Shown here piece by piece: positions 1 to 64,000 of a stretch of DNA of 64,000 nucleotides (positions are counted from its first letter, which is position 1; every line of letters starts with the position of its first letter). The notes beneath the pieces are model-generated. The model was given only the letters and a program-made list of their open reading frames with translations. It had not been told where the DNA came from and made no database searches. A program made the translations under genes and the position numbers. Source of the DNA: Blautia sp. SC05B48 (GTDB lineage: Bacteria; Bacillota; Clostridia; Lachnospirales; Lachnospiraceae). Location: contig NZ_CP040518.1 in the NCBI RefSeq assembly GCF_005848555.1, positions 3,177,501 to 3,241,500 of the forward strand. The letters are read 5' to 3'.

Positions 1-7
1 AACTATC

Positions 8-655
8 GTGGAGACAAAACAAATCTCGAAAGCGGTGATTAAGCGTCTGCCACGCTATTACCGCTACTTAGGAGAGCTGATGGAAGATAATGTAGAACGT
101 ATTTCTTCCAATGAATTAAGTAAGAAGATGCATACCACAGCTTCTCAGATCCGTCAGGATCTTAATAATTTCGGCGGTTTTGGGCAGCAGGGGTATGGCT
201 ATAATGTACACTATCTTTATACAGAGATCGGTAAGATCCTGGGACTGGATACTGTTCATCCGATGATCATCCTGGGAGCCGGTAATCTGGGACAGGCACT
301 TGCCAATTATGTGGATTTTGAGAAGCGCGGGTTCAGGCTTGTTGGTATCTTTGACGTAAATCCTGTGCTTGAGGGCATCGCAGTCCGTGGACTTGAGATC
401 CAGATGCTCAGTGAGCTTCCGTTTTTCCTGAGAGAGAATAACGTGGAGATCGCGATCCTGACACTTCCCAAGAATAAAGCCAAGGAAATGGCAGATATTC
501 TGGTGGAGAACGGAATCAAGGCAATCTGGAATTTTGCACATCTTGATCTTGAGACACCGGATGATGTGATCGTAGAGAACGTTCATCTTTCCGAGAGTCT
601 GATGACACTGTCTTATAATCTCAGCAAATACAGGCAGGAACATGTGGATAAGTAA
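8..655 (+). CDS. rex: Redox-sensing transcriptional repressor Rex
   Basis: Rex is a cytoplasmic dimeric repressor that senses the NADH/NAD+ ratio and controls fermentation and energy genes. Residues 1-80 are the winged-helix DNA-binding part (KRLPRYYRYL, then SQIRQDLNNFGGFGQQGYGY). The Rossmann NADH-binding motif GAGNLG follows at residues 90-95. The length (215 aa) is normal for the family. The GTG start lies 8 bases from the window edge, so its ribosome site cannot be seen; the N-terminus matches the usual family start, which favours GTG, but an upstream start is not excluded. Its targets are unknown here; Nfn and Rnf genes in the same window are plausible on family grounds, but I found no convincing Rex box in front of them. 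Confidence 0.95.
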   Translation: METKQISKAVIKRLPRYYRYLGELMEDNVERISSNELSKKMHTTASQIRQDLNNFGGFGQQGYGYNVHYLYTEIGKILGLDTVHPMIILGAGNLGQALANYVDFEKRGFRLVGIFDVNPVLEGIAVRGLEIQMLSELPFFLRENNVEIAILTLPKNKAKEMADILVENGIKAIWNFAHLDLETPDDVIVENVHLSESLMTLSYNLSKYRQEHVDK

Positions 656-663
656 GAATTGTT

Positions 664-685
664 AAGCTGCCGGAAACGGCAGCTT
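664..685 (+). terminator. Hairpin behind rex
   Basis: A perfect 9-bp stem (AAGCTGCCG / CGGCAGCTT) closed by a GAAA tetraloop lies 8 bases after the rex stop. The following TCTCT is a poor U-tract, so termination may be partial, with read-through into nnr. Confidence 0.55.
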
Positions 686-716
686 TCTCTATGACAGAGG
701 GGAGGCAGAAGACAGA

Positions 717-2234
717 ATGAAGAAGCTTGTTACCTGCGCAGAAATGAAGGATCTGGACTCCACAACGATCCGTGAGATCGGAGTTCCCTCCGAGGTTCTG
801 ATGGAGCGGGCAGCACTGAAGGTGGTAGAGGAAACAGAAAAGTATCTCCAGAAGGACGAAAGGATCCTGGTAGTTTGCGGAAGCGGAAATAATGGCGGTG
901 ACGGTATCGCTGTTGCCAGATTGTTCCATCTGAAGGGAATCCGGGCAGAGTTTTATATGGTCGGAAACAAAGATAAAATGACCAGAGAGACAGCTCTTCA
1001 GTATAAGATCGCTTCCGGTTATCGTGTCCCTGAGGTGAATAACCCGCAGTGGAGTGAATATACTACTATAGTAGATGCCGTGTTTGGGGTAGGCCTGACG
1101 CGTCCGATCGAGGGGCATTATGCTGATATCATCCATGAGATGAACAGTGCGAGGGCCAAAAAGATCGCAGTTGACATCCCGTCAGGAGTGAACGGAGATA
1201 CTGGCCTGGAAATGGGAATTGCCTTCAGCGCCGATCTGACTGTTACATTTGCCTACCGGAAAAGAGGTCTTTGCTTTTATCCGGGAAGACTGTATGCAGG
1301 AAGGATCGTTACCGCCGATATCGGGATCTATGAACAGGAAGCTGTGACTGCATCTGCCGCCTGTCTGGAAAATAAAGATCTGAAGCTGTTTCCGGAACGT
1401 GATCCCGGCGGAAACAAGGGTACCTTCGGAAAAGTGCTCTTTGTGACCGGAAGTGAGGGAATGTGCGGAGCCGCTTATTTAAGCGCCAGTGCAGCACTTC
1501 GTGCCGGTGCGGGAATGGTAAAGATCCAGACTGTGGAAGCCAACAGGATCCCACTGCAGATACTCCTTCCGGAGGCTATGGTCTGCAGCCGCTTTGATCA
1601 GGAATCCAATGAACAGCTTCTATCCTGGTGTGATGTGATCGTGATCGGACCGGGACTTGGAACATCAGTGGCCAGCCGTGAGAGAGAACAGTGGTTTCTC
1701 ACGGCGGCTGCCCGGGAGAAAAAGCCGCTGATCCTGGATGCGGACGGCCTGAACCTTCTGGCTGCACATCCACAATGGTATCAGTATCTGGGAGAGCATG
1801 TAGTCCTGACACCGCATATCGGAGAAATGAGCCGGCTCAGTGGCAGAACGATCCAGGAGATTCAGCATGAGATCGCAGATACTGCACTGAAATGTGCTGC
1901 GGAAACAGGCTCTGTGTGCGTATTGAAGGATGCATGTACGGTGATCGCAGATGAAAAAGGCCAGATGTATCTGAATCTTTCCGGTAATTCCGGAATGGCA
2001 ACTGCAGGAAGCGGAGATGTGCTTTCCGGGATCCTGGCAGCAGTGTTATGTATGTATCTGAAAACGGAGGAACAGCCTCCCATGGTTTTAAAGGCCGCGT
2101 TAGGTGTTTATCTTCACGGACTTTGCGGTGATCTTGCAGCCGCTGAAAAAGGAAAGCGCAGTATGCTGGCAGGAGATATCATAGAATATCTGCCCAAGGC
2201 ATTAGCTATAGGTGAAGAGGAGTCGGGATTATGA
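717..2234 (+). CDS. nnr: Bifunctional NAD(P)HX epimerase / ADP-dependent NAD(P)HX dehydratase
   Basis: This enzyme repairs hydrated, damaged NADH and NADPH: the N-terminal domain epimerises NAD(P)HX and the C-terminal domain dehydrates it using ADP. The epimerase half (about residues 1-215) carries GSGNNGGDG at 55-63 and an IPSGVNGDTG motif. The ribokinase-like dehydratase half (about 225-500) carries ILDADGLNLL, LTPHIGEMSRL and the GSGDVLSG motif near residue 430. The length of 505 aa fits the fused form. A strong ribosome site (GGGGAGG) precedes the ATG. The last 4 bases overlap alr, so the two are probably translated together. Confidence 0.93.
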   Translation: MKKLVTCAEMKDLDSTTIREIGVPSEVLMERAALKVVEETEKYLQKDERILVVCGSGNNGGDGIAVARLFHLKGIRAEFYMVGNKDKMTRETALQYKIASGYRVPEVNNPQWSEYTTIVDAVFGVGLTRPIEGHYADIIHEMNSARAKKIAVDIPSGVNGDTGLEMGIAFSADLTVTFAYRKRGLCFYPGRLYAGRIVTADIGIYEQEAVTASAACLENKDLKLFPERDPGGNKGTFGKVLFVTGSEGMCGAAYLSASAALRAGAGMVKIQTVEANRIPLQILLPEAMVCSRFDQESNEQLLSWCDVIVIGPGLGTSVASREREQWFLTAAAREKKPLILDADGLNLLAAHPQWYQYLGEHVVLTPHIGEMSRLSGRTIQEIQHEIADTALKCAAETGSVCVLKDACTVIADEKGQMYLNLSGNSGMATAGSGDVLSGILAAVLCMYLKTEEQPPMVLKAALGVYLHGLCGDLAAAEKGKRSMLAGDIIEYLPKALAIGEEESGL

Positions 2235-3400
2235 AAAAATACGAGAGAGTAAAAGCACTGGTATCACTGGATGCCATTGCCCACAATTTTGAGGAAATGC
2301 ATAAAAATGTCAAAGAAGGGACAAAGATCATCGCTGTGATCAAGGCAGACGGTTATGGCCATGGTGCCAGAGCTATTGCCCGTCTGATCCAGGACTATGA
2401 CTATATCTGGGGATTTGCAACAGCTACTGCAGAGGAGGCACTGGAGCTTCGGCATGCAGGGATCACCAAGCCTGTCCTGATCCTTGGCCTTGTATTTGAG
2501 GAATATTATGAGGAGCTTGCAGCCAATGATATCCGGATCACCATATCGGATCTTAATACAGCGGCAGAATATGCAAAAGCAGGTGCACGCATTGGAAAAA
2601 ATGTACATATTCATCTGGCTCTGGATACGGGAATGACAAGGATCGGATATGCGGATATTCCGGAAAATGCGATAAAGATCGAAAAAATCTCAAAAATCCC
2701 GAATCTGGTGATCGAGGGAATGTTTACCCATTTTGCCAGGGCGGATGAGACCGACCGTTCTCCTGCACTGGTGCAGCTGGACCGTTATCTCCGTTTTGCA
2801 GAGCTTCTGGAAAAAAGAGGTGTTCATATTCCGGTACGTCACTGCTCCAACAGTGCAGGTATCATCCGTGTTCCGGAAGCAAATCTCAATGTCGTTCGTG
2901 CCGGCATCACCATTTACGGTATTTATCCGTCAGAGGAGGTAGAACGTGATATTGTGAAGCTGACACCTGCAATGGAGCTGAAAAGTCATGTATCCTATGT
3001 GAAAAATGTGGAACGTGGAACAGCGGTAAGCTATGGAGGAACGTTTGTTACAGAACGCTTTACCAGAATGGCAACGATCCCCGTAGGTTATGCAGATGGC
3101 TATCCGAGACAGCTTTCCAATAAGGGCTGGGTCCTGATCCGGGGCAAAAAAGCTCCGATCCTCGGACGGGTCTGCATGGATCAGTTTATGGTTGATGTCA
3201 CAGATATCCCGGAGGTGAAGGCCGGGGACGAGGTCACCCTGATGGGAAGAGATGGAGAGGAATTTATCAGTGTGGAAACACTGGGAGATCTTTCTGGAAG
3301 ATTTTCCTATGAATTTGTCTGCGGGATCAGTAAACGTGTTCCGCGGGTTTATATCAAAGACGGTAAGGAATGCGGAGAAGAGGAGAGCTTTTTCCAGTAG
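2231..3400 (+). CDS. alr: Alanine racemase
   Basis: PLP-dependent enzyme that interconverts L- and D-alanine, supplying D-alanine for peptidoglycan and affecting spore germination. The PLP lysine is K38 in VIKADGYGHG, the catalytic tyrosine lies near residue 268 in AVSYGGTF, and the C-terminal barrel contains GRVCMDQFMVDVT. The length of 389 aa is typical. The ATG overlaps the nnr stop by 4 bases. In Bacillus, alr is followed by the ndoAI-ndoA antitoxin-toxin pair; here only the toxin follows. Confidence 0.95.
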   Translation: MKKYERVKALVSLDAIAHNFEEMHKNVKEGTKIIAVIKADGYGHGARAIARLIQDYDYIWGFATATAEEALELRHAGITKPVLILGLVFEEYYEELAANDIRITISDLNTAAEYAKAGARIGKNVHIHLALDTGMTRIGYADIPENAIKIEKISKIPNLVIEGMFTHFARADETDRSPALVQLDRYLRFAELLEKRGVHIPVRHCSNSAGIIRVPEANLNVVRAGITIYGIYPSEEVERDIVKLTPAMELKSHVSYVKNVERGTAVSYGGTFVTERFTRMATIPVGYADGYPRQLSNKGWVLIRGKKAPILGRVCMDQFMVDVTDIPEVKAGDEVTLMGRDGEEFISVETLGDLSGRFSYEFVCGISKRVPRVYIKDGKECGEEESFFQ

Positions 3401-3556
3401 ATCCGTAAATACCTGGATCCGGAAAACGCCGGGTCAGACATAAGGCCGGTAAAAAAGTACCACGCATGGTATACACAAAGAAATTGTGGAAATACTTATC
3501 TGTAAAAAGGAATACGGCTTGCAAATAAGCCGGACCAGAATCGGAGTGTGAATTGT

Positions 3557-3904
3557 GTGGTTATAAAAAGAGGGGATATTTTTTACGCGGACTTAAGACC
3601 TGTAGTGGGCAGTGAACAGGGCGGCATCCGTCCGGTGCTGATCATCCAGAACGATGTGGGCAACCGTCACAGCCCTACAGTGATCTGTGCGGCAATTACA
3701 TCAAAAATGAATAAGGCAAAGCTGCCGACACATATTGAGATCGATGCATCTGCCTACGGGATCGAAAAGGATTCCGTGATCCTTCTGGAACAACTCCGCA
3801 CCATCGACAAGCGGCGTCTGAAGGATAAGGTGTGTCATCTGGACAGTGCTATGCTTGATAAGGTGAATCATGCGCTTGAGATCAGTCTGGAACTGACTTT
3901 TTAA
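3557..3904 (+). CDS. ndoA: MazF/NdoA-type endoribonuclease toxin (PemK family)
   Basis: Small cytoplasmic mRNA interferase of the MazF/PemK fold that cleaves single-stranded RNA at short motifs. Family signatures are [25 protein letters not shown] and the [11 protein letters not shown] block. I chose the GTG at 3557, giving VVIKRGD as the N-terminus as in homologues, because GGAG at 3543-3546 is 10 bases upstream; the in-frame GTG at 3548 would sit almost on that ribosome site. The about 155-base gap after alr is too short for the usual antitoxin of about 90 residues and holds only small hairpins such as CGGCTT/AAGCCG at 3515-3532. Toxin activity is inferred from the family. Confidence 0.88.
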
Positions 3905-3944
3905 GGGGAACATGAGGAATTTTGACCGGTTTGTTTTCTGATTC

Positions 3945-3973
3945 TTGACGAAATCTTTCATAAGTGCTATATT
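3945..3973 (+). promoter_or_regulatory. Sigma-A promoter of yebC
   Basis: TTGACG at 3945-3950 and TATATT at 3968-3973 are separated by exactly 17 bases. The site lies about 85 bases before the yebC start. Confidence 0.75.
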
Positions 3974-4058
3974 AAACCGAGTTGCAATTATGTAAAACGG
4001 TACCCAAAATGAGCAGGGCACGAAAGAAAATATACGGTAACAAGGAGAGGAAGATACC

Positions 4059-4802
4059 ATGTCAGGACATTCAAAATTTGCCAACATCAAACATAAGAAA
4101 GAGAAAAATGATGCCAAGAAGGGTAAGATCTTCACAGTCATCGGCCGTGAGATCGTTATGGCAGTAAAGGCCGGCGGCCCGGATCCTGCAAACAACAGCA
4201 AGCTTCGTGATGTCATCGCAAAAGCAAAAGCGAACAACATGCCGAACGATACGATCGATCGTGGAATCAAGAAGGCAGCAGGTGCGGATTCTGCAGACAG
4301 CTACGAGAAGGCTGTATATGAGGGATATGGTCCGAACGGTGTTGCCATTATCGTAGAGACTCTTACAGATAACAAGAACCGTACGGCAGGTAATGTACGT
4401 AACGCGTTTACCAAGGGTAACGGAAGCATCGGAACACAGGGATGCGTATCCTTTATGTTCGACCAGAAGGGCCAGATCATCATCGACAAGGAAGAACTTG
4501 AGGATGAGTGCGGCGAGATGGATGCGGACGAGCTGATGATGACAGCTCTGGATGCAGGTGCTGAGGACTTCAACGAGGAAGAGGACAGCTTTGAGATCAT
4601 CACAGCACCGGACGATTTCAGTGCTGTACGTGAGGCTCTTGAGAAAGCCGGGATCCCGCTTGTAGAAGCACAGATCGCCATGATCCCGCAGACCTATGTG
4701 GAGCTGACGGATGATCAGGCTATCAAAGATCTTCACAGAACACTGGATCTTCTTGATGATGACGACGACGTTACTGACGTATGGACAAACTGGGACGAAT
4801 GA
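4059..4802 (+). CDS. yebC: YebC/PmpR/TACO1 family protein
   Basis: Cytoplasmic protein of the YebC/TACO1 family. Members are annotated as transcriptional regulators, and some have been shown to relieve ribosome stalling on difficult nascent peptides. The start [20 protein letters not shown] is diagnostic. The central [26 protein letters not shown] helix region and the acidic second and third domains follow. At 247 aa it is full length, with an acidic C-terminus ([18 protein letters not shown]). It has its own promoter upstream and a strong terminator downstream, so it appears to be a single-gene unit. Confidence 0.95.
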
Positions 4803-4832
4803 TCTCTGAATAGAAAGTAATATTTTGCATAT

Positions 4833-4870
4833 AATACCTCCAGAATTTCAGATTCCGGAGGTATTTTTTT
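4833..4870 (+). terminator. yebC terminator whose 3' arm is the ribosome site of the next gene
   Basis: AATACCTCC (4833-4841) pairs with GGAGGTATT (4857-4865), with extra inner pairing of GAAT and ATTC, followed by a run of T to 4870. The GGAGG in the 3' arm (4857-4861) is also the only Shine-Dalgarno sequence for the ATG at 4871, 9 bases further on. Confidence 0.85.
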
Positions 4871-5584
4871 ATGGAAAAACAGAGCGAAGAGAGAAAACAG
4901 AAGGAACTGGACCGGGAAGCGAGCCAGAACGAACAGATCCGGGAAACCGGGCAGGCAGTGCTCGATGGAAATTCCCGGAAGCATAAAGTGGAGCTTCTGA
5001 CGGTGATCGGGGAAATCGAAGGTCATGAATCCGCGCCGTCTCACAGCAAAACAACCAAGTATGAGCATGTACTGCCAAAGCTGGCTCTCATTGAGGACGA
5101 TGAAGAGATCGAGGGACTTCTTATCCTTTTAAATACGGTAGGAGGAGATGTGGAGGCAGGGCTTGCCATTGCGGAGATGATCGCGTCTCTGAGTATCCCT
5201 ACGGTTTCCCTGGTGCTGGGCGGGGGACATTCCATAGGTGTACCCATGGCGGTATCAGCAGATTATTCTTTTATCGTGCCAAGTGCCACCATGGTGGTCC
5301 ATCCGGTGCGTCAGAATGGAATGTTTATTGGCGTGGCGCAGTCCTACCGCAATATGGAAAAGATCCAGGACCGGATTATTGCCTTTGTATCCGGACATTC
5401 ACATATCACGGCAGAACGGATGGAGGAGCTGATGCTGGATACCTCCCAGCTTGTAAAAGATGTAGGAACTATGCTGGAAGGGGAGGAAGCGGTAAAGGAA
5501 GGGCTCATCGATGAAGTAGGAGGGATCCGGGAGGCGCTGGACCGATTGTATACCCTCATCGAAAAGAAAAAATCACAGAAATAA
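4871..5584 (+). CDS. ClpP-like serine protease, TepA/YmfB type
   Basis: Cytoplasmic protein with the ClpP/crotonase fold. It corresponds to the translocation-enhancing TepA family found near ftsK/spoIIIE in Bacillus, and here too spoIIIE/ftsK lies 3.5 kb downstream. The first 45 residues are charged and probably disordered. The protease core has LLNTVGGDVEAGLAIAEMI, the nucleophile serine in GGGHSIGVPMAV and a histidine in MVVHPVR. At 237 aa it is close to TepA length. The ATG directly follows a terminator T-run, and translation depends on GGAGG inside that hairpin. The peptidase activity and substrate are inferred. Confidence 0.85.
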   Translation: MEKQSEERKQKELDREASQNEQIRETGQAVLDGNSRKHKVELLTVIGEIEGHESAPSHSKTTKYEHVLPKLALIEDDEEIEGLLILLNTVGGDVEAGLAIAEMIASLSIPTVSLVLGGGHSIGVPMAVSADYSFIVPSATMVVHPVRQNGMFIGVAQSYRNMEKIQDRIIAFVSGHSHITAERMEELMLDTSQLVKDVGTMLEGEEAVKEGLIDEVGGIREALDRLYTLIEKKKSQK

Positions 5585-5701
5585 CCAGTTTTGTACGTGG
5601 CTTTTGATGATGTTAGTTGCATAAGACTAATATGGTTGCGCTGTGCTGTGGTAAAGAATTTTGACAGAAATTGTAAATCTACTCTTGTCATATGCTGATT
5701 T

Positions 5702-5730
5702 TTAGCGTATTATTAATAAAGGTTTATAAT
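5702..5730 (+). promoter_or_regulatory. Possible nfnA promoter
   Basis: A perfect TATAAT at 5725-5730 lies 20 bases before nfnA. The element 17 bases upstream (TTAGCG) is a weak -35, while a perfect TTGACA at 5661-5666 is too far away to pair with it. A small TTAGT/ACTAA hairpin near 5613-5631 is the only other structure seen in this 165-base gap. Confidence 0.4.
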
Positions 5731-5749
5731 TTGCGCGAGGAGGAAGACC

Positions 5750-6637
5750 ATGTATAAGGTTTTAAAAGCTGAAACGCTGGCAGCTAAGATCCATCTTATG
5801 GTTGTGCATGCACCACGTGTGGCAAGCCATTGTCTGCCAGGACAATTTATCATTGTTAAACTTGACGAAAAGGGAGAGAGGATCCCGCTTACCATCTGCG
5901 ATTACGATCGCGAGGCTGGTACAGTCACCATCGTATTCCAGGAGATCGGAGCATCTACCATTAAGATGTCCGCACTGAAAGAGGGAGATTCATTCCGTGA
6001 TTTCGTAGGACCTCTGGGATGTCCGTCTGAGTTCGTCCATGAGGATATCGAAGAACTTAAGAAGAAAAAAATGGTATTCGTAGCCGGTGGTGTCGGTACC
6101 GCACCTGTTTATCCGCAGGTTAAGTGGCTCCATGAGCACGGCATCACAGCTGATGTTATCCTTGGTTCCAAGACTAAGGATATGGTTATCCTTGAGAAAG
6201 AGCTTGGCGCTGTTTCCAATCTTTATGTTACAACAGATGACGGTTCCTATGGCCGTTCCGGTATGGTAACAAAGACTCTTGAGGATCTTGTGACAAATGA
6301 GGGCAAGCATTATGACGTCTGTGTAGCGATCGGACCGATGATCATGATGAAATTTGTCTGTCTTCTTACCAAGAAGCTTGGTATCCACACAATTGTCAGC
6401 ATGAACCCGATCATGGTTGACGGAACCGGTATGTGCGGCGCTTGTCGTCTCCAGGTCGGTGATGAGATCAAATTTGCCTGCGTAGACGGACCGGAGTTTG
6501 ACGGACATCTCGTTGATTTCGATCAGGCTATGAAGAGAAGTCAGATGTATAAGACCCAGGAGGGCCGTGCATTACTGAAGCTTCAGGAAGGCGATACCCA
6601 CCACGGTGGATGCGGACATTGCGGAGGTGACAACTAA
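5750..6637 (+). CDS. nfnA: NADH-dependent ferredoxin:NADP+ oxidoreductase, FAD/[2Fe-2S] subunit NfnA
   Basis: Small subunit of the electron-bifurcating NfnAB complex, which couples reduced ferredoxin and NADH to NADP+ reduction in anaerobes. The FAD/NAD-binding reductase fold shows RIPLTICDYD, FVAGGVGTAPVYPQ and GPMIMMKFV. The [2Fe-2S] cysteines are in GTGMCGACRL and KFACVDGPEFDGHLVDF. An unusual His/Cys-rich tail (HHGGCGHCGG) ends the protein. At 295 aa it is slightly longer than typical. A strong AGGAGG precedes the ATG, and the stop overlaps the nfnB start by one base. A related sulfide dehydrogenase assignment cannot be fully excluded. Confidence 0.9.
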   Translation: MYKVLKAETLAAKIHLMVVHAPRVASHCLPGQFIIVKLDEKGERIPLTICDYDREAGTVTIVFQEIGASTIKMSALKEGDSFRDFVGPLGCPSEFVHEDIEELKKKKMVFVAGGVGTAPVYPQVKWLHEHGITADVILGSKTKDMVILEKELGAVSNLYVTTDDGSYGRSGMVTKTLEDLVTNEGKHYDVCVAIGPMIMMKFVCLLTKKLGIHTIVSMNPIMVDGTGMCGACRLQVGDEIKFACVDGPEFDGHLVDFDQAMKRSQMYKTQEGRALLKLQEGDTHHGGCGHCGGDN

Positions 6638-8031
6638 TGGCAGATGCAAAAATGTTAAAAAAAGTTCCTGTAAGAGAACAGGATCCGAAGGTACGTGCGA
6701 CAAACTTCGAGGAAGTATGTCTTGGATATAACCAGGAAGAAGCAATGGAAGAAGCACAGAGATGTCTCGGGTGCAAAAAACCGAAATGTGTAGAGGGATG
6801 TCCGGTATCCATCGATATTCCGGGATTTATCGAGCACATCAAAGAGGGCAACATGGAAGAGGCTTACAAGGTGATCGGTTTATCTTCCGCACTTCCGGCT
6901 ATCTGTGGCCGTGTATGTCCGCAGGAATCCCAGTGTGAGGGACAGTGTATCCGCGGTAAGAAGGGCGAGGCTGTTTCTATCGGTAAGCTGGAGAGATTCG
7001 TTGCAGACTATGCTCTGGAGCATGATATCAAACCTGCAGGAGCAGAGGTTAAGAACGGACATAAGGTTGCAGTGATCGGTTCCGGTCCATCCGGACTTAC
7101 CTGTGCAGGTGACCTTGCAAAGGCAGGATACGATGTAACTGTATTCGAGGCTCTTCATGAGCTTGGCGGTGTTCTTGTTTACGGTATTCCGGAGTTCCGT
7201 CTTCCGAAGCAGAAGGTTGTCAAGAAAGAGATCGAGAAGGTCAAAGAGCTTGGCGTTAAATTCGAGACAAACGTTGTCATCGGTAAATCCACTACCATCG
7301 ATCAGCTGATCGAGGACGAGGGATTTGAGGCTGTATTCATCGGTTCCGGTGCAGGACTTCCGATGTTCATGGGTATTCCTGGTGAGAATGCAAGCGGTGT
7401 ATTCTCCGCAAACGAGTACCTGACAAGAAGCAACCTCATGAAAGCATTCGATGATTCCTACGATACACCGATCGCAGCAGGCAAAAAGGTTGCAGTTGTT
7501 GGCGGTGGTAACGTTGCCATGGATGCTGCAAGAACAGCTCTGAGACTTGGCGCTGAGGTACATATCGTATACAGAAGAAGTGAGGCAGAGCTTCCTGCAC
7601 GAGCAGAGGAAGTTCATCACGCTAAGGAAGAGGGCATCATCTTTGATCTTCTTACAAATCCGAAGGAGATCCTCGTTGATGAGAACGGCCACGTAAACGG
7701 TATGAAGGTTGTCAAGATGGAGCTTGGTGAGCCGGATGCATCCGGAAGAAGACGTCCGGTAGAGATTCCTGGTTCCGAGTATGATATGGATGTAGATACT
7801 GTTATCATGTCTCTTGGTACTTCACCGAACCCGCTGATCTCTTCCACAACCAAGGGCCTTGACATCAACAAGAGAAGATGTATCGTTGCCGAGGAAGAAA
7901 CCGGTAAGACATCCAAGGACGGCGTATATGCCGGTGGTGATGCCGTTACAGGTGCAGCTACCGTAATCCTTGCCATGGGTGCAGGTAAAGCTGGTGCAAA
8001 AGGTATCGACGAATATCTGAAAAATAAATAA
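6637..8031 (+). CDS. nfnB: NADPH-dependent ferredoxin oxidoreductase, FAD/[4Fe-4S] subunit NfnB (GltA-like)
   Basis: Large subunit of NfnAB, resembling the small subunit of glutamate synthase. The N-terminal region (about residues 35-110) has the two cysteine sets CLGCKKPKCVEGCP and CGRVCPQESQCEGQC for [4Fe-4S] clusters. Two Rossmann motifs follow: VIGSGPSGLTCAGDLAKAG for FAD and VVGGGNVAMDAARTALRLG for NADPH. The C-terminal YAGGDAVTGAATVILAMGAG closes the FAD site. Length is 464 aa, as expected. No gltB-type large subunit lies nearby, which supports Nfn over glutamate synthase. Coupled to nfnA by a one-base overlap. Confidence 0.93.
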   Translation: MADAKMLKKVPVREQDPKVRATNFEEVCLGYNQEEAMEEAQRCLGCKKPKCVEGCPVSIDIPGFIEHIKEGNMEEAYKVIGLSSALPAICGRVCPQESQCEGQCIRGKKGEAVSIGKLERFVADYALEHDIKPAGAEVKNGHKVAVIGSGPSGLTCAGDLAKAGYDVTVFEALHELGGVLVYGIPEFRLPKQKVVKKEIEKVKELGVKFETNVVIGKSTTIDQLIEDEGFEAVFIGSGAGLPMFMGIPGENASGVFSANEYLTRSNLMKAFDDSYDTPIAAGKKVAVVGGGNVAMDAARTALRLGAEVHIVYRRSEAELPARAEEVHHAKEEGIIFDLLTNPKEILVDENGHVNGMKVVKMELGEPDASGRRRPVEIPGSEYDMDVDTVIMSLGTSPNPLISSTTKGLDINKRRCIVAEEETGKTSKDGVYAGGDAVTGAATVILAMGAGKAGAKGIDEYLKNK

Positions 8032-8054
8032 GCAGAAAGTCTGTTTATAAACAG

Positions 8055-8097
8055 ATCCTCCGACTGTGTTTTCTGATGCAGCCGGAGGATTTTTTTT
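8055..8097 (+). terminator. Terminator of nfnAB
   Basis: ATCCTCCG (8055-8062) pairs with CGGAGGAT (8083-8090), followed by seven T. Confidence 0.88.
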
Positions 8098-8146
8098 CCT
8101 GCAGATCAAAAAAGAACATTTGTTTGAAACTTTTGCCAAGTGAAGA

Positions 8147-8175
8147 TTGTAAGTTTTACTCAGTTATGCTATAAT
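8147..8175 (+). promoter_or_regulatory. Sigma-A promoter of uppP
   Basis: TTGTAA (8147-8152), a 17-base spacer and TATAAT (8170-8175) preceded by TGC, making an extended -10. Confidence 0.78.
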
Positions 8176-8210
8176 GTGTTGGAAAAAATTTAAGAAAAGG
8201 AAATATCATT

Positions 8211-9086
8211 ATGTCAGTGATACATGCGATTATATTGGGAATCATTCAGGGAATCACCGAATTTCTGCCGGTGAGCAGCTTCGGACATCTCTGTGGAGTG
8301 CAGGATCTTTTGGGCGGTACCAGAGGTTCCGGTGTGCTTTTTGAAGTGATGCTCCATCTGGGAACTATGATAGCTCTGATCCTTGTTTTTCTGAAGGACA
8401 TCAAGAAAATCGGGATCGAGCTGATCGGAATGATACTGGATCTGATCGGAAATGCCAATATTTTTCTCTATAACCGTAGGACTGGGAAAGAGCTTACCTA
8501 TGCAAAGATCATAAGCGGAACTTATCGGAAGCTTACCGCCCTGATCATGGTATCCACCATTCCTACAGTCCTGATCGGATATCAGTGCAAACGACTTGTT
8601 GTGCGAAGCGCATCCTCACACATGTTTTCCGGGATCGGGATCCTTCTTACAGGTGTGATTCTCCTTGTTGTGGACTACAGTAATGTCAATGGCAGCAAGG
8701 GAACAAGAGAAACCAGTTTTGGAGATGCTATGTGGATGGGTATCTGTCAGGGCCTTTCCGTGTTTCCGGGACTTTCCAGGCTTGGACTTACCATGAGTGC
8801 AGGACTTTTCTGCGGTCTCGGACGGAAGTTTGCAGTGAAATATTCGTTGCTGATGAGCATTCCGGCTGTGGTGGGAGCTTTTTTTGTGGAGATGGGAGAG
8901 TTCACTTCTGTTCATATGACTGTTGGCCAGGGATTTATTTATGTTCTTGGAATGATCGTGGCCGGGATCACAGGCTATCTGGTGATCCGTTTTATGCTTA
9001 AGCTTTCGAATCAGGTCAGACTGCGTTATTTTGCATTTTATTCTTTTGCAGCCGGAATCCTTATTCTGGCAGCGAATTATATTTGA
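8211..9086 (+). CDS. uppP: Undecaprenyl-diphosphatase (UppP/BacA family), divergent
   Basis: Multi-pass membrane phosphatase that recycles undecaprenyl diphosphate to the monophosphate carrier for cell-wall synthesis. The first active-site motif is GITEFLPVSSFGHL, with F where S or T is common. The second motif, normally PGxSRSGxT, reads PGLSRLGLTMS, so one serine is replaced by leucine. At 291 aa with about eight hydrophobic segments it has a normal size. Its own promoter and an ATG after AAAGGAA fix the start. The core glutamate, serine and arginine residues remain, so activity is likely, but the substitutions could alter substrate choice. Confidence 0.85.
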   Translation: MSVIHAIILGIIQGITEFLPVSSFGHLCGVQDLLGGTRGSGVLFEVMLHLGTMIALILVFLKDIKKIGIELIGMILDLIGNANIFLYNRRTGKELTYAKIISGTYRKLTALIMVSTIPTVLIGYQCKRLVVRSASSHMFSGIGILLTGVILLVVDYSNVNGSKGTRETSFGDAMWMGICQGLSVFPGLSRLGLTMSAGLFCGLGRKFAVKYSLLMSIPAVVGAFFVEMGEFTSVHMTVGQGFIYVLGMIVAGITGYLVIRFMLKLSNQVRLRYFAFYSFAAGILILAANYI

Positions 9087-9109
9087 TATCAACTGGGAGG
9101 AGTCTGACA

Positions 9110-11857
9110 ATGGCAGCTTCAAAAACGACAAAAAAAAGAAAAAGAAAACCTGCGGCGAAGCAGCAGCCTGTCGGTAACCGCTTTCAGACAGAGATCCTGA
9201 TCCTTGTGATGTTTGCGGCCTGTCTGATCCTGATGATCAGTGCATTTGGTATGGGAGGGATCGTAGGAAATGCCATCAGTGCCGTATGTTTTGGCATCAT
9301 GGGACTTTGTGCATATATTTTCCCGATCCTGCTTTTTGCCGGAGTTACGTTCCTGATCGTGAACAATACCAACCGCCTTGCCTACAAAAAGGTACTGGCA
9401 GGCGTGGTATTTTTTGTGTTCCTCTGCGGCTTTCTTCAGCTGATCACAGAGGGCTATACGCCAAGTACCACGTTTTCGGATTATTATTCACTGAGTTCGG
9501 AATACCGTACCGGCGGTGGAGTATTCGGTGGTGCGGTATGTATTTCCACAGCATCCGCTTTTGGTGTTGTGGGCGGAACTGTGATCATCGTTCTGGTGCT
9601 TCTTGTATCTCTCATCATCATAACACAGAGATCCTTCTTCGGATTTATGAATAAGATCCTGGACTTTTTTACAGATGCAGCACGAGAGGGCAAAGAAGCT
9701 TATCTTGAGGGACAGCCGGACAGAGAAAAGCAGAAAGAGCTTCGAAGAAAGATCCGTGCGGAAAAAAGAGCAGAGAAGATCCGCCGGCTGGAAGAAGAGC
9801 TGGAGGAAGAAGAACTTGCCCTTACAGAGGAAGCTCCGGAAAATATCTCAAAAAAACAAAAGAAAAAAGCCAGAAGATCGCAGAAGGAAAGACAGGCTGC
9901 GGTGAAGGCGAACCGGGAAGGAGAATTTAATCTTCCTTCTTTTCTTGATGAACAAAAGGCTGTACTTCCGGCAGATACAGAGCTGACAGAAGAGGATCCA
10001 GGGCTTGAGGAGAAACCGGAGGAGCATGCCCGGCCGCTGGAATTCCAGATCCACCGTTCACAGCCGCAGCCGGCCCGGGAAGAGTCGGAGGAGCCGGATT
10101 TCGAAAGAGAAATGCAGGAAGCCGAAGAGGAGGATGCCTATGACGGCTACGAGGATGTGGATATTCCCGAGATGCAGCAGATCCTGCCGGCAAAGACAGA
10201 TGCAACAGCAAAAGCTTCCCGGGAAACAGGAAAGGCAGCCGTTCTCGCTGAGATAAAGGAGGATCCTCAGCCGGAAGCTGAACAGAAGGCATCCCATCAG
10301 CCCTCCAGAAACCCGAAGTCATCTCAGACAGAGATCGAGCATGGGATCAGAAATATCCAGCATGAGATCAGCCAGGGGGGAGCTCCGGAGAAGAAACCAT
10401 ATCAGTATCCGCCGCTGAAGCTTCTGAAGCGCGGAGATGGCAGATCTCAGGGAGATTCCGATGCACATCTGCGAAAAACAGCACAGAAGCTTCAGGAAAC
10501 CCTGCATAATTTCGGCGTTAATGTAACCGTTACCAATGTGAGCTGCGGACCTACCGTTACCCGCTATGAACTGCAGCCGGAAATGGGTGTGAAGGTCAGT
10601 AAGATCGTTGGTCTTTCTGATGATATCAAGCTGAATCTTGCTACACCGGATATCCGTATCGAAGCACCGATACCGGGAAAGGCAGCCGTGGGGATCGAGG
10701 TCCCGAACAAGGAGAACAGCCCGGTCATGCTGCGGGATCTCCTTCAGTCAGAGGAGTTTAAAAATGCAAAATCCAAGCTGTCCTTTGCAGCAGGTAAGGA
10801 TATTGCCGGAAAACCGGTAGTGGCAGATATTGCCAAGATGCCTCATCTTCTTATCGCCGGAGCAACCGGCTCCGGAAAATCCGTCTGCATCAATACGCTG
10901 ATCATCAGCATCCTTTATAAGGCGACACCGGATGAGGTGCGTCTGATCATGATCGATCCGAAGGTGGTGGAGCTCAGTGTATATAACGGGATCCCGCACC
11001 TGTTCATTCCGGTAGTCACAGATCCGAAGAAAGCGGCCGGTGCGCTGAACTGGGCTGTTTCTGAAATGACCAGCCGTTACAATGCCTTTGCGGAATATGG
11101 GGTACGTAATCTTGGAGAATATAACAAAAAAGTTGCCAATATGCGGGTCCCGGAGGGAGAAAAGGCACCTGAGAAGATGCCGCAGATCGTGATCATCGTG
11201 GACGAGCTTGCGGATCTTATGATGGTTGCGCCGGGAGAAGTTGAGGATGCGATCTGCCGCCTGGCCCAGCTGGCACGTGCAGCAGGTATCCATCTGATCA
11301 TTGCTACCCAGAGGCCATCTGTCAATGTCATCACAGGCCTGATCAAGGCCAATATGCCGTCCAGGATCGCATTTTCCGTATCTTCCGGTGTGGATTCCAG
11401 GACGATCCTAGATATGAACGGTGCCGAGAAGCTTCTTGGCAAGGGCGATATGCTGTTTTATCCTCAGGGGTATCAGAAGCCGGCCAGACTGCAGGGTGCT
11501 TTTGTTTCAGATGAGGAGGTCAGTGCAGTCGTAGAATATGTTTCTGACAAAAACCAGGGTGCTGTTTATGATACCTCCATCGAGAAGCAGGTCAATACAG
11601 CCGGTGTCCCGGGAGGAGCCGGCGGCGGTGACAGAGATGTCTATTTTACAGAAGCCGGTAAATTTATCATTGAGAAGGAAAAGGCCTCCATCGGTATGCT
11701 CCAGCGTATGTTCAAGATTGGATTTAACCGTGCGGCAAGGATCATGGATCAGCTTTGTGACGCAGGAGTGGTAGGCCCGGAGGAAGGAACCAAGCCAAGG
11801 AAGGTTTTGATGTCAGCAGAAGAATTTGAGAATTATCTGGAGGAGAACGGCGGATGA
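9110..11857 (+). CDS. ftsK: DNA translocase FtsK/SpoIIIE
   Basis: Membrane-anchored hexameric ATPase that pumps chromosomal DNA through the closing division or sporulation septum. After a basic N-terminus there are four membrane segments (about residues 20-180), then a charged, low-complexity linker (about 190-440). The RecA-like motor has Walker A AGATGSGKSV and Walker B IIVDELADLMM. The winged-helix gamma domain at the C-terminus (IGMLQRMFKIGFNRAARIMD) would read orienting DNA sequences. I chose the ATG at 9110 with GGGAGGAG upstream; a TTG at 9083 in frame has no ribosome site. 915 aa. The stop overlaps rlmH by 4 bases. FtsK and SpoIIIE cannot be separated from sequence alone. Confidence 0.95.
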   Translation: MAASKTTKKRKRKPAAKQQPVGNRFQTEILILVMFAACLILMISAFGMGGIVGNAISAVCFGIMGLCAYIFPILLFAGVTFLIVNNTNRLAYKKVLAGVVFFVFLCGFLQLITEGYTPSTTFSDYYSLSSEYRTGGGVFGGAVCISTASAFGVVGGTVIIVLVLLVSLIIITQRSFFGFMNKILDFFTDAAREGKEAYLEGQPDREKQKELRRKIRAEKRAEKIRRLEEELEEEELALTEEAPENISKKQKKKARRSQKERQAAVKANREGEFNLPSFLDEQKAVLPADTELTEEDPGLEEKPEEHARPLEFQIHRSQPQPAREESEEPDFEREMQEAEEEDAYDGYEDVDIPEMQQILPAKTDATAKASRETGKAAVLAEIKEDPQPEAEQKASHQPSRNPKSSQTEIEHGIRNIQHEISQGGAPEKKPYQYPPLKLLKRGDGRSQGDSDAHLRKTAQKLQETLHNFGVNVTVTNVSCGPTVTRYELQPEMGVKVSKIVGLSDDIKLNLATPDIRIEAPIPGKAAVGIEVPNKENSPVMLRDLLQSEEFKNAKSKLSFAAGKDIAGKPVVADIAKMPHLLIAGATGSGKSVCINTLIISILYKATPDEVRLIMIDPKVVELSVYNGIPHLFIPVVTDPKKAAGALNWAVSEMTSRYNAFAEYGVRNLGEYNKKVANMRVPEGEKAPEKMPQIVIIVDELADLMMVAPGEVEDAICRLAQLARAAGIHLIIATQRPSVNVITGLIKANMPSRIAFSVSSGVDSRTILDMNGAEKLLGKGDMLFYPQGYQKPARLQGAFVSDEEVSAVVEYVSDKNQGAVYDTSIEKQVNTAGVPGGAGGGDRDVYFTEAGKFIIEKEKASIGMLQRMFKIGFNRAARIMDQLCDAGVVGPEEGTKPRKVLMSAEEFENYLEENGG

Positions 11858-12333
11858 AAATAAGTATCCTGACAGTAGGGAAGATCAAGGAAAAATATCT
11901 GCGGGATGCCATTGCGGAGTATTCCAAGCGCCTCGGGCGTTACTGCAAGTTGGAGATCATAGAAGTGTCCGACGAAAAAACACCGGATAATGCCAGCGAA
12001 ACAGTAGAAGATGCCATTCGGAACAAGGAAGGGGAGCGTCTTCTCAAATATATCCGGGACGATGCGTTTGTGATCACTCTGGAGATCGGAGGCGAACAGC
12101 TGACCTCTGAGAACTTCGCACGGAAGATCAACGAACTGGGGATACGTGGGACCAGCCATATCCAGTTTGTGATCGGCGGCTCTATCGGTCTTGGAAAAGA
12201 AGTACTGAAGAGATCAGACTATGCTTTAAGCTTTTCGAAAATGACATTTCCTCATCAGCTGATGCGTGTGATCTTTCTGGAACAGATCTACCGCAGCTAT
12301 CGTATCATCAGCGGAGAGCCCTATCATAAATAA
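11854..12333 (+). CDS. rlmH: 23S rRNA pseudouridine-1915 N3-methyltransferase RlmH
   Basis: SPOUT-class, SAM-dependent methyltransferase acting on pseudouridine 1915 of 23S rRNA in the assembled ribosome. The N-terminal ISILTVGKIKEKYL, the SAM-loop glycine motif FVIGGSIGLG and the C-terminal FPHQLMRVIFLEQIYRSY are diagnostic. 159 aa is the usual length. The ATG overlaps the ftsK stop (ATGA). Confidence 0.96.
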   Translation: MKISILTVGKIKEKYLRDAIAEYSKRLGRYCKLEIIEVSDEKTPDNASETVEDAIRNKEGERLLKYIRDDAFVITLEIGGEQLTSENFARKINELGIRGTSHIQFVIGGSIGLGKEVLKRSDYALSFSKMTFPHQLMRVIFLEQIYRSYRIISGEPYHK

Positions 12334-12334
12334 T

Positions 12335-12387
12335 ATCATACTGCATATCCGCAAATATCTTGACAATTTTCGGATATGTAGTATGAT
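12335..12387. repeat. 17-bp inverted repeat spanning the groES promoter
   Basis: Left arm 12335-12351 and right arm 12371-12387 are complementary over 17 positions, with a single C/T difference (G-U in RNA). The 19-base loop contains the -35 TTGACA and the right arm ends with the -10 TATGAT. No T-run follows on either strand, so a simple terminator is unlikely. Confidence 0.8.
12360..12387 (+). promoter_or_regulatory. Sigma-A promoter of groES
   Basis: TTGACA (12360-12365), a 16-base spacer and TATGAT (12382-12387), ending 9 bases before the CIRCE element. Confidence 0.8.
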
Positions 12388-12396
12388 AAGAAAAGA

Positions 12397-12423
12397 GTAG
12401 CACTCGAAACTCAAGAGTGCTAA
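12397..12423. promoter_or_regulatory. CIRCE operator (HrcA binding site)
   Basis: GTAGCACTC, nine bases, GAGTGCTAA: the classical HrcA inverted repeat with one mismatch at its first base. Its position just after the -10 predicts heat-shock repression by HrcA of groES and of the gene coupled to it. Confidence 0.95.
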
Positions 12424-12448
12424 TAATCACAGAAAGAAGGAAATGAAC

Positions 12449-12736
12449 ATGGCATTAAAACCAGTTGCAGACAGAGTTATCGTAAAATATTTTGAGACAG
12501 AAGACAAAACCGCATCCGGCATCGTGCTTCCGGACAGCTCCAGAGAGAAAACCCAGCAGGCAGAGGTTATCGCAGTAGGTGGCGGTAAGGTCGTAGACGG
12601 TAAAGAAGTACCAGTGCAGGTAAAGCCAGGTGACCGTGTGATCTACGGAAAATACACAGGAACTGAGATCAAATATGAGGGTGAGAAATATCTGGTGATC
12701 AACGCAGATGATATCATTGCCATCGTAAAAGACTGA
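12449..12736 (+). CDS. groES: Co-chaperonin GroES
   Basis: Ten-kDa ring-forming lid of the GroEL chaperonin in the cytoplasm. Signatures are KPVADRVIVKYFETEDKTASGIVLPD (mobile loop included) and the C-terminal KYLVINADDIIAIV. I chose the second ATG (12449): GAAGG at 12436-12440 is 8 bases from it but only 2 from the ATG at 12443. 95 aa is the usual size. Promoter and CIRCE lie upstream. Unusually, groEL does not follow; a MATE transporter overlaps the groES stop by one base. GroEL must be encoded elsewhere. Confidence 0.95.
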   Translation: MALKPVADRVIVKYFETEDKTASGIVLPDSSREKTQQAEVIAVGGGKVVDGKEVPVQVKPGDRVIYGKYTGTEIKYEGEKYLVINADDIIAIVKD

Positions 12737-14070
12737 TGAAGAATTTTTATCGTAATTTTCTGAAATTATGCTCCATGCTGGTGTTGCAGAATGTAGTGAC
12801 CTTAAGTGTCAATCTTGCTGACAACATTATGCTTGGAGCCTTCAGCGAAACTGCATTATCCGGTGTGACCACCGTAAACCAGGTACAGTTCGTCTTTCAG
12901 CAGCTGCTTATGGCGCTGGGAGACGGACTTGTCATATTCGGAAGTCAGTACTGGGGAAAGAAAGAGACAGAACCGGTAAGAAAGATCAGTGCCTGGGCCA
13001 TGCGCACAGGCCTTTTTATTGCCTTTGTGCTGTTTATCCTGGCCAGCCTTTTTCCAACACAGCTGCTGGGGCTTTTTACAACAGACCAGACAATTATTGA
13101 AGCCGGCCGTTCCTATCTGGCGATCATCCGGTTTACTTACTTTTTCTTTGCGGTGACGCAGATCCTGCTTGCTACACTGCGTTGTGTGGAAATTGCAGGG
13201 GTTGCCTTCGGGCTTTCGGTAATGACTCTTGTGATCAACTGCAGCATAAACTGGATCCTGATCTACGGACATTTTGGTGCACCCAGGATGGGAGCCGCAG
13301 GAGCTGCTGTGGGAACACTGACTGCCCGTATTGCGGAGATCTGTGTTCTGATCATCTATATCCGCAAAAAACAGAGCTGGATCGGCATTTGTATCCGGGA
13401 TTATCTGCATTCAGACCTAAGGTTCGGCCGGAAATATTATAAGGTGGTATGTCCATTGCTGGTGCTCCAGGGACTCTGGGGCGTGAATACGGCTCTTCAG
13501 ACAGCAATCCTGGGACATATGACAGCAGCAGCCATTGCTGCCAACAGTGCAGCCTCCAATCTGTTTTTGATGGTGAAATCCGCTGCTGTGGGAGCCGCCT
13601 CCGCTGCATCAGTTACCATGGGAAAAACCATCGGTTCCGGGAACCTGGAACTCGCGAAGGTTTATTCCAAAAAGCTTCAGAAATTATTTGTAGTCATGGG
13701 ACTCATCTGTGGTATCCTTCTTTTCTTTATCCGGATCCCGGTGCTGAGCCTGTATCAGCTTTCGCCGGAAACGAGAGAGATGGCCAATACTTTTCTTATT
13801 ATTTTAAGTGTGGTAATGGTAGGGATGTCCTATCAGATGCCGACAAACGGTGGTATTATCCGGGGAAGCGGAAGCATCGCCTATTCCATGAAAGTGGATC
13901 TGATCAGTACCTGGGGGATCGTGATTCCCCTGTCCATGTTTATGGCATTTGTGGTCAATGCATCTCCGGCAATAGTGGTATGTTGCCTGAATGCAGATCA
14001 GATCTTTAAATGCGTGCCTGCATTTTTGAAGTGCAATTACGGACACTGGATCAAAAATATGACGAATTAA
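12736..14070 (+). CDS. MATE family efflux transporter
   Basis: Membrane antiporter of the MATE/NorM superfamily with about twelve hydrophobic segments over 444 aa; members export drugs or metabolites in exchange for Na+ or H+. Visible family features are LSVNLADNIMLGAFSETALSGVTT near the N-terminus, GSQYWGKKE after the second helix, and the repeat of this pattern in the second half (AAIAANSAASNLFLMVKSAAVGAASAASVTMGKTIGSGN). The ATG shares one base with the groES stop and has no good ribosome site, which suggests coupling to groES translation and therefore CIRCE control. The substrate cannot be inferred. Confidence 0.9.
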   Translation: MKNFYRNFLKLCSMLVLQNVVTLSVNLADNIMLGAFSETALSGVTTVNQVQFVFQQLLMALGDGLVIFGSQYWGKKETEPVRKISAWAMRTGLFIAFVLFILASLFPTQLLGLFTTDQTIIEAGRSYLAIIRFTYFFFAVTQILLATLRCVEIAGVAFGLSVMTLVINCSINWILIYGHFGAPRMGAAGAAVGTLTARIAEICVLIIYIRKKQSWIGICIRDYLHSDLRFGRKYYKVVCPLLVLQGLWGVNTALQTAILGHMTAAAIAANSAASNLFLMVKSAAVGAASAASVTMGKTIGSGNLELAKVYSKKLQKLFVVMGLICGILLFFIRIPVLSLYQLSPETREMANTFLIILSVVMVGMSYQMPTNGGIIRGSGSIAYSMKVDLISTWGIVIPLSMFMAFVVNASPAIVVCCLNADQIFKCVPAFLKCNYGHWIKNMTN

Positions 14071-14112
14071 GGAAATATATATAGATCAGAGGAAAGATAC
14101 AGAAAATTTATC

Positions 14113-14141
14113 TTGACGCCTGTGTGATCTGTATGTAGAAT
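14113..14141 (+). promoter_or_regulatory. Upstream promoter of the peptide ABC operon
   Basis: TTGACG (14113-14118), 17 bases, TAGAAT (14136-14141). Confidence 0.65.
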
Positions 14142-14196
14142 AAATACAAGCTTTAGCGAAATGCAGTAAAAAAATCTCTGAAGAGCCAGGGACAGC

Positions 14197-14225
14197 TTGA
14201 CAAAGGTAATATGGTATAGTATTAT
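14197..14225 (+). promoter_or_regulatory. Downstream promoter of the peptide ABC operon
   Basis: TTGACA (14197-14202), 17 bases, TATTAT (14220-14225). It lies 84 bases after the other candidate, so two tandem starts are possible. Confidence 0.72.
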
Positions 14226-14292
14226 CTTGCATATATCATATTAAACTGGTAGGAAAAGAGGAATACTCACTGAAACACAGGAGGAACAGGAA

Positions 14293-15864
14293 ATGAGAAA
14301 AAAAGTACTGGCAGCGCTTCTGGCAGTTGCAGTGGCAGGAACAACTGTCATGTCAGGAATGACTGTTTTTGCAGCAGAAACAGAAGGAACCAAGGCGGAA
14401 GGTGGAAATATTACCATTGCAGAAACAGCAGATCCGCAGAACATCAATCCGCTTTATGTTGTGGATCAGACAAGCTTCGATATGATGCAGGCACTGTACA
14501 GCCCGTTTTTTGAGATCGTGAACGGAGAGATGTATTACGGAAACGGACTTTGCGAAAGTGTAACAGCCAATGATGATGCCAGCGAATTCACACTGAAGCT
14601 GAAAGACGGACTGAAATGGCATGACGGTCAGCCGATCACAGCCGATGATGTGGTATTTACCATGCAGGTGCTGGTAGATGAGAAGCAGAATGTTCCGTAC
14701 TCTTCTTACGGATACGTTAATGATAAGGCGGTAGAGGCAGAGAAGGTTGATGACCTTACAGTCAAGCTTTCCCTTGGATCATCTTCCGCAGGCTTTCTTG
14801 GCGGACTGAGCCAGGTTTACTGTATTCCGAAGCATATTTATGACGGCGTGGAGAATATCGGAGAAAGTGATCTCAACAATGAACCGGTGGGAAATGGTCC
14901 TTTTAAGTTCGAGGAATACAAATCCGGAGAGTATTATAAAGTAACAAAATTCGACGACTATTTTGATGATGTAAATCTGGATTCCATCACCTTCAAGATC
15001 GTAAAGGATTCCAGTTCCGCCAATGCGGCACTTGCAAGCGGAGATCTGGATGCACGTCTGATCAGTGCAGATGATTACGATACCGTCAGTGCTTACGATA
15101 ACGTAAACATCAATACCTATAATTCCGGACGTGTCAACGCCATGTTCATGAATGAGCTGAACAAAGATCTTCAGGATGTAAAGGTACGTCAGGCAATCGC
15201 ATACGCACTGAATAAAGAGGAGTTCTGCCAGTTTGCTTTCATTTCCGAGGACTATGCAGAGCCTGCGGATTCTATTTTTACACCGGATACACTCTACTAT
15301 ACAAAACCGGACAACACCTACGACAATGATCCGGCTAAAGCACAGGAGCTCCTTTCCGAAGCAGGAAAGACAAATCTTTCTCTGAACCTGATGTATATCT
15401 CCACAGATAAGACAATGGAGAGTGAGGCTCTGTATGTACAGTCTGCCCTTGCAAATGTAGGAATCACCATCAATCTTCTTCCTACAGATGAGTCTACCTT
15501 CAAGAATAAGACAAAGGATCCGGAGTGCACAGATTATGATCTGGTACTGAGCTTCTATACTCTGGGAGAAGAGCCGAGCCTTTACGCAGACATGAGTTCT
15601 TCCGACAGCCGTTCCAACTATTCCAGGATCAAGGATACAGATCTGGATGCATTGTGGGAAGATGGCAACAGCACTGCAGATGAGACAAAACGTGGTGAGA
15701 TTTATAAAGAGATCCAGAATACGATCAATGATAACATGTATATCTATCCGATCGCTTATTCCAATGGTTTCTATGCGGTAAGTAAAGATTTCGGGGGCTT
15801 TGATGAATGTCTGTTAAAAACTATTTATTATGATTATTCCAAGATCTACACATTGGAGAAATAA
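14293..15864 (+). CDS. Peptide ABC transporter substrate-binding protein (OppA/DppA, SBP family 5)
   Basis: Secreted binding protein that captures peptides or similar solutes for the following permeases. Residues 1-29 form a signal peptide ending in TVFAA. The family-5 pattern is seen in ADPQNINPLY, TLKLKDGLKWHDGQPITADDVVFTM and KVRQAIAYALNKEEF. 523 aa is typical. It lacks a lipobox cysteine in the signal region, which most Gram-positive binding proteins use for membrane anchoring. First gene of a five-gene operon, with two candidate promoters. The ligand could be oligopeptide, dipeptide or nickel; the sequence does not decide. Confidence 0.9.
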   Translation: MRKKVLAALLAVAVAGTTVMSGMTVFAAETEGTKAEGGNITIAETADPQNINPLYVVDQTSFDMMQALYSPFFEIVNGEMYYGNGLCESVTANDDASEFTLKLKDGLKWHDGQPITADDVVFTMQVLVDEKQNVPYSSYGYVNDKAVEAEKVDDLTVKLSLGSSSAGFLGGLSQVYCIPKHIYDGVENIGESDLNNEPVGNGPFKFEEYKSGEYYKVTKFDDYFDDVNLDSITFKIVKDSSSANAALASGDLDARLISADDYDTVSAYDNVNINTYNSGRVNAMFMNELNKDLQDVKVRQAIAYALNKEEFCQFAFISEDYAEPADSIFTPDTLYYTKPDNTYDNDPAKAQELLSEAGKTNLSLNLMYISTDKTMESEALYVQSALANVGITINLLPTDESTFKNKTKDPECTDYDLVLSFYTLGEEPSLYADMSSSDSRSNYSRIKDTDLDALWEDGNSTADETKRGEIYKEIQNTINDNMYIYPIAYSNGFYAVSKDFGGFDECLLKTIYYDYSKIYTLEK

Positions 15865-15901
15865 ATAATTTTATAGCGGATGAATACCGGAAACAGAAAG
15901 A

Positions 15902-15926
15902 GGCTGACGCGTTTTTTGCGCCAGCC
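15902..15926 (+). terminator. Intercistronic hairpin behind the binding protein gene
   Basis: GGCTG-A-CGC pairs with GCG-C-CAGCC around a T-rich loop. Without a following T-run it probably stabilises or attenuates rather than ends transcription, which would favour high expression of the binding protein. Confidence 0.5.
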
Positions 15927-15963
15927 GATTTCCTGTTTTCGGGGAAAATAAAGGAGGTACATT

Positions 15964-16914
15964 TTGAAGAAGATCGTAAACCGACTGATACAGTGTATTC
16001 TGACACTGTTTATTGTCTCTGTTCTCTGCTTTGCACTGACAAAAGCAGCGCCCGGAGATCCTGTTCTGACTTATGTGGAACCAAATATGAGTGAAGAATA
16101 TATCCAGAACCTGAGAGAAAGCCTGGGACTTACAAAGCCTCTCTATGAGCAGTACTTTCTGTGGCTGGGAAGGATCCTTCACGGGAATTTCGGAAATTCT
16201 CTGATGAATAACCGTCCGGTCCTGACACAGATGCTGGAGAGGCTTCCCGCAACCGTGATCCTCATGGGAACCAGCATGCTGCTTGGTTTTCTCATTGCCA
16301 TTGTACTGGGCCTGTATTCCGGAAAGAATAAGAATGGTGTTCTGGATAAGATTACCAGTATGTTTTGTTATGTAGGTATCTCCATTCCTACTTTCTGGTT
16401 CGGTATCATGCTGATCTATCTCCTCAGTGTGCATTTACATATCCTGCCAAGTATCGGTATGCATTCAGACGGAAACCGTTCCTTTGGAGATCTGATCCTG
16501 CATATGGTCATGCCCTGTGCAGTTCTGACCTTTGCAAATGCGTCACAGTACATCCGGTATTTAAGAAGCAGTACCATTACGGAAATGTCCTCCGATTATG
16601 TTATGGTGCAGAGGGTTTACGGAATGAAAGAGTCTGGAATCCTTTTCCGGCATGTACTGAAAAATGCCATGCTTCCTATGATCACAGTTCTCGGAATGAG
16701 CCTGCAGTCCCTGGTATCCGGTGCCATTATCACCGAGCAGGTTTTTGCATGGCCGGGAATCGGTCAGCTGGCAGTTACTGCCGTCATGCAGTATGATTAT
16801 CCCCTGATCATGGGAATTACCATGTTCACCGCGCTTCTTGTGGTGCTCGGAAATCTTCTGGCAGATATTCTGTATGCTGTCTTTGATCCGAGGATCCGGA
16901 AAGCAGGATGTTAG
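15964..16914 (+). CDS. Peptide ABC transporter permease (DppB/OppB type)
   Basis: Integral membrane subunit of the importer, 316 aa with six membrane segments. The N-terminal helix is followed by a periplasmic-type loop (KAAPGDPVLTYVEPNMSEEYI), and the EAA-like coupling loop reads YVMVQRVYGMKESGILFRHVLKNAMLPMITV. The TTG start is supported by AAAGGAGG 8 bases upstream and by the conserved N-terminus; no better ATG is available. Confidence 0.92.
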   Translation: MKKIVNRLIQCILTLFIVSVLCFALTKAAPGDPVLTYVEPNMSEEYIQNLRESLGLTKPLYEQYFLWLGRILHGNFGNSLMNNRPVLTQMLERLPATVILMGTSMLLGFLIAIVLGLYSGKNKNGVLDKITSMFCYVGISIPTFWFGIMLIYLLSVHLHILPSIGMHSDGNRSFGDLILHMVMPCAVLTFANASQYIRYLRSSTITEMSSDYVMVQRVYGMKESGILFRHVLKNAMLPMITVLGMSLQSLVSGAIITEQVFAWPGIGQLAVTAVMQYDYPLIMGITMFTALLVVLGNLLADILYAVFDPRIRKAGC

Positions 16915-16927
16915 GAGGTGAAGGAAC

Positions 16928-17761
16928 ATGAGAGAAAATATCTGGAAAAATATCAAACTTGGTTTTAAGACAAATAAACTTGCAGTGGTAGGTGCAGCAG
17001 CTATCATCCTGCTGGCACTGATCTCCATTTTTGCCTTTCTGTACCCGGTAGATCCTAATGCCATCAGCGCCACAGAGAGACTGAATGCTCCTTCCATGGC
17101 GCATCTTTTCGGTACGGATGATATGGGACGGGATTATCTGGCTCGCTGTATTTACGGAGGAAGAGCATCCCTTCTGGTGGGCTTCCTTTCCATGGTGCTT
17201 TCTACAGCCCTTGGCGTGGTCATCGGTTCCATCAGCGGTTTTGTGGGAGGAACGGTGGATGCGGTGCTGATGCGTCTGGTGGATGCATTGATGAGCCTTC
17301 CGACATTCCTGATCATGATCGTTATGAATGCCTTCCTGAAACCGGGACTTCAGAACATTGTCCTGATCATCGGCTTTCTGACCTGGATGAACATTGCCAG
17401 GATCGTCCGTGGCGAGACTATTTCCCTGAACGAGAGAGAGTATGTCATCTATGCAAAGATCTCCGGACAGAAGAAATTCTCCACCATTGTACACCATATC
17501 CTGCCTAACATCATGCCTACCATTATCGTGGCTGCAACCATGAACATTGCCAATGCCATCCTGATGGAATCTGCACTGAGCTTTTTCGGCTTGGGTATCC
17601 AACCGCCTACGGCTTCCTGGGGAAGTATGCTGAGCAATGCACAGCGCTATATCCAGCAGGCACCGTATCTGGCTATTTTCCCCGGAATCCTGATCCTGAT
17701 CACTGTCGTCAGCTTCAATTATCTGGGAGAAGTATTAAGAAAAGTATTCGAGCCCAAGTAA
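16928..17761 (+). CDS. Peptide ABC transporter permease (DppC/OppC type)
   Basis: Second membrane subunit, 277 aa. After the first helix the conserved HLFGTDDMGRDYLARCIYGGRASL motif of DppC-type permeases is clear. The coupling loop reads YVIYAKISGQKKFSTIVHHILPNIMPTII, and the C-terminal SFFGLGIQPPTASWGSML is typical. AGGAGG overlaps the stop region of the preceding permease gene, 13 bases before this ATG. Confidence 0.93.
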   Translation: MRENIWKNIKLGFKTNKLAVVGAAAIILLALISIFAFLYPVDPNAISATERLNAPSMAHLFGTDDMGRDYLARCIYGGRASLLVGFLSMVLSTALGVVIGSISGFVGGTVDAVLMRLVDALMSLPTFLIMIVMNAFLKPGLQNIVLIIGFLTWMNIARIVRGETISLNEREYVIYAKISGQKKFSTIVHHILPNIMPTIIVAATMNIANAILMESALSFFGLGIQPPTASWGSMLSNAQRYIQQAPYLAIFPGILILITVVSFNYLGEVLRKVFEPK

Positions 17762-17776
17762 GGAGGACATTTACAT

Positions 17777-18736
17777 ATGGAAAAATTACTGGAAGTAAAA
17801 GATCTGAAGGTGTCTTTCTTTACAGACCTTGGAGAGACACAGGCAGTAAAAGGTGCTGGCTTTGCCATCGGTGAGGGGGATTTTTTCGGGATCGTAGGAG
17901 AGTCCGGAAGCGGAAAAAGTGTGACCACCAAATCCATTCTCCGTCTCGGACCATCCAACTGTAAGATCATGGGCGGTGAGATCCTGTTCCGGGGAGAAGA
18001 TATCCTGAAGAAAAATGAAGCAGAGCTCCGTGAGATCCGCGGTGGTGAGATCGCCATGATCTTTCAGGATTCGCTTTCCGCACTGAATCCGGTTTACACT
18101 GTTGGCAATAAGATGGTAGAGCTGATCCGACGCCATACCAACATGAACAAAAAAGAAGCAAAGGCCCGGGTGCTGGAGCTTCTCACAGCCGTAGGCATCA
18201 CAGACCCGGAAAAGGCTATGAACAGCTATCCCCACGAGCTTTCCGGCGGTATGCGCCAGCGTGTGATGATCGCCATGGCCATGAGCAGTGATCCGAAGGT
18301 CCTGATCGCCGATGAGCCGACCACAGCTCTGGACGTTACGATCCAGGCGCAGATCCTTCATCTTCTTCTGGAGCTTCAAAAAAAGAACAATATGAGCATC
18401 ATCCTGATCACCCACGATCTGGGCGTCGTGGCGCAGACCTGTAAGCGGGTAGCTGTTATGTGTGGTGGCTACGTGGTGGAAGAGGGAACCGTAGAGGAAA
18501 TTTTTCTTCATCCGGGACATCCCTATACACAGGCACTGATCGCAAGCATGCCGCGGGTGGGAGGTACTTTTGAACAGTTTCTGGAGAGAGATCTTTCGGA
18601 TGGAAACGGTGATCTGTGTCCCTTCCTCAATCGCTGTAAATATGCGGACAAAACGTGTGAAGCCTGTCTTCCGAAATATTATGAGGCTTCAGAGGGACAC
18701 AGGATATTCTGTCACAGAAGGGAGGAGAAGAGATGA
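17777..18736 (+). CDS. Peptide ABC transporter ATP-binding protein (DppD/OppD type)
   Basis: Cytoplasmic ATPase of the importer. Walker [10 protein letters not shown], signature LSGGMRQRV and Walker [13 protein letters not shown] are intact. The C-terminal cysteine-rich block [17 protein letters not shown] is the oligopeptide-transporter extension that may carry an iron-sulfur cluster. 319 aa. Preceded by AAGGAGG; the stop overlaps the next ATG by 4 bases. Confidence 0.94.
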
Positions 18737-19710
18737 GCAAGCCCTTAATTGAAGTAAAAGATCTGAAAGTATATTTTAAACAGAAATCTCCGAAGCTTCT
18801 GTCCTTTAAGCCGGGCATACTGAAGGCTGTGGATCAGGTAAGCTTTTCTATTGAAAAGGGAAAAACCTTCGGTCTGGTAGGAGAATCCGGAAGCGGAAAA
18901 TCTACCATCGGAAAGGCAATTCTACGTTATCATAAACCCACAGGCGGTGAGATTTTTTATGAAGGAACAGAGATCGGAGCCATGGGGGAAAAAGAACTGC
19001 TTCCATACCGCAAAAAAATGCAGTCCGTTTTTCAGGATCCCTATTCCTCTCTGGACCCAAGCCATACAGTGCAGGATATCATCTGCGAGCCTATGGCGAT
19101 CCATAAAATGTACACGCAGAAAGAACGCAAAGAGCGTGCAAAAGAACTGATCCGCGTGGTTGGCCTCAAAGAGCAGGATCTTCTGAAGTATCCTCATGAG
19201 TTCTCCGGCGGACAGCGTCAGAGGATTTCCATTGCAAGAGCACTTTCCGTACAGCCGGAATTTGTAGTCTGCGATGAGCCCATTTCTGCGCTGGATGTTT
19301 CCCTGCAGGCCCAGATCGTTCAGATGCTTCAGGATCTTCAGGAAAAGTACGGGCTGACCTATCTGTTCATCAGCCATCAGCTGCAGGTGGTCCAGAAGAT
19401 CTGTGATGAGATCGGGGTGCTTTATCTTGGAAATCTCATGGAGATCGCAGATGCAGATAAGCTCTATTCCAATCCGCTGCATCCTTATACAAAAATGCTG
19501 ATCTCCTCGATTCCGGTTCCGGACCCAAGAGTCAAAACTCTGGATCAGATCGTTACGGATACCGGAGTACAGTCCAGATCTATCGGGGGCTGCCGCTTCC
19601 ATAACCGCTGTCCGTGGTGTGAGGAACGCTGCAGACAGGAAACCCCGGCACTTCGTCAGGTGGAGCCGGGACATATGGTAGCATGTCATAAATATCAGGA
19701 AAAGAAATAA
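18733..19710 (+). CDS. Peptide ABC transporter ATP-binding protein (DppF/OppF type)
   Basis: Second ATPase of the importer, pairing with the DppD-like subunit. Walker [10 protein letters not shown], signature FSGGQRQRI, Walker B FVVCDEPISALD and the switch histidine in FISHQLQVV are present, and the C-terminal cysteine block CRFHNRCPWCEERC matches the family. 325 aa. Starts within ATGA of the preceding gene. Confidence 0.94.
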   Translation: MSKPLIEVKDLKVYFKQKSPKLLSFKPGILKAVDQVSFSIEKGKTFGLVGESGSGKSTIGKAILRYHKPTGGEIFYEGTEIGAMGEKELLPYRKKMQSVFQDPYSSLDPSHTVQDIICEPMAIHKMYTQKERKERAKELIRVVGLKEQDLLKYPHEFSGGQRQRISIARALSVQPEFVVCDEPISALDVSLQAQIVQMLQDLQEKYGLTYLFISHQLQVVQKICDEIGVLYLGNLMEIADADKLYSNPLHPYTKMLISSIPVPDPRVKTLDQIVTDTGVQSRSIGGCRFHNRCPWCEERCRQETPALRQVEPGHMVACHKYQEKK

Positions 19711-19739
19711 TCATAAAATACGGGAAGGTAAATAAAAAA

Positions 19740-21008
19740 GTGGACATAAATATATATAAAAACTATCTGGCGATCCTCCGTGAGGAGATGATCCCGGCTA
19801 TGGGATGTACAGAACCTATTGCCCTGGCCTATGGTGCGGCAAGAGCAAGAGAGATCCTTGGAAAAGAGCCGGAGCGTATCGTAGCAAAATGTTCCGGAAA
19901 TATCATCAAAAATGTGCGTTGTGTGATCATCCCCAATTCCGGGGGATTAAAGGGAATTCCTGCAGGTGTGATCCTTGGGGCGGTAGCAGGAGATGCTTCT
20001 CTGGATATGGAGGTTCTTTCCAAAGTCGATGAAAAGGGTAGGGCACGCTGCCGGGAACTTCTGGAGGCAGATATCTGTAAGGTAGAGCTTCTGGATACGC
20101 CGGTGGTCCTTCACATTATCATCGAAATGTATGCCGGTGAAGATACCGTCAGCCTGGAGATCAAATACGACCATATCAACGTGACCAGGATCAGCAAAAA
20201 CGGGGAAATCCTCCTTGATGCAGACAAAGCTGTGGAAGAAAAGGAAGAGACGGACCGAGGCCTGTTAAATCTGGAGGATATTCGGGAATTTGCGGATACC
20301 GTAGAGCTTTCCGATGTAAAGGAACTTCTGGATGCGCAGATCAGAAGCAATATGGCCATTGCTCATGAGGGAATGACCGGAAAATACGGCCTGGGTATCG
20401 GGCGCGTGATCCGTGAAAACTATTCTCATGATATGCTCACCAGAATGAGAAGTCTTACTGCAGCAGCTTCCGAGGCACGTATGGGTGGCTGTGATATGCC
20501 GGTTGTCATTAATTCCGGAAGCGGAAATCAGGGAATTGCATGCTCTGTTCCGCTGATCGTCTATGCAAGAGAGATGGAGCTGCCGGATTACAGCCTCTAC
20601 AGGGCCCTGGTGTTTTCCAATCTCCTCACAGTCTATCAGAAGCAATATATAGGGAAGCTGTCTGCCTTCTGCGGGGCGGTATCGGCCTCCTGTGCAGCCG
20701 GAGCCGCCATTACCTATATGGTAGGCGGAGATATTTCCCTGATCAAAAAAACGATCGAGAATACCCTTGCCAATATTCCGGGAATCATCTGTGATGGGGC
20801 CAAGATCTCCTGTGCTGCCAAGATCGCAGCCTGTCTTGACGCAGCCTTCCTGGCGCATCATCTTGCCATGAACGGGCAGTCTTATGCGCCTTATACAGGA
20901 ATTCTCCAGGAAGAAACCGCAGAGACCATCAGCTGTGTGGGACAGATCGGAAAAGACGGTATGAAGGAAACAGACAGAGAGATCCTCAAGATCATGTTGG
21001 AGCATTGA
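19740..21008 (+). CDS. L-cysteine desulfidase / serine dehydratase-like protein (UPF0597, CyuA/YhaM)
   Basis: Member of the UPF0597 family, which includes archaeal L-cysteine desulfidase and enterobacterial CyuA: oxygen-sensitive [4Fe-4S] enzymes that break cysteine into pyruvate, ammonia and sulfide. MIPAMGCTEPIALAYGAA carries the N-terminal cluster cysteine (about residue 23). Further conserved cysteines are in AACSVPL-type and GIICDGAKISCAAKIAACLDAA regions. NSGSGNQGI matches the family. 422 aa is full length. It starts at GTG 30 bases after the peptide transporter operon, which may hint at degradation of imported cysteine-containing peptides (inference). Confidence 0.85.
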   Translation: MDINIYKNYLAILREEMIPAMGCTEPIALAYGAARAREILGKEPERIVAKCSGNIIKNVRCVIIPNSGGLKGIPAGVILGAVAGDASLDMEVLSKVDEKGRARCRELLEADICKVELLDTPVVLHIIIEMYAGEDTVSLEIKYDHINVTRISKNGEILLDADKAVEEKEETDRGLLNLEDIREFADTVELSDVKELLDAQIRSNMAIAHEGMTGKYGLGIGRVIRENYSHDMLTRMRSLTAAASEARMGGCDMPVVINSGSGNQGIACSVPLIVYAREMELPDYSLYRALVFSNLLTVYQKQYIGKLSAFCGAVSASCAAGAAITYMVGGDISLIKKTIENTLANIPGIICDGAKISCAAKIAACLDAAFLAHHLAMNGQSYAPYTGILQEETAETISCVGQIGKDGMKETDREILKIMLEH

Positions 21009-21052
21009 TCCGCATCGGAGATGGCACAGATTAAACAGAAAAGGTTGGATTT

Positions 21053-21844
21053 ATGGACAATGAATTAAGAATTGCAATACTGATCGATGCAGATAATGTA
21101 TCAGACAAATACATCAAGATCATCGTGGATGAAGTGGCAAACATCGGCATAGCCACCTACAAACGGATCTATGGAGACTGGACCAGTGCACGGCTTTCCT
21201 CCTGGAAAAAGGTTCTTCTGGAGGATTCCATCATTCCTATCCAGCAATACAGCTATACCACCGGAAAAAACGCCACCGATTCGGCGATGATCATTGATGC
21301 CATGGATATTCTGTATTCCGGAAATGTGGATGGATATTGCATTGTTTCTTCGGACAGTGATTTCACCCGTCTGGCAGCAAGGCTCCGGGAATCCGGAATG
21401 CTGGTCCTGGGTATGGGTGAGGAGAAGACGCCGAAGCCGTTTATTTCCGCATGCAACCAGTTTAAATATCTGGATCTTCTCTACCGCAACCAGCAGGAGG
21501 AAGAGAAGAAGGAAGATATGGCTACTGCAGCAGAAGCTAAAAAATCCGGAAACAGCAGCAAACAGAGCAGCTCCGGCTCCAGGAAGAACAAAGACCTCAA
21601 GCGGGTACGCAAGGCCATTAATGCTATCATCGAGAAATTTTCTGACGAAGAGGGATGGCTTTCCTCCGGACAGCTGGGTGACCAGCTTGGGAAACGACTT
21701 CCGGATTTTGATGTGCGTAATTACGGATATTCCAAGCTGACCCCCTTTATCAAATCTCTGGGAAATTATGAAACAGGCAGGATCCCCACGGGAAGCGGAG
21801 GGAGAAAGCAGATCTATTTCCGCATGAAGGAGGATAAACAATGA
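21053..21844 (+). CDS. NYN-domain endoribonuclease with C-terminal LOTUS/OST-HTH domain
   Basis: Predicted RNA-processing protein. Residues 1-145 form a NYN (PIN-like) nuclease domain with the acidic residues in AILIDADNVS, TDSAMIIDAMD and IVSSDSDFTRLAARLRESG. A charged, glycine/serine-rich linker (about 150-185) leads to a LOTUS/OST-HTH RNA-binding domain (about 185-260; GQLGDQLGKRLPDFDVRNYGYSKLTPFI). 263 aa. Its stop overlaps the dus start (ATGA), placing it with a tRNA-modification gene. Nuclease activity and target RNA are inferred from the fold. Confidence 0.85.
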   Translation: MDNELRIAILIDADNVSDKYIKIIVDEVANIGIATYKRIYGDWTSARLSSWKKVLLEDSIIPIQQYSYTTGKNATDSAMIIDAMDILYSGNVDGYCIVSSDSDFTRLAARLRESGMLVLGMGEEKTPKPFISACNQFKYLDLLYRNQQEEEKKEDMATAAEAKKSGNSSKQSSSGSRKNKDLKRVRKAINAIIEKFSDEEGWLSSGQLGDQLGKRLPDFDVRNYGYSKLTPFIKSLGNYETGRIPTGSGGRKQIYFRMKEDKQ

Positions 21845-22803
21845 AGAATTATCTGGCACCTATGGAGGGCGTAACCAACTGGGTCTATCGGAATGCATAT
21901 CATGACTATTTTTATCCCATGGATAAATACTTTACTCCCTTCATCACTGCCAAGCCCAATAAACGTCTCAGCAGCAAGGAGATCAAAGAGGTATCACCGG
22001 AAACCAACGGAGATCTTCCGGTGATTCCCCAGATCCTGACCAACAATGCGGAGGATTTTGTGAAAACAGCGCATATCTTCCGGGATGAATACGGACACAG
22101 GGAAGTAAATCTCAATCTGGGATGCCCCTCGGGAACTGTCACAGCCAAGGGAAAGGGTGCCGGTTTCCTGGGCGAGCCGGATAAGCTGGAACGTTTTCTG
22201 GATGAGATCTTCGAAAAGACCGGTATGGAGATCTCCATAAAAACGAGAGTGGGAACGGATTATGAGGAAGACTGGGAACGGCTTCTTGAGATCTACGGCA
22301 GATATCCGCTGAAGGAGCTGATCATCCATCCACGCCTTCTGAAGGATCATTATAAGGGGATTCCCAGATATGGACTGTATGAGGAGGCAAGGGAAAAGCT
22401 GAAGGTTCCTTTGGGATATAACGGGGATATTTTTTCAGTGGAGGCTTATCAGGAAATCCGGGAGAAATTTCCGGATGCAGACAGCGTCATGTACGGAAGA
22501 GGCCTGATCGCAAGGCCCTATCTTCTGGATGCCATTATGCAAAAAGAAGACGGAGAGGATCACCGGGAAGAATACCGGAAAAAGCTGCGTCAGTTTCATG
22601 ACCGTCTTTACCGGGATTATCAGGAACATCTTTCAGGAGAACGAAATGTACTTTTTCGCATGAAGGAATTGTGGAGTTATATGGCACCGGGCTTTACCAA
22701 TTATGCCAGATATCTGAAAAAGATCAAAAAATCCCAGCATTTTGGTGACTATGAGGCAGCAGTTATGAGCCTTTTTGGAGAACAGGAGATCTTAAAGGTA
22801 TGA
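21841..22803 (+). CDS. dus: tRNA-dihydrouridine synthase
   Basis: FMN-dependent enzyme that reduces uridine to dihydrouridine in tRNA. The N-terminal APMEGVTNWVYR, the catalytic Cys95 in NLGCPSGTVTAKGKGAGFL, IKTRVGTDY and GYNGDIFS mark the TIM-barrel family. 320 aa fits. The exact tRNA position is not predictable. It overlaps the NYN gene and the DUF2284 gene by 4 bases each, so the three are one translational unit. Confidence 0.92.
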   Translation: MKNYLAPMEGVTNWVYRNAYHDYFYPMDKYFTPFITAKPNKRLSSKEIKEVSPETNGDLPVIPQILTNNAEDFVKTAHIFRDEYGHREVNLNLGCPSGTVTAKGKGAGFLGEPDKLERFLDEIFEKTGMEISIKTRVGTDYEEDWERLLEIYGRYPLKELIIHPRLLKDHYKGIPRYGLYEEAREKLKVPLGYNGDIFSVEAYQEIREKFPDADSVMYGRGLIARPYLLDAIMQKEDGEDHREEYRKKLRQFHDRLYRDYQEHLSGERNVLFRMKELWSYMAPGFTNYARYLKKIKKSQHFGDYEAAVMSLFGEQEILKV

Positions 22804-23345
22804 ACAGTATAAAAGAAAAATTTGATGAATTTATTTCCCAGTATCCCATTTTTGAGTATCGTGTGCTGGATACAGGGGATATTAAAGTACAGTCACGTGT
22901 GCGTACGATCTGTAAACAGGAATGTGAACGTTATGGGAGCACATGGGCCTGTCCTCCGGCAGTGGGAGAGCTGTCAGAATGCGAAAAGAAGATCCGGAGC
23001 TATCCGAGAGCAGTTTTCTTTTCCAGCGTTGCGGAGGTATCGGATATCATGAACATGAAGGAGATGCTTTCCACAAGAATGGAACACGAAGCGCTTACAG
23101 AGAAGGTACGTGATTTTCTGGAGGGAGAGGGCTATGAGACCTTTACGCTTTCCACGGAATCCTGTGACTTCTGTGAACGCTGTGCCTATCTGGACGGAAA
23201 ACCATGCCGTTTTCCGGAGCATATGCATCCATGTCTGGAAAGCTATGGCGTGGTAGTCAGTGAGATCGTAGAAAAGGAAGCTATGGAATACAATCTGGGT
23301 GGAAATACCATTCTCTGGTTTTCTATGGTGCTGATCCGCAGATAA
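22800..23345 (+). CDS. DUF2284 cysteine-rich metal-binding protein
   Basis: Protein of unknown function, 181 aa, belonging to DUF2284 (predicted metal-binding). Two cysteine sets are visible: CKQECERYGSTWACPP near residues 38-53, and CDFCERCAYLDGKPC with a following PEHMHPC near 120-145, compatible with iron-sulfur or other metal sites. No membrane segment. Overlaps dus by 4 bases and is followed by a strong terminator that closes the NYN-dus-DUF2284 unit. Confidence 0.85.
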   Translation: MNSIKEKFDEFISQYPIFEYRVLDTGDIKVQSRVRTICKQECERYGSTWACPPAVGELSECEKKIRSYPRAVFFSSVAEVSDIMNMKEMLSTRMEHEALTEKVRDFLEGEGYETFTLSTESCDFCERCAYLDGKPCRFPEHMHPCLESYGVVVSEIVEKEAMEYNLGGNTILWFSMVLIRR

Positions 23346-23383
23346 AAGACAAAAAGCAGATACAGCGAAAGATACATAAGAAG

Positions 23384-23428
23384 AAATCCTCCGGCATAGA
23401 TTAATGATAAAAGCCGGAGGATTTTTTT
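23384..23428 (+). terminator. Terminator whose 3' arm is the ribosome site of yqfC
   Basis: AAATCCTCCGGC (23384-23395) pairs with GCCGGAGGATTT (23413-23424), followed by T to 23428. GGAGG in the 3' arm (23416-23420) lies 9 bases before the yqfC ATG at 23430 and is its only Shine-Dalgarno sequence, as in the yebC/protease arrangement at 4833-4871. Confidence 0.88.
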
Positions 23429-23429
23429 A

Positions 23430-23693
23430 ATGAGAAAAATGTCAGCTTTTCTGGAGCTTCCCGGGGAACCGGCATTTCGGGAGGTGCAGGTGATACTTAC
23501 GGGAAAACGCCGGGCAGTGATCGAAAATTACCGGAATATCCAGAGCTATACAAGGGAGGAGATCCTGATACTGACACCTTCCGGCAGACTTGTGATCCGT
23601 GGGAAAAACCTTGTGATCCCCTGCTACACAACCCTTGAACTATGTATCCGCGGGCAGATCGAAAGCATTACGCTGGAGGAGGGAAATAAGTAA
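23430..23693 (+). CDS. yqfC: Sporulation protein YqfC (YabP family)
   Basis: Small protein of the YabP/YqfC family, made in the mother cell during sporulation. 87 aa with the family pattern LELPGEPAF, TPSGRLVIRGKNLVI and ESITL. Its stop overlaps the yqfD start by one base, the conserved order yqfC-yqfD-phoH-ybeY of spore formers. The start depends on a ribosome site buried in a terminator hairpin. Molecular role unknown. Confidence 0.88.
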   Translation: MRKMSAFLELPGEPAFREVQVILTGKRRAVIENYRNIQSYTREEILILTPSGRLVIRGKNLVIPCYTTLELCIRGQIESITLEEGNK

Positions 23694-24898
23694 TGATCCC
23701 AGGTTTTGTGCGGGTTTCTGTTAAGGGGCAGCAGTGCCAGCGGTTTGTGAATCTGTGCAGAGGCAGGGAAATGGATCTGAAAAGGATCATCCGTACCGGT
23801 GAGACGGAGCTTCAGCTGACTATGAAGGTAGCGGATTTTCTGCAGATCTCGCCACTGCGGAGAAAAACAGGGGTACATATCCACATCCTGAAAAAAAGAG
23901 GGCCTTTGTTTTTTCTGCTTTTCTGTAAAAGAAGAAAAATGATCCCTGCAGGGTTTCTGGCAGTTTTCTGCCTCCTTTTTTTTCTGTCAGGCAGAGTGTG
24001 GAACGTTGAGATCCGGGGAAATATTTTAAATCCCACTCCCCAGCTGATGAGCTTTCTGAAAGAGCAGGGGGTCTGTTTCGGAGTATCCAGAAAGAAGATC
24101 AGCTGCAGTGCACTTGCAGCTTCCCTGCGAAGAGAATTTCCGGAGATCACCTGGGTGTCTGCCGGATTTTCGGGAACGGGCCTGCGTTTTGAGATCCGGG
24201 AGGGAACTGCCGGAGAAAAAGCAGAGCCGGAAGATAAATCCTGCAGTCTGTTTTCGACTCTGGACGGAGTGATCGATTCCATGGTCACACGGCAGGGAAC
24301 TCCTCTTGTCAGAGCCGGGGATGAAATAAAAAAAGGCCAGGAACTGGTTTCCGGGATCGTGGATATCACAGATGACAGCCAGGAGGTCATCCGCTATGAG
24401 TATGTTCAGGCAGATGCGGATATTTACGTCTGTCATTCCATTGCCTATTACGATACCTTTCCGTTGGACATAGAGAAAAAGGTATGGCCCGGTAAAAATA
24501 AAACAACGATTTTTTTTCAGCTTGGAAGCAGTTTCCTGGACCTTTCTTCTCCTCTGCAGCAAAATGAAGATCGTCTTATCTGCCGGGAATCTCTTTTCAG
24601 TACCGGGATCTTTCAGGTTCCTTTTTCCCTGGGGATCATCACTACCAACAGGTTTGAGCTCCGAAAAGAAAGACTGACAGAGGATGCCGCCAAAAAACAG
24701 GCCATACAGAGGCTTTATGATTATGAAGAAAAATTAATAGAAAAAGGGGTTCAAATATCTGAAAATAATGTTAAAATAGAAATAAATCACCAGGACTGCG
24801 TCAGCAGAGGCACTCTTACCGTCATTGAAAGGACCGGAAGAGAAGCCCCCACAGAAAAAAAGACGCAGCCAAAAGAAAGGACACCAGAGGATGGCTAG
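23693..24898 (+). CDS. yqfD: Sporulation protein YqfD
   Basis: Membrane protein of the YqfD family, 401 aa. The N-terminal YabP-like half (residues 1-75) is followed by a membrane helix around residues 83-103 and an extracytoplasmic region with the conserved GxxxG-like block VRAGDEIKKGQELVSGIVDI. The C-terminus is basic and lies over the phoH start. It belongs to the sporulation set with yqfC and supports an endospore-forming host. Function in spore coat or engulfment is not established. Confidence 0.88.
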   Translation: MIPGFVRVSVKGQQCQRFVNLCRGREMDLKRIIRTGETELQLTMKVADFLQISPLRRKTGVHIHILKKRGPLFFLLFCKRRKMIPAGFLAVFCLLFFLSGRVWNVEIRGNILNPTPQLMSFLKEQGVCFGVSRKKISCSALAASLRREFPEITWVSAGFSGTGLRFEIREGTAGEKAEPEDKSCSLFSTLDGVIDSMVTRQGTPLVRAGDEIKKGQELVSGIVDITDDSQEVIRYEYVQADADIYVCHSIAYYDTFPLDIEKKVWPGKNKTTIFFQLGSSFLDLSSPLQQNEDRLICRESLFSTGIFQVPFSLGIITTNRFELRKERLTEDAAKKQAIQRLYDYEEKLIEKGVQISENNVKIEINHQDCVSRGTLTVIERTGREAPTEKKTQPKERTPEDG

Positions 24899-25916
24899 CA
24901 GCATTATCGAATTATATGTGGATGTGCCGGCAGACCGCCAGGCGAATATTTTCGGACAGTTTGACGAGCATCTGAAGCTGATCGAACGTACTCTGAACGT
25001 AACCATGATCTTCCGTGACGGTTCTCTTAAGATCCTGGGAAGCCAGGAGGGAGCCACACAGGCCAGGGCAATCGTGGAGGAACTGAACACACTTGCGGGC
25101 AGAGGCAATACCATCACACAGCAGAATGTGAATTACGCACTTTCCCTTGCTATGGAGAAGATTGGATCCGTGATGGAGGAGATCGACAAGGATTTTATCT
25201 GTAATACCATACAGGGCAGGCCGATCAAACCCAAGACCCTCGGACAGAAGGACTATGTGGAACAGATCCGTAAGAAGATGATCGTATTCGGTGTGGGACC
25301 TGCCGGAACCGGCAAAACCTATCTTGCCATGGCCATGGCAGTAACTGCTTTTCGCAATGAGGAGGTTTCCAGGATCATTCTTACCAGACCGGCAATTGAG
25401 GCAGGAGAGAAGCTGGGATTCCTTCCCGGCGATCTCCAGAGCAAGGTCGATCCCTATCTGCGTCCTCTTTATGACGCACTGTATCAGATCATGGGGGCAG
25501 ACAGCTTTGCCAAAAACATGGAGAAGGGGCTCATCGAGGTTGCCCCTCTTGCCTATATGAGAGGGCGTACACTGGATAATGCCTTTATCATCCTGGATGA
25601 GGCGCAGAATACCACACCTGCCCAGATGAAGATGTTCCTGACCAGGATCGGCTTCGGTTCCAAGGTGATCATCACAGGCGATGCATCCCAGAAGGACCTT
25701 CCCAGGGACGCCACGTCCGGTCTGGATGTGGCGATGAAGGTGCTGAAGAAGATCGATGACATCGGATTCTGTCAGCTGACCAGCAAGGATGTTGTACGTC
25801 ATCCACTTGTACAGCAGATCGTGCAGGCCTATGACGATTATGAAAAAAAACAGAAGCCTGCCAAATCCAGGAAGGATGACAGGTATGCTGTGAAAAATAA
25901 GGAGTACAGAAGATGA
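24891..25916 (+). CDS. phoH: PhoH family ATPase
   Basis: Cytoplasmic PhoH-type NTPase, thought to act in RNA metabolism with YbeY. An N-terminal KH-like region (residues 1-95) precedes the ATPase core with Walker A GPAGTGKTYLA and Walker B FIILDEAQNTTPAQMKMFLTRIG. I placed the start at ATG 24891 (MASSIIELYVDVP) with GAAAGGA about 10 bases upstream; a further in-frame ATG at 24825 lies inside yqfD and has no support. 341 aa. The gene overlaps yqfD by 8 bases and ybeY by 4. Confidence 0.93.
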   Translation: MASSIIELYVDVPADRQANIFGQFDEHLKLIERTLNVTMIFRDGSLKILGSQEGATQARAIVEELNTLAGRGNTITQQNVNYALSLAMEKIGSVMEEIDKDFICNTIQGRPIKPKTLGQKDYVEQIRKKMIVFGVGPAGTGKTYLAMAMAVTAFRNEEVSRIILTRPAIEAGEKLGFLPGDLQSKVDPYLRPLYDALYQIMGADSFAKNMEKGLIEVAPLAYMRGRTLDNAFIILDEAQNTTPAQMKMFLTRIGFGSKVIITGDASQKDLPRDATSGLDVAMKVLKKIDDIGFCQLTSKDVVRHPLVQQIVQAYDDYEKKQKPAKSRKDDRYAVKNKEYRR

Positions 25917-26407
25917 CCATAAATATCGAATATGAGACAGATCAGGAGTTAGGCATTGACTATGCTGCCCTTGCATCCCAGGTTGCGGACAAGGTTCTTG
26001 AAATGGAGAAATGCCCCTATGACGGACAGGTCAATCTTGTCCTGACAGATAACGAGGAGATTAAGAGGGTAAATACGGAATTCCGGAATATCCAGGCTCC
26101 TACAGATGTGCTGTCATTTCCTATGATCCCCTTTGAGACACCGGCGGATTATTCCGTTGTGGAAGAGGATGAGTCCTACTTTGATCTGGACAGTGATGAA
26201 CTCCTTCTTGGAGATATCATGATCTCCGTGCCTAAGGTTTTTGCCCAGGCAGAGGAATACGGACATAGTGTGACGAGGGAATTCTGTTTCCTGGTGGCAC
26301 ATAGTATGCTGCATCTTCTGGGCTATGATCATATGACAGAGGATGAGGCAAAGGTCATGGAAGCCAAGCAGGCAGCAGCACTGAAGGAACTGGGGATCAA
26401 CCGCTAA
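25913..26407 (+). CDS. ybeY: rRNA maturation endoribonuclease YbeY
   Basis: Zinc-dependent endoribonuclease used in 16S rRNA 3' processing and ribosome quality control. The zinc motif HSMLHLLGYDH lies near residue 125, preceded by the conserved PTDVLSFPM. 164 aa is typical. Starts in ATGA overlap with phoH, the widely conserved pair. Confidence 0.95.
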   Translation: MTINIEYETDQELGIDYAALASQVADKVLEMEKCPYDGQVNLVLTDNEEIKRVNTEFRNIQAPTDVLSFPMIPFETPADYSVVEEDESYFDLDSDELLLGDIMISVPKVFAQAEEYGHSVTREFCFLVAHSMLHLLGYDHMTEDEAKVMEAKQAAALKELGINR

Positions 26408-26444
26408 TACAGCGAATGATCACGTGCTGTCCCACAGAAAAGCT

Positions 26445-26465
26445 AAGCGGAAAGCTTTTCCGCTT
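26445..26465 (+). terminator. Weak terminator-like hairpin after ybeY
   Basis: AAGCGGAA and TTCCGCTT form an 8-bp stem with a five-base loop. There is no proper T-run; the DUF3048 gene follows 20 bases later, so read-through is likely. Confidence 0.45.
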
Positions 26466-26484
26466 TAAGAAAAGGAGGTAATAT

Positions 26485-27534
26485 ATGAGAATGAAAAAGA
26501 CAGGTATACTGGCAGGTATCACAGCTGCATGCATCTGCATTGCCCAGACTGTTCCCGCTTTTGGAGCCGGGCAGGATCTGGTAGGTTTTGTCCCCAATGG
26601 GGAGAAACAGGAAGAAACCCAGGTAAAGAGTTATCTCACCGGCGAAAATGTTCCGGAGAGCATTGGACGTAGGAGACCGGTTGCCGTGATGATGGGCAAC
26701 AACAGTGTCGGAGCTCCGCAGAGTGGTATCGGACATGCCGGTGTTGTCTACGAAGCGCCGGTGGAAGGTAATATTACCCGTCTTATGGGCATTCTCGAAG
26801 ATTATGATGAGCTGGAACGGATCGGTTCCGTTCGCAGCTGCCGTGACTATTATCTCTTTTACGCCAACGAATTTAATGCGATCTATGCCCACTACGGACA
26901 GGCTGCCTATGCACTGCCTTATCTGGAGCAGCATGTGATCGATAACCTTAACGGGATCCAGATCGGCAAGCTTGCTTTTTTCCGTACAACAGACCGGAAG
27001 GCACCTCACAATGCCTATACAGATGCCAGCCACCTTCAGGCAGGCATAGATGCTATGGGATACAGCCAGGAATATAAAGAAGAATATACCGGACATTATC
27101 TTTTTGCAGAAGATGGTACAGAGACCGTACCGGATGGGATCACAGCCAGCCTTGTGAAGCTGGATAATTTTACTGATAATCATCCGTGGTATGAATACGA
27201 TGAAGAGACAAAGGAATATAAGAGATTCCAGTTTGGCAGGGAACATGTGGATCAGCTGGATAATGAACAGCTTACCTGCGACAATATCATCCTTCAGTAT
27301 TCATCCTGTCCGGCTTACGATGGAAACGGCTATCTGAATATTGATGCCATTTCCGGCGGAGAGGGCAAATTTATTACCAGAGGCAAAGCCATTGATATCC
27401 GCTGGGAGAAGGATTCTCCATGGGGGATCACGCATTATTACGACGGAAATGAACAGGAGATCCGCCTGAATCCGGGTACTACCTGGGTGGAGATCGTACA
27501 GAATGACAGGATCGATTCCGTCACTTATCAGTAA
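26485..27534 (+). CDS. DUF3048 domain protein (YerB-like), secreted
   Basis: Exported protein of unknown function. A signal peptide (residues 1-28, ending VPAFGA) is followed by a DUF3048 domain with PVAVMMGNNSVGAPQSGIGHAGVVYEAPVEGNITRLMGIL and RIGSVRSCRDYYL. The C-terminal DUF3048 subdomain ends in TTWVEIVQND. 349 aa. A strong AAAGGAGG is 7 bases before the ATG. No lipobox cysteine is visible. Homologues such as YerB are lipoproteins near cell-wall genes, but no activity is known. Confidence 0.85.
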   Translation: MRMKKTGILAGITAACICIAQTVPAFGAGQDLVGFVPNGEKQEETQVKSYLTGENVPESIGRRRPVAVMMGNNSVGAPQSGIGHAGVVYEAPVEGNITRLMGILEDYDELERIGSVRSCRDYYLFYANEFNAIYAHYGQAAYALPYLEQHVIDNLNGIQIGKLAFFRTTDRKAPHNAYTDASHLQAGIDAMGYSQEYKEEYTGHYLFAEDGTETVPDGITASLVKLDNFTDNHPWYEYDEETKEYKRFQFGREHVDQLDNEQLTCDNIILQYSSCPAYDGNGYLNIDAISGGEGKFITRGKAIDIRWEKDSPWGITHYYDGNEQEIRLNPGTTWVEIVQNDRIDSVTYQ

Positions 27535-27568
27535 GACTAATATACAGGTATCAGGAGAAACCAAAAAC

Positions 27569-28432
27569 ATGAACGCAAATTACAGGGAACGACTGAAAGA
27601 CAAGAAACGTATTGTTATCAAGATCGGATCATCATCACTGATCCACGCAGAAACAGGAAGACTGGATTTCCGTAAGCTGGAGATCCTGGCCAGAGAGCTC
27701 AGCGACCTTCATAACCAGGGGAAAGACGTAGTGCTGGTATCCTCCGGAGCCATTGCGGTAGGTGCAGCTGCACTGGGTATGAAGGGAAAGCCGGCAGAGC
27801 TTGAGAAAAAGCAGGCCTGTGCAGCTGTGGGACAGGCCAGGCTAATGACCATTTATCAGAAGCTTTTCGGGGAATACAATCAGATGGTGGCACAGATCCT
27901 GATGACCAAGAATACCATGGTCAACAATACCAACCGCAGGAATGCCCAGAATACCTTCCAGCAGCTTCTGGCAGAAAAGGTGATCCCCATTGTAAATGAG
28001 AACGACTCGGTATCCTCCTACGAATTCCAGAACCTGGTAAAATTCGGAGACAACGATACCCTTTCCTCCGTGGTTGCTGCACTGATCGATGCGGATCTTC
28101 TGATCCTCATGTCCGATATTGACGGTCTTTTTACAGACGATCCCAATTCCAATCCGGATGCACAGTTTATCGATATTGTAGAAAACATGGATGACAATAT
28201 GCGTAAGCTTGGCAAATCCTCCACAGGAAGCAATGTGGGCACCGGCGGAATGGCGACCAAGCTTACCGCTGCGATCATCGCCACTGCGGCAGGGGCGGAC
28301 ATGGTCATTGCCAACGGAAATGACTTCCACAACATCCACAGGATCGTGGAAGGCAGGAGCTGCGGAACATTATTTGTAGGAAACAAGAAGGAAGAATTCT
28401 TCCTCATTGATTATATCGAAAAACTGCTTTAA
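27569..28432 (+). CDS. proB: Glutamate 5-kinase, form without PUA domain
   Basis: First enzyme of proline synthesis, phosphorylating glutamate with ATP. The amino-acid-kinase fold shows RIVIKIGSSSL, VSSGAIAVG, NENDSVS and the TGGMATKLTAAIIA loop. I placed the start at ATG 27569 with CAGGAGA upstream; the longer reading frame starts inside the DUF3048 gene. 287 aa: the C-terminal PUA domain of the roughly 370-aa enzymes is absent, as in some Firmicutes. proA lies 0.8 kb downstream with two small genes in between. Confidence 0.93.
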   Translation: MNANYRERLKDKKRIVIKIGSSSLIHAETGRLDFRKLEILARELSDLHNQGKDVVLVSSGAIAVGAAALGMKGKPAELEKKQACAAVGQARLMTIYQKLFGEYNQMVAQILMTKNTMVNNTNRRNAQNTFQQLLAEKVIPIVNENDSVSSYEFQNLVKFGDNDTLSSVVAALIDADLLILMSDIDGLFTDDPNSNPDAQFIDIVENMDDNMRKLGKSSTGSNVGTGGMATKLTAAIIATAAGADMVIANGNDFHNIHRIVEGRSCGTLFVGNKKEEFFLIDYIEKLL

Positions 28433-28445
28433 GGAGAATAAGATT

Positions 28446-28670
28446 ATGATGGATAATATCAAGATCGACAGGATCAACGCACTGGCGCATAAACAGAAAA
28501 GTGTAGGTCTTACCGAGGAAGAAAAGGTGGAACAGGCGAAGCTTCGGAGAGAATATCTGGATGCAGTGAAGGGGAATCTCCGTGCGCATCTGAATAACAT
28601 CGATATCAAAGAAAAGGATGGCAGCATCACCAATCTTGGAGAAAAATATGGAAGAAAAAAAGGAAATTAG
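28446..28670 (+). CDS. DUF896 / UPF0291 family protein (YnzC-like)
   Basis: Small cytoplasmic protein, 74 aa, of the DUF896 family. The pattern KIDRINALAHKQKSVGLTEEEKVEQAKLRREYLD is diagnostic. Start ATG 28446 follows AAGGAG by about 8 bases. The last 23 bases overlap the 5-FCL gene. The family is linked to SOS-related YneA operons in Bacillus, but its function is unclear. Confidence 0.88.
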   Translation: MMDNIKIDRINALAHKQKSVGLTEEEKVEQAKLRREYLDAVKGNLRAHLNNIDIKEKDGSITNLGEKYGRKKGN

Positions 28671-29208
28671 AAAAAAGATCTTCAAAGCCAGAAAAGAACA
28701 TACCGATGCCTGGATCCGGGAAAACAGTCTCCGGATCACAGAGGCCCTGACAGAGCTTCCGGAATACCGGAATGCAGAACGGATCATGGCATACGCAGAT
28801 TATAACCATGAAGTGATCACACGCTATATTATCGAACAGGCCTGGAAAGACGGTAAGGAAGTGGCAGTGCCAAAGGTTTTCGGGAAGGATATGGTATTTT
28901 ACAGACTGACCGATTTCAGTCAGTTGGAATCCGGCTATTTCGGGATCCCGGAGCCAAAGGAAGACGGAGAAAAGGTCTCCTGGGAAGAAGCCATGATGGT
29001 CATGCCTGGGGTGGCTTTTGACGTGAACTGTAACCGGGTAGGCTATGGCGGCGGTTTTTATGACCGCTTTCTGGAAAAACATCCGGAGGTCTGCCGCGTT
29101 GCAGTAGGATTTTCCTTCCAGATCCTTCCGGAGGTTCCCACAGAGCCTACGGATATCTGTCCGCAGGTTATTGTGACGGAAGAGAATATATACCGCGATG
29201 CACAGTAA
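28648..29208 (+). CDS. 5-formyltetrahydrofolate cyclo-ligase
   Basis: Converts 5-formyl-THF to 5,10-methenyl-THF with ATP, returning this storage form to the folate pool. Typical segments are the basic N-terminus EIRKKIFKARKEH, YADYNHEV, VMPGVAFDVNCNRVGYGGGFYDRFL and a C-terminal VIVTEENIY. 186 aa. Start ATG 28648 has TTGGAG 7 bases upstream and lies inside the end of the DUF896 gene. Confidence 0.92.
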   Translation: MEEKKEIRKKIFKARKEHTDAWIRENSLRITEALTELPEYRNAERIMAYADYNHEVITRYIIEQAWKDGKEVAVPKVFGKDMVFYRLTDFSQLESGYFGIPEPKEDGEKVSWEEAMMVMPGVAFDVNCNRVGYGGGFYDRFLEKHPEVCRVAVGFSFQILPEVPTEPTDICPQVIVTEENIYRDAQ

Positions 29209-29251
29209 GATATTGCTGTAAAGACAGAAAGAAAGGCAGGAATATTTGAAA

Positions 29252-30502
29252 ATGAATGAAATGCTTGAAAAATTGGGACAGAATGCGAAAGATGCGGAGA
29301 CAGTCCTTCGAAATCTTTCCACAAATGACAAAAATAAAACCCTGGAAGCTGTGGCAAAGGCTCTTGTCGCTCATACCGATGAGATCCTGAAGGCCAATGC
29401 CCTGGATGTGGAAAACGGCAAAAAGAATCAGATGCCGGAAGGACTGATCGACCGTCTGATGCTGACACCGGAGAGGATCGAAGGAATGGCAGACGGACTT
29501 CGTCAGCTTACCGGTCTTGAAGATCCCATCGGGGAAGTTACCGGTATGAAAAAACGTCCCAACGGACTTCTGATCGGGCAGAAACGTGTTCCCTTAGGTG
29601 TGATCGGCATTATTTACGAAGCACGTCCCAATGTTACCTCAGATGCATTCGGTCTCTGCTTCAAAACCGGAAATGTCGTGATCCTGAAGGGTGGAAGCGA
29701 CGCGATTCATTCCAATACTGCCATTGTCAACTGTATCCGTGAGGCATTAAAAGCCTGCAGCATTACCGAGGATGCTATCCAGCTGATCCAGGATACCTCC
29801 AGAGAAACGGCTGCGGAATTTATGAAGCTGAACCGGTATGTGGATGTACTGATCCCACGTGGCGGAAGAGGACTGATCAAAGCAGTGGTAAACCAGAGTA
29901 CGATCCCTGTCATCGAGACCGGAACCGGAAACTGTCATATCTATGTGGACGAGACTGCAGATCTTCAGATGGCAGCGGATATTGTGATCAATGCAAAGAC
30001 CCAGCGTGTGGGCGTATGCAATGCATGCGAATCCCTTCTTGTAAACCGCAAGGTGAAGGACGATTTCCTGCCGGTACTGGCCGGACGCCTTAAGGAAAAG
30101 CATGTGGAGGTCCGCGCAGATGAAGCGGCAAAGGCTCTGATGCCGGGAGCAGTTCCTGCAACAGAAGAGGACTGGGGAACTGAATATCTTGACTATATCC
30201 TTTCTGTAAAGGTAGTGGATTCCGTGGAGGAAGCCATTGCACATATCAATAAATATAATACAAAGCATTCGGAGGCTATCATTACCAATGATTATACCCA
30301 TGCCCAGAAATTCCTGGATGAGGTAGATGCAGCAGCAGTTTATGTGAACGCTTCTACCAGATTCACCGATGGAAATGAGTTTGGATTCGGTGCGGAGATC
30401 GGGATCAGTACCCAGAAGCTCCATGCAAGAGGCCCAATGGGACTCCTTGCACTGACCACCACCAAGTATATCATTTATGGTAATGGACAGGTACGTCCGT
30501 AA
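29252..30502 (+). CDS. proA: Glutamate-5-semialdehyde dehydrogenase (gamma-glutamyl phosphate reductase)
   Basis: Second proline enzyme, an NADPH-dependent aldehyde dehydrogenase fold reducing gamma-glutamyl phosphate. Features: [32 protein letters not shown], the catalytic cysteine in [13 protein letters not shown], and the C-terminal [22 protein letters not shown]. About 417 aa. The ATG at 29252 has AGGA 10 bases upstream; a TTG at 29246 with AAAGG 9 bases upstream is an equally possible start, adding two residues. Confidence 0.94.
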
Positions 30503-30510
30503 CACAATAA

Positions 30511-30545
30511 AGTAAAGCGGGTTTTTCGGTCCGCTTTACTTTTTT
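30511..30545 (+). terminator. Terminator of proA
   Basis: AGTAAAGCGG (30511-30520) and CCGCTTTACT (30531-30540) form a 10-bp stem followed by a T-run. Confidence 0.92.
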
Positions 30546-30563
30546 GAAGTGTTGTGCTATACT
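30535..30563 (+). promoter_or_regulatory. Promoter of the large surface protein gene
   Basis: An extended -10 TGCTATACT (TATACT at 30558-30563) lies 17 bases after TTTACT (30535-30540). The -35 therefore sits inside the 3' arm of the proA terminator. Confidence 0.55.
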
Positions 30564-30613
30564 TTTTGGTAATTGGATTTAAAAAGACTAACTCATAACA
30601 GGAGGACTTATAA

Positions 30614-33600
30614 ATGAAAAAAAAGCAGCTTTTTGCAGTCCTGCTTGCAGGTTCCATGACTGTTGGAATGGCACCTGCCGCAGCGTTTGCCGCTGAAGAT
30701 ACCGGAGCGGTAACAGAGGCAGAAGCACCGACTGCAGACGAGAATACAGAAACACCAGATGACGGAGCGGCTGTGGATGACCAGTCACAGAGTGAAGCCG
30801 ACGCCCAGGCAGAGGCCGAAGCGCAGGCAGCGGCTCAGGCTCAGGCAGAGGCCGAAGCCCAGGCAGCAGCCCAGGTCCAGGCGGAAGCAGAGGCCCAGGC
30901 AGCAGCTCAGGCTCAGGCAGAAGCAGAGGCCCAGGCAGCAGCTCAGGCCCAGGCGGAAGAGGCGCAGCAGGAGCAGCAAACTACTGCGGCAGATGCAACT
31001 GTTACTACTGCGGAAGAACTACAGGCAGCGATTAATAATGCACCTGACTTTACAGGATCTATTGATGATAGTGATTTATATACATCTGCTTATAAGATTC
31101 TGATCAGTGCATCGTTTAATCTCACAGATACTATTACCGTTCCTGCCAAAAAGAATATTGCAATTTTTGGTGCAACAGATGCTACAACCGTAGTTGGACG
31201 TGGGAGTGTTGCAGGTGATATGTTCAAGGTGAGTGCAGGAAGTATTTTGTCCATGACACAGAATGAAGGTGACGGTTCCTCAGAAATCGGTAAACTTTCT
31301 GTTGAAGGTAATAAAAACGACGGAACCGCAGCAGATGGATCGATCGTTTCTGTAGAAGCTGGCGCTAAATTTGTGATGACGACAGGCGTTACTCTTTCTA
31401 AGAATGTCTCTACTGCAGTAGGTGCGGCAGTTAAAAACAGCGGTAAACTTGTGATTACAGGTGGCGAGATCAAAGATAATGTATCTACAGGTGGAGCTGT
31501 TTACAGCACAGGTACGATTTCCCTGGAACAAGGAACGAATGCTGCAGCAGACGAACCGAAGATTATCGAGAACTATACAAGCGGAGATAAGAGCGTAAAA
31601 TCCAATATCGTATTAGGACAGCAGGATCAGAGTGCAGGAAGTATCATCATTGCCGGCGCATTTGAGAATCAGAATATTGGATATTCCGTAGAGAATCCGA
31701 CAGTTGACTATACAGTTTTCCAGAAACCTGAATCTTTAGCTGCGGATGCATTTGCAAAAGCAGTTAATGCGATGAGCTATGAAGGCGACCAGAGTTATGG
31801 AATAAATACAGCTACAGGTCAGCTTGTTTCTAATAAACCAACGATTACTATTGATAGTGCTACAAGTGAAGAAGCAAATACTGTTTCTGTAACCTTCACA
31901 TCTGATAAAGCAGGTACATATTTCTATAAATATGTTGCAAAAGGTGCGGAAGCTCCGACTATCGAGAAAGCTATAGAAGGTGGAACGGTTAAGGCAGGAG
32001 AAACCACTTCCCTGAAACTTACCAATGTCACAGACAAGACTATTGACCTTTATATATGGGTAAAAGAAAGTGAAAGTGGTAACAACATTGTTGGTGAAGG
32101 TGTAAAGAAGGAGATTGCAGTAACCCAGGCACAGAATCCAGACAATCCGAAACCGGCAGCACCAAAGGTTACTAAAATCAGCGCAAAGAGAAAAACTGCA
32201 ACAACTGCAGAAGTAGTTCTTCAGTCCGATAAGAGTGGTACATGCTATTATAAATGGGTGGCAAAGGGAGCGGATAAACCTTCCATTAGCACAACTAAAG
32301 ACAGCAATATTGAGATCACTGAAAACAAAGATTTTAAGATTGATCTGAAAAACCTGAAAGGTGATGCGATTGATCTCTATGTACAGGTAGTAGCGAAAGA
32401 TGGATCAGAGTCAGCAGTAACAAAGATTGCAACTGTTACTTTGAAAGAAACAGCGAAAACACCTGCGAAGATTTCCAACGTAAGCTACAAATGGAAAGGT
32501 CATACATCTGCTACTGTAACTATGCGTTCTGATAAAGCTGGTGTGTACTATTATAAATGGGTAAATCGTGGTTCCAAAGCTCCGACAGTTGATAAAATGA
32601 GCAAGGGAAAAAATGTTTCTGCAAATAAGGATTTCACGATCAGTTTGAAAGATTTGGATGCAAACAATGCAATTGATGTTTATGTGAGCATCAAAGGAAC
32701 TGATGGAACTGTAAGTACACCAAAGAAGATTGCATTGGATGAAGCTAAGCGTCCGGCAAATGTCAGATGGGTTGGATTTTCATGGATCAACCATACATCT
32801 GCGAATGTTACTCTTATTTCGAATAAGAGCGGTACCTGTTATTATAAATGGGTTTCTCGTAACAGTGATGGCACGTCTGCCACTCCGAAAGATCTTACAT
32901 CTACCGGAAAACAGACAACGTTTACTGCTGATAAGAAATTTAATATCGGTCTTGAGGATTTAAACTCTGACAATCCAATTGATCTTTATATCCAGATCAA
33001 AGATAAGAATGGTGTTTTGACGAATCCATTGAAAATAGCATTTAAAGAAGATTCCAGACCGAAAGTTGCAGATCCAACTCCGACTAACACACCGAATGCA
33101 TACATCCCGGATGTAAAAGAGAGCATAGTACAGGGACTGGACGAGGCAATTCAGTTCTATCCGAATCAGTTCTATGAATTTACTGTGATCGGTGCAGGAA
33201 CAACCAACCAGGATCCAAATGAGGGTGATGTGAAGTGGGTTCCGGTTTACTGGAGTACAGCTGCAAACCCAACCCAAAGCCAGATGCATACAGCATGGAA
33301 GATTGGTTCCGCCAAGGGAATCAACAAAGACGCTACATACAACCTGTATGTATTCTTCCAGAAATACATCTACACCGGTGGTCAGTGGCAGCAGACAGAT
33401 ACTATTGAATCTGCGGTATATCAGTTTAAATCTGCAAAACTGACACCTACCGGAACTCCGGGAGCAGATGGTTCATATGGCGGCGGTCAGACAGGCTCTA
33501 ATCCGGACGCAACAATAACAGGAGAGGCATCCGCAACATCCTCCAACGGAGGCAACGGAACCAGATCCAGAAACGCAGTATCAACAGCTGATAACTCACC

Positions 33601-33685
33601 GGTCGGAACCATGTCCGCACTGGCAGTGGCATCACTTCTTGCAGGTGGATATGTGATCGTGAGAAGAAGAAAAAAAGATATTTAA
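30614..33685 (+). CDS. Large repeat-containing surface protein
   Basis: Secreted surface protein of 1023 aa; no enzymatic role recognised. Residues 1-28 are a signal peptide ending AAFAA. Residues 65-118 hold a 12-residue Ala/Gln/Glu repeat, probably a helical rod. Residues about 130-400 look like a parallel beta-helix (VVGRGSVAGDMF, GAAVKNSGKLVITGGEIKDN). Four modules of about 100 residues follow, each with a (Y/F)YK(W/Y)V core near 435, 543, 643 and 741. A C-terminal domain (about 830-950) precedes an anchor: DNSPVGT, hydrophobic helix, then RRRKKDI. No canonical LPxTG is present, so anchoring may be sortase-like or simply by the membrane helix. An adhesive role is inferred. Confidence 0.8.
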   Translation: MKKKQLFAVLLAGSMTVGMAPAAAFAAEDTGAVTEAEAPTADENTETPDDGAAVDDQSQSEADAQAEAEAQAAAQAQAEAEAQAAAQVQAEAEAQAAAQAQAEAEAQAAAQAQAEEAQQEQQTTAADATVTTAEELQAAINNAPDFTGSIDDSDLYTSAYKILISASFNLTDTITVPAKKNIAIFGATDATTVVGRGSVAGDMFKVSAGSILSMTQNEGDGSSEIGKLSVEGNKNDGTAADGSIVSVEAGAKFVMTTGVTLSKNVSTAVGAAVKNSGKLVITGGEIKDNVSTGGAVYSTGTISLEQGTNAAADEPKIIENYTSGDKSVKSNIVLGQQDQSAGSIIIAGAFENQNIGYSVENPTVDYTVFQKPESLAADAFAKAVNAMSYEGDQSYGINTATGQLVSNKPTITIDSATSEEANTVSVTFTSDKAGTYFYKYVAKGAEAPTIEKAIEGGTVKAGETTSLKLTNVTDKTIDLYIWVKESESGNNIVGEGVKKEIAVTQAQNPDNPKPAAPKVTKISAKRKTATTAEVVLQSDKSGTCYYKWVAKGADKPSISTTKDSNIEITENKDFKIDLKNLKGDAIDLYVQVVAKDGSESAVTKIATVTLKETAKTPAKISNVSYKWKGHTSATVTMRSDKAGVYYYKWVNRGSKAPTVDKMSKGKNVSANKDFTISLKDLDANNAIDVYVSIKGTDGTVSTPKKIALDEAKRPANVRWVGFSWINHTSANVTLISNKSGTCYYKWVSRNSDGTSATPKDLTSTGKQTTFTADKKFNIGLEDLNSDNPIDLYIQIKDKNGVLTNPLKIAFKEDSRPKVADPTPTNTPNAYIPDVKESIVQGLDEAIQFYPNQFYEFTVIGAGTTNQDPNEGDVKWVPVYWSTAANPTQSQMHTAWKIGSAKGINKDATYNLYVFFQKYIYTGGQWQQTDTIESAVYQFKSAKLTPTGTPGADGSYGGGQTGSNPDATITGEASATSSNGGNGTRSRNAVSTADNSPVGTMSALAVASLLAGGYVIVRRRKKDI
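30806..30967 (+). repeat. 36-bp tandem repeat coding Ala/Gln/Glu-rich rod
   Basis: Copies begin at 30806, 30842, 30878 and 30914, with a partial copy at 30950. They encode variations of AEAEAQAAAQAQ. Exact 36-base multiples keep the frame, so copy number could vary between strains. Confidence 0.9.
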
Positions 33686-33718
33686 ACGCACAATAGCCAA
33701 AGTAGCATAAGAAATAAA

Positions 33719-33761
33719 AAAATCACCGGTTTTCCGAAAGAACAGGAAAGCTGGTGATTTT
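33719..33761. terminator. Bidirectional terminator between convergent genes
   Basis: Seventeen bases (33719-33735) pair with 33745-33761, with only two G-U positions, and A- and T-tracts sit on both ends. It can serve both the surface protein gene and the minus-strand ABC exporter. Confidence 0.88.
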
Positions 33762-33776
33762 ATTATAAAGATAAAT

Positions 33777-34508
33777 TTACAGATTCTTTTTCTTATAGAT
33801 AAACCAGGAAGCTGCAATACTGAATGCAATAAGATAGACTGTCAGGATCAGGATACTGAGGTAATTGACTCCACCGCCGGAAGCAATGGTACGAATCAGA
33901 TGACTGGTCTGTGACAATGGAAGAGCAGCTACAAAATTCCCAAGAAAGCCCGGGATCTTCTCTGTAGAGAAGAAGGTGTTGCACAAAAAAGCCATTGGCA
34001 TAATGATATAGTTGGAAAAACGAGGTACATCCGCATGGTTCTTTGCAAGGAAAGAAACCACAACACCGATGGCAGAAAATACAGCACCGTTGAGGAACAT
34101 CACCAGTAATGACCATCCGTTGAATACAAGACCGGTTCCGATCGGCATAGTCAGAAGAAGAATGATCCCTCCTGCATAAAGCCCACGGAGACTGCCTCCG
34201 ATGATCTGTCCGGCAATAAACTGCCACAGAGGTGTCGGAGATATCATAACCTGGTCAAAGGCTTTCTCATAAAGACGCTGCACATTCAGATTCTGTGCGA
34301 TGGCATTAAAGCTTCCGTTCATTGTAGTCAGTGAAACCACACCAGGGATCAGGAAATTCAGATAAGGCTCCCCATGTGAGGAGGTCTGGATCCCCATTCC
34401 AAAAACGATCAGATACATCAGTGGCGCGATCATAGCTGCCAGCGTGATCTTATAGAAATCCCTTCGGAACTCCACCCATTTTTCCCATAAAATAGTAAGT
34501 ATTCCCAT
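33777..34508 (-). CDS. ABC-2 type transporter permease
   Basis: Membrane subunit of an ABC exporter, 243 aa with six hydrophobic segments, of the DrrB/NodJ-like ABC-2 family. Visible features are FRRDFYKITLAAMIAPLMYLIVFGMGI, the conserved FDQVMISPTPLWQFIAGQIIGG stretch and a C-terminal basic tail (FIYKKKNL). No strong ribosome site is seen; it starts 54 bases after the ATPase gene and probably shares its transcript. The substrate may be a drug, polysaccharide or lipid; unknown. Confidence 0.87.
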   Translation of the reverse strand: MGILTILWEKWVEFRRDFYKITLAAMIAPLMYLIVFGMGIQTSSHGEPYLNFLIPGVVSLTTMNGSFNAIAQNLNVQRLYEKAFDQVMISPTPLWQFIAGQIIGGSLRGLYAGGIILLLTMPIGTGLVFNGWSLLVMFLNGAVFSAIGVVVSFLAKNHADVPRFSNYIIMPMAFLCNTFFSTEKIPGFLGNFVAALPLSQTSHLIRTIASGGGVNYLSILILTVYLIAFSIAASWFIYKKKNL

Positions 34509-34562
34509 GATAATTCATCGTCCATTCTGTTAAATTATAAGATAACTGTGGCTGACGCCGGC

Positions 34563-35405
34563 TTATCGCTGCATCAGATGCCTGCCTGCGCGCTCCACAA
34601 AAACATCCTCCAGAGTTGTCTCCCGAAGGGTGCACTGTCCGTCCAGAGAGGACAGAAAAGAGATGGCCTCTTCCCGGCTGTGGAAGTAGTGGCTTTTTGC
34701 ACCTTCCGGTGTTTCCTGATCTACGGTGTATTTGCCCAGGCCGTCGATCAGGCCCGATGGAGTATTAATCTCCTCCAGCTTTCCGTGATCCATAAGTGCT
34801 ACCCGGTTGCAGAGAGACTGTGCCTCTTCCATATAGTGGGTTGTCAGAAGAATGGTCAGATTTTTTCCGTTCAGCTGACGGAGAAGATTCCACATCTGTC
34901 GTCTGGATAGCGCGTCCATGCCTGCAGTGGGCTCGTCCAGAAGAAGGATCTCCGGACTTGTGAGAAGTGCCCGGCATACCATAAGCTTTCGTTTCATACC
35001 ACCGGAAAGCTTCCTTACAGTCCGCTTGCGGAAGGGAAGAAGTCCGCAGAAATCCAGAAGCTCTTCAGTTTTCCGTTTGATCTCTTTTCGTGGCATGAAA
35101 TAAAGACGGCCCTGATATTCCATGATCTCGTCCATGTTCATATCCTGGCGCATGGAATATTCCTGCGTGATCACGCTGATCTTGCGCTTCAGATCCGGTC
35201 GGTTGCGTCCAAGTGTCTGCCCGTCAATGAGGATTTCGCCCTCTGTGGGCAGGAGCAGAGTGGAAAGCAGACTGATCGTGGTAGTCTTTCCGGCACCGTT
35301 GGGCCCCAGCAGACCAAAAAATTCGCCGGTTTCTATGCGAAGATCCAGAGAATCCACAGCCGTAAAACTGTCGAATTTTTTTGTGAGATTTTTTGTTTCG
35401 ATCAT
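34563..35405 (-). CDS. ABC transporter ATP-binding protein (ABC-2 exporter, DrrA-like)
   Basis: Cytoplasmic ATPase of 280 aa pairing with the downstream ABC-2 permease. Walker A GPNGAGKTTT, Q-loop VITQEYSMR, signature LSGGMKRKL, Walker B ILLLDEPTAGMD and switch histidine TTHYMEE are intact. The C-terminal extension resembles DrrA/NodI exporters. AAAGGA lies about 11 bases before the ATG. It is divergent from the NEAT-like gene, and the promoters face away from each other within 150 bases. Confidence 0.92.
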   Translation of the reverse strand: MIETKNLTKKFDSFTAVDSLDLRIETGEFFGLLGPNGAGKTTTISLLSTLLLPTEGEILIDGQTLGRNRPDLKRKISVITQEYSMRQDMNMDEIMEYQGRLYFMPRKEIKRKTEELLDFCGLLPFRKRTVRKLSGGMKRKLMVCRALLTSPEILLLDEPTAGMDALSRRQMWNLLRQLNGKNLTILLTTHYMEEAQSLCNRVALMDHGKLEEINTPSGLIDGLGKYTVDQETPEGAKSHYFHSREEAISFLSSLDGQCTLRETTLEDVFVERAGRHLMQR

Positions 35406-35445
35406 CTCTGTTCATTTCCTTTCGTTTGTATGCAAATTTCACTCT

Positions 35446-35474
35446 ATTATACTGGAAAAGAAGAGACATTTCAA
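35446..35474 (-). promoter_or_regulatory. Minus-strand promoter of the ABC exporter
   Basis: Reading the minus strand: TTGAAA (35474-35469), 17 bases, TATAAT (35451-35446). Confidence 0.7.
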
Positions 35475-35490
35475 CAACTCTGAGATGTTC

Positions 35491-35519
35491 TTTACAGAAA
35501 AGGAGCGTTGTGCTATAGT
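35491..35519 (+). promoter_or_regulatory. Promoter of the NEAT-like gene
   Basis: TTTACA (35491-35496), 17 bases, TATAGT (35514-35519) preceded by TGC as an extended -10. Confidence 0.65.
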
Positions 35520-35554
35520 GATACGAAGGAAAAACAGAAAACGGAGAGAAAACC

Positions 35555-36088
35555 ATGAAACACAAGATGAGAACAATAATGCTGCTTCTTCTGGCTATGC
35601 TGCTGCTATGCCCTATACAGGTTCTGGCTGCAGATGGAGAGAACGCAGTGAAAACAGATCTGGAGGACGGAGAATATTCCATACAGGTGGAACTGGAAGG
35701 CGGAAGCGGAAAGGCCAGCGTTTCTTCCCCCGCACTGATGCTGGTAAAAGAGGGGAAGATGTATGCACGGCTCCAGTGGAGCAGCTCCAACTATGATTAC
35801 ATGATCGTAGATGGGGAAAAATATCTCAATGAGAGTGAGGAAGGCAGAAATTCTGTTTTTACTGTCCCGGTAACTGCCCTGGATGATAAGATGGAAGTGA
35901 TCGCAGATACACTGGCCATGGGTGCCCCTCATGAGATCGATTATACACTGACCTTTTATGAGGCTTCTATTGGCTCCAAGGGCCAGCTTCCTCAGGAGGC
36001 AGCGAAAAGAGTGGTTGCAGTTGCGCTGGTGATCATCATCGGAGGCGGTATCCTGAATTATTTTGTAAACAAAAGGAATCGGTGTTAA
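35555..36088 (+). CDS. Membrane-anchored NEAT-like domain protein
   Basis: Small surface protein, 177 aa. A signal peptide (about residues 1-25, ending QVLAA) is followed by one beta-sandwich domain resembling NEAT heme-binding domains: LEDGEYSIQVELEGGSGKASV, the tyrosine motif NYDYMIVDGEKY and HEIDYTLTFYEA. A C-terminal membrane helix (VVAVALVIIIGGGILNYFV) and a basic tail anchor it. Heme or iron binding is suggested by the family but not proven here, and no iron transporter lies next to it. It has its own promoter and terminator, so it is expressed alone. Confidence 0.7.
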   Translation: MKHKMRTIMLLLLAMLLLCPIQVLAADGENAVKTDLEDGEYSIQVELEGGSGKASVSSPALMLVKEGKMYARLQWSSSNYDYMIVDGEKYLNESEEGRNSVFTVPVTALDDKMEVIADTLAMGAPHEIDYTLTFYEASIGSKGQLPQEAAKRVVAVALVIIIGGGILNYFVNKRNRC

Positions 36089-36103
36089 ACCGGTTCTTTT
36101 TTT
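36076..36103 (+). terminator. Terminator of the NEAT-like gene
   Basis: GAATCGGT pairs with ACCGGTTC (one G-U), followed by seven T. The stop codon lies in the hairpin loop. Confidence 0.85.
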
Positions 36104-36165
36104 ATGCCCTTTCGCATAATATACATAATAACGAACATGTATAAAGACGGAAGGAAGGGAACATC

Positions 36166-37059
36166 ATGGATACAGTACAGGATAAAACCTACGAAGCAAT
36201 TTATTATTCACTGTGGGAGGCTGCCAGGCGTTACAGCGGCTTTACGCAGTTTCGGGTGATCGGAAAAAGCCACGATGACCGGATGATCCCTATGCTGGAG
36301 ATCGGACATGGAGATGCCTGTATTTTCTGTGTGGCCGGCTTTTCCGGAACGGATGGACAGATGACGGACAGGCTTACCAGGATGGCACTGGAGCTTTGCA
36401 GGATATATGAATGCAACTGGACCGTGGACGAGCTTTATGAGGTAAAAAAGCTCCTGGATCAGACCAGGCTTTGTATCATACCGGTGGTCAATCCGGATGG
36501 ATATGAGATCTGCCGGAAGGGCTACAATACTGTGCGAAATCCCATTTTCCGTCAGATGCTGAAAATGCAGGATGTTCCCTGTGATGAATTCGAGGGGAAT
36601 GCAAGAGGAATGGATACTGCACGGAATTTTCCCACCACCTTCTGCAGCAGAAAAAAGATCCATCAGCAGCCTGCCAGTGAAAATGAGACACGGGCGCTGA
36701 TCCGGATCTTTCAGGAATACGGAGGACGTGGCCTGCTGGTTTTCTGTGGATATGGGAAAAAGGTGGTTTATTACCGGCGGGATCAGAATTTTTCCACTGG
36801 TCAGAGATGCTACCGTCTTGCACGTCACTTAAAAAAATGTACCAGGGGAAAGCTGGAGCAGCTGGCAATAGAACGAGAAGTGCAGAACGGGCGAAGGAGC
36901 ACAGGCAGGCCGGAACAGTATTACGGAGAAATGATCCGTCAGCCGGCTTTCCGGATCGAATTGCCGGTAAATTCCGGAAATAAAGAAGAGGAAGAACGGG
37001 AAATCTGTGATCTGCTGCTCCTTCCATTGGAATATATTTACTCTCTGGTACAGCTGTAA
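36166..37059 (+). CDS. M14 peptidase-like protein with replaced zinc ligands
   Basis: Cytoplasmic protein of 297 aa with the zinc-carboxypeptidase (M14) fold but without the standard zinc site. The ligand motif, usually AGxHGxE, reads AGFSGTD (His to Ser, Glu to Asp, near residues 62-68), and the third ligand, usually a histidine, is the Cys in VFCGYGKKV. The substrate-binding parts are kept: IIPVVNPDGYEI, NARGMDTARNFPT and the catalytic glutamate in FRIELP. No signal peptide. It may be a pseudoenzyme that binds peptide ends, or it may bind metal through Cys/Asp. Stands alone between the NEAT-like gene and the sipW operon. Confidence 0.75.
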   Translation: MDTVQDKTYEAIYYSLWEAARRYSGFTQFRVIGKSHDDRMIPMLEIGHGDACIFCVAGFSGTDGQMTDRLTRMALELCRIYECNWTVDELYEVKKLLDQTRLCIIPVVNPDGYEICRKGYNTVRNPIFRQMLKMQDVPCDEFEGNARGMDTARNFPTTFCSRKKIHQQPASENETRALIRIFQEYGGRGLLVFCGYGKKVVYYRRDQNFSTGQRCYRLARHLKKCTRGKLEQLAIEREVQNGRRSTGRPEQYYGEMIRQPAFRIELPVNSGNKEEEEREICDLLLLPLEYIYSLVQL

Positions 37060-37542
37060 AAAAATCTGGCGTTGTGCGGATGCAGGGTCTGTCAGCTTAT
37101 GAAAAATAGGGTGGCAGACATACCCGCTGAGAAACCAGTGTCGAATCCTGTCGGACGAATTTGATTGACTTCCGGGGCTGCGAACCCTATAATAACATCA
37201 TCTGAAACAAATCTTTTTTAACAAATGTTGCAGGAATTCTTCCATCTCTGTATGTGATGAGAGGAACTGTACATCTGAGCATATCTGCTCGAATAATTTC
37301 CATTCAGTATTTTTGCTGTATTATCATTTTGATCATGCTTGTCCCCACTTCAAGATCTGCGAGTTTAAGTGATGGGAGCATGTTGCGAACTGCCATATTA
37401 ACTGCTATACAGGGAGGACTTTTTTATGGCTCAATTTATGTGGAGCAGGTCTCCGCCGGAATTTTTCTGATGTCCGAACACTGTTTCTTTCCCTGCAGAG
37501 GGAAGTGATCATCAAATATCGTATATAGAACAGAATACAGGA
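37060..37542. other. 483-base gap: structured segment, promoter and long leader of the sipW operon
   Basis: Right after the M14-like gene, GGGT-CTGTCA pairs with TGGCAG-ACCC (37087-37127 region) and GTCgAATC pairs with GATTGAC; neither has a T-run. A near-perfect promoter follows (37165-37193), giving a leader of about 340 bases before sipW. The leader holds a GAGCA/TGCTC hairpin near 37277-37290, a TTCCCT/AGGGAA hairpin near 37488-37503, and a 14-codon reading frame at 37426-37470 with a good GGGAGGA in front. An 84-codon frame at 37254-37508 has no ribosome site. I recognise no known riboswitch. Confidence 0.6.
37165..37193 (+). promoter_or_regulatory. Strong sigma-A promoter of the sipW-tasA operon
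   Basis: TTGACT (37165-37170), 17 bases, TATAAT (37188-37193). Confidence 0.82.
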
Positions 37543-38022
37543 ATGAAAATATTTTTTCGATGTATCGGCAACACGGTTCTTGGGCTGATGCTGGTGACAG
37601 CATTGGTACTTTTAATTCCCGGACTTTTCGGGATCCGGCCCTATGTGGTCTATTCCGGTTCCATGGAACCTGAGATTCCAACCGGAGCTGTGGTTTTTAC
37701 AAAGGAAGGAGAGTTTTCTCCGAAAAAGGGAGATATCATTACTTTTCATAACGGAGATACCGTTGTCACCCACAGAGTGGTAAAAAAAGAAAAGGATATC
37801 TTTATCACAAAAGGTGACGCCAACAAGACAGAAGATCCTGTTCCCGCAGAGGCGTCACAGATCATCGGGCGGGTAGTCTTTCACCTGCCTTATCTGGGCT
37901 ACGTGATCCATTTTCTGAAAGCCCGGATCCCTTTTGCCGCAGTTTGCATTGCGGCATGTCTGTCAGTACTCTTTGATCTGGCATATACCCCAAAAAAGAA
38001 AAAAATACAGGGAGGAATTTAA
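37543..38022 (+). CDS. sipW: Signal peptidase I, SipW (archaeal/ER) type
   Basis: Membrane signal peptidase of the SipW class, which processes TasA/CalY-type fibre proteins. N-terminal helix at about residues 10-30; the catalytic Ser40 in YSGSMEP and His77 in VVTHRVV follow the Ser/His arrangement of the ER-type enzymes rather than the Ser/Lys of usual bacterial ones. KGDANKTEDP is the conserved acidic block, and a second helix lies near the C-terminus. 159 aa. The ribosome site (ACAGGA) is weak and very close to the ATG. First gene of a five-gene operon with its likely substrates directly behind it. Confidence 0.9.
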   Translation: MKIFFRCIGNTVLGLMLVTALVLLIPGLFGIRPYVVYSGSMEPEIPTGAVVFTKEGEFSPKKGDIITFHNGDTVVTHRVVKKEKDIFITKGDANKTEDPVPAEASQIIGRVVFHLPYLGYVIHFLKARIPFAAVCIAACLSVLFDLAYTPKKKKIQGGI

Positions 38023-38024
38023 TC

Positions 38025-38672
38025 ATGATGAAAAACAGAAAACTGGTAAAAGGAATCGCACTTGCTGCTGTGATCACTGCACTGGCAGCCGGAGGAACAG
38101 CGGCATATCTTACGGATTTTGAAACGGCAACCAACAGCTTTACCGTAGGAAAAGTGGATATCGACCTGGATGAGCCTAACTGGAAACCGGAGGACAATAC
38201 AGATCTGGTTCCTACTCAGGTGATCCGGAAGGACCCCTATGTATCAAATAAAGGAGTAAATGAAGCATTTGTATATCTGGAAGTTTCTGTTCCGGTCCGA
38301 AATGTGATCACGGCAGCCAAGGATGGCACCAGGAATGCGCTTGCAAAAACAGAGCTGTTCAGCTTCACCAAAAACAAGGACTGGACACAGCTGGAGCGGA
38401 CCGAAGTGGGGCAGAATATGGTCTATACCTATGCATATAATCACATCCTGAAGCCGGGAACAAAGACAACAACTCTTTTTGATACAGTAACCTTTGCCAA
38501 TATCATCGAAGGTCAGCTGGATACACAGCAGATCGATATGCCGGTACGGGCTTATGCGATCCAGGCTACCAATACCGGTGATGACAAGACTACGGTTCTG
38601 GAGCAGGCAACTGCTGCTTACCAGAAATATGTAAATCAGAATAAAGGACAGGCCGGTGGTGTCACGAAATGA
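38025..38672 (+). CDS. TasA/CalY (camelysin)-like secreted protein
   Basis: Secreted protein of 215 aa, predicted SipW substrate and fibre subunit. The N-terminus (LAAVITALAAGGTAAYLTDFE) is the SipW-type signal with the AAYxTD cleavage neighbourhood, followed by the TasA/CalY start TNSFTVGKVDIDLDEPNW. The body is a jelly-roll-like domain in the family (NKGVNEAFVYLEVSVPV, VYTYAYNHILKPGTKTTTLFDTV). No anchor at the C-terminus. Starts 3 bases after sipW with GGAGG upstream; the ATG at 38028 is an alternative. Fibre formation is inferred from family and context. Confidence 0.85.
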   Translation: MMKNRKLVKGIALAAVITALAAGGTAAYLTDFETATNSFTVGKVDIDLDEPNWKPEDNTDLVPTQVIRKDPYVSNKGVNEAFVYLEVSVPVRNVITAAKDGTRNALAKTELFSFTKNKDWTQLERTEVGQNMVYTYAYNHILKPGTKTTTLFDTVTFANIIEGQLDTQQIDMPVRAYAIQATNTGDDKTTVLEQATAAYQKYVNQNKGQAGGVTK

Positions 38673-39253
38673 ATAGATTAAAAAGACCCGCTTTTTTTCT
38701 CCTGACAACAGGGCTCCTGTGTGCAGCAGGGACTGCGGCGTATTTTTCAGATTTCGAAAAAAAGATAAATTCTGCTGCTGTGGGGTATGTGACAACGGAG
38801 ATCGAGGAGGATTTTCCGGATCCTACACCTACGCCTATGGAGAATGGTCCGTCCTACAGAAAAGAGATCCGGATCGGGAATTTTTCCGGCAGTGTGAAAG
38901 GGTTCCAGGCAGACTGCTATGTGAGGATGTCCCTTTCCTACTCCAATGACGATATCGGCAGAGGCGTAAAATTAACAGGTCTGGATACGGCAAACTGGGT
39001 GTATAACAGTCAGGACGGCTATTATTACTACCGCAAAAAGATATCCGAGGGAGAAAAAACAGCTCCTCTGTGTACCGGATTTCAGATTGATCCCCAGAAG
39101 ATCGATGATACTTACAGGGACAGCATTAAAGATTTTGAGATCAATGTTTATGAGGAAGCTGTACAGGCAGAAGGATTTTCAGATTATGAAAGTGCGTGGA
39201 GGTATTTTTCATATCCGGTTTCTGCTCAGGCAGAAAGGAGGGGAAATGCTTGA
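38669..39253 (+). CDS. Second TasA/CalY-like secreted protein
   Basis: 194 aa with a short SipW-type signal (PAFFLLTTGLLCAAGTAAYFSDFE) and the family opening INSAAVGYVTTEIEEDF. The domain includes SGSVKGFQADCYVRMSLSY and a C-terminal EINVYEEAVQAEGFSDYESAWRYF. It starts in ATGA overlap with the preceding gene and ends in TTGA overlap with the next. It differs enough from its neighbour to be a minor subunit or adaptor rather than a recent duplicate (inference). Confidence 0.82.
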   Translation: MNRLKRPAFFLLTTGLLCAAGTAAYFSDFEKKINSAAVGYVTTEIEEDFPDPTPTPMENGPSYRKEIRIGNFSGSVKGFQADCYVRMSLSYSNDDIGRGVKLTGLDTANWVYNSQDGYYYYRKKISEGEKTAPLCTGFQIDPQKIDDTYRDSIKDFEINVYEEAVQAEGFSDYESAWRYFSYPVSAQAERRGNA

Positions 39254-40473
39254 AGAAACACCTTAAAGTCCTGCTGGCAGGTGCTGTTATAGCAGGCAGT
39301 ATCCTGGCGTGCACGGCTGCTTATGCCAGATTTTCAGATTCCGTGACAGTGACCAATCACATAGCAGTGGGAGATATCAATATTTCTCTCAGGGAACTGG
39401 AAAAAAAGGACGGCAGAGAAATGAAATATCAGGATCGCCGGATCGTTCTTCCGGGAGATGAGATATCCAAGATCCCCAGGATCACCAATCATTCAGAGCC
39501 ATGCTGGGTAAGGGTGAAGATCTCTTATACAGATGATCTGGAAGGTTTGGATGGTCTGGATGACAGGAATCTTACAGGAATGTCACCGAGATGGATCCGG
39601 AAGGGAGAGTATTTTTATTATACCAGGAAGCTGGAACAGGGAGACAGCGTGGATATTTTTACCGGTGTGACTGTACCATCCCAATGGGATGAATCCTACC
39701 AGGATAAGAAGCTGGGGATCACCATCGTGGCAGATGCTGTCCAGGCGGCAAATTTTGCACCGGATTTCCGTGCCATGTCACCCTGGGGAAATCAGAAGAT
39801 CTTAAGATGTATCCACGATACCGATGGTCTTGTGGTTCAGAAAAAAAGTCCGGTGGATCTGAAGGTGAAGTTTGAAGGAAACGCGCACAAACTGATCGCA
39901 GCTCCGGAAGACTTTTTTTCCGGATTTTCAACGGCAATGCCGGGAGATGTTTTTCATGATTCTGTAGAGATCAGTAACACAACGGAGCATGCTGCAGAGA
40001 TATTCTTCCGCACATCACCGGAATGTAAATCGGTAAAGGATCAGGAATTTCTGAAAAAGCTGAAGCTGGTGATCACCATGAATCATAAAAAGCTGTATTC
40101 CGGGGATCTTTTGGCTGTGTCTCTCAATAAAGCCGTGTCCCTGGGGGAATTTTCCAGTGGAGAAAAAGGAAACATGAGATTTGAAGTTACGGTTCCGGCA
40201 GAGCTGGATAATTTATATGCTCTTCGGGCAGCAGACGTGAAATGGATCTTTTCTGTGGAGGAGGATCAGGAGACGTTGGAAACCAGTTCCGTCCCACGCC
40301 GGAATGACAGGAAAGAAGCCACAGAAAGAGCTTCCGGAAATAACAGTTCTTCGGTAAGGACAACACCAGTGAAGACCGGAGATGAATCTCCTGTGCTCCT
40401 GTTTGCACTGATGGCTGGTATGGCGTTGCTTACCTGCAGTCTGACGCTATGGAAAGGAGGACGAAAAAATTGA
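39250..40473 (+). CDS. TasA-like protein with C-terminal wall-anchor-like tail
   Basis: 407 aa. SipW-type N-terminus (LLAGAVIAGSILACTAAYARFSD) followed by VTVTNHIAVGDINISLRELE. The first half resembles the preceding TasA-like proteins (CWVRVKISYTDDLEG; ITIVADAVQAANFAPDF), while the second half is a separate domain. The tail TPVKTGDESP, a hydrophobic helix and KGGRKN resembles a cell-wall sorting signal. I set the start at TTG 39250: AGGAGGGG is about 7 bases upstream and it overlaps the previous stop as TTGA. It may be the anchor or base of the fibre; no sortase gene is in the window. Confidence 0.82.
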   Translation: MKKHLKVLLAGAVIAGSILACTAAYARFSDSVTVTNHIAVGDINISLRELEKKDGREMKYQDRRIVLPGDEISKIPRITNHSEPCWVRVKISYTDDLEGLDGLDDRNLTGMSPRWIRKGEYFYYTRKLEQGDSVDIFTGVTVPSQWDESYQDKKLGITIVADAVQAANFAPDFRAMSPWGNQKILRCIHDTDGLVVQKKSPVDLKVKFEGNAHKLIAAPEDFFSGFSTAMPGDVFHDSVEISNTTEHAAEIFFRTSPECKSVKDQEFLKKLKLVITMNHKKLYSGDLLAVSLNKAVSLGEFSSGEKGNMRFEVTVPAELDNLYALRAADVKWIFSVEEDQETLETSSVPRRNDRKEATERASGNNSSSVRTTPVKTGDESPVLLFALMAGMALLTCSLTLWKGGRKN

Positions 40474-43400
40474 AAAGAAGAATGATCGGTGCATGGATGG
40501 CATTGATGATCACAGCTTCTTCTCTTGTGGTTTCGGCCAGTCCTGCAGCAGATATGAGTTCGGTATCAGCAGATCCGCAGCAGGAACAGGCAGAACCGGA
40601 GAAAGAAGAGGAGGCCCCGGATATTCCGGCGACGTCTCAGCCTGGGGAGGCCGAGATGCTGGTTCCGACAGCCTTGCCTGAACAGGAAACGGTGGAGGAA
40701 GCTTTTGAAGAAGGTGAAGATAATGCTGAAAATACTGACAGTGATGAGCTGACCGAACCGGAAGTTGCTTCAGAAGAAGGAGAAAATATAGCTCTGACAG
40801 AAACACCGGAGCAGGCGGAAGATCCGGGATTTATCGTTTTTACGGAAGAAAATGCAGAAATCCTCACAGCGGAAAGCGAAGAGGATCAAAAACTGATCCA
40901 GGAGATTGAAAACGGAGAGATCATTGCCCTTTCTGCAGCACTTCCGGGGAAGATCCTGGAAGCAGGCAGTGCGGAAGTGATTTCAGAGGGAGAGGATTCC
41001 CTTGCAGTTACAGCACTTTCCCCGTCCCAGTATTATCTGGACAGCTGGACCAGGGTTTACTGCGATGAGATCTGGACAGCTGCCAATGATTTTCTTGGTC
41101 CCGGAAATAAAACCCGTATGGGATGTACGTATCGTTCTGTACATTATATCGATGATACAGGAGAGGAGAAGGTTTCACCTCTGTATTGCCTGAAAGCGAC
41201 CCAGGATGGGCTGGACAGTATGACACTGAAGAATGAGGCAGTAAAAGCACTGACTAATTCTGTGATCCAAAAGCTTTTGTACTTTGGTTACGGAGGACCG
41301 GGGGATCTGGGGACCGGATATGACCCCTCCTGCAGTCACATAGACTGGTCAAAATGGCAGAACCGTTATGTATTCACGCATATTGCATTGTCAAAGGTAT
41401 ACTTTAATGACTGTGGATATGCCACAGCAGCAGAAGTAGAACATACAGGGATAAACCGCCTGATCGATAAGATCCAAACATTGACGATCCCTGCAAGAAA
41501 CAAGGCAGCCGTTTATGTTTCCGAAGATGGTTCCTGGTCGGCAGCATCCGGAAAGACGATCCCCTTAAGTGTATTCCGAAGCAGACCAGCAGGTTTTCCC
41601 TTTGTTCCGGACAGTATGAAGGACGGATTTCAGATGAGTACTCTTATGAAAGTGACAGACGGAGCAAAAGCAGGAAATGGGATCACCATTACCAGAGGAG
41701 CTGCAGAAAAATGGCAGCTTGCCTACTGGACAAGTGCAGCGGAGTATAATTCTCACAAATCCAATCCCAAAATGATGTCGGGAACAAGCCTGAACCTGAA
41801 GGATGGAGCATACTTTTTTCTGATCTTTCCGTTAAATGCATCTGCTACAAAGAAGTTTTCCTGCAAAATGCTGCTTCAGCCGGTTTCCTATATCTTGGTT
41901 GACGGAAGTGCACAGGCAGGAAAAGATGGAGTACAGGATTTTGGCGCTTACGTATATCAGGGAACAAGAGGAAGCCTTTCGTTTTCAGTAAAGCCATCGG
42001 TTTACGGCAATGCAAAGCTGGTCAAGAAGGAACCCAACACGGGAAAACTGATCCAGGGAGCGCAGTACGGACTGTTTGCAGCAGAAGCTCTGACCTCCGG
42101 ATACCGGACTATGTACAGTAAGGATCAGAAGGTTTCATCCGGAACAACAAACGCCAGTGGAGAGATCCTTTTTTCAAAGCTGCTTCCCGGAAAATATTAT
42201 GTGAAGGAAACTAAAACCGCTGCCGGATACAAGCTGAACACCGTTATCAAAAATCTTACAGTAACCGGTGGAAAGACAACAACCGTCAACGTAACGGATA
42301 TCATGGATATCAGTGGAACAGTATCCATCAGAAAGAAAGATGGAAATACCGGTGATCCACTGGCAGGAGCTGAATTTACCCTGTATCAGTGGAGTAAAAA
42401 AAGCAAAAGCTATGTAACCTTAAAAAAACTGACTTATGATGGACAGAAACGTATCTATAACTCCGAGAAATTTAATTATACCGAAGACAATCAGGGAAAA
42501 TTCCGTGTACGGGAGACAAAAGCTCCACCCAATTACACCGGAAACTGGCAGAAAAATTTTACGTTGGAAAAGCCGGGAGAAAAGCAGGAATTTCTGTTTG
42601 AAGCAGTGAACTATCAGAACGAAAAACGAAGGATAGAGGTTCGTAAGATCGATGCGAAGACCGGTGAGGTCCTGAAGGGTGCGGAGTTTACACTTTATGA
42701 ATACAGCGCAGCCAAAAAAGCCTATAAAGAAAAAGGAACACTCCTGAATTATGATAGCTCAAGTGAGCTTTATGTAAGCGGTGAACTTTTAAAGACCTCG
42801 GATAATGAGGGAAAATATAAGATCATGGAAACAAAGACTCCGCCCGGATATACAGGAAGCTGGGAAGAAGAAGTAAATATCACAGACAAGGATGCCCGCC
42901 TTTCCTTTGAAGTTGTCAATGAAAAGGAAAAGGAATATACAGGAGTGATCCGACTGAGAAAAACAGACATTTATACCGGGGAAGTTCTGGAAGATGCTGA
43001 ATTTACTGTGCTTCAGTGGAACAGAGAGAACCAGACTTACCAGGATGACCTGGGCGGGCAGAGTATCCTGAAGTTTGACGTAGAAACCGGATGGTACTCT
43101 ACTGAAGAGCTGGTGCTTACAGATGCCAATCAGGGAAGGTTCAAAGTAGTGGAAACAAAAAATCCGGAGAACTATACAGGCAAATATGAAAAGGAGGTAA
43201 TCTTCCAGAAAAAAGCAAATACAGATACGGATACTGTGGATCTGAAAGCAGAGAATACTCCGGTAACACTTCCGCTGGGAAATATCACCATCGTAAAAAA
43301 GATCAAAGAGGAGGATATTACCTGGGCTCATGGAAATCCAACCTTTTCCTTTGTGGCAGAAGGTACGGATCTATCCGGAAATCCTCACAGATATGAGGAT

Positions 43401-43742
43401 TATGTGACCTTTACCAGAGGAAGCTATGAAACTGATAAAAATGGATATGCAACATTATCGGTCACTCTCAGGAATATCCCGCTGGGGCAGTATACGGTCT
43501 GGGAAAAACCGGTACTACGCTATTATCTGAAAGAGGTATGGGCAAATACAGAGAATGTCCGCATCATAAAAGGCGCTGCACCTGCATATGGTACAGATCC
43601 CCGGAAGATTGCTTCCGGTACGGCTGCTCTGACAATGCAAAACAAAAATGCATCGCTGACTTTTGTAAATGAGAAATCCAGATATGATCGATATTCCCAT
43701 AATGACAGCATAAAAAATACCATACCCGTATCATTTTCCTGA
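40470..43742 (+). CDS. Surface adhesin with thioester-like domain and Cna-B repeats
   Basis: Secreted protein of 1090 aa. A signal peptide (residues 1-24) is followed by an acidic low-complexity stretch (about 25-190). A thioester-domain-like region follows (about 190-440): PLYCLKATQDG, LYFGYGGPGD, FTHIALSKVY; the residue after T where many such domains have Gln is His. Four Cna-B/SpaA-type beta domains (about 510-920) repeat the E-T glutamate motif (VKETKTAAGY, VRETKAPPNY, METKTPPGY, VETKNPENY). A last pilin-like domain (about 930-1060) follows. No LPxTG and no membrane helix end the protein. TTG start at 40470 with AAAGGAGG 9 bases upstream and TTGA overlap. Adhesion is inferred. Confidence 0.85.
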   Translation: MKRRMIGAWMALMITASSLVVSASPAADMSSVSADPQQEQAEPEKEEEAPDIPATSQPGEAEMLVPTALPEQETVEEAFEEGEDNAENTDSDELTEPEVASEEGENIALTETPEQAEDPGFIVFTEENAEILTAESEEDQKLIQEIENGEIIALSAALPGKILEAGSAEVISEGEDSLAVTALSPSQYYLDSWTRVYCDEIWTAANDFLGPGNKTRMGCTYRSVHYIDDTGEEKVSPLYCLKATQDGLDSMTLKNEAVKALTNSVIQKLLYFGYGGPGDLGTGYDPSCSHIDWSKWQNRYVFTHIALSKVYFNDCGYATAAEVEHTGINRLIDKIQTLTIPARNKAAVYVSEDGSWSAASGKTIPLSVFRSRPAGFPFVPDSMKDGFQMSTLMKVTDGAKAGNGITITRGAAEKWQLAYWTSAAEYNSHKSNPKMMSGTSLNLKDGAYFFLIFPLNASATKKFSCKMLLQPVSYILVDGSAQAGKDGVQDFGAYVYQGTRGSLSFSVKPSVYGNAKLVKKEPNTGKLIQGAQYGLFAAEALTSGYRTMYSKDQKVSSGTTNASGEILFSKLLPGKYYVKETKTAAGYKLNTVIKNLTVTGGKTTTVNVTDIMDISGTVSIRKKDGNTGDPLAGAEFTLYQWSKKSKSYVTLKKLTYDGQKRIYNSEKFNYTEDNQGKFRVRETKAPPNYTGNWQKNFTLEKPGEKQEFLFEAVNYQNEKRRIEVRKIDAKTGEVLKGAEFTLYEYSAAKKAYKEKGTLLNYDSSSELYVSGELLKTSDNEGKYKIMETKTPPGYTGSWEEEVNITDKDARLSFEVVNEKEKEYTGVIRLRKTDIYTGEVLEDAEFTVLQWNRENQTYQDDLGGQSILKFDVETGWYSTEELVLTDANQGRFKVVETKNPENYTGKYEKEVIFQKKANTDTDTVDLKAENTPVTLPLGNITIVKKIKEEDITWAHGNPTFSFVAEGTDLSGNPHRYEDYVTFTRGSYETDKNGYATLSVTLRNIPLGQYTVWEKPVLRYYLKEVWANTENVRIIKGAAPAYGTDPRKIASGTAALTMQNKNASLTFVNEKSRYDRYSHNDSIKNTIPVSFS

Positions 43743-43750
43743 AAAATGCA

Positions 43751-43775
43751 GAGGGGCAGGAGTAATCCTGCCCTC
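43751..43775 (+). terminator. Hairpin closing the sipW operon
   Basis: GAGGGGCAGGA pairs with TCCTGCCCTC around GTAA, with one bulged G. The following sequence is AT-rich but without a clean T-run. Confidence 0.65.
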
Positions 43776-43901
43776 AGCTGCGTATTTTATATAGTAAAAA
43801 ACAAACTGTAAAAAGAAATAAAAAAACTACATATATACCCAAAGATATGGTATACTTTTTTACAAATACTGTGAACTCAAGAACTCTCTGGGAGGTCGAT
43901 G

Positions 43902-45923
43902 ATGAAAACAGACGAAAAAAATCCCGTTTTTGATATTCGGGATACATTGGAAAAATACGCTTGCATTTATCGAAATACTACACTGAAGATTTTTCAGTAC
44001 TGTCAGGAGACGGACACATATGAACGTCTGGATGAATACCTGAGACCTGTAAAAAATATTACGGATTTTAAGAACAGTGGACAGAAATACAGCAATGTTT
44101 ATAAAGACGACTGGAAGTTTCTGACGGATTTTCTGACATCCCGGGAAGGCGGGACGATAGAAGTTCGGTGTATCAATAAAGACGGTAATGCGGGTCTTAT
44201 GACAGTACGGGGATTTATAGCACAGGACAAAAATACTGGATATCATTATTTTATAGGAAGCTCCAGAGATATCACCAGGGAGAAGCTACAGGAAGAATTT
44301 CTTGAGGAACGTGCCCAAAAAGATCCTCTGACCGGACTGTATAACCGCTTTTTCGGAAAAGAACTGATCGATGAATACCTTGCATCCAGAAATCCCTATG
44401 CAGGATGCGGGATGATGGTGCTTGATGTGGATTATTTTAAAAATGTAAATGATACTTACGGACATATGTTCGGTGATGAAGTCCTGAAACGTTTTGCAGA
44501 GCTGTTTGTGGCTTTGTTCGACATCAATGATGTGATCATGCGTCTGGGTGGCGATGAATTTGTGATCTTTTTGAAGGACATCGGACATGCCACTATCATG
44601 AAAAAGGCAGGAAAGCTGATCCGGGAAGTGCAGAAACTCAAATTTCCCGGAACCACATATCTGGCAACTTGCAGTGTAGGGATCTGCTTTCTTCCGGAAA
44701 ATGTTTCCGGATATACATATCAGCAGCTCTTTGAAAATGCAGACTGGGCACTTTACCAGGCAAAGAAAAATGGAAAAAACCGCTATGCTTTCTGTGATAA
44801 TCTGAGACATTTTGAGGATAAGACAGAGAAAAAGCAGGAATTATATGAGGGTGTTGAGATAGATGCCAGATATCTTCATAATGATATTGTTTCTACTGCA
44901 TTTGAAATATTTGAAAAAATGAGCAGCTTTCAGACTGCTATTGAACTTCTGATGAAAGTGATCGGTCTGAAATTCCGACTTAACCGGATCACAATCCTGC
45001 GTACTGAAGTGGCAGAGCAGAAAACAGACCGGATTTTTCAATGGGTTTCGGAAGAGGACTACAGACTTTTGATAGATGAGATCCATTTTTTAAAAAGTGA
45101 TTTTATCACATTATTTCGCCATAACGATGAATATGGTACTGTGGTCCTTCAGGAGAGCGATCTGGCTGATTATTCGGAACAGGGAAGAAAGAATGTGTTA
45201 CAAGGTGGAGCAAAAACCGTAGTCTGTGCTGCCATGTACTGTGAAGGAAGCTATACAGGAACTATTGTATATGTGACCTGCCGGGAAAAAAGACTCTGGT
45301 CCAGAGAAGACCGTAAACTGCTGGGAGAAGTTACCAAGATCATTTCCGCGCATTATGCCAAGAACCAGGCATTTAACAGTGTTTATCGTGGCATTGCTGC
45401 AGAATCCGGATGGGATCAGCTTACCGGATTGTCTTCTTTTTCAAGATTTCGAGAAGATGTGGAGAAAATGCTGATCGGAGGTTACGGTCCGGGACATGCA
45501 GTGATATATACCGATTTTGAAAAATTTAAACGTATCAATGCAAAATACGGATACCGTGTGGGAGATCAGATCCTGCGGCAGTTTTCCGAGTATGTGATAA
45601 GCGTTCTAAAAACAGATATGGATACATATTTTACCAGGGCGATCTCTGATCATTTTATCCTCTTCACTCCCTATGATATGGATGGTGATCCGGAAACATT
45701 TGCTTTAAAGATTAATCAGGAATTCTTACGGCAGATGAAAGAGAAATACCCGGATATGAAGCTCTGTGTCCGCACGGGGATCTATCTGATCACCAAAGAA
45801 TGTGCCAATGCATCTGAGGCAATCGATGCAGCGAATTATGCAAGAAAATATGCTGCTGAAAACTGCGAAACAGGTGTTAAGCTGTATGACGAAGAACTGA
45901 AAAAGCAAAGCGATGCAGAGTGA
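43902..45923 (+). CDS. Double-GGDEF protein (one intact, one degenerate domain)
   Basis: Predicted diguanylate cyclase, 673 aa, cytoplasmic. Residues about 1-130 are PAS-like (TMMKTDEKN-type start is avoided; the ATG at 43902 has GGAGG 6 bases upstream). GGDEF domain 1 (about 135-300) has DPLTGLYNR, DVDYFKNVNDTYGH and the intact RLGGDEF near residue 216; no RxxD inhibitory site is seen just before it. A GAF-like middle (about 320-500) leads to a second GGDEF-like domain (about 510-670) where the motif is AISDHF, so it should be inactive and may be regulatory. No EAL domain. It lies directly after the fibre/adhesin operon. c-di-GMP synthesis is inferred. Confidence 0.87.
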   Translation: MKTDEKNPVFDIRDTLEKYACIYRNTTLKIFQYCQETDTYERLDEYLRPVKNITDFKNSGQKYSNVYKDDWKFLTDFLTSREGGTIEVRCINKDGNAGLMTVRGFIAQDKNTGYHYFIGSSRDITREKLQEEFLEERAQKDPLTGLYNRFFGKELIDEYLASRNPYAGCGMMVLDVDYFKNVNDTYGHMFGDEVLKRFAELFVALFDINDVIMRLGGDEFVIFLKDIGHATIMKKAGKLIREVQKLKFPGTTYLATCSVGICFLPENVSGYTYQQLFENADWALYQAKKNGKNRYAFCDNLRHFEDKTEKKQELYEGVEIDARYLHNDIVSTAFEIFEKMSSFQTAIELLMKVIGLKFRLNRITILRTEVAEQKTDRIFQWVSEEDYRLLIDEIHFLKSDFITLFRHNDEYGTVVLQESDLADYSEQGRKNVLQGGAKTVVCAAMYCEGSYTGTIVYVTCREKRLWSREDRKLLGEVTKIISAHYAKNQAFNSVYRGIAAESGWDQLTGLSSFSRFREDVEKMLIGGYGPGHAVIYTDFEKFKRINAKYGYRVGDQILRQFSEYVISVLKTDMDTYFTRAISDHFILFTPYDMDGDPETFALKINQEFLRQMKEKYPDMKLCVRTGIYLITKECANASEAIDAANYARKYAAENCETGVKLYDEELKKQSDAE

Positions 45924-46031
45924 AAGATACAGGAATACGGACCGGAATCCATGATTTTTCAGAATTTCAGGAATAATCTTTCAGGAAAGCTTTTACAATA
46001 GAACAGAGATGTTTGCGGCAGGAGTGAGCTT

Positions 46032-47219
46032 ATGAACAGAAGTGTTCCGGAAAGCCTTTTAATCGGTATCTTAGTCTTATGCCTGGCTCTGACACCTGTT
46101 GGTGTCAGGGGAGAAACTGAGGATAGCAGAAAAGCACAGCAGCTGATCGAAGCGCCGGGTGCAGTCCTTATGGAAAAAGAAACCGGTACAGTGATCTATT
46201 CCAGGGATCCTGACACCCGAAGAAGCCCGGCCAGTATTACAAAGATCATGACGCTGATCCTGATCTTTGATGCTATCCGTGAGGGAACACTGCATTTGGA
46301 GGATACCATTACCACCAGTGCCTATGCCAGATCCATGGGAGGGTCGCAGGTATTTCTGGAAGAGGGAGAGACACAGAATGCGGAAACCATGATCAAATGT
46401 ATTGTGATCGCTTCCGGAAATGACGCCAGTGTAGCCATGGCAGAGCATGTTGCGGGAACAGAACAGGCCTTTGTGGAGAGGATGAACGAGCGGGCGAATG
46501 ATCTTGGAATGAAAAATACTCATTTTGTGGATTGCTGTGGGCTGACGGAATCACAGGAGCATTATACAACGCCCTATGACATAGCACTTATGAGCAGGGA
46601 GCTCATAAGCAGATATCCGGAAGTTCTTACATATTCATCTGTCTGGATGGAGGATATCACACACGTTACCAGAAAAGGTTCCTCAAAATTCACACTGACC
46701 AACACCAATAAACTGCTGCGCAGCTATGAGGGGTGTATGGGACTTAAAACAGGCAGCACCAGTATTGCAAAATACTGTCTCAGTGCTGTGGCAGAACGAA
46801 ACGGGATCACATTGATCGCCTCCGTGATGGCCGCACCGGACCCGAAAACAAGATTCCGGGATGCAGCAGCTCTTTTAAATTACGGCTTTTCTAAGTGCAC
46901 ATTGTATCTGGATGATGCTCTGGAGCCACTGAAACCTATGAAGCTCCGCAAAGGAGTCAAAGCGCAGGTTCCGCTTGTATATAGAGGGAAATTCCGATAT
47001 ATCAGCACAGATGGCACGAAACCTGACAATGTTAAGAAAAAATTGATCCTTCCCAAAGAACAAAGTGCGCCGGTGAAAAAAGGACAGAAAGCAGGGGCAC
47101 AGGAATACTATCAGGATGGGAAAAAGATCGGCAGTCTGGATATCCTGTACGGGGAAACAATAAAAAAGGCCGGATACCATGACTGGCTGGAAAGAACCTG
47201 TCAGGCATTTCTTTTGTGA
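46032..47219 (+). CDS. D-alanyl-D-alanine carboxypeptidase (DacF-like)
   Basis: Exported penicillin-binding protein that trims the terminal D-alanine of peptidoglycan stem peptides. A signal peptide (about residues 1-24) is followed by the S11-family motifs SITK (in SPASITKIMT), SGN (IASGNDASVAMAEH) and KTG (GLKTGSTS). The C-terminal domain (about 300-395) is typical of PBP5-like proteins. 395 aa. A GCAGGAG ribosome site precedes the ATG. A second paralogue lies 5 kb downstream at 51521. Confidence 0.92.
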   Translation: MNRSVPESLLIGILVLCLALTPVGVRGETEDSRKAQQLIEAPGAVLMEKETGTVIYSRDPDTRRSPASITKIMTLILIFDAIREGTLHLEDTITTSAYARSMGGSQVFLEEGETQNAETMIKCIVIASGNDASVAMAEHVAGTEQAFVERMNERANDLGMKNTHFVDCCGLTESQEHYTTPYDIALMSRELISRYPEVLTYSSVWMEDITHVTRKGSSKFTLTNTNKLLRSYEGCMGLKTGSTSIAKYCLSAVAERNGITLIASVMAAPDPKTRFRDAAALLNYGFSKCTLYLDDALEPLKPMKLRKGVKAQVPLVYRGKFRYISTDGTKPDNVKKKLILPKEQSAPVKKGQKAGAQEYYQDGKKIGSLDILYGETIKKAGYHDWLERTCQAFLL

Positions 47220-47234
47220 TGCCTGCAACATATT

Positions 47235-47264
47235 TTGACAAAAAGGGCAGACTGGATGTATAAT
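47235..47264 (+). promoter_or_regulatory. Promoter of the MoeA-like gene
   Basis: TTGACA (47235-47240), 18 bases, TATAAT (47259-47264). Confidence 0.78.
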
Positions 47265-47306
47265 ACAACGGATTGAAGAAATAACAGAACAGGGAAGGGA
47301 TTTTGG

Positions 47307-48341
47307 ATGAAAGAGATCAGAACAGAAGATGCAGTGGGCCACATTCTGTGCCATGATATCACGCAGATCATAAAAGATGAGAAAAAAGGCGTTCTTTTCA
47401 AAAAAGGGCATGTAGTGAAAGAAGAGGATATACCACTGCTGCTCTCTGTAGGAAAAGAACACCTTTTTGTGTGGGAGAAAAAACCGGGGATCCTTCACGA
47501 AAATGAAGCTGCAGAGATCCTTTACAAAATCTGTGCCGGAAATTCTTCCAAAGTACATGGAACTGAGATCAAAGAAGGTAAGATCGAGGTGGTATCAAAA
47601 ATCGATGGTATTCTGAAAATACGTCGTGATGCACTTGTGGCTGTGAATTCTCTGGGAGAAATGATGATCGCTTCCAGACATGGAGATTTTCCGATAAAGA
47701 AAGGTGATAAGGTTGCAGGAACCAGGATCATTCCGCTTGTGATCGAGAAAGAGAAAATGGATGCAGCAGAGAAGGCAGCAGGAAGTCTTCCGATCTTTGA
47801 CATTCTCCCTTACCAGCAGAAAAAAGTAGGAATCGTCACAACCGGAAGTGAGATCAAAAAAGGACTGATCCGGGATACCTTCACACCGGTACTCCGGGAA
47901 AAGCTTTCTGAGTTTCCGACAGAAGTGACAGGCCAGGTGATGCCGGGAGATGATAAGGAAGAGATCACAAAGGCAATTCTTTCTTTCGCAGATGCAGGAG
48001 CCGATCTGATCATCTGTACCGGCGGAATGAGTGTGGATCCCGATGATCGTACTCCGGGCGGGATCCATGACACCGGAGCAAAGATCGTAACCTATGGAGC
48101 ACCTGTACTTCCAGGAGCTATGCTGCTTGTGGCATATCTTGAGCGGAACGGAAGATCCATACCGGTACTTGGACTTCCGGGCTGCGTCATGTACGCAAAA
48201 AGAACGGTATTTGATCTGATCCTGCCCAGAGTAATGGCGGATGATGAGATCAAGGCAGAGGAGATAGCCAGGCTGGGAGAAGGCGGACTTTGTCTGAACT
48301 GTCCGGTTTGTACTTTCCCAAACTGTGGATTTGGAAAATAA
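47307..48341 (+). CDS. MoeA-like molybdopterin-binding domain protein
   Basis: Cytoplasmic protein of 344 aa with a C-terminal MPT-binding fold (about residues 170-320: VGIVTTGSEI, ICTGGMSVDPDDRTPGGI, GLPGCVMYAKRTVFDLILPR). The N-terminal half has an AIR-like motif (GHILCHDITQIIKDEKKGVLFKKGH) seen in MoeA-related proteins. The last 15 residues form a cysteine motif (CLNCPVCTFPNCGFGK) that could bind a metal. No other molybdenum cofactor gene is in the window, so a role outside standard cofactor synthesis is possible. Preceded by a good promoter. Confidence 0.85.
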   Translation: MKEIRTEDAVGHILCHDITQIIKDEKKGVLFKKGHVVKEEDIPLLLSVGKEHLFVWEKKPGILHENEAAEILYKICAGNSSKVHGTEIKEGKIEVVSKIDGILKIRRDALVAVNSLGEMMIASRHGDFPIKKGDKVAGTRIIPLVIEKEKMDAAEKAAGSLPIFDILPYQQKKVGIVTTGSEIKKGLIRDTFTPVLREKLSEFPTEVTGQVMPGDDKEEITKAILSFADAGADLIICTGGMSVDPDDRTPGGIHDTGAKIVTYGAPVLPGAMLLVAYLERNGRSIPVLGLPGCVMYAKRTVFDLILPRVMADDEIKAEEIARLGEGGLCLNCPVCTFPNCGFGK

Positions 48342-48342
48342 T

Positions 48343-49149
48343 ATGAAAAAATTCAGAATCAAACAATATGAGATCCATACGGACAAGATCCATGCTCCAC
48401 AGGGCGTGAGGATGATCCTTCTTGCAGATCTTCACGGGATATCCTACGGAAAAGACAATATCCGGCTGACAGAGACGATCCGAAAGCTTGCCCCGGACGT
48501 GATCCTTTCTGCCGGCGACATGGCTGTACGCACAGAAACGAATACTCTGGTAACTGCATGTAAGCTGCTGACAGAGCTTGCCGGAGATTTTCCCGTGTAT
48601 TATGCACTTGGCAATCATGAATATAAAATGTTCCTTTCCGAAGAATACCGGCCATATTATGCAAAATACGAAAGAGCACTGAAAAAAGCCGGTGTGCATA
48701 TTTTAAGGAACGGACGTGAAGATATGGTCCTGCAGGGAGAACACTTCTGTTTCTGGGGATTGGAGCTTCCCATCGAATATTATCACAAACCAAGATCACC
48801 GAAGCTGAAAAAAGAAGTGATGGAAGAAATGATCGGAAAACCTGAAGATAAAGGGATGCAGATCCTGCTGGCACATAATCCGAAATACGGAAAAACCTAT
48901 TTTGAATGGGGTGCTGATCTGATCCTGTCCGGACATTATCACGGAGGCGTTGTCCGCCTCAGTGAACATTACGGTCTTTCATCTCCTCAATATCTGCTTC
49001 TTCCGCCGTTTTGCTGCGGAGACTTTCACAAAGGTGATCAGCATATGATCGTAAGTGCCGGACTTGGAGAACATACCATCCCCCTTCGGATCCATAATCC
49101 AAGGGAACTGCTGGTAATCGATATAAAACCTTCCGAAAAAACGAAATGA
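48343..49149 (+). CDS. Metallophosphoesterase
   Basis: Calcineurin-like phosphoesterase of 268 aa. Metal-binding motifs: LADLHG, SAGDMAVRTE, ALGNHEYK, LAHNPKY and SGHYHGGVVRL. No signal peptide, though an N-terminal basic segment precedes the catalytic domain. Start at ATG 48343 (2 bases after the previous stop); a GTG at 48325 would overlap that gene without a ribosome site. Substrate unknown; YkuE-like membrane-linked or nucleotide substrates are possible. Confidence 0.9.
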   Translation: MKKFRIKQYEIHTDKIHAPQGVRMILLADLHGISYGKDNIRLTETIRKLAPDVILSAGDMAVRTETNTLVTACKLLTELAGDFPVYYALGNHEYKMFLSEEYRPYYAKYERALKKAGVHILRNGREDMVLQGEHFCFWGLELPIEYYHKPRSPKLKKEVMEEMIGKPEDKGMQILLAHNPKYGKTYFEWGADLILSGHYHGGVVRLSEHYGLSSPQYLLLPPFCCGDFHKGDQHMIVSAGLGEHTIPLRIHNPRELLVIDIKPSEKTK

Positions 49150-49158
49150 GGAAACCCT

Positions 49159-49944
49159 ATGGCATTATCTGTTAAGCTGAATGTATTTGAAGGCCCTCTG
49201 GATCTTCTGCTTCACCTGATCGACAAAAACAAGATCGATATCTATGATATTCCTATTGTGGAGATCACAGATCAGTATATGGAATATCTGCATTCCATGG
49301 AAAAAGAAGATCTGGGAATCATGAGCGAATTTCTTGTCATGGCAGCTACTCTTCTGGATATCAAATGCAAAATGCTTCTTCCGAAAGAAGTGAATGAGGA
49401 AGGAGAAGAGGAGGACCCCAGAGCAGAGCTTGTGCAGAAGCTGCTGGAATATAAGATGTACAAATATATGTCCTATGAATTACGGGACAGGCTTGGAGAT
49501 GCGGCAGGGGTTTATTACCGAAAACAGGATCTTCCGGAAGAAGTGCTGCAGTATACTCCGCCGTCTGATCCCCAGGAACTTCTCCGGGGTCTGACACTGG
49601 AGCGGATGAGTGCGATCTATCAGGCATTGATCCGCAGACAGGAAGATAAGATCGATCCGATCCGAAGTAAATTCGGAAGGATTGAAAAAGAGGAAATATC
49701 ACTTTCTGATAAATTGCTGGAAATGAAGGAATATGCAAAAGCTCACCGGAAATTCAGCTTTCGCAGGCTGATGGAAAATCAGCATTCCAAAATACAGCTG
49801 ATCGTGACATTTCTGGCAATTCTGGAACTGATGAAAATGGGACATGTTCATGCAGAACAGGAAGATCTTTTTGATGATATTCATGTGGAAGTTATCACGG
49901 ATCCGGACACATGGAAGAATCTGACAGAGTTTGCAGATGAATAA
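49159..49944 (+). CDS. scpA: Segregation and condensation protein A
   Basis: Kleisin subunit of the SMC-ScpAB condensin that organises and segregates the chromosome. N-terminal SVKLNVFEGPLDLLLHLIDKNKIDIYDIPIVEITDQYMEYL and the central FLVMAATLLDIKCKMLLP are diagnostic, and a C-terminal winged-helix part (VTFLAILELMKMGHV) binds SMC. 261 aa. The GAGGAAA ribosome site fits. Followed by scpB after 23 bases. Confidence 0.95.
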   Translation: MALSVKLNVFEGPLDLLLHLIDKNKIDIYDIPIVEITDQYMEYLHSMEKEDLGIMSEFLVMAATLLDIKCKMLLPKEVNEEGEEEDPRAELVQKLLEYKMYKYMSYELRDRLGDAAGVYYRKQDLPEEVLQYTPPSDPQELLRGLTLERMSAIYQALIRRQEDKIDPIRSKFGRIEKEEISLSDKLLEMKEYAKAHRKFSFRRLMENQHSKIQLIVTFLAILELMKMGHVHAEQEDLFDDIHVEVITDPDTWKNLTEFADE

Positions 49945-49967
49945 TATAGTAGGAATGAGGACAATAA

Positions 49968-50537
49968 GTGGAAATCAAACGAATTGAAGGAGAAATCGAA
50001 GCCATCCTGTTTGCAATGGGAGAAGCTGTGGAATTACCCCGTATTGCCAGAGCGATCCGCCAGGATCCGACAACAACGGAAAATATCATTCGAAATATGA
50101 TGATCCGTTATCAGGAAGAAGAGCGGGGGATCCAGATCATAGAGCTCGAAAACTCCTTTCAGCTTTGTACAAAAAAAGAATACTATGATTCTCTTATCCG
50201 GATCGCAGCGCAGCCAAAGAAACCCACGCTGACAGATGTTATGCTTGAGACCCTTTCGATCATTGCCTACAAACAGCCCGTTACAAAAGCAGAAATCGAA
50301 AAGATCCGAGGGGTAAAATGTGATCATGCCATCAATAAGCTGATGGATTATGATCTGGTGAGAGAACTTGGACGTCTGGATGCTCCGGGTCGCCCGATCC
50401 TCCTGGGAACCACCGAAGAATTTCTGCGTTGCTTTGGTGTCCAGGGGCTGGAAGATCTTCCGGAAATGGATCCGGTCCAGCTGGAGGATTTCAAGGCGGA
50501 AGCAGAGGAAGAGATCCAGCTGAAGCTGGACGTATAA
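49968..50537 (+). CDS. scpB: Segregation and condensation protein B
   Basis: Winged-helix partner of ScpA in the SMC complex. Features: EIEAILFAMGEAVELPRIARAI, LETLSIIAYKQPVTKAEIEKIRGV and RPILLGTTEEFLRCFGV. 189 aa. GTG start with GAGGACA upstream; no ATG fits the conserved N-terminus. Confidence 0.95.
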   Translation: MEIKRIEGEIEAILFAMGEAVELPRIARAIRQDPTTTENIIRNMMIRYQEEERGIQIIELENSFQLCTKKEYYDSLIRIAAQPKKPTLTDVMLETLSIIAYKQPVTKAEIEKIRGVKCDHAINKLMDYDLVRELGRLDAPGRPILLGTTEEFLRCFGVQGLEDLPEMDPVQLEDFKAEAEEEIQLKLDV

Positions 50538-50610
50538 CAAATAACACGGACAGATGTCGGTTTGCCGGGACCTGCCGGACAGATCAGGAAACAGAAGAGG
50601 AGTGACAAAA

Positions 50611-51408
50611 ATGCCCACAACATACGCACATGATCTTTTTGGAAAAAGGGTTTACCGGAAACTTTCCGCAAAATTACAGCATCTGATTCGAAGCAACGGA
50701 AATCTGTACCGGATCGGACAGCATGGTCCGGATATCCTGTTTTATTATTTTATATCCAAAAATCCGGTGACACAGTACGGAGTGCAGATGCACGGACGGA
50801 AAGCAAGAGAATTCTTTGAAAAGGGAATGGCGAAGGTCCGGGAGGAAAAAAATCCTGCACTGATGGCCTACCTGCTGGGGTTCGGATGTCATTATATCCT
50901 GGATTCTACTTGTCATCCTTACGTCAATCAGGTAGCTGCCGAAGGGAAAGTCTCACATACGCTCTTTGAGAAGGAATTTGATCGTATGCTGATGTATGAA
51001 ACCGGCAAAGATCCATTGCGTTTTTATCCGTCTCATGGGATCCGTGCCAGTTTTCTCAGTGCATGGACGATCCACCAGGTATTGCCGGCAATCCGTACCT
51101 GGAACATTTATCTGTCATTGAAAATGATGAAGATATTCACCTGTATTTTGGTATGTGACGATGGAGGAAGGAAGAGACGCCTTTCGGAACATGCCCTTTC
51201 CCCCGCAGGAAAAAAGAGATCTGCGTTTATTACCGATTTTTTTATGAGCCCGGAGCCGGAGATCGACTGCAAAGATGAGCTTCTTAAGCTGGACAGTCTG
51301 ATGGAAGAGGCACTTGCCAAGGCACCGGATATGTTGGAAGAGCTTGCTTTACTTGCAGTCAGGCCAGGACATCTTTCTGACAGATGGGATCTGACTTTTA
51401 ACGGATGA
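50611..51408 (+). CDS. Zinc-dependent phospholipase C-like protein
   Basis: Helical protein with the bacterial zinc phospholipase C fold (265 aa), likely cytoplasmic because no signal peptide is present. Histidines and aspartates usual for the metal site appear in TYAHDLFGKRVY, IGQHGPDILFYY, GCHYILDSTCHPY and KVSHTLFEKEFD. Start at ATG 50611 with GAGGAG upstream; the longer frame has no ribosome site. Whether it hydrolyses lipids is unknown, as many family members in Clostridia are uncharacterised. Confidence 0.82.
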   Translation: MPTTYAHDLFGKRVYRKLSAKLQHLIRSNGNLYRIGQHGPDILFYYFISKNPVTQYGVQMHGRKAREFFEKGMAKVREEKNPALMAYLLGFGCHYILDSTCHPYVNQVAAEGKVSHTLFEKEFDRMLMYETGKDPLRFYPSHGIRASFLSAWTIHQVLPAIRTWNIYLSLKMMKIFTCILVCDDGGRKRRLSEHALSPAGKKRSAFITDFFMSPEPEIDCKDELLKLDSLMEEALAKAPDMLEELALLAVRPGHLSDRWDLTFNG

Positions 51409-51468
51409 TCGATCCCGGCAGACAATAGATACAAGTGATATCCGAATGCTATCTCCGCATAAAATTAA

Positions 51469-51496
51469 ATATAACGGTTACTGTAAACAGTTATAT
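51469..51496. promoter_or_regulatory. 28-bp dyad upstream of the second carboxypeptidase gene
   Basis: ATATAAC-g-GTT and AAC-a-GTTATAT are mirror images around six central bases, 10 matched positions per arm. It sits 24 bases before the ATG, where an operator would act. No regulator family is assigned. Confidence 0.5.
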
Positions 51497-51520
51497 GAAT
51501 GGTGTACGGGGTGATGCATT

Positions 51521-52744
51521 ATGAGCAAACGGCGTATGGCCGCTGTCGTGCTGATGACAGCGGTCCTTATTATTTGTCAGATCTTTCCGATAAAGGCGGC
51601 AGATGACGAAAATCTATATGCACTTTCTGCAGTTCTCATGGATGGGGAGACCGGCCGCGTGCTGTACGGAAAAGAAGCCTACAAAGGACGGCCAAATGCC
51701 AGTACAACAAAGGTAATGACCTGTATTCTTGCTTTGGAGCTGGCAAAGGGAGATGATTACGTGCAGGTTTCCGGGAATGCGGCATCTCAGCCACAGACAC
51801 GTCTTGGCATGCGGGAAGGACAGCAGTTTTATCTGGAGGATCTTCTCTATTCACTGATGCTGAAAAGTCATAATGATTCCGCTGTGGCGATCGCGGAACA
51901 TATCAGCGGCTCCGTTGAAGCTTTTGCAGAGAAGATGAATGAAAAAGCAAAAGAGCTGGGATGTAAAGACACACATTTTGTTACACCTAATGGTCTGGAT
52001 GGAGAAGATGAAGGCGGTATCCATCATACAACAGCCCGGGATCTTGCCCTGATCATGGCGTATGCAATAAAAAATGCAACATTTGTCCATATCACCCAGA
52101 CAAGAGATTATACTTTCACGGATATCTCAGGAAAAAAGCATTATTCGGTACATAATACCAATGCTTTCCTGGATATGGAAACAGGAGTGATCTCCGGAAA
52201 AACAGGATTTACAGGAAATGCCGGATATTGTTATGTCTGCGCAGTCCGACAGGACGAGCGATTATTTATCGTGGCTCTTCTGGGATGCGGATGGCCTGGA
52301 AATAAAAATTACAAATGGATCGATACCAGGAAGCTTCTGTCTTATGGCAGGGAAAACTATCATTATTCAATGCTGCCGGAGCTTCCGCAGCTGCCGGAGA
52401 TCCCGGTAACAGAAGCAGCACCGGGAAAAGAAGATCCATATCCGCAAAAGTCCGATCGTTCAGGATATCCTCCAAAACAGGTCATGCTGAAAATACACGC
52501 AGTACTTTCTGAAAAAGATCGTGAGAAAAGATATCTTCTGAAAAAAACAGAAACGATCACATGGGAAACGGAGCTTCCGGATAAGCTCCCGGCACCAATA
52601 CAGAAAAACCAGAAGATCGGTACACTCCATGCAAAGCTCAACGGAAAAGAACTCCTTTCCTGCCTTGTAACCGCCGATGACAAAATCGACAGAATTACCT
52701 ATAAATGGTATGTGGATAAAGTATTTGAGGATTATTTCCATTAA
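51521..52744 (+). CDS. D-alanyl-D-alanine carboxypeptidase, second copy
   Basis: Exported S11-family penicillin-binding protein, 407 aa. Signal peptide about residues 1-27 (ending PIKAA). Active-site motifs STTK (NASTTKVMT), SHN (KSHNDSAVAIAEH; the usual SGN or SxN form with His) and KTG (ISGKTGFTG). A proline-rich stretch (about 285-310) leads to a C-terminal domain. A GGGGTGATG ribosome site precedes the ATG. Differs clearly from the paralogue at 46032. A 28-bp dyad just upstream suggests individual control. Confidence 0.92.
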   Translation: MSKRRMAAVVLMTAVLIICQIFPIKAADDENLYALSAVLMDGETGRVLYGKEAYKGRPNASTTKVMTCILALELAKGDDYVQVSGNAASQPQTRLGMREGQQFYLEDLLYSLMLKSHNDSAVAIAEHISGSVEAFAEKMNEKAKELGCKDTHFVTPNGLDGEDEGGIHHTTARDLALIMAYAIKNATFVHITQTRDYTFTDISGKKHYSVHNTNAFLDMETGVISGKTGFTGNAGYCYVCAVRQDERLFIVALLGCGWPGNKNYKWIDTRKLLSYGRENYHYSMLPELPQLPEIPVTEAAPGKEDPYPQKSDRSGYPPKQVMLKIHAVLSEKDREKRYLLKKTETITWETELPDKLPAPIQKNQKIGTLHAKLNGKELLSCLVTADDKIDRITYKWYVDKVFEDYFH

Positions 52745-52751
52745 TTTAGCG

Positions 52752-52782
52752 ACCCCTGGCATATGTCAGGGGTTAATTTTTT
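52752..52782 (+). terminator. Terminator of the second carboxypeptidase gene
   Basis: ACCCCTG (52752-52758) pairs with CAGGGGT (52767-52773), inner CA/TG pairs extend the stem, then TAATTTTTT. Confidence 0.85.
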
Positions 52783-52802
52783 AACGTTCGTGACGAAAAG
52801 TA

Positions 52803-52831
52803 TTGAATTTTCTGCAAAAAAAAGGTACAAT
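52803..52831 (+). promoter_or_regulatory. Promoter of the biotin-dependent decarboxylase operon
   Basis: TTGAAT (52803-52808), 17 bases, TACAAT (52826-52831). Confidence 0.75.
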
Positions 52832-52885
52832 TATACTCGGCTGAATTTTTGGTTATATTAATAAAAAAATGGAGGGCATAGTATA

Positions 52886-54322
52886 ATGAGTAATGCGACA
52901 CAAAGCGTAGCGGCCGCAAGGATTGATTCCCTGCTTGACGCCAACAGTTTTGTTGAGATCGGACAGGCTGTCACAGCCAGAGCTACGGATTTCAACATGA
53001 CTGAAAAAAAAGCACCTTCAGACGGTGTGATCACCGGATATGGTGTGATTGACGGCAGTCTGGTGTATGTATACAGCCAGGATGCATCTGTACTGAACGG
53101 AACAGTTGGTGAGATGCATGCCAAAAAGATCGCCAAAATTTATGATCTCGCTCTGAAAGTTGGAGCACCTGTTATCGGTCTTGTAGACTGTGCGGGACTT
53201 CGTCTTCAGGAGGCTACCGATGCACTTGAGGCATTTGGTGAGATCTATCTGAAACAGACACTGGCATCCGGTGTTATTCCACAGATCACTGCTGTTTTCG
53301 GAACATGCGGCGGTGGAATGGCAGTTGTACCGGCTCTTACAGACTTTACATTTGTAGAGGAGAAGAAGGGCAGACTGTTTGTAAACACTCCTAATGCACT
53401 GGAAGGAAACAGAGTGGAAAAATGCGATTCAGCTTCCGCACAGTTCCAGAGTGAGGAGACAGGACTTGTTGACGGCATCGGAACAGAAGAGGAGATCCTC
53501 GGACAGATCCGCACACTGATCAGCATGCTTCCGGAAAATAATGAAGACAATGACAGCTTCAAGGAATGCACAGATGACCTGAACAGAGTATGTGATGATA
53601 TCGCAGGCTGCACAGGCGACACAGCTATTGCGCTGTCAAGAATCGCTGATAATGGTGAGTTTTTTGAAACAAAGGCAGCTTACGGCCAGGATGTCGTAAC
53701 AGGCTTCCTTCGTCTGAACGGTGCTACTGTTGGCGCTGTTGCAAACAGAAGTGAATCTTACGATGCTGATGGCAATAAGACAGAGATTTCCGACGGAACT
53801 CTTTCTGCAAGAGGTGCAAGAAAAGCAGCAGACTTCGTAAAATTCTGTGATGCTTTTGAGATTCCGGTACTTACTCTTACTAATGTAACAGGATTTAAAG
53901 CTACACTCTGCAATGAGAAGATGATGGCTAAATCTGTAGGTGAGATGGTACATGCTTTTGCATCTGCAACTGTACCGAAGGTAAATATTGTAATTGGTAA
54001 AGCATACGGAACTGCATACGTTGCCATGAACAGCAAATCTGTCGGAGCAGATATGGTTTATGCATGGGATACAGCTGAGATCGGTATGATGGATGCTTCC
54101 CTTGCAGCAAAGATCATGTATGAGGGAGCTGACGCTTCTACACTGAATGAGAAGGCAGCTGAGTACAAAGAACTCCAGAACGGTATCGCATCTGCAGCAG
54201 CAAGAGGATATGTGGATACTGTGATCAAAGCAGAAGATACAAGAAAATATGTAATCGGTGCTTTTGAGATGCTGTTCACAAAAAGGGAAGACCGTCCATC
54301 CAAAAAGCATGGAACAGTCTAA
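52886..54322 (+). CDS. Acyl-CoA carboxyltransferase subunit (12S/MmdA-type)
   Basis: Carboxyltransferase of the crotonase-fold family that moves carboxyl groups between biotin and acyl-CoA (acetyl-, propionyl- or methylmalonyl-CoA). Two halves are seen: an N-terminal one (SDGVITGYGVIDGSLVYVYSQD, GLVDCAGLRLQEA, FGTCGGGMAVVPALTDF) and a C-terminal one (VVTGFLRLNGATVGAVANRSE, TNVTGFKATL, GKAYGTAYVAMNSKSVGADMVYAW). 478 aa, somewhat shorter than classical MmdA. GGAGG precedes the ATG. First gene of a five-gene unit. The CoA substrate is not decided by sequence. Confidence 0.88.
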   Translation: MSNATQSVAAARIDSLLDANSFVEIGQAVTARATDFNMTEKKAPSDGVITGYGVIDGSLVYVYSQDASVLNGTVGEMHAKKIAKIYDLALKVGAPVIGLVDCAGLRLQEATDALEAFGEIYLKQTLASGVIPQITAVFGTCGGGMAVVPALTDFTFVEEKKGRLFVNTPNALEGNRVEKCDSASAQFQSEETGLVDGIGTEEEILGQIRTLISMLPENNEDNDSFKECTDDLNRVCDDIAGCTGDTAIALSRIADNGEFFETKAAYGQDVVTGFLRLNGATVGAVANRSESYDADGNKTEISDGTLSARGARKAADFVKFCDAFEIPVLTLTNVTGFKATLCNEKMMAKSVGEMVHAFASATVPKVNIVIGKAYGTAYVAMNSKSVGADMVYAWDTAEIGMMDASLAAKIMYEGADASTLNEKAAEYKELQNGIASAAARGYVDTVIKAEDTRKYVIGAFEMLFTKREDRPSKKHGTV

Positions 54323-54335
54323 GTGAGGTGAGCGT

Positions 54336-55100
54336 ATGAGACAGTTTTATAAAAAGATCTCTTCTGTCTGCATGGCACTTCTTTGCGTGGCAGCACTTCT
54401 GATCGGATGCACAGCTACTGCATGGGCTGCTGATGAGATTGATGATTCTGTAAAGAGTCAGCTTGTCACAACAACCAAGGGCCTGACGGATGCGATCATC
54501 GCAATGTCTGAGGATGATATCCAGGGATATCTGGAATCAGAGGATGCTTTCACACAGAGTGCTGCAAGTGCATGGGACGGCTCCAGAGAAGAGCTTGGTG
54601 AGAAAAAAGGTGATATCAATGAGAAAGATATCACAGTGGAGTATTCCGATGATCAGTATACTGTTGTTGTTCCGGTATCCTTCGAGAAAAACAAAGCGAA
54701 TTTCACTTATGTATTTGATAAATCAGGAACCCCGACTTCTCTTACAGTTGATGTGAATTATACACTGGCACAGAACATGGAGAAGGCAGCCATGAACACA
54801 GTGATGGGGCTTGGAACCGTATTTGTGATCCTGGTATTCCTGATCTTCGTGATCTCTCTTTTCAAATATATTCCCGGACTTGTGGAAGGAAAGAAAAAAG
54901 AGAGCGCACCGGCTCCGGCAGCCGCAGCTCCGGCGCCAGTTGTTGCAGCACCAGTTGCTGAGCCTGCTGTTGAGGATGTAACAGATGATGGTGAGCTTAT
55001 TGCCGTGATCGCTGCAGCAATCGCTGCTTCTGAAGGCAAGACAAGCACAGACGGATTTGTGGTACGTTCCATCCGCAAAGTCAACCGCAGAAAAAGATAA
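54336..55100 (+). CDS. OadG-family gamma subunit with extracellular domain
   Basis: Membrane assembly subunit of the Na+-pumping decarboxylase. Unusually long (254 aa; simple OadG proteins are about 80-130). A lipoprotein-like signal with the lipobox LIGC (about residue 24) precedes an extracytoplasmic domain (about 30-145; STKG-type alpha/beta with KNKANFTYVFDKSGTP) that resembles DUF3887-like domains. One membrane helix (about 155-178) follows, then an Ala/Pro-rich linker and the basic C-terminus IRKVNRRKR typical of OadG in this group. The external domain's role is unknown. Confidence 0.82.
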   Translation: MRQFYKKISSVCMALLCVAALLIGCTATAWAADEIDDSVKSQLVTTTKGLTDAIIAMSEDDIQGYLESEDAFTQSAASAWDGSREELGEKKGDINEKDITVEYSDDQYTVVVPVSFEKNKANFTYVFDKSGTPTSLTVDVNYTLAQNMEKAAMNTVMGLGTVFVILVFLIFVISLFKYIPGLVEGKKKESAPAPAAAAPAPVVAAPVAEPAVEDVTDDGELIAVIAAAIAASEGKTSTDGFVVRSIRKVNRRKR

Positions 55101-55123
55101 TCATTATTTAGGAGGATTTTAAA

Positions 55124-55504
55124 ATGAAGAGTTATACAATTACTGTTAACGGAACAGCATATGAAGTTACTGTAGAAGAGAACGGAAACGCAGCAGCTCC
55201 AGTTGCAGCAGCACCAAAAGCAGCAGCTCCGGCTCCTAAGGCAGCTCCTGCAGCAGCACCAAAGGCAGCAGCTCCGGCAGCAGGCGCAGGTTCTGTTAAG
55301 GTTTCCGCAGCGGTTCCTGGAAAAGTTGTAAAAATCGTTGCATCTGTTGGACAGAGCGTAAAAGCTGGTGACAGCGTAGTGATCGTTGAGTCCATGAAGA
55401 TGGAGATCCCGGTTGTTGCTCCTCAGGACGGAACGATCGCCAGCATCGATGTTGCAGAGGGTGCTGCCGTTGAAAATGGAGATACTCTTGCAACAATGAA
55501 CTAA
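55124..55504 (+). CDS. Biotin carboxyl carrier protein of the decarboxylase
   Basis: Carries the covalently bound biotin that shuttles the carboxyl group. 126 aa: an N-terminal strand region (SYTITVNGTAYEVTV), an Ala/Pro-rich flexible hinge (about residues 28-58) and the biotinyl domain with the attachment lysine K92 in ESMKMEIPV. AGGAGG is 9 bases before the ATG. It can serve both carboxyltransferases and the membrane subunit of this operon. Confidence 0.94.
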   Translation: MKSYTITVNGTAYEVTVEENGNAAAPVAAAPKAAAPAPKAAPAAAPKAAAPAAGAGSVKVSAAVPGKVVKIVASVGQSVKAGDSVVIVESMKMEIPVVAPQDGTIASIDVAEGAAVENGDTLATMN

Positions 55505-55519
55505 ACAGGAGGTAGACAA

Positions 55520-56668
55520 ATGTCTTATGTAACAAATACCCTGTCAAACCTGATCCATCAGACAGCATTTTTCAACCTTACCTGGGGAAACTACCTGATG
55601 ATCGCAGTGGCATGTGTGTTCTTATATCTTGCCATTAAACATGGTTTTGAGCCGCTGCTGTTGGTTCCAATCGCTTTTGGTATGCTTCTGGTAAATATTT
55701 ATCCGGACATTATGCTGAGCATTGAGGATTCATCCAATGGCGTTGGCGGACTTCTTCATTATTTTTACTTAATGGATGAGTGGAGTATTCTTCCTTCACT
55801 GATCTTCCTGGGTGTCGGTGCGATGACAGACTTCGGTCCGCTGATCGCAAACCCGATCAGCTTCCTGATGGGAGCAGCTGCACAGCTTGGTATTTACCTT
55901 GCATACTTCCTTGCAATTTTCCTTGGATTTAATGGTAAAGCAGCAGCAGCGATCTCTATCATTGGTGGTGCTGACGGCCCGACTTCCATTTTCCTTGCAG
56001 GTAAGCTTGGACAGTCTTCTCTTATGGGACCGATCGCAGTGGCAGCATATTCCTATATGTCCCTGGTACCGATCATCCAGCCTCCGATCATGAAGGCGTT
56101 CACAACAGAGGAAGAGCGTAAGATCAAAATGGCGCAGCTCCGTCCTGTTACAAAACTTGAGAAGATCCTTTTCCCGATCGTTATCACAATCGTTGTTTGC
56201 CTGATCCTTCCGACAACAGCTCCTCTTGTTGGTATGCTGATGCTCGGAAACCTGTTCCGTGAGTCCGGAGTTGTTAAACAGCTTTCTGAAACAGCTTCCA
56301 ACGCTCTTATGTACATCGTAGTAATCCTTCTTGGAACATCTGTAGGCGCTTCCACAAGTGCTGAGGCGTTCCTGAACGTAGATACACTGAAGATCGTAGT
56401 TCTTGGTCTTGTTGCCTTTGCCTGCGGTACTTTTGGTGGTGTTATGCTTGGTAAGCTTCTCTGCAAGGTTACTCACGGAAAGATCAATCCTCTGATCGGA
56501 TCAGCCGGTGTTTCTGCCGTTCCTATGGCAGCCCGTGTATCCCAGAAGGTTGGTGCTGAGGCAGATCCTACAAACTTCCTGCTGATGCATGCGATGGGAC
56601 CGAACGTTGCTGGTGTTATCGGTACAGCGGTTGCTGCCGGTACATTTATGGCGATCTTTGGTGTCTAA
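55520..56668 (+). CDS. Na+-translocating decarboxylase beta subunit (OadB/MmdB type)
   Basis: Polytopic membrane protein, 382 aa with about ten hydrophobic segments, that decarboxylates carboxybiotin and exports Na+. The signature SIIGGADGPTSIFLAGKL holds the aspartate used in Na+ binding, and the C-terminal GSAGVSAVPMAARVSQKVGAEADPTNFLLMHAMGPNVAGVIG block is nearly invariant in the family. AGGAGGT precedes the ATG. It marks the operon as a decarboxylase ion pump rather than a soluble transcarboxylase alone. Confidence 0.94.
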   Translation: MSYVTNTLSNLIHQTAFFNLTWGNYLMIAVACVFLYLAIKHGFEPLLLVPIAFGMLLVNIYPDIMLSIEDSSNGVGGLLHYFYLMDEWSILPSLIFLGVGAMTDFGPLIANPISFLMGAAAQLGIYLAYFLAIFLGFNGKAAAAISIIGGADGPTSIFLAGKLGQSSLMGPIAVAAYSYMSLVPIIQPPIMKAFTTEEERKIKMAQLRPVTKLEKILFPIVITIVVCLILPTTAPLVGMLMLGNLFRESGVVKQLSETASNALMYIVVILLGTSVGASTSAEAFLNVDTLKIVVLGLVAFACGTFGGVMLGKLLCKVTHGKINPLIGSAGVSAVPMAARVSQKVGAEADPTNFLLMHAMGPNVAGVIGTAVAAGTFMAIFGV

Positions 56669-56704
56669 CCCATTGTCTTATAAAAATTTGTAAGGAGAAT
56701 AATT

Positions 56705-58117
56705 ATGGCAGAAATAGAGAAAAAACCTGTGAAAGTTGTGGAAACGATCCTGCGTGACGCTCATCAGTCCCTGATCGCTACACGTATGAGCACAGAGCAG
56801 ATGCTTCCGATCATTGAGAAGCTTGATAAAGTCGGCTACTATGCAGTAGAGTGCTGGGGCGGTGCTACTTTCGATGCTTCCTTACGTTTCCTGAAAGAGG
56901 ATCCGTGGGAAAGACTTCGTAAACTTCGTGACGGTTTCAAAAACACAAAGCTTCAGATGCTGTTCCGTGGACAGAACATCCTTGGATATCGTCCATATGC
57001 AGATGATGTAGTAGAGTATTTTGTACAGAAATCCGCAGCTAACGGTATCGATATCATCCGTATCTTTGACTGTATGAATGACCTTCGTAACCTTCAGACA
57101 GCTGTAAAAGCAGCAAACAAGGAGAAAGCACATGCACAGGTTGCAATGGCTTACACACTTGGTGATGCTTACACACTTGATTACTGGACAGATCTTGCAA
57201 AACGTATCGAAGATATGGGTGCAGATTCCATCTGTATCAAAGATATGGCAGGACTTCTTGTTCCGTACAAGGCTACAGAGCTTGTTCAGGCTCTCAAAGA
57301 GACTGTTAAGATCCCGATCGATCTTCATTCTCACTATACATCCGGTGTTGCTTCCATGACATATATGAAGGCAGTAGAGGCAGGTGTTGACATCATCGAC
57401 ACAGCAATGTCTCCGTTTGCTCTTGGAACATCCCAGCCGGCAACAGAGGTTATGGTTGAGACCTTCAAGGGAACACCATATGATACAGGATTTGATCAGC
57501 AGCTTCTCGCTGAGATCGCTGACTACTTCCGTCCGATGCGTGATGAGGCTCTTGATACAGGTCTTCTCAATCCGAAGAACCTTGGTGTAAATATCAAGAC
57601 TCTTCTGTATCAGGTACCAGGCGGAATGCTTTCCAACCTGACATCACAGCTGAAAGAGCAGCATGCCGAGGATAAATTCTACGAAGTACTTGAGGAAGTT
57701 CCGCGTGTACGTAAAGACCTTGGTGAGCCACCGCTTGTTACACCGTCCTCTCAGATCGTTGGTACACAGGCTGTATTTAACGTGATCATGGGCGAGCGTT
57801 ACAAGGTTGTCACAAAAGAGACAAAAGACGTGTTAAGTGGTAAGTATGGCGCAACAGCCAGACCGTTCAATCCGGAAGTACAGAAAAAATGTATCGGAGA
57901 TATTGAACCGATCACATGCCGTCCGGCAGATCTTCTGGAGGATGAGCTTGATAAGCTTGAGAGCGAGATGGCACAGTACAAGGAGCAGGATGAGGATGTT
58001 CTCACATATGCACTGTTCCCGCAGGTTGCCATGGACTTCTTTAAATATCGCCAGGCTCAGAAGACAAAAGTTGATGAGACTGTAGCAGATACCAAGAACG
58101 GCGCATACCCGGTATAA
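56705..58117 (+). CDS. oadA: Oxaloacetate decarboxylase alpha / pyruvate carboxyltransferase (5S-type), without biotin domain
   Basis: TIM-barrel carboxyltransferase that transfers carboxyl between oxaloacetate/pyruvate and biotin. Motifs: ETILRDAHQSLIATRM, YYAVECWGGATFDASLRFL, LRNLQTAVKAANK, the metal-binding DLHSHYTSGVA and the carbamylated lysine region ICIKDMAGLL. The conserved C-terminal PYC_OADA domain follows (about 300-450). 470 aa: the fused biotin domain is absent and is supplied by the separate carrier gene. AAGGAG precedes the ATG. Confidence 0.93.
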   Translation: MAEIEKKPVKVVETILRDAHQSLIATRMSTEQMLPIIEKLDKVGYYAVECWGGATFDASLRFLKEDPWERLRKLRDGFKNTKLQMLFRGQNILGYRPYADDVVEYFVQKSAANGIDIIRIFDCMNDLRNLQTAVKAANKEKAHAQVAMAYTLGDAYTLDYWTDLAKRIEDMGADSICIKDMAGLLVPYKATELVQALKETVKIPIDLHSHYTSGVASMTYMKAVEAGVDIIDTAMSPFALGTSQPATEVMVETFKGTPYDTGFDQQLLAEIADYFRPMRDEALDTGLLNPKNLGVNIKTLLYQVPGGMLSNLTSQLKEQHAEDKFYEVLEEVPRVRKDLGEPPLVTPSSQIVGTQAVFNVIMGERYKVVTKETKDVLSGKYGATARPFNPEVQKKCIGDIEPITCRPADLLEDELDKLESEMAQYKEQDEDVLTYALFPQVAMDFFKYRQAQKTKVDETVADTKNGAYPV

Positions 58118-58127
58118 AGCACACATA

Positions 58128-58145
58128 GAAATGCAGATGCATTTC
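58128..58145 (+). terminator. Perfect 8-bp hairpin after oadA
   Basis: GAAATGCA-GA-TGCATTTC, 10 bases after the stop and before the terminator stem; probably supports 3'-end formation. Confidence 0.45.
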
Positions 58146-58154
58146 AAAACAGGA

Positions 58155-58183
58155 AAAGGAGCTTGCTGTATGCAGGCTCCTTT
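58155..58183 (+). terminator. Terminator of the decarboxylase operon
   Basis: AAAGGAGC pairs with GCTCCTTT, with further TGC/GCA pairs inside the loop. It is followed by GTGCATAAAAAA rather than a T-run, so efficiency is uncertain. Confidence 0.6.
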
Positions 58184-58220
58184 GTGCATAAAAAAGATAA
58201 AAAAGGCAGGATAACAGGTA

Positions 58221-59450
58221 ATGTCCAAAGTTGCGATCATAGGCGGCGGTGCCGCCGGAATGCTCTGCGGTGTATATGCTGCGCGCAGAGGACACCAGGT
58301 TCACATACTGGAAAAAAATGAGAAACTCGGAAAAAAGCTTTTTATCACCGGAAAGGGACGGTGCAACGTCACCAATGATTCCGATACCGAAGAGCTTTTT
58401 CCGGCAGTGATGTCAAATCGCAAATTTCTTTACAGCGCTTTCTACACCTATGGAAGCAGAGATGTGATGGAATTTTTTGAGGAAGCAGGAGTGCCGCTGA
58501 AAACAGAGCGTGGAAACCGGGTTTTTCCGGTATCGGATCATTCATCAGATATTATCCGTGCTCTTGAACGGGAACTGAAAAAAGCCGGAGCGCAGATTCA
58601 TCTTCATACAGAGGTAAAGGAAGTTTGTACACGGGATGAAAAAGTTACTGGTGTATTACTTTCGGACGGTGATTTTTTTGAAGCGGATACTGTGGTAGTT
58701 GCCACAGGAGGGCTTTCCTACCCGTCCACAGGTTCCACAGGAGACGGATACCGTTTTGCTGCTGAGACGGGGCATAAAGTTGTTTCCCAGTCACCATCAC
58801 TGGTGCCATTGGTGGCAAAAGAAGATTATGTCTCCAAACTTCAGGGCCTTTCCCTTCGGAATGTGGAGCTTACAGTAAAATCCGGCAAAAAAGTTCTCTA
58901 TAAAGACTTCGGCGAGATGATGTTTACTCATTTCGGAGTGACAGGACCGCTGATACTTTCCGCCAGTGCACAGATCGGCAAAAAGCTGGAAAAGGAGCCT
59001 TTGGAGGCTTTCCTGGATCTGAAGCCGGCGCTTGATGCAGAACAGCTTGACGCCCGGATCCTGCGTGAATTTGATGCAAATCATAACAAACAGTTTAAAA
59101 ATGTGATCGGTGTTCTTTTTCCGTCTTCTCTGACTCCGATCATGATCGAAATTGGCGGTATCCCCGGGGAAAAACCGGTACATGAGATCTCCAGGGAAGA
59201 GCGTCAGGCTTTTGGCCGTCTGATCAAGGCTTTTCCGTTTACGATCACGGGAATGGGAGAGTTTAAGGAAGCAATCATCACAAGAGGCGGTGTGTCAGTA
59301 AAAGAGATACAGCCATCCACAATGGAATCCAAAAAAATAAAAAATCTGTATTTTACAGGTGAAGTACTGGATCTGGATGCAGTGACCGGTGGCTATAATC
59401 TTCAGATCGCATGGTCTACAGCGTATGCGGCAGCTCAGGCGATTGAATAA
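58221..59450 (+). CDS. NAD(P)/FAD-dependent oxidoreductase, HI0933/YhiN family
   Basis: Flavoprotein of 409 aa with an N-terminal Rossmann motif for FAD (VAIIGGGAAGMLCGVYAARRG), the family motif KLGKKLFITGKGRCNVTN, and the C-terminal GGYNLQIAWSTAYAAAQA that closes the FAD site. Members include BaiN, assigned to bile-acid reduction in Clostridium, and proteins annotated as aminoacetone oxidases; most are uncharacterised. Here it precedes cmk in an order common in Clostridia, so a housekeeping role is more likely than bile-acid metabolism (inference). Confidence 0.88.
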   Translation: MSKVAIIGGGAAGMLCGVYAARRGHQVHILEKNEKLGKKLFITGKGRCNVTNDSDTEELFPAVMSNRKFLYSAFYTYGSRDVMEFFEEAGVPLKTERGNRVFPVSDHSSDIIRALERELKKAGAQIHLHTEVKEVCTRDEKVTGVLLSDGDFFEADTVVVATGGLSYPSTGSTGDGYRFAAETGHKVVSQSPSLVPLVAKEDYVSKLQGLSLRNVELTVKSGKKVLYKDFGEMMFTHFGVTGPLILSASAQIGKKLEKEPLEAFLDLKPALDAEQLDARILREFDANHNKQFKNVIGVLFPSSLTPIMIEIGGIPGEKPVHEISREERQAFGRLIKAFPFTITGMGEFKEAIITRGGVSVKEIQPSTMESKKIKNLYFTGEVLDLDAVTGGYNLQIAWSTAYAAAQAIE

Positions 59451-59475
59451 CAGAAAAGAGGAAGGAGCAACAATT

Positions 59476-60141
59476 ATGGGTATTAATATTGCAATTGACG
59501 GACCGGCAGGTGCAGGAAAAAGCACAATTGCAAAAAAAGTGGCAAAGGAGCTGTCCTTTATTTATGTAGATACAGGGGCAATGTATCGTGCCATGGCACT
59601 TTATCTTCTGGAAAAAGGGATCAGCGGTGACGAAAAAATCTCTGAAGCCTGTCACGATGCGGATATCTCTATCCGTTATGAGAACGGTGAGCAGCAGGTG
59701 ATCCTTAACGGAAAGAATGTAACTGCGTTCCTCCGTAAGGAAGAGGTAGGAAATATGGCATCTGTAAGCTCTGCAAATCCGGAGGTGCGTGCACATCTTC
59801 TGAAGCTGCAGCGCAATCTTGCAGCCGAGAATAATGTAGTTATGGACGGAAGAGATATCGGAACCACCATTCTTCCCAATGCGGAAGTGAAGATCTTTCT
59901 GACTGCAAGTGCAAAGACCCGTGCCAGCAGACGATACCTGGAGCTTACAGAGAAGGGTGAAGCCTGCGATATGGATGAAATCCTGAAAGATATTGTTGAC
60001 AGAGATGAGAGAGATATGAACCGCGCGGTTTCTCCGCTTAAAAAAGCAGAGGATGCTGTTCTTGTTGATTCATCTGAGATGGGAATTGACGAAGTGGTTG
60101 AGAGTATCCTTTCCGTATACAGAAAAAGGGTGAATGGATGA
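59476..60141 (+). CDS. cmk: Cytidylate kinase
   Basis: Phosphorylates CMP and dCMP with ATP. P-loop DGPAGAGKSTIAKK near the N-terminus, YVDTGAMYRAMAL, the substrate motif DGRDIGTTILPNAEVKIFLTAS and RDERDMNRAVSPLKKAEDA. 221 aa. Start at ATG 59476 with GAAGGAG upstream; the longer frame reaches back into the flavoprotein gene without support. The stop overlaps ispH by 4 bases. Confidence 0.95.
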   Translation: MGINIAIDGPAGAGKSTIAKKVAKELSFIYVDTGAMYRAMALYLLEKGISGDEKISEACHDADISIRYENGEQQVILNGKNVTAFLRKEEVGNMASVSSANPEVRAHLLKLQRNLAAENNVVMDGRDIGTTILPNAEVKIFLTASAKTRASRRYLELTEKGEACDMDEILKDIVDRDERDMNRAVSPLKKAEDAVLVDSSEMGIDEVVESILSVYRKRVNG

Positions 60142-61004
60142 ACGTAAAAGTTGCAGAAACTGCCGGCTTCTGTTTCGGCGTACAAAGAGCAGTTGACCGT
60201 GTTTATGAGCTGATCGGTTCCGATGCAGCACCGATTTATACACTGGGCCCGATCATCCATAATGAGGAGGTTGTCTCAGATCTCGAAAAAAAAGGTGTGG
60301 CTGTGATCTGTGAGAAGGATCTTGGCAGCCTGAAGGGCGGCACTGTTGTGATCCGTTCCCATGGAGTAGGCCGCAGGGTTTATAACACGATCAAAAAATA
60401 TGGTCTCGGATATGTAGATGTTACCTGTCCTTTTGTGCTGAAGATCCACAAGATCGTTGAGAGAGAAAGCTCCAGAGGTGCCCATATTGTGATCATCGGT
60501 GATCCGGGCCATCCGGAAGTACAGGGGATCTGCGGATGGTGTCAGGGACCATATACAGTGATCAGAAATGCTGAGGATGCTGAGAAATTCAATATTTCTC
60601 CGGAAAAAGAAGTATGTGTAGTGTCCCAGACGACATTTAATTACAACAAATTTCAAGAATTAGTTGAAATTCTCCGCAAAAAGAGTTATGATAATAATGT
60701 TTTAAATATTTTAAATATTTTAAACACTATTTGTAATGCTACCGAAGAACGGCAGAAAGAAGCTAAAGCGATAGCCGGAGAGGTAGACACTATGCTGGTC
60801 GTAGGTGGCCGACATAGTTCCAATACTCAAAAGCTGTTTGAAATATGTAAAAAGGAATGTGGAAATACTTACTATATACAAACACCTGTAGACTTGGATT
60901 CTGAAATGTTCCAATGCAGTAGTTGTGTAGGTATTACAGCAGGGGCTTCCACCCCAAAGAAAATTATTGAGGAGGTTCAAGAACATGTCAGAGTTAAGTT
61001 TTGA
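60138..61004 (+). CDS. ispH: 4-hydroxy-3-methylbut-2-enyl diphosphate reductase
   Basis: Last step of the MEP isoprenoid pathway, an oxygen-sensitive iron-sulfur enzyme forming IPP and DMAPP. Cluster cysteines are in GFCFGVQRAV (about residue 12), VTCPFV (about 97) and NTICNAT (about 198). 288 aa. The 3' third (after about 60640) is clearly more AT-rich than the start and carries three 9-base tandem units giving LNILNILN just before the last cysteine. The gene overlaps rpsA by 20 bases in another frame. In many Clostridia, IspH and S1 are fused; here they are separate but overlapping. Confidence 0.93.
   Translation: MNVKVAETAGFCFGVQRAVDRVYELIGSDAAPIYTLGPIIHNEEVVSDLEKKGVAVICEKDLGSLKGGTVVIRSHGVGRRVYNTIKKYGLGYVDVTCPFVLKIHKIVERESSRGAHIVIIGDPGHPEVQGICGWCQGPYTVIRNAEDAEKFNISPEKEVCVVSQTTFNYNKFQELVEILRKKSYDNNVLNILNILNTICNATEERQKEAKAIAGEVDTMLVVGGRHSSNTQKLFEICKKECGNTYYIQTPVDLDSEMFQCSSCVGITAGASTPKKIIEEVQEHVRVKF
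60700..60726 (+). repeat. Three 9-bp tandem units inside ispH
   Basis: TTTTAAATA, TTTTAAATA, TTTTAAACA at 60700, 60709 and 60718. In frame they encode L-N-I steps. Confidence 0.9.
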
Positions 61005-62061
61005 ACAGATGCTGGAAGATTCCGTAAAAACAATCAGAAATGGAGAGATCGTACAGGGTACCGTCATCGATGTTAAAGATGATGAGATCATCCTGAATAT
61101 CGGCTATAAAGCAGACGGTATCATCACAAAGAACGAGTACACAAACGATTCAAGCGTTGTGCTTACAGACGTTGTTAAACCTGGCGATACCATGGAAGCA
61201 AAGGTTCTCAAAGTAAACGACGGAGAGGGACAGGTTACACTTACCTACAAACGTCTTGCAGCAGAGAAAGGCAACAAACGTCTTGAGGAGGCATTCGAGA
61301 ACCAGGAGGTTCTGAAGGCTCCTGTAACACAGGTACTTGACGGTGGTCTTTGTGTCAATGTTGAGGAAGCAAGAGTATTCATTCCTGCAAGCCTTGTATC
61401 TGACACATATGAGAAAGATCTTTCCAAATATGCAGATCAGGAGATCGAGTTCGTTATCACAGAGTTCAACCCAAGAAGACGCCGTATCATCGGTAACCGC
61501 AAACAGCTTCTTCTTGCTGAGAAAGCTGAGAAACAGAAAGAGCTTCTTGCTAAGATCAACGTAGGCGATAAAGTTGAGGGTGTTGTTAAGAATGTTACAG
61601 ATTTCGGTGCATTCATCGACCTCGGCGGAGCAGACGGACTTCTTCACATCTCTGAGATGTCCTGGGGCAGAGTAGAGAACCCGAAGAAGGTATTCAATGT
61701 AGGTGATAAAGTTACAGTTCTTATCAAAGATATCAACGGAGACAAGATCGCACTTTCCCTTAAATTCCCGGAGGAGAACCCATGGCTTACAGCTGCTGAG
61801 GACTTCGCAGTAGGAAACGTAGTAAAGGGCAAAGTTGCACGTATGACAGATTTTGGTGCATTTGTTGAGCTTGCACCTGGAGTAGATGCTCTTCTTCATG
61901 TATCTCAGATCTCCAGAGAGCACGTTGCGAAACCATCTGATGTACTTTCCATCGGTCAGGAGATCGAGGCTAAGGTTGTTGATTTCAATGGCGAAGACAG
62001 AAAGATCAGCCTCAGCATGAAAGCACTCGAGGATAATTCTGCAGAGCAGACAGAGGAGTAA
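60985..62061 (+). CDS. rpsA: Ribosomal protein S1-like protein with four S1 domains
   Basis: RNA-binding ribosome-associated protein, 358 aa. Four S1 (OB-fold) domains at about residues 17-88, 105-170, 190-260 and 275-345; the last two show GVVKNVTDFGAFIDLGG and GKVARMTDFGAFVELAPG. It is the four-domain form of Firmicutes rather than the six-domain S1 of proteobacteria. The start ATG 60985 has GGAGG 10 bases upstream inside ispH and lies 20 bases before the ispH stop. A strong terminator follows. Confidence 0.94.
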   Translation: MSELSFEQMLEDSVKTIRNGEIVQGTVIDVKDDEIILNIGYKADGIITKNEYTNDSSVVLTDVVKPGDTMEAKVLKVNDGEGQVTLTYKRLAAEKGNKRLEEAFENQEVLKAPVTQVLDGGLCVNVEEARVFIPASLVSDTYEKDLSKYADQEIEFVITEFNPRRRRIIGNRKQLLLAEKAEKQKELLAKINVGDKVEGVVKNVTDFGAFIDLGGADGLLHISEMSWGRVENPKKVFNVGDKVTVLIKDINGDKIALSLKFPEENPWLTAAEDFAVGNVVKGKVARMTDFGAFVELAPGVDALLHVSQISREHVAKPSDVLSIGQEIEAKVVDFNGEDRKISLSMKALEDNSAEQTEE

Positions 62062-62103
62062 TTTCTCAGAAGCTGTACAGCAGATGAATATTTTGAATTT
62101 CAG

Positions 62104-62137
62104 AGGCCGTCACATTTATTGTGACGGCCTTTTTTTG
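62104..62137 (+). terminator. Terminator of rpsA
   Basis: AGGCCGTCAC (62104-62113) and GTGACGGCCT (62121-62130) form a 10-bp stem followed by a T-run. Confidence 0.95.
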
Positions 62138-62160
62138 ATTGGAATTGCGTAACAGAGATA

Positions 62161-63180
62161 TTATTTAAGAACAGAAAGATAATATGGCAGGCAGTGTTTC
62201 AGATAGATTTTCTGTTTTAAAGGATCATGCAGAAAAGCTTCTGTTACAGGAAACCAGGTATAACAATTTTCCCTTTTGGCAGGTCTTCGGAGTTTTTTGT
62301 CCATGCAGGCACTTAAGGTTTTTGGTATGGCTGTGTCTTCCGAAGGGATGTAATCGTAATCCTTATAATTGGAATAATATTGCTTTAAACGTCCATTTTG
62401 AAGCTTCACAAGAAGACGGACACGGTTATTTCGTCCGAATATGTAGAATTCTTCACTATGATTTGAAAATTCAACAGGCAGATCGTAATGAGTTTTAATT
62501 GTAAAGACCAATTGATTGTCTTGAATTTCACAATCCAGTGCTTCGTAATCTTCATTGAAAAGAGCAAGATAGGATAGCATGGAGAATATTTTTCCAAGTC
62601 CAAGAAGATCTTCCTGATTGTGTCCCATAACGATCTCAGCAGCTTCCGGTTTCTTTCCGGAAGCGAATTGTTTGTAAAGACGGATGCAGGCACCTCCATC
62701 ACAGTAGTTTCGTTCAGTGATACCGAGGAATGATTCCATAGAAGGCTGATTCATCCGGGAAAGCTTCAAAAGTCCCTTGAGCGGCTTTAGTTCCCGGTAA
62801 AGGTCCAGCGAAGGCAGCTTTGTAAAAGGGGAAGAGAGTCCGTGGATCTGATATCGTGCATCCAGATAAGGCTGGTCAAAGCTGTCACCGTTATACTGGA
62901 TCGTACATGAAAAATCCTGAAGAAATACAGCAAATGCTTTCAGAAGTTCAGGTTCTTCCTCTTCGTTTTCAATCATCCACTGGTACATCTGCCAGTTATT
63001 TCCTTCGTAGGCTACAGCACCGATCAGATACAGAAAAGTGGAATTTCGTGATAGTCCTGTAGTTTCAATATCATAGAAAAGCGGTACAAAACGCTCTGAA
63101 AAGCTCTGGGTTTTAGTCAATTTTTTAACAGTCTCAAAGGCTGGAAACCCTTGTAAAATCGGCATTTTTTTAACGATCAT
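62161..63180 (-). CDS. Ribonuclease H-like exonuclease domain protein (YprB-like)
   Basis: Predicted nuclease of the DnaQ-like/YprB group, 339 aa. Acidic motifs of the DEDD type are visible: FYDIETTGL near residue 55, YNGDSFDQPYLDAR near 115 and HNQEDLLGL near 210. The C-terminal part (about 230-339) is unassigned. Start at the minus-strand ATG 63180 with AAAGGAG 9 bases before it; the longer frame to 63237 would begin inside the promoter. Convergent to rpsA. Substrate unknown. Confidence 0.85.
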   Translation of the reverse strand: MIVKKMPILQGFPAFETVKKLTKTQSFSERFVPLFYDIETTGLSRNSTFLYLIGAVAYEGNNWQMYQWMIENEEEEPELLKAFAVFLQDFSCTIQYNGDSFDQPYLDARYQIHGLSSPFTKLPSLDLYRELKPLKGLLKLSRMNQPSMESFLGITERNYCDGGACIRLYKQFASGKKPEAAEIVMGHNQEDLLGLGKIFSMLSYLALFNEDYEALDCEIQDNQLVFTIKTHYDLPVEFSNHSEEFYIFGRNNRVRLLVKLQNGRLKQYYSNYKDYDYIPSEDTAIPKTLSACMDKKLRRPAKRENCYTWFPVTEAFLHDPLKQKIYLKHCLPYYLSVLK

Positions 63181-63659
63181 GTTAATTTTCTCCTTTATGG
63201 ATTGTATCTGATTATACACAAAAAAACTGTTTTTCAATAGTGCAATTTAAAGTGAAATGAGTTATAGTTATTAGTAGAGTTGATGATAAAAAACAGGAAA
63301 TGGTACTGGATTTATGTGGGGATTGACAGTGGAAAAATGACTATTATCGCTTCATAAATTAGTCATTCATTTACAGCTTTTTATGAGCTGGTGAATATCT
63401 TCTACCGAAGTATATCACATGATCGTGTCTGGATTCAATCTTTCATACATATCCTGCTCAGAACAGAAGCTATTTTGTTGCTGTTCACTGGTAAAGTTTC
63501 GCGAGATGTTTTATGTGAGCGAAATATATCTTGTTTGTCTTGGATGAAATAAGAAAAGGAAAATCAGAAACACGGAATCAACTTTAAAAATGAGTATGTG
63601 CGCAACGCAGAAATACTATGTACATGTACTTGCAAAAAATAAAGGAGGAGATGAGATCT
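63181..63659. other. 479-base gap between divergent genes
   Basis: It holds the minus-strand yprB promoter and, on the plus strand, the leader of rnfC. A TTGACA at 63323-63328 has no good -10 at the right distance. GTACATGTAC near 63620 is a short palindrome. No gene, RNA or riboswitch is recognised. Confidence 0.5.
63211..63237 (-). promoter_or_regulatory. Minus-strand promoter of the yprB-like gene
   Basis: On the minus strand, TATAAT (63216-63211) is preceded by TTGAAA (63237-63232) with a short 15-base spacer. Confidence 0.5.
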
Positions 63660-64000
63660 ATGGCATTTTTAACCTTCAGGGGTGGTATCCATCCTAATGA
63701 CGGCAAAGATTTGTCAAAAAACTGTCCTGTCGAGAAGTATTTGCCGAAGGGAGATCTGGCAATTCTTGTTTCTCAGCACATCGGAGCTCCGGCCAAGCCG
63801 ATCGTAAAAAAAGGCGATCATGTGCTTGCAGGACAGAAAATCGCAGAAGCAGGAGGATTTGTTTCCGCACCGATACACTCGTCTGTATCAGGAACCGTAA
63901 AGGGAATTGAGAAACGTCTGACTGCAGTAGGCGCTATGGGTGATGCGATCATTATCGAGAATGACGGTCTGTATGAATCTGTGGAATATACGCCTGCTAC
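63660..64000 (+). CDS. rnfC: Electron transport complex subunit RnfC, N-terminal part (cut by window end)
   Basis: N-terminal 113 residues of RnfC, the NADH-binding soluble subunit of the Rnf complex that oxidises ferredoxin, reduces NAD+ and pumps Na+ or H+. The visible part shows TFRGGIHPNDGKDLSKNCP, PKGDLAILVSQHIGAPAKPIV and GDHVLAGQKIAEAGGFVSAPIHSSVSGTV, a barrel-sandwich domain typical of RnfC. AAAGGAGG stands 6-7 bases before the ATG at 63660. rnfD, G, E, A and B would be expected downstream. Confidence 0.93.
   Translation, partial: MAFLTFRGGIHPNDGKDLSKNCPVEKYLPKGDLAILVSQHIGAPAKPIVKKGDHVLAGQKIAEAGGFVSAPIHSSVSGTVKGIEKRLTAVGAMGDAIIIENDGLYESVEYTPA

Follow-up and report, generated by a model that had tools for sequence, protein, structure and literature searches.

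According to the portions of the literature available, TasA of Bacillus subtilis carries its donor strand in the N-terminal segment of the protein (PMC9674648), and the accessory protein TapA, which has a complete Ig fold, gives a strand (PMC9674648, PMC10151520). In Clostridium perfringens, BsaA is described, in an account likewise available in part, as polymerizing without BsaB and BsaC and as being found mainly in the extracellular fraction (PMC7395162). The DNA analyzed here, a 64,000-nt window of Blautia sp. SC05B48 (NZ_CP040518.1, positions 3,177,501 to 3,241,500; coordinates below are window positions), contains a TasA/BsaA-type cassette in which an anchorless adhesin appears to end in a conserved CnaB-like domain and a donor-strand-like tail, a combination that, judged from its sequence, we regard as new. 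To our knowledge, the anchoring of adhesins without LPXTG in Gram-positive gut commensals is a question that has been little studied.

Organization of the SipW/TasA cassette

The initial annotation described five tightly packed genes, and the reading frames, all on the forward strand, bear this out: the genes for SipW and TasA1 are separated by 2 nt, and the cassette genes downstream overlap. The first gene (37543..38022, +) encodes a SipW-type protein of 159 aa whose assignment as an ER-type signal peptidase agrees with a score of 95.3 bits against the archaeal/ER-type model TIGR02228 (cut-off, 51.85). Residues S40, H77, D92, and D98 are each present in 34/34 aligned sequences; the score against the Bacilli SipW equivalog NF046067 is 80.4 bits, below the cut-off of 190.

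TasA1 (215 aa; 38025..38672, +), a secreted TasA/camelysin-like protein and the likely shaft subunit, exceeds the curated cut-off of PF12389 (TasA/camelysin; 40.7 versus 22.5 bits) and that of TIGR04088, the model for the SipW-dependent signal peptide (36.7 versus 19 bits). TasA2 (194 aa; 38669..39253, +), a secreted protein that may be a minor subunit or adaptor, is homologous to the N-terminal part of TasA3 (407 aa, TTG start; 39250..40473, +), which has two TasA-like domains and is likely the wall-anchored subunit. Both fall under these cut-offs, with TasA2 having no PF12389 match and 15.2 bits for TIGR04088 and TasA3 scoring 16.5 and 13.9 bits, respectively; their kinship to TasA-like proteins was established by direct homology. 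The BsaA family model TIGR04090 (cut-off, 60 bits) is passed by neither TasA1 (33.9 bits) nor TasA2 (32.6 bits). The SipW-type signal sequences of the trio, AAYLTD, AAYFSD, and AAYARFSD, match the earlier reading.

Residues N37, E50, K69, and E162 of TasA1 are found in 35/35 aligned sequences each and residues N34, E47, K65, and E163 of TasA2 in 39/39 each. The predicted models have the jelly-roll fold of TasA/camelysin fiber proteins. For the best predicted model of TasA3 (mean pLDDT, 77), Foldseek alone returned a diffuse list with the TasA fiber at rank 37, and the VIA second look placed TasA structures at ranks 1 to 3. Sequence searches of the PDB found no relatives of TasA1 and, for TasA3, only weak matches to unrelated proteins (E values of 0.3 and 0.76). 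The C terminus of TasA3 (40366..40470, +) resembles a sorting signal, in which PVKTGD precedes a hydrophobic helix and a basic tail and VKTGD takes the place of LPXTG. T376 occurs in 39/40 and G377 in 35/40 aligned sequences, and the genome has, next to two sortases, another reading frame whose product terminates in SVKTGDDTP and a hydrophobic segment.

An adhesin with a donor-strand-like tail

The last cassette gene (40449..43742, +) encodes an adhesin of 1,097 aa (ATG at 40449) or 1,090 aa (TTG at 40470), which includes, in order, a signal peptide, an acidic linker, a thioester domain, SpaA/CnaB domains, and a putative C-terminal docking domain. The proposal of a thioester/Cna-B adhesin is upheld by SpaA domains above cut-off and by a TED_2 match (PF20610) of 40.1 bits versus a cut-off of 27; a PDB sequence search with the adhesin gave two alignments among the matches listed, both in the SpaA region. 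The motifs [PVI][LVI][YF]C[LM] and Q[DN][FLY]G are found in 18/18 same-genus adhesin frames having the TED motif, and a thioester bond is predicted. The suspicion that the thioester is absent, raised by TH in place of TQ in the helical motif, was dropped because the Cys and Gln motifs are conserved and because, in the part of the account available, the TQ motif is not essential in thioester domains (PMC4450167).

The adhesin has neither an LPXTG motif nor a membrane anchor and ends in ...YSHNDSIKNTIPVSFS. Its C-terminal domain (WAHGNP domain, with tail; 43254..43739, +), covered by alignments A1 and A2, has a predicted CnaB/pilin-like fold. A Pfam scan of this domain gave no family above cut-off, and the PDB sequence search gave weak matches only (best E value, 0.014). 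In the predicted adhesin model, the last two blocks have pLDDT values of 59 and 65, and the tail has no secondary structure. Besides the window, alignment A2 includes 49 of the 52 named loci, with L101 (a near-duplicate of L100), L120 (a frame without a terminal tail), and L123 omitted; the L123 adhesin ends in ...LSDCCYVLNQVSGQSS, consistent with the tail pattern. The truncated L058 was excluded from A1. Adhesin heads vary and the tail, YSHNDSIKNTIPV (residues 1082 to 1094; 43692..43730, +), is constant, with Asn in 50/50 and His in 45/50 A2 rows.

Neither a sorting-like motif nor a stretch of 15 hydrophobic residues was seen within the last 45 residues of any of the 50 A2 rows. A sortase-type pilus, in which one of the genome's five sortases would join adhesin and subunits via VKTGD-like motifs, draws on the motif of TasA3 and on the five sortase matches in the genome. 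However, TasA1 and TasA2 carry no such C-terminal motif, the adhesin tail lacks one in all 50 rows, and no sortase gene lies inside the cassette, and we consider this reading improbable.

Profile comparison shows that the tail resembles the N-terminal segment of TasA-like proteins. The corresponding donor-strand-like segments are YLTDFETATNSFTV in TasA1 (residues 28 to 41; 38106..38147, +), which shares its register with the adhesin tail; YFSDFEKKINSAAV in TasA2 (residues 25 to 38; 38741..38782, +), which also matches the tail in register; and FSDSVTVTNHIAV in TasA3 (residues 28 to 40; 39331..39369, +). By analogy with B. subtilis TasA, as far as it is described in the part available (PMC9674648), the TasA1 segment may act as a donor strand. 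When the tail profile was run against 427,509 sequence windows, five windows outside the tails exceeded 14 bits, all of them TasA-like N termini. The match is strong for TasA3 only among the three TasA-like proteins encoded here: its segment scores 17.5 bits versus -1.9 for the next best window, and the segments of TasA1 and TasA2 score -4.5 and -9.5 bits and are the top window in neither protein. A loose motif fits 47/50 tails, 29/35 TasA1, 19/39 TasA2, and 19/40 TasA3 sequences, and removing the Asn column from the profile lowers the top-window counts to 3/15, 7/25, and 5/16.

The Asn is invariant in aligned tails, TasA1, and TasA2 and is present in 34/40 TasA3 rows; in five of the six loci where TasA3 lacks it, the tail retains it. 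Together with the Lys and Glu conserved across TasA-like subunits, this leaves room for an intersubunit Lys-Asn isopeptide bond, which may covalently lock the adhesin to the fiber. A structural alignment with 5of2, known by its first and last residues only, covers TasA3 28..339 and hints that the N-terminal strand packs on the protein's own second domain. As a lead from the model, that domain could be a socket for the adhesin tail.

Because the similarity falls just C-terminal to the presumed SipW cleavage sites, the tail could also be read as a SipW recognition or cleavage signal rather than as a donor strand. The common pattern does start directly after the AAY region, and SipW is encoded alongside, but the tail stands at the C terminus behind a folded domain, a hydrophobic run of at least 15 is absent from the last 45 residues in every A2 row, and its best-kept residue, the Asn, lies some ten residues downstream of the presumed cleavage point of TasA-like proteins. 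We consider a processing signal improbable and prefer a donor strand.

Conservation of the cassette and its tail

The co-occurrence of six genes in relatives, expected from the initial annotation, holds within the genus for the five-gene cassette and fails for the sixth, a cyclase gene, which is present at 1/28 testable loci (same-genus loci where 2 kb or more of sequence follow the adhesin), that of the sister species. Among 36 same-genus loci with a TasA3 orthologue (L068 to L071 were excluded from genus counts), the order SipW-TasA1-TasA2-TasA3 is found in 33 and the adhesin comes next in 32; six of the seven misses fall at or close to the end of a contig, and the seventh (L067) has no SipW match. 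The cassette is kept across Blautia and is partly rearranged in other Clostridia.

Alternatively, TasA1 to TasA3 may form a plain TasA/BsaA-type biofilm matrix into which the adhesin is secreted as a free protein, its tail having some other role, such as folding, protection, or secretion. Such a reading would fit the missing anchor of the adhesin as well as the partially available description of BsaA as polymerizing without BsaB and BsaC and being mostly extracellular (PMC7395162). Against it, all 25 good tail matches in 299 Lachnospiraceae genomes have a TasA-like gene no more than about 5 kb away, and the profile scan finds the tail in register with the N-terminal strand of TasA-like proteins; we regard it as unlikely, if still a serious competitor of the docked adhesin. 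The linkage is incomplete in other respects. No linked tail was found in 26/51 family genomes having a TasA1-model match, L084 and L122 have a tail and wide flanks with no SipW or TasA-like gene near, and the adhesin frames of L120 and L152 do not end in the tail. At the class level, three of the four tail matches besides that of the genome itself are accompanied by both SipW and a TasA-like gene (L152 included); the fourth, L153, has neither, and its match may come from a CnaB domain that is unrelated.

Regulatory features and the neighboring GGDEF gene

The promoter claimed upstream, a sigma-A-type TTGACT-17-TATAAT (37165..37193, +), was recovered with 11/12 consensus positions, and both boxes are recognizable in three close relatives (L032 to L034); the match by itself is weak evidence, since the 10.8-kb region gives 29 promoter-like sites in the same scan versus 17.3 in shuffles. 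There is little conservation 3' of the promoter, in the presumed leader of about 340 nt (37194..37542, +). No Rfam family reached the gathering score in the leader, and matches below it were at chance level; a known RNA element was rejected on these grounds together with the poor conservation. Immediately 5' of the -35 box is a Spo0A-box-like element, TGTCGAATCCTGTCGGACGAATTT (37139..37162, +), which is conserved in L032 to L034. TGNCGAA occurs on the sense strand in 23/34 same-genus upstream regions, the window included, versus a shuffled mean of 3.45, and on the antisense strand in 1/34. The long element is single copy genome-wide at up to 3 mismatches, so that no regulon can be read from it.

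The double-GGDEF protein (43899..45923, +) does follow the adhesin directly, as annotated; of its two GGDEF motifs, the first is intact and the second degenerate, reading ISDHF. Control of the fiber by c-di-GMP through this adjacent protein would be in keeping with its position, with the intact motif, and with the four c-di-GMP-I riboswitches of the genome. Nevertheless, no c-di-GMP riboswitch was found at or near the locus, the c-di-GMP-II search having had no positive control to calibrate it, and the cyclase is not a conserved neighbor: besides its presence at a single testable locus, the flanking genes in L033 and L034 are the same with no cyclase between them, and orthologues in four other genomes are on other contigs, unlinked. 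A strong terminator-like hairpin (43740..43789, +; -29.2 kcal/mol over 71 nt folded, z = -5.62), which a consensus terminator scan did not list, also separates adhesin and cyclase. The suggested c-di-GMP link was rejected as highly improbable, the cyclase is probably outside the cassette's unit, and the Spo0A-box-like element appears to be the better regulatory lead.

A proposed model and its relation to known systems

Gene content, synteny, the conservation of the tail and its similarity to the strand, the fold matches of the models, and the variable heads lead us to favor, with modest confidence, a SipW-processed, donor-strand-assembled fiber that is anchored by TasA3 and onto which the adhesin is docked by its C-terminal strand. 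SipW would cleave the special signal peptides off TasA1, TasA2, and TasA3 and thereby free an N-terminal strand, [YFL][ST]D-x5-N-x-[IFV]-x-V, that would complete the beta-sandwich of a neighboring subunit by donor-strand exchange, in the manner of B. subtilis TasA. TasA1 would be the shaft and TasA2 a minor subunit, whereas TasA3, with its second TasA-like domain and VKTGD sorting-like signal, would likely form the wall-anchored end. The adhesin would be exported by an ordinary signal peptide and attached without a sortase; its CnaB-like C-terminal domain seems complete in itself, and the 13 residues of the tail that follows would copy the donor strand and fill the empty groove of a TasA-like subunit. 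Heads, here a thioester domain, would be exchangeable on a constant docking end. The earlier idea of a base, a shaft, and an adhesive part is thereby sharpened, with candidate roles for the wall-sorting-like signal of TasA3 and the tail of the adhesin.

A broader proposal, to which we give slightly less than even weight, is that a C-terminal donor-strand mimic serves many gut Clostridia as a sortase-independent plug and socket for mounting exchangeable adhesins on TasA-type fibers. Should the tail prove to be a donor strand, donor-strand assembly, described for TasA and TapA in the available literature, would extend to adhesin attachment, and a fiber's adhesin could be recognized in a genome with the help of one short motif. 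The VKTGD-bearing TasA3 offers a testable idea of anchoring and the Spo0A-box-like element a testable coupling to the sporulation regulator. A literature search that reached few subscription papers found no description of C-terminal donor-strand adhesin docking.

The comparisons below take each known system as described in the available parts of its account. The Blautia adhesin is like Gram-positive thioester-domain adhesins (PMC4450167) in that a thioester domain at the N terminus precedes repeated CnaB-type domains, but those almost always end in LPXTG, and it ends in a docking domain with a donor-strand-like tail. The archaeal thread filament (PMC9715654) is also a donor-strand chain with a cap protein proposed as a strand donor; unlike the Blautia cassette, it has other subunits, an N-terminal strand, and, in that account, no adhesin. 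TasA/CalY/CapP of Bacillus cereus (PMC13082335) likewise forms sortase-independent filaments from two TasA-like proteins and an accessory protein, but the third component there is chaperone-like and CalY is said to be an adhesin, whereas Blautia has a separate thioester/CnaB adhesin. The C. perfringens sipW-bsaABCRSD locus (PMC7395162) resembles the cassette in that SipW is encoded next to several secreted proteins, including a TasA-like polymer (BsaA), and in belonging to anaerobic Clostridia. In contrast to that locus, the cassette has no two-component genes and includes an adhesin with a constant docking domain and a TasA3 with a sorting-like signal. With B. subtilis tapA-sipW-tasA (PMC9674648, PMC10151520) the cassette would share SipW-processed subunits, the TasA fold, and the N-terminal donor strand, but it has three TasA-like paralogues and no visible TapA. 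As with TapA, an accessory strand donor with a complete fold is proposed, with the difference that in Blautia this strand giver would be a large adhesin and its strand would lie at the C terminus.

Conservation of the cassette

The initial annotation had read SipW (37543-38022), three TasA-like proteins (TasA1, 38025-38672; TasA2, 38669-39253; TasA3, 39250-40473), an adhesin (40449-43742), and a double-GGDEF cyclase (43899-45923), all on the + strand, as one fibre locus; all six genes were confirmed at this place, and the reading of the first five as a unit was supported. TasA3 matches were present in 45 of 98 genomes searched (45/45 within the same genus), the weaker of these being possible paralogues. 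Forty stretches were retrieved, and the 36 with a TasA3 orthologue (L032 to L067) were counted, L068 to L071 being set aside for their divergent arrangements. The order SipW-TasA1-TasA2-TasA3 was found in 33/36 loci; L042 and L063 start at a contig end, and L067 has no SipW match. The adhesin directly follows TasA3 in 32/36, and in the other four (L046, L051, L054, and L056) the contig end is reached within 2.4 kb. The divergent cassettes L069 to L071, also from this genus, have the order TasA2, TasA3, SipW, TasA1, adhesin-like, and their adhesin-like frames end tail-like, in TDTDFVRNVV or SHTDFVRNVV/I.

A proposed docking tail linked to SipW and TasA-like genes

We found a new element of the cassette, a putative docking tail of 13 residues at the C-terminal end of the adhesin, behind its CnaB-like domain. 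With the tail domain as the sole query, the named genome collection yielded 52 loci, which contained a TasA-like gene in 47 cases, SipW in 43, and all five genes in 40. Gene order is as in the window in Fusicatenibacter and is rearranged in Blautia parvula, Oliverpabstia, Marvinbryantia, and others. Five tail loci have neither SipW nor a TasA-like gene; three (L087, L090, and L096) begin within the adhesin at a contig end, and L084 and L122 are true exceptions. L084, from a Blautia metagenome-assembled genome (MAG), encodes an adhesin with a docking tail at 6611-10489, and neither SipW nor a TasA-like gene was found in its 20-kb stretch. A different contig of this MAG (L086) holds a complete cassette, and the L084 adhesin may therefore use that fibre in trans.

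The tail model matched 32 of 299 Lachnospiraceae genomes, sampled at nearly one per genus, and the TasA1 model matched at least 51 of them. When the two listings were compared by eye, every one of the 25 tail places with E < 1e-6 (23 genomes) lay no more than about 5 kb from a TasA1-model match of the same contig, as did at least two of nine weaker places. A linked tail was present in 25 of the 51 TasA1-bearing genomes and absent from 26, among the matches listed. At class level, tail matches occurred in 5/291 genomes, including the genome under study; three of the other four adjoin SipW and TasA-like genes, and at one of these three (L152) the protein has no tail at its end.

Resemblance of the tail to a donor strand

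Just after the presumed SipW site, the TasA-like proteins carry the pattern [YFL][ST]D-x5-N-x-[IFV]-x-V, and the adhesin tail, Y-S-H-x5-N-x-I-x-V, has the same register. A loose form of the motif fits 47/50 tails, 29/35 TasA1, 19/39 TasA2, and 19/40 TasA3 sequences. A profile from 35 nonredundant tails was scanned over 1,979 open reading frames (427,509 windows) from 52 loci. The five nontail windows above 14 bits were all TasA-like N termini, as were ten of the 17 above 10 bits, close relatives of each other being included. With redundancy removed and counting restricted to sequences carrying the Asn, the donor segment was the best window in 9/15 TasA1, 13/25 TasA2, and 9/16 TasA3 proteins; a column-permuted profile equalled these counts in 1, 1, and 0 of 1000 trials, and removal of the Asn column lowered them to 3, 7, and 5. 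In the window itself, the donor segment is not the best window of TasA1 or TasA2, and the TasA3 segment is the only strong scorer of the three, at 17.5 bits. The Bacillus subtilis donor strand comprises N-terminal residues 28 to 38 (PMC9674648), and the proposed equivalence to it is by position.

The cyclase and flanking genes

Cyclase linkage was scored on 28 same-genus loci with at least 2 kb beyond the adhesin stop. The cyclase follows the adhesin in one (L032, 94% identity), and the other 27 have no cyclase match within 3 kb. The sixth gene of the initial annotation is probably not part of the system, and the suggested link of the fibre to c-di-GMP is not supported. Cyclase homologues elsewhere (44 to 49% identity, in four genomes, G009, G012, G013, and G026) lie on contigs other than that of the cassette. 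Just 5' of the cassette, the window has a secreted NEAT-like protein with a C-terminal membrane segment (35555-36088, +; PF05031, below cut-off) and an M14 zinc carboxypeptidase (36166-37059, +). Both genes are retained in L032 to L034, and M14 is also 5' in L037, L052, and L057. L033 and L034 further share the downstream DacF, MoaB-like, phosphatase, and ScpA genes, with labels assigned by similarity to the window's genes, and have adhesin-DacF gaps of 151 and 122 nt in place of the cyclase. The second GGDEF domain of the cyclase has ISDHF at its motif, so the first alone looks catalytic. Several large response-regulator-like frames adjoin the genome's four c-di-GMP-I riboswitches (L142 to L145); no TasA-like protein was recognised among the frames printed beside them, viewed without family searches. 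Another surface protein near the cassette is a secreted protein of 1,023 residues (30614-33685, +), whose N-terminal part is repetitive and rich in Ala/Gln/Glu and whose C terminus has a hydrophobic segment followed by RRRKKDI.

A Spo0A-box-like element

Immediately 5' of the -35 box lies TGTCGAATCCTGTCGGACGAATTT, almost unchanged in L032 to L034. The Spo0A box is given as TGNCGAA (PMC7643835), and this motif occurs on the sense strand in 23/34 same-genus upstream regions, the window counted (mean of 3.45 and maximum of 10 in 500 shuffles), and on the antisense strand in 1/34. TGNCGRA followed 5 to 25 nt on by TTGAC was found in 16/34 regions (mean of 0.12 and maximum of 3 in 200 shuffles); the shuffles preserve base composition only, and regions from related species are not independent observations. 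Among the named five-gene loci, the motif is present in 20/40, mainly Blautia-type, and in 1/12 from L106 onward. The genome has two Spo0A_C matches. In several species the element forms a partial palindrome, which makes a different regulator possible as well.

Proposed attachment mechanism

SipW likely processes the TasA-like subunits, which would be joined as a donor-strand chain with TasA3 at the wall. At the C terminus of TasA3, the motif VKTGD (Thr in 39/40, Gly in 35/40), which differs from canonical LPXTG, precedes a hydrophobic helix and basic residues. The genome has five sortase matches, and a 549-residue frame adjoining two of them ends in SVKTGDDTP and a hydrophobic segment; this shared motif supports VKTGD as a sorting-like signal. 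The adhesin would likely plug into the fibre via its tail, which we read as a donor strand rather than part of an acceptor because the CnaB domain appears complete. A precedent is TapA, in which the Ig fold is complete and the N terminus is given away as a strand (PMC10151520). Since the closest strand resemblance is between the tail and TasA3's strand, both may fit one groove, or the tail may, within the second domain of TasA3, replace the strand that TasA3 itself supplies. This attachment of an adhesin in a TasA/BsaA-type system is a bold but testable proposal; recombinant BsaA polymers of Clostridium perfringens resist SDS and formic acid (PMC7395162), which would fit a covalent variant.
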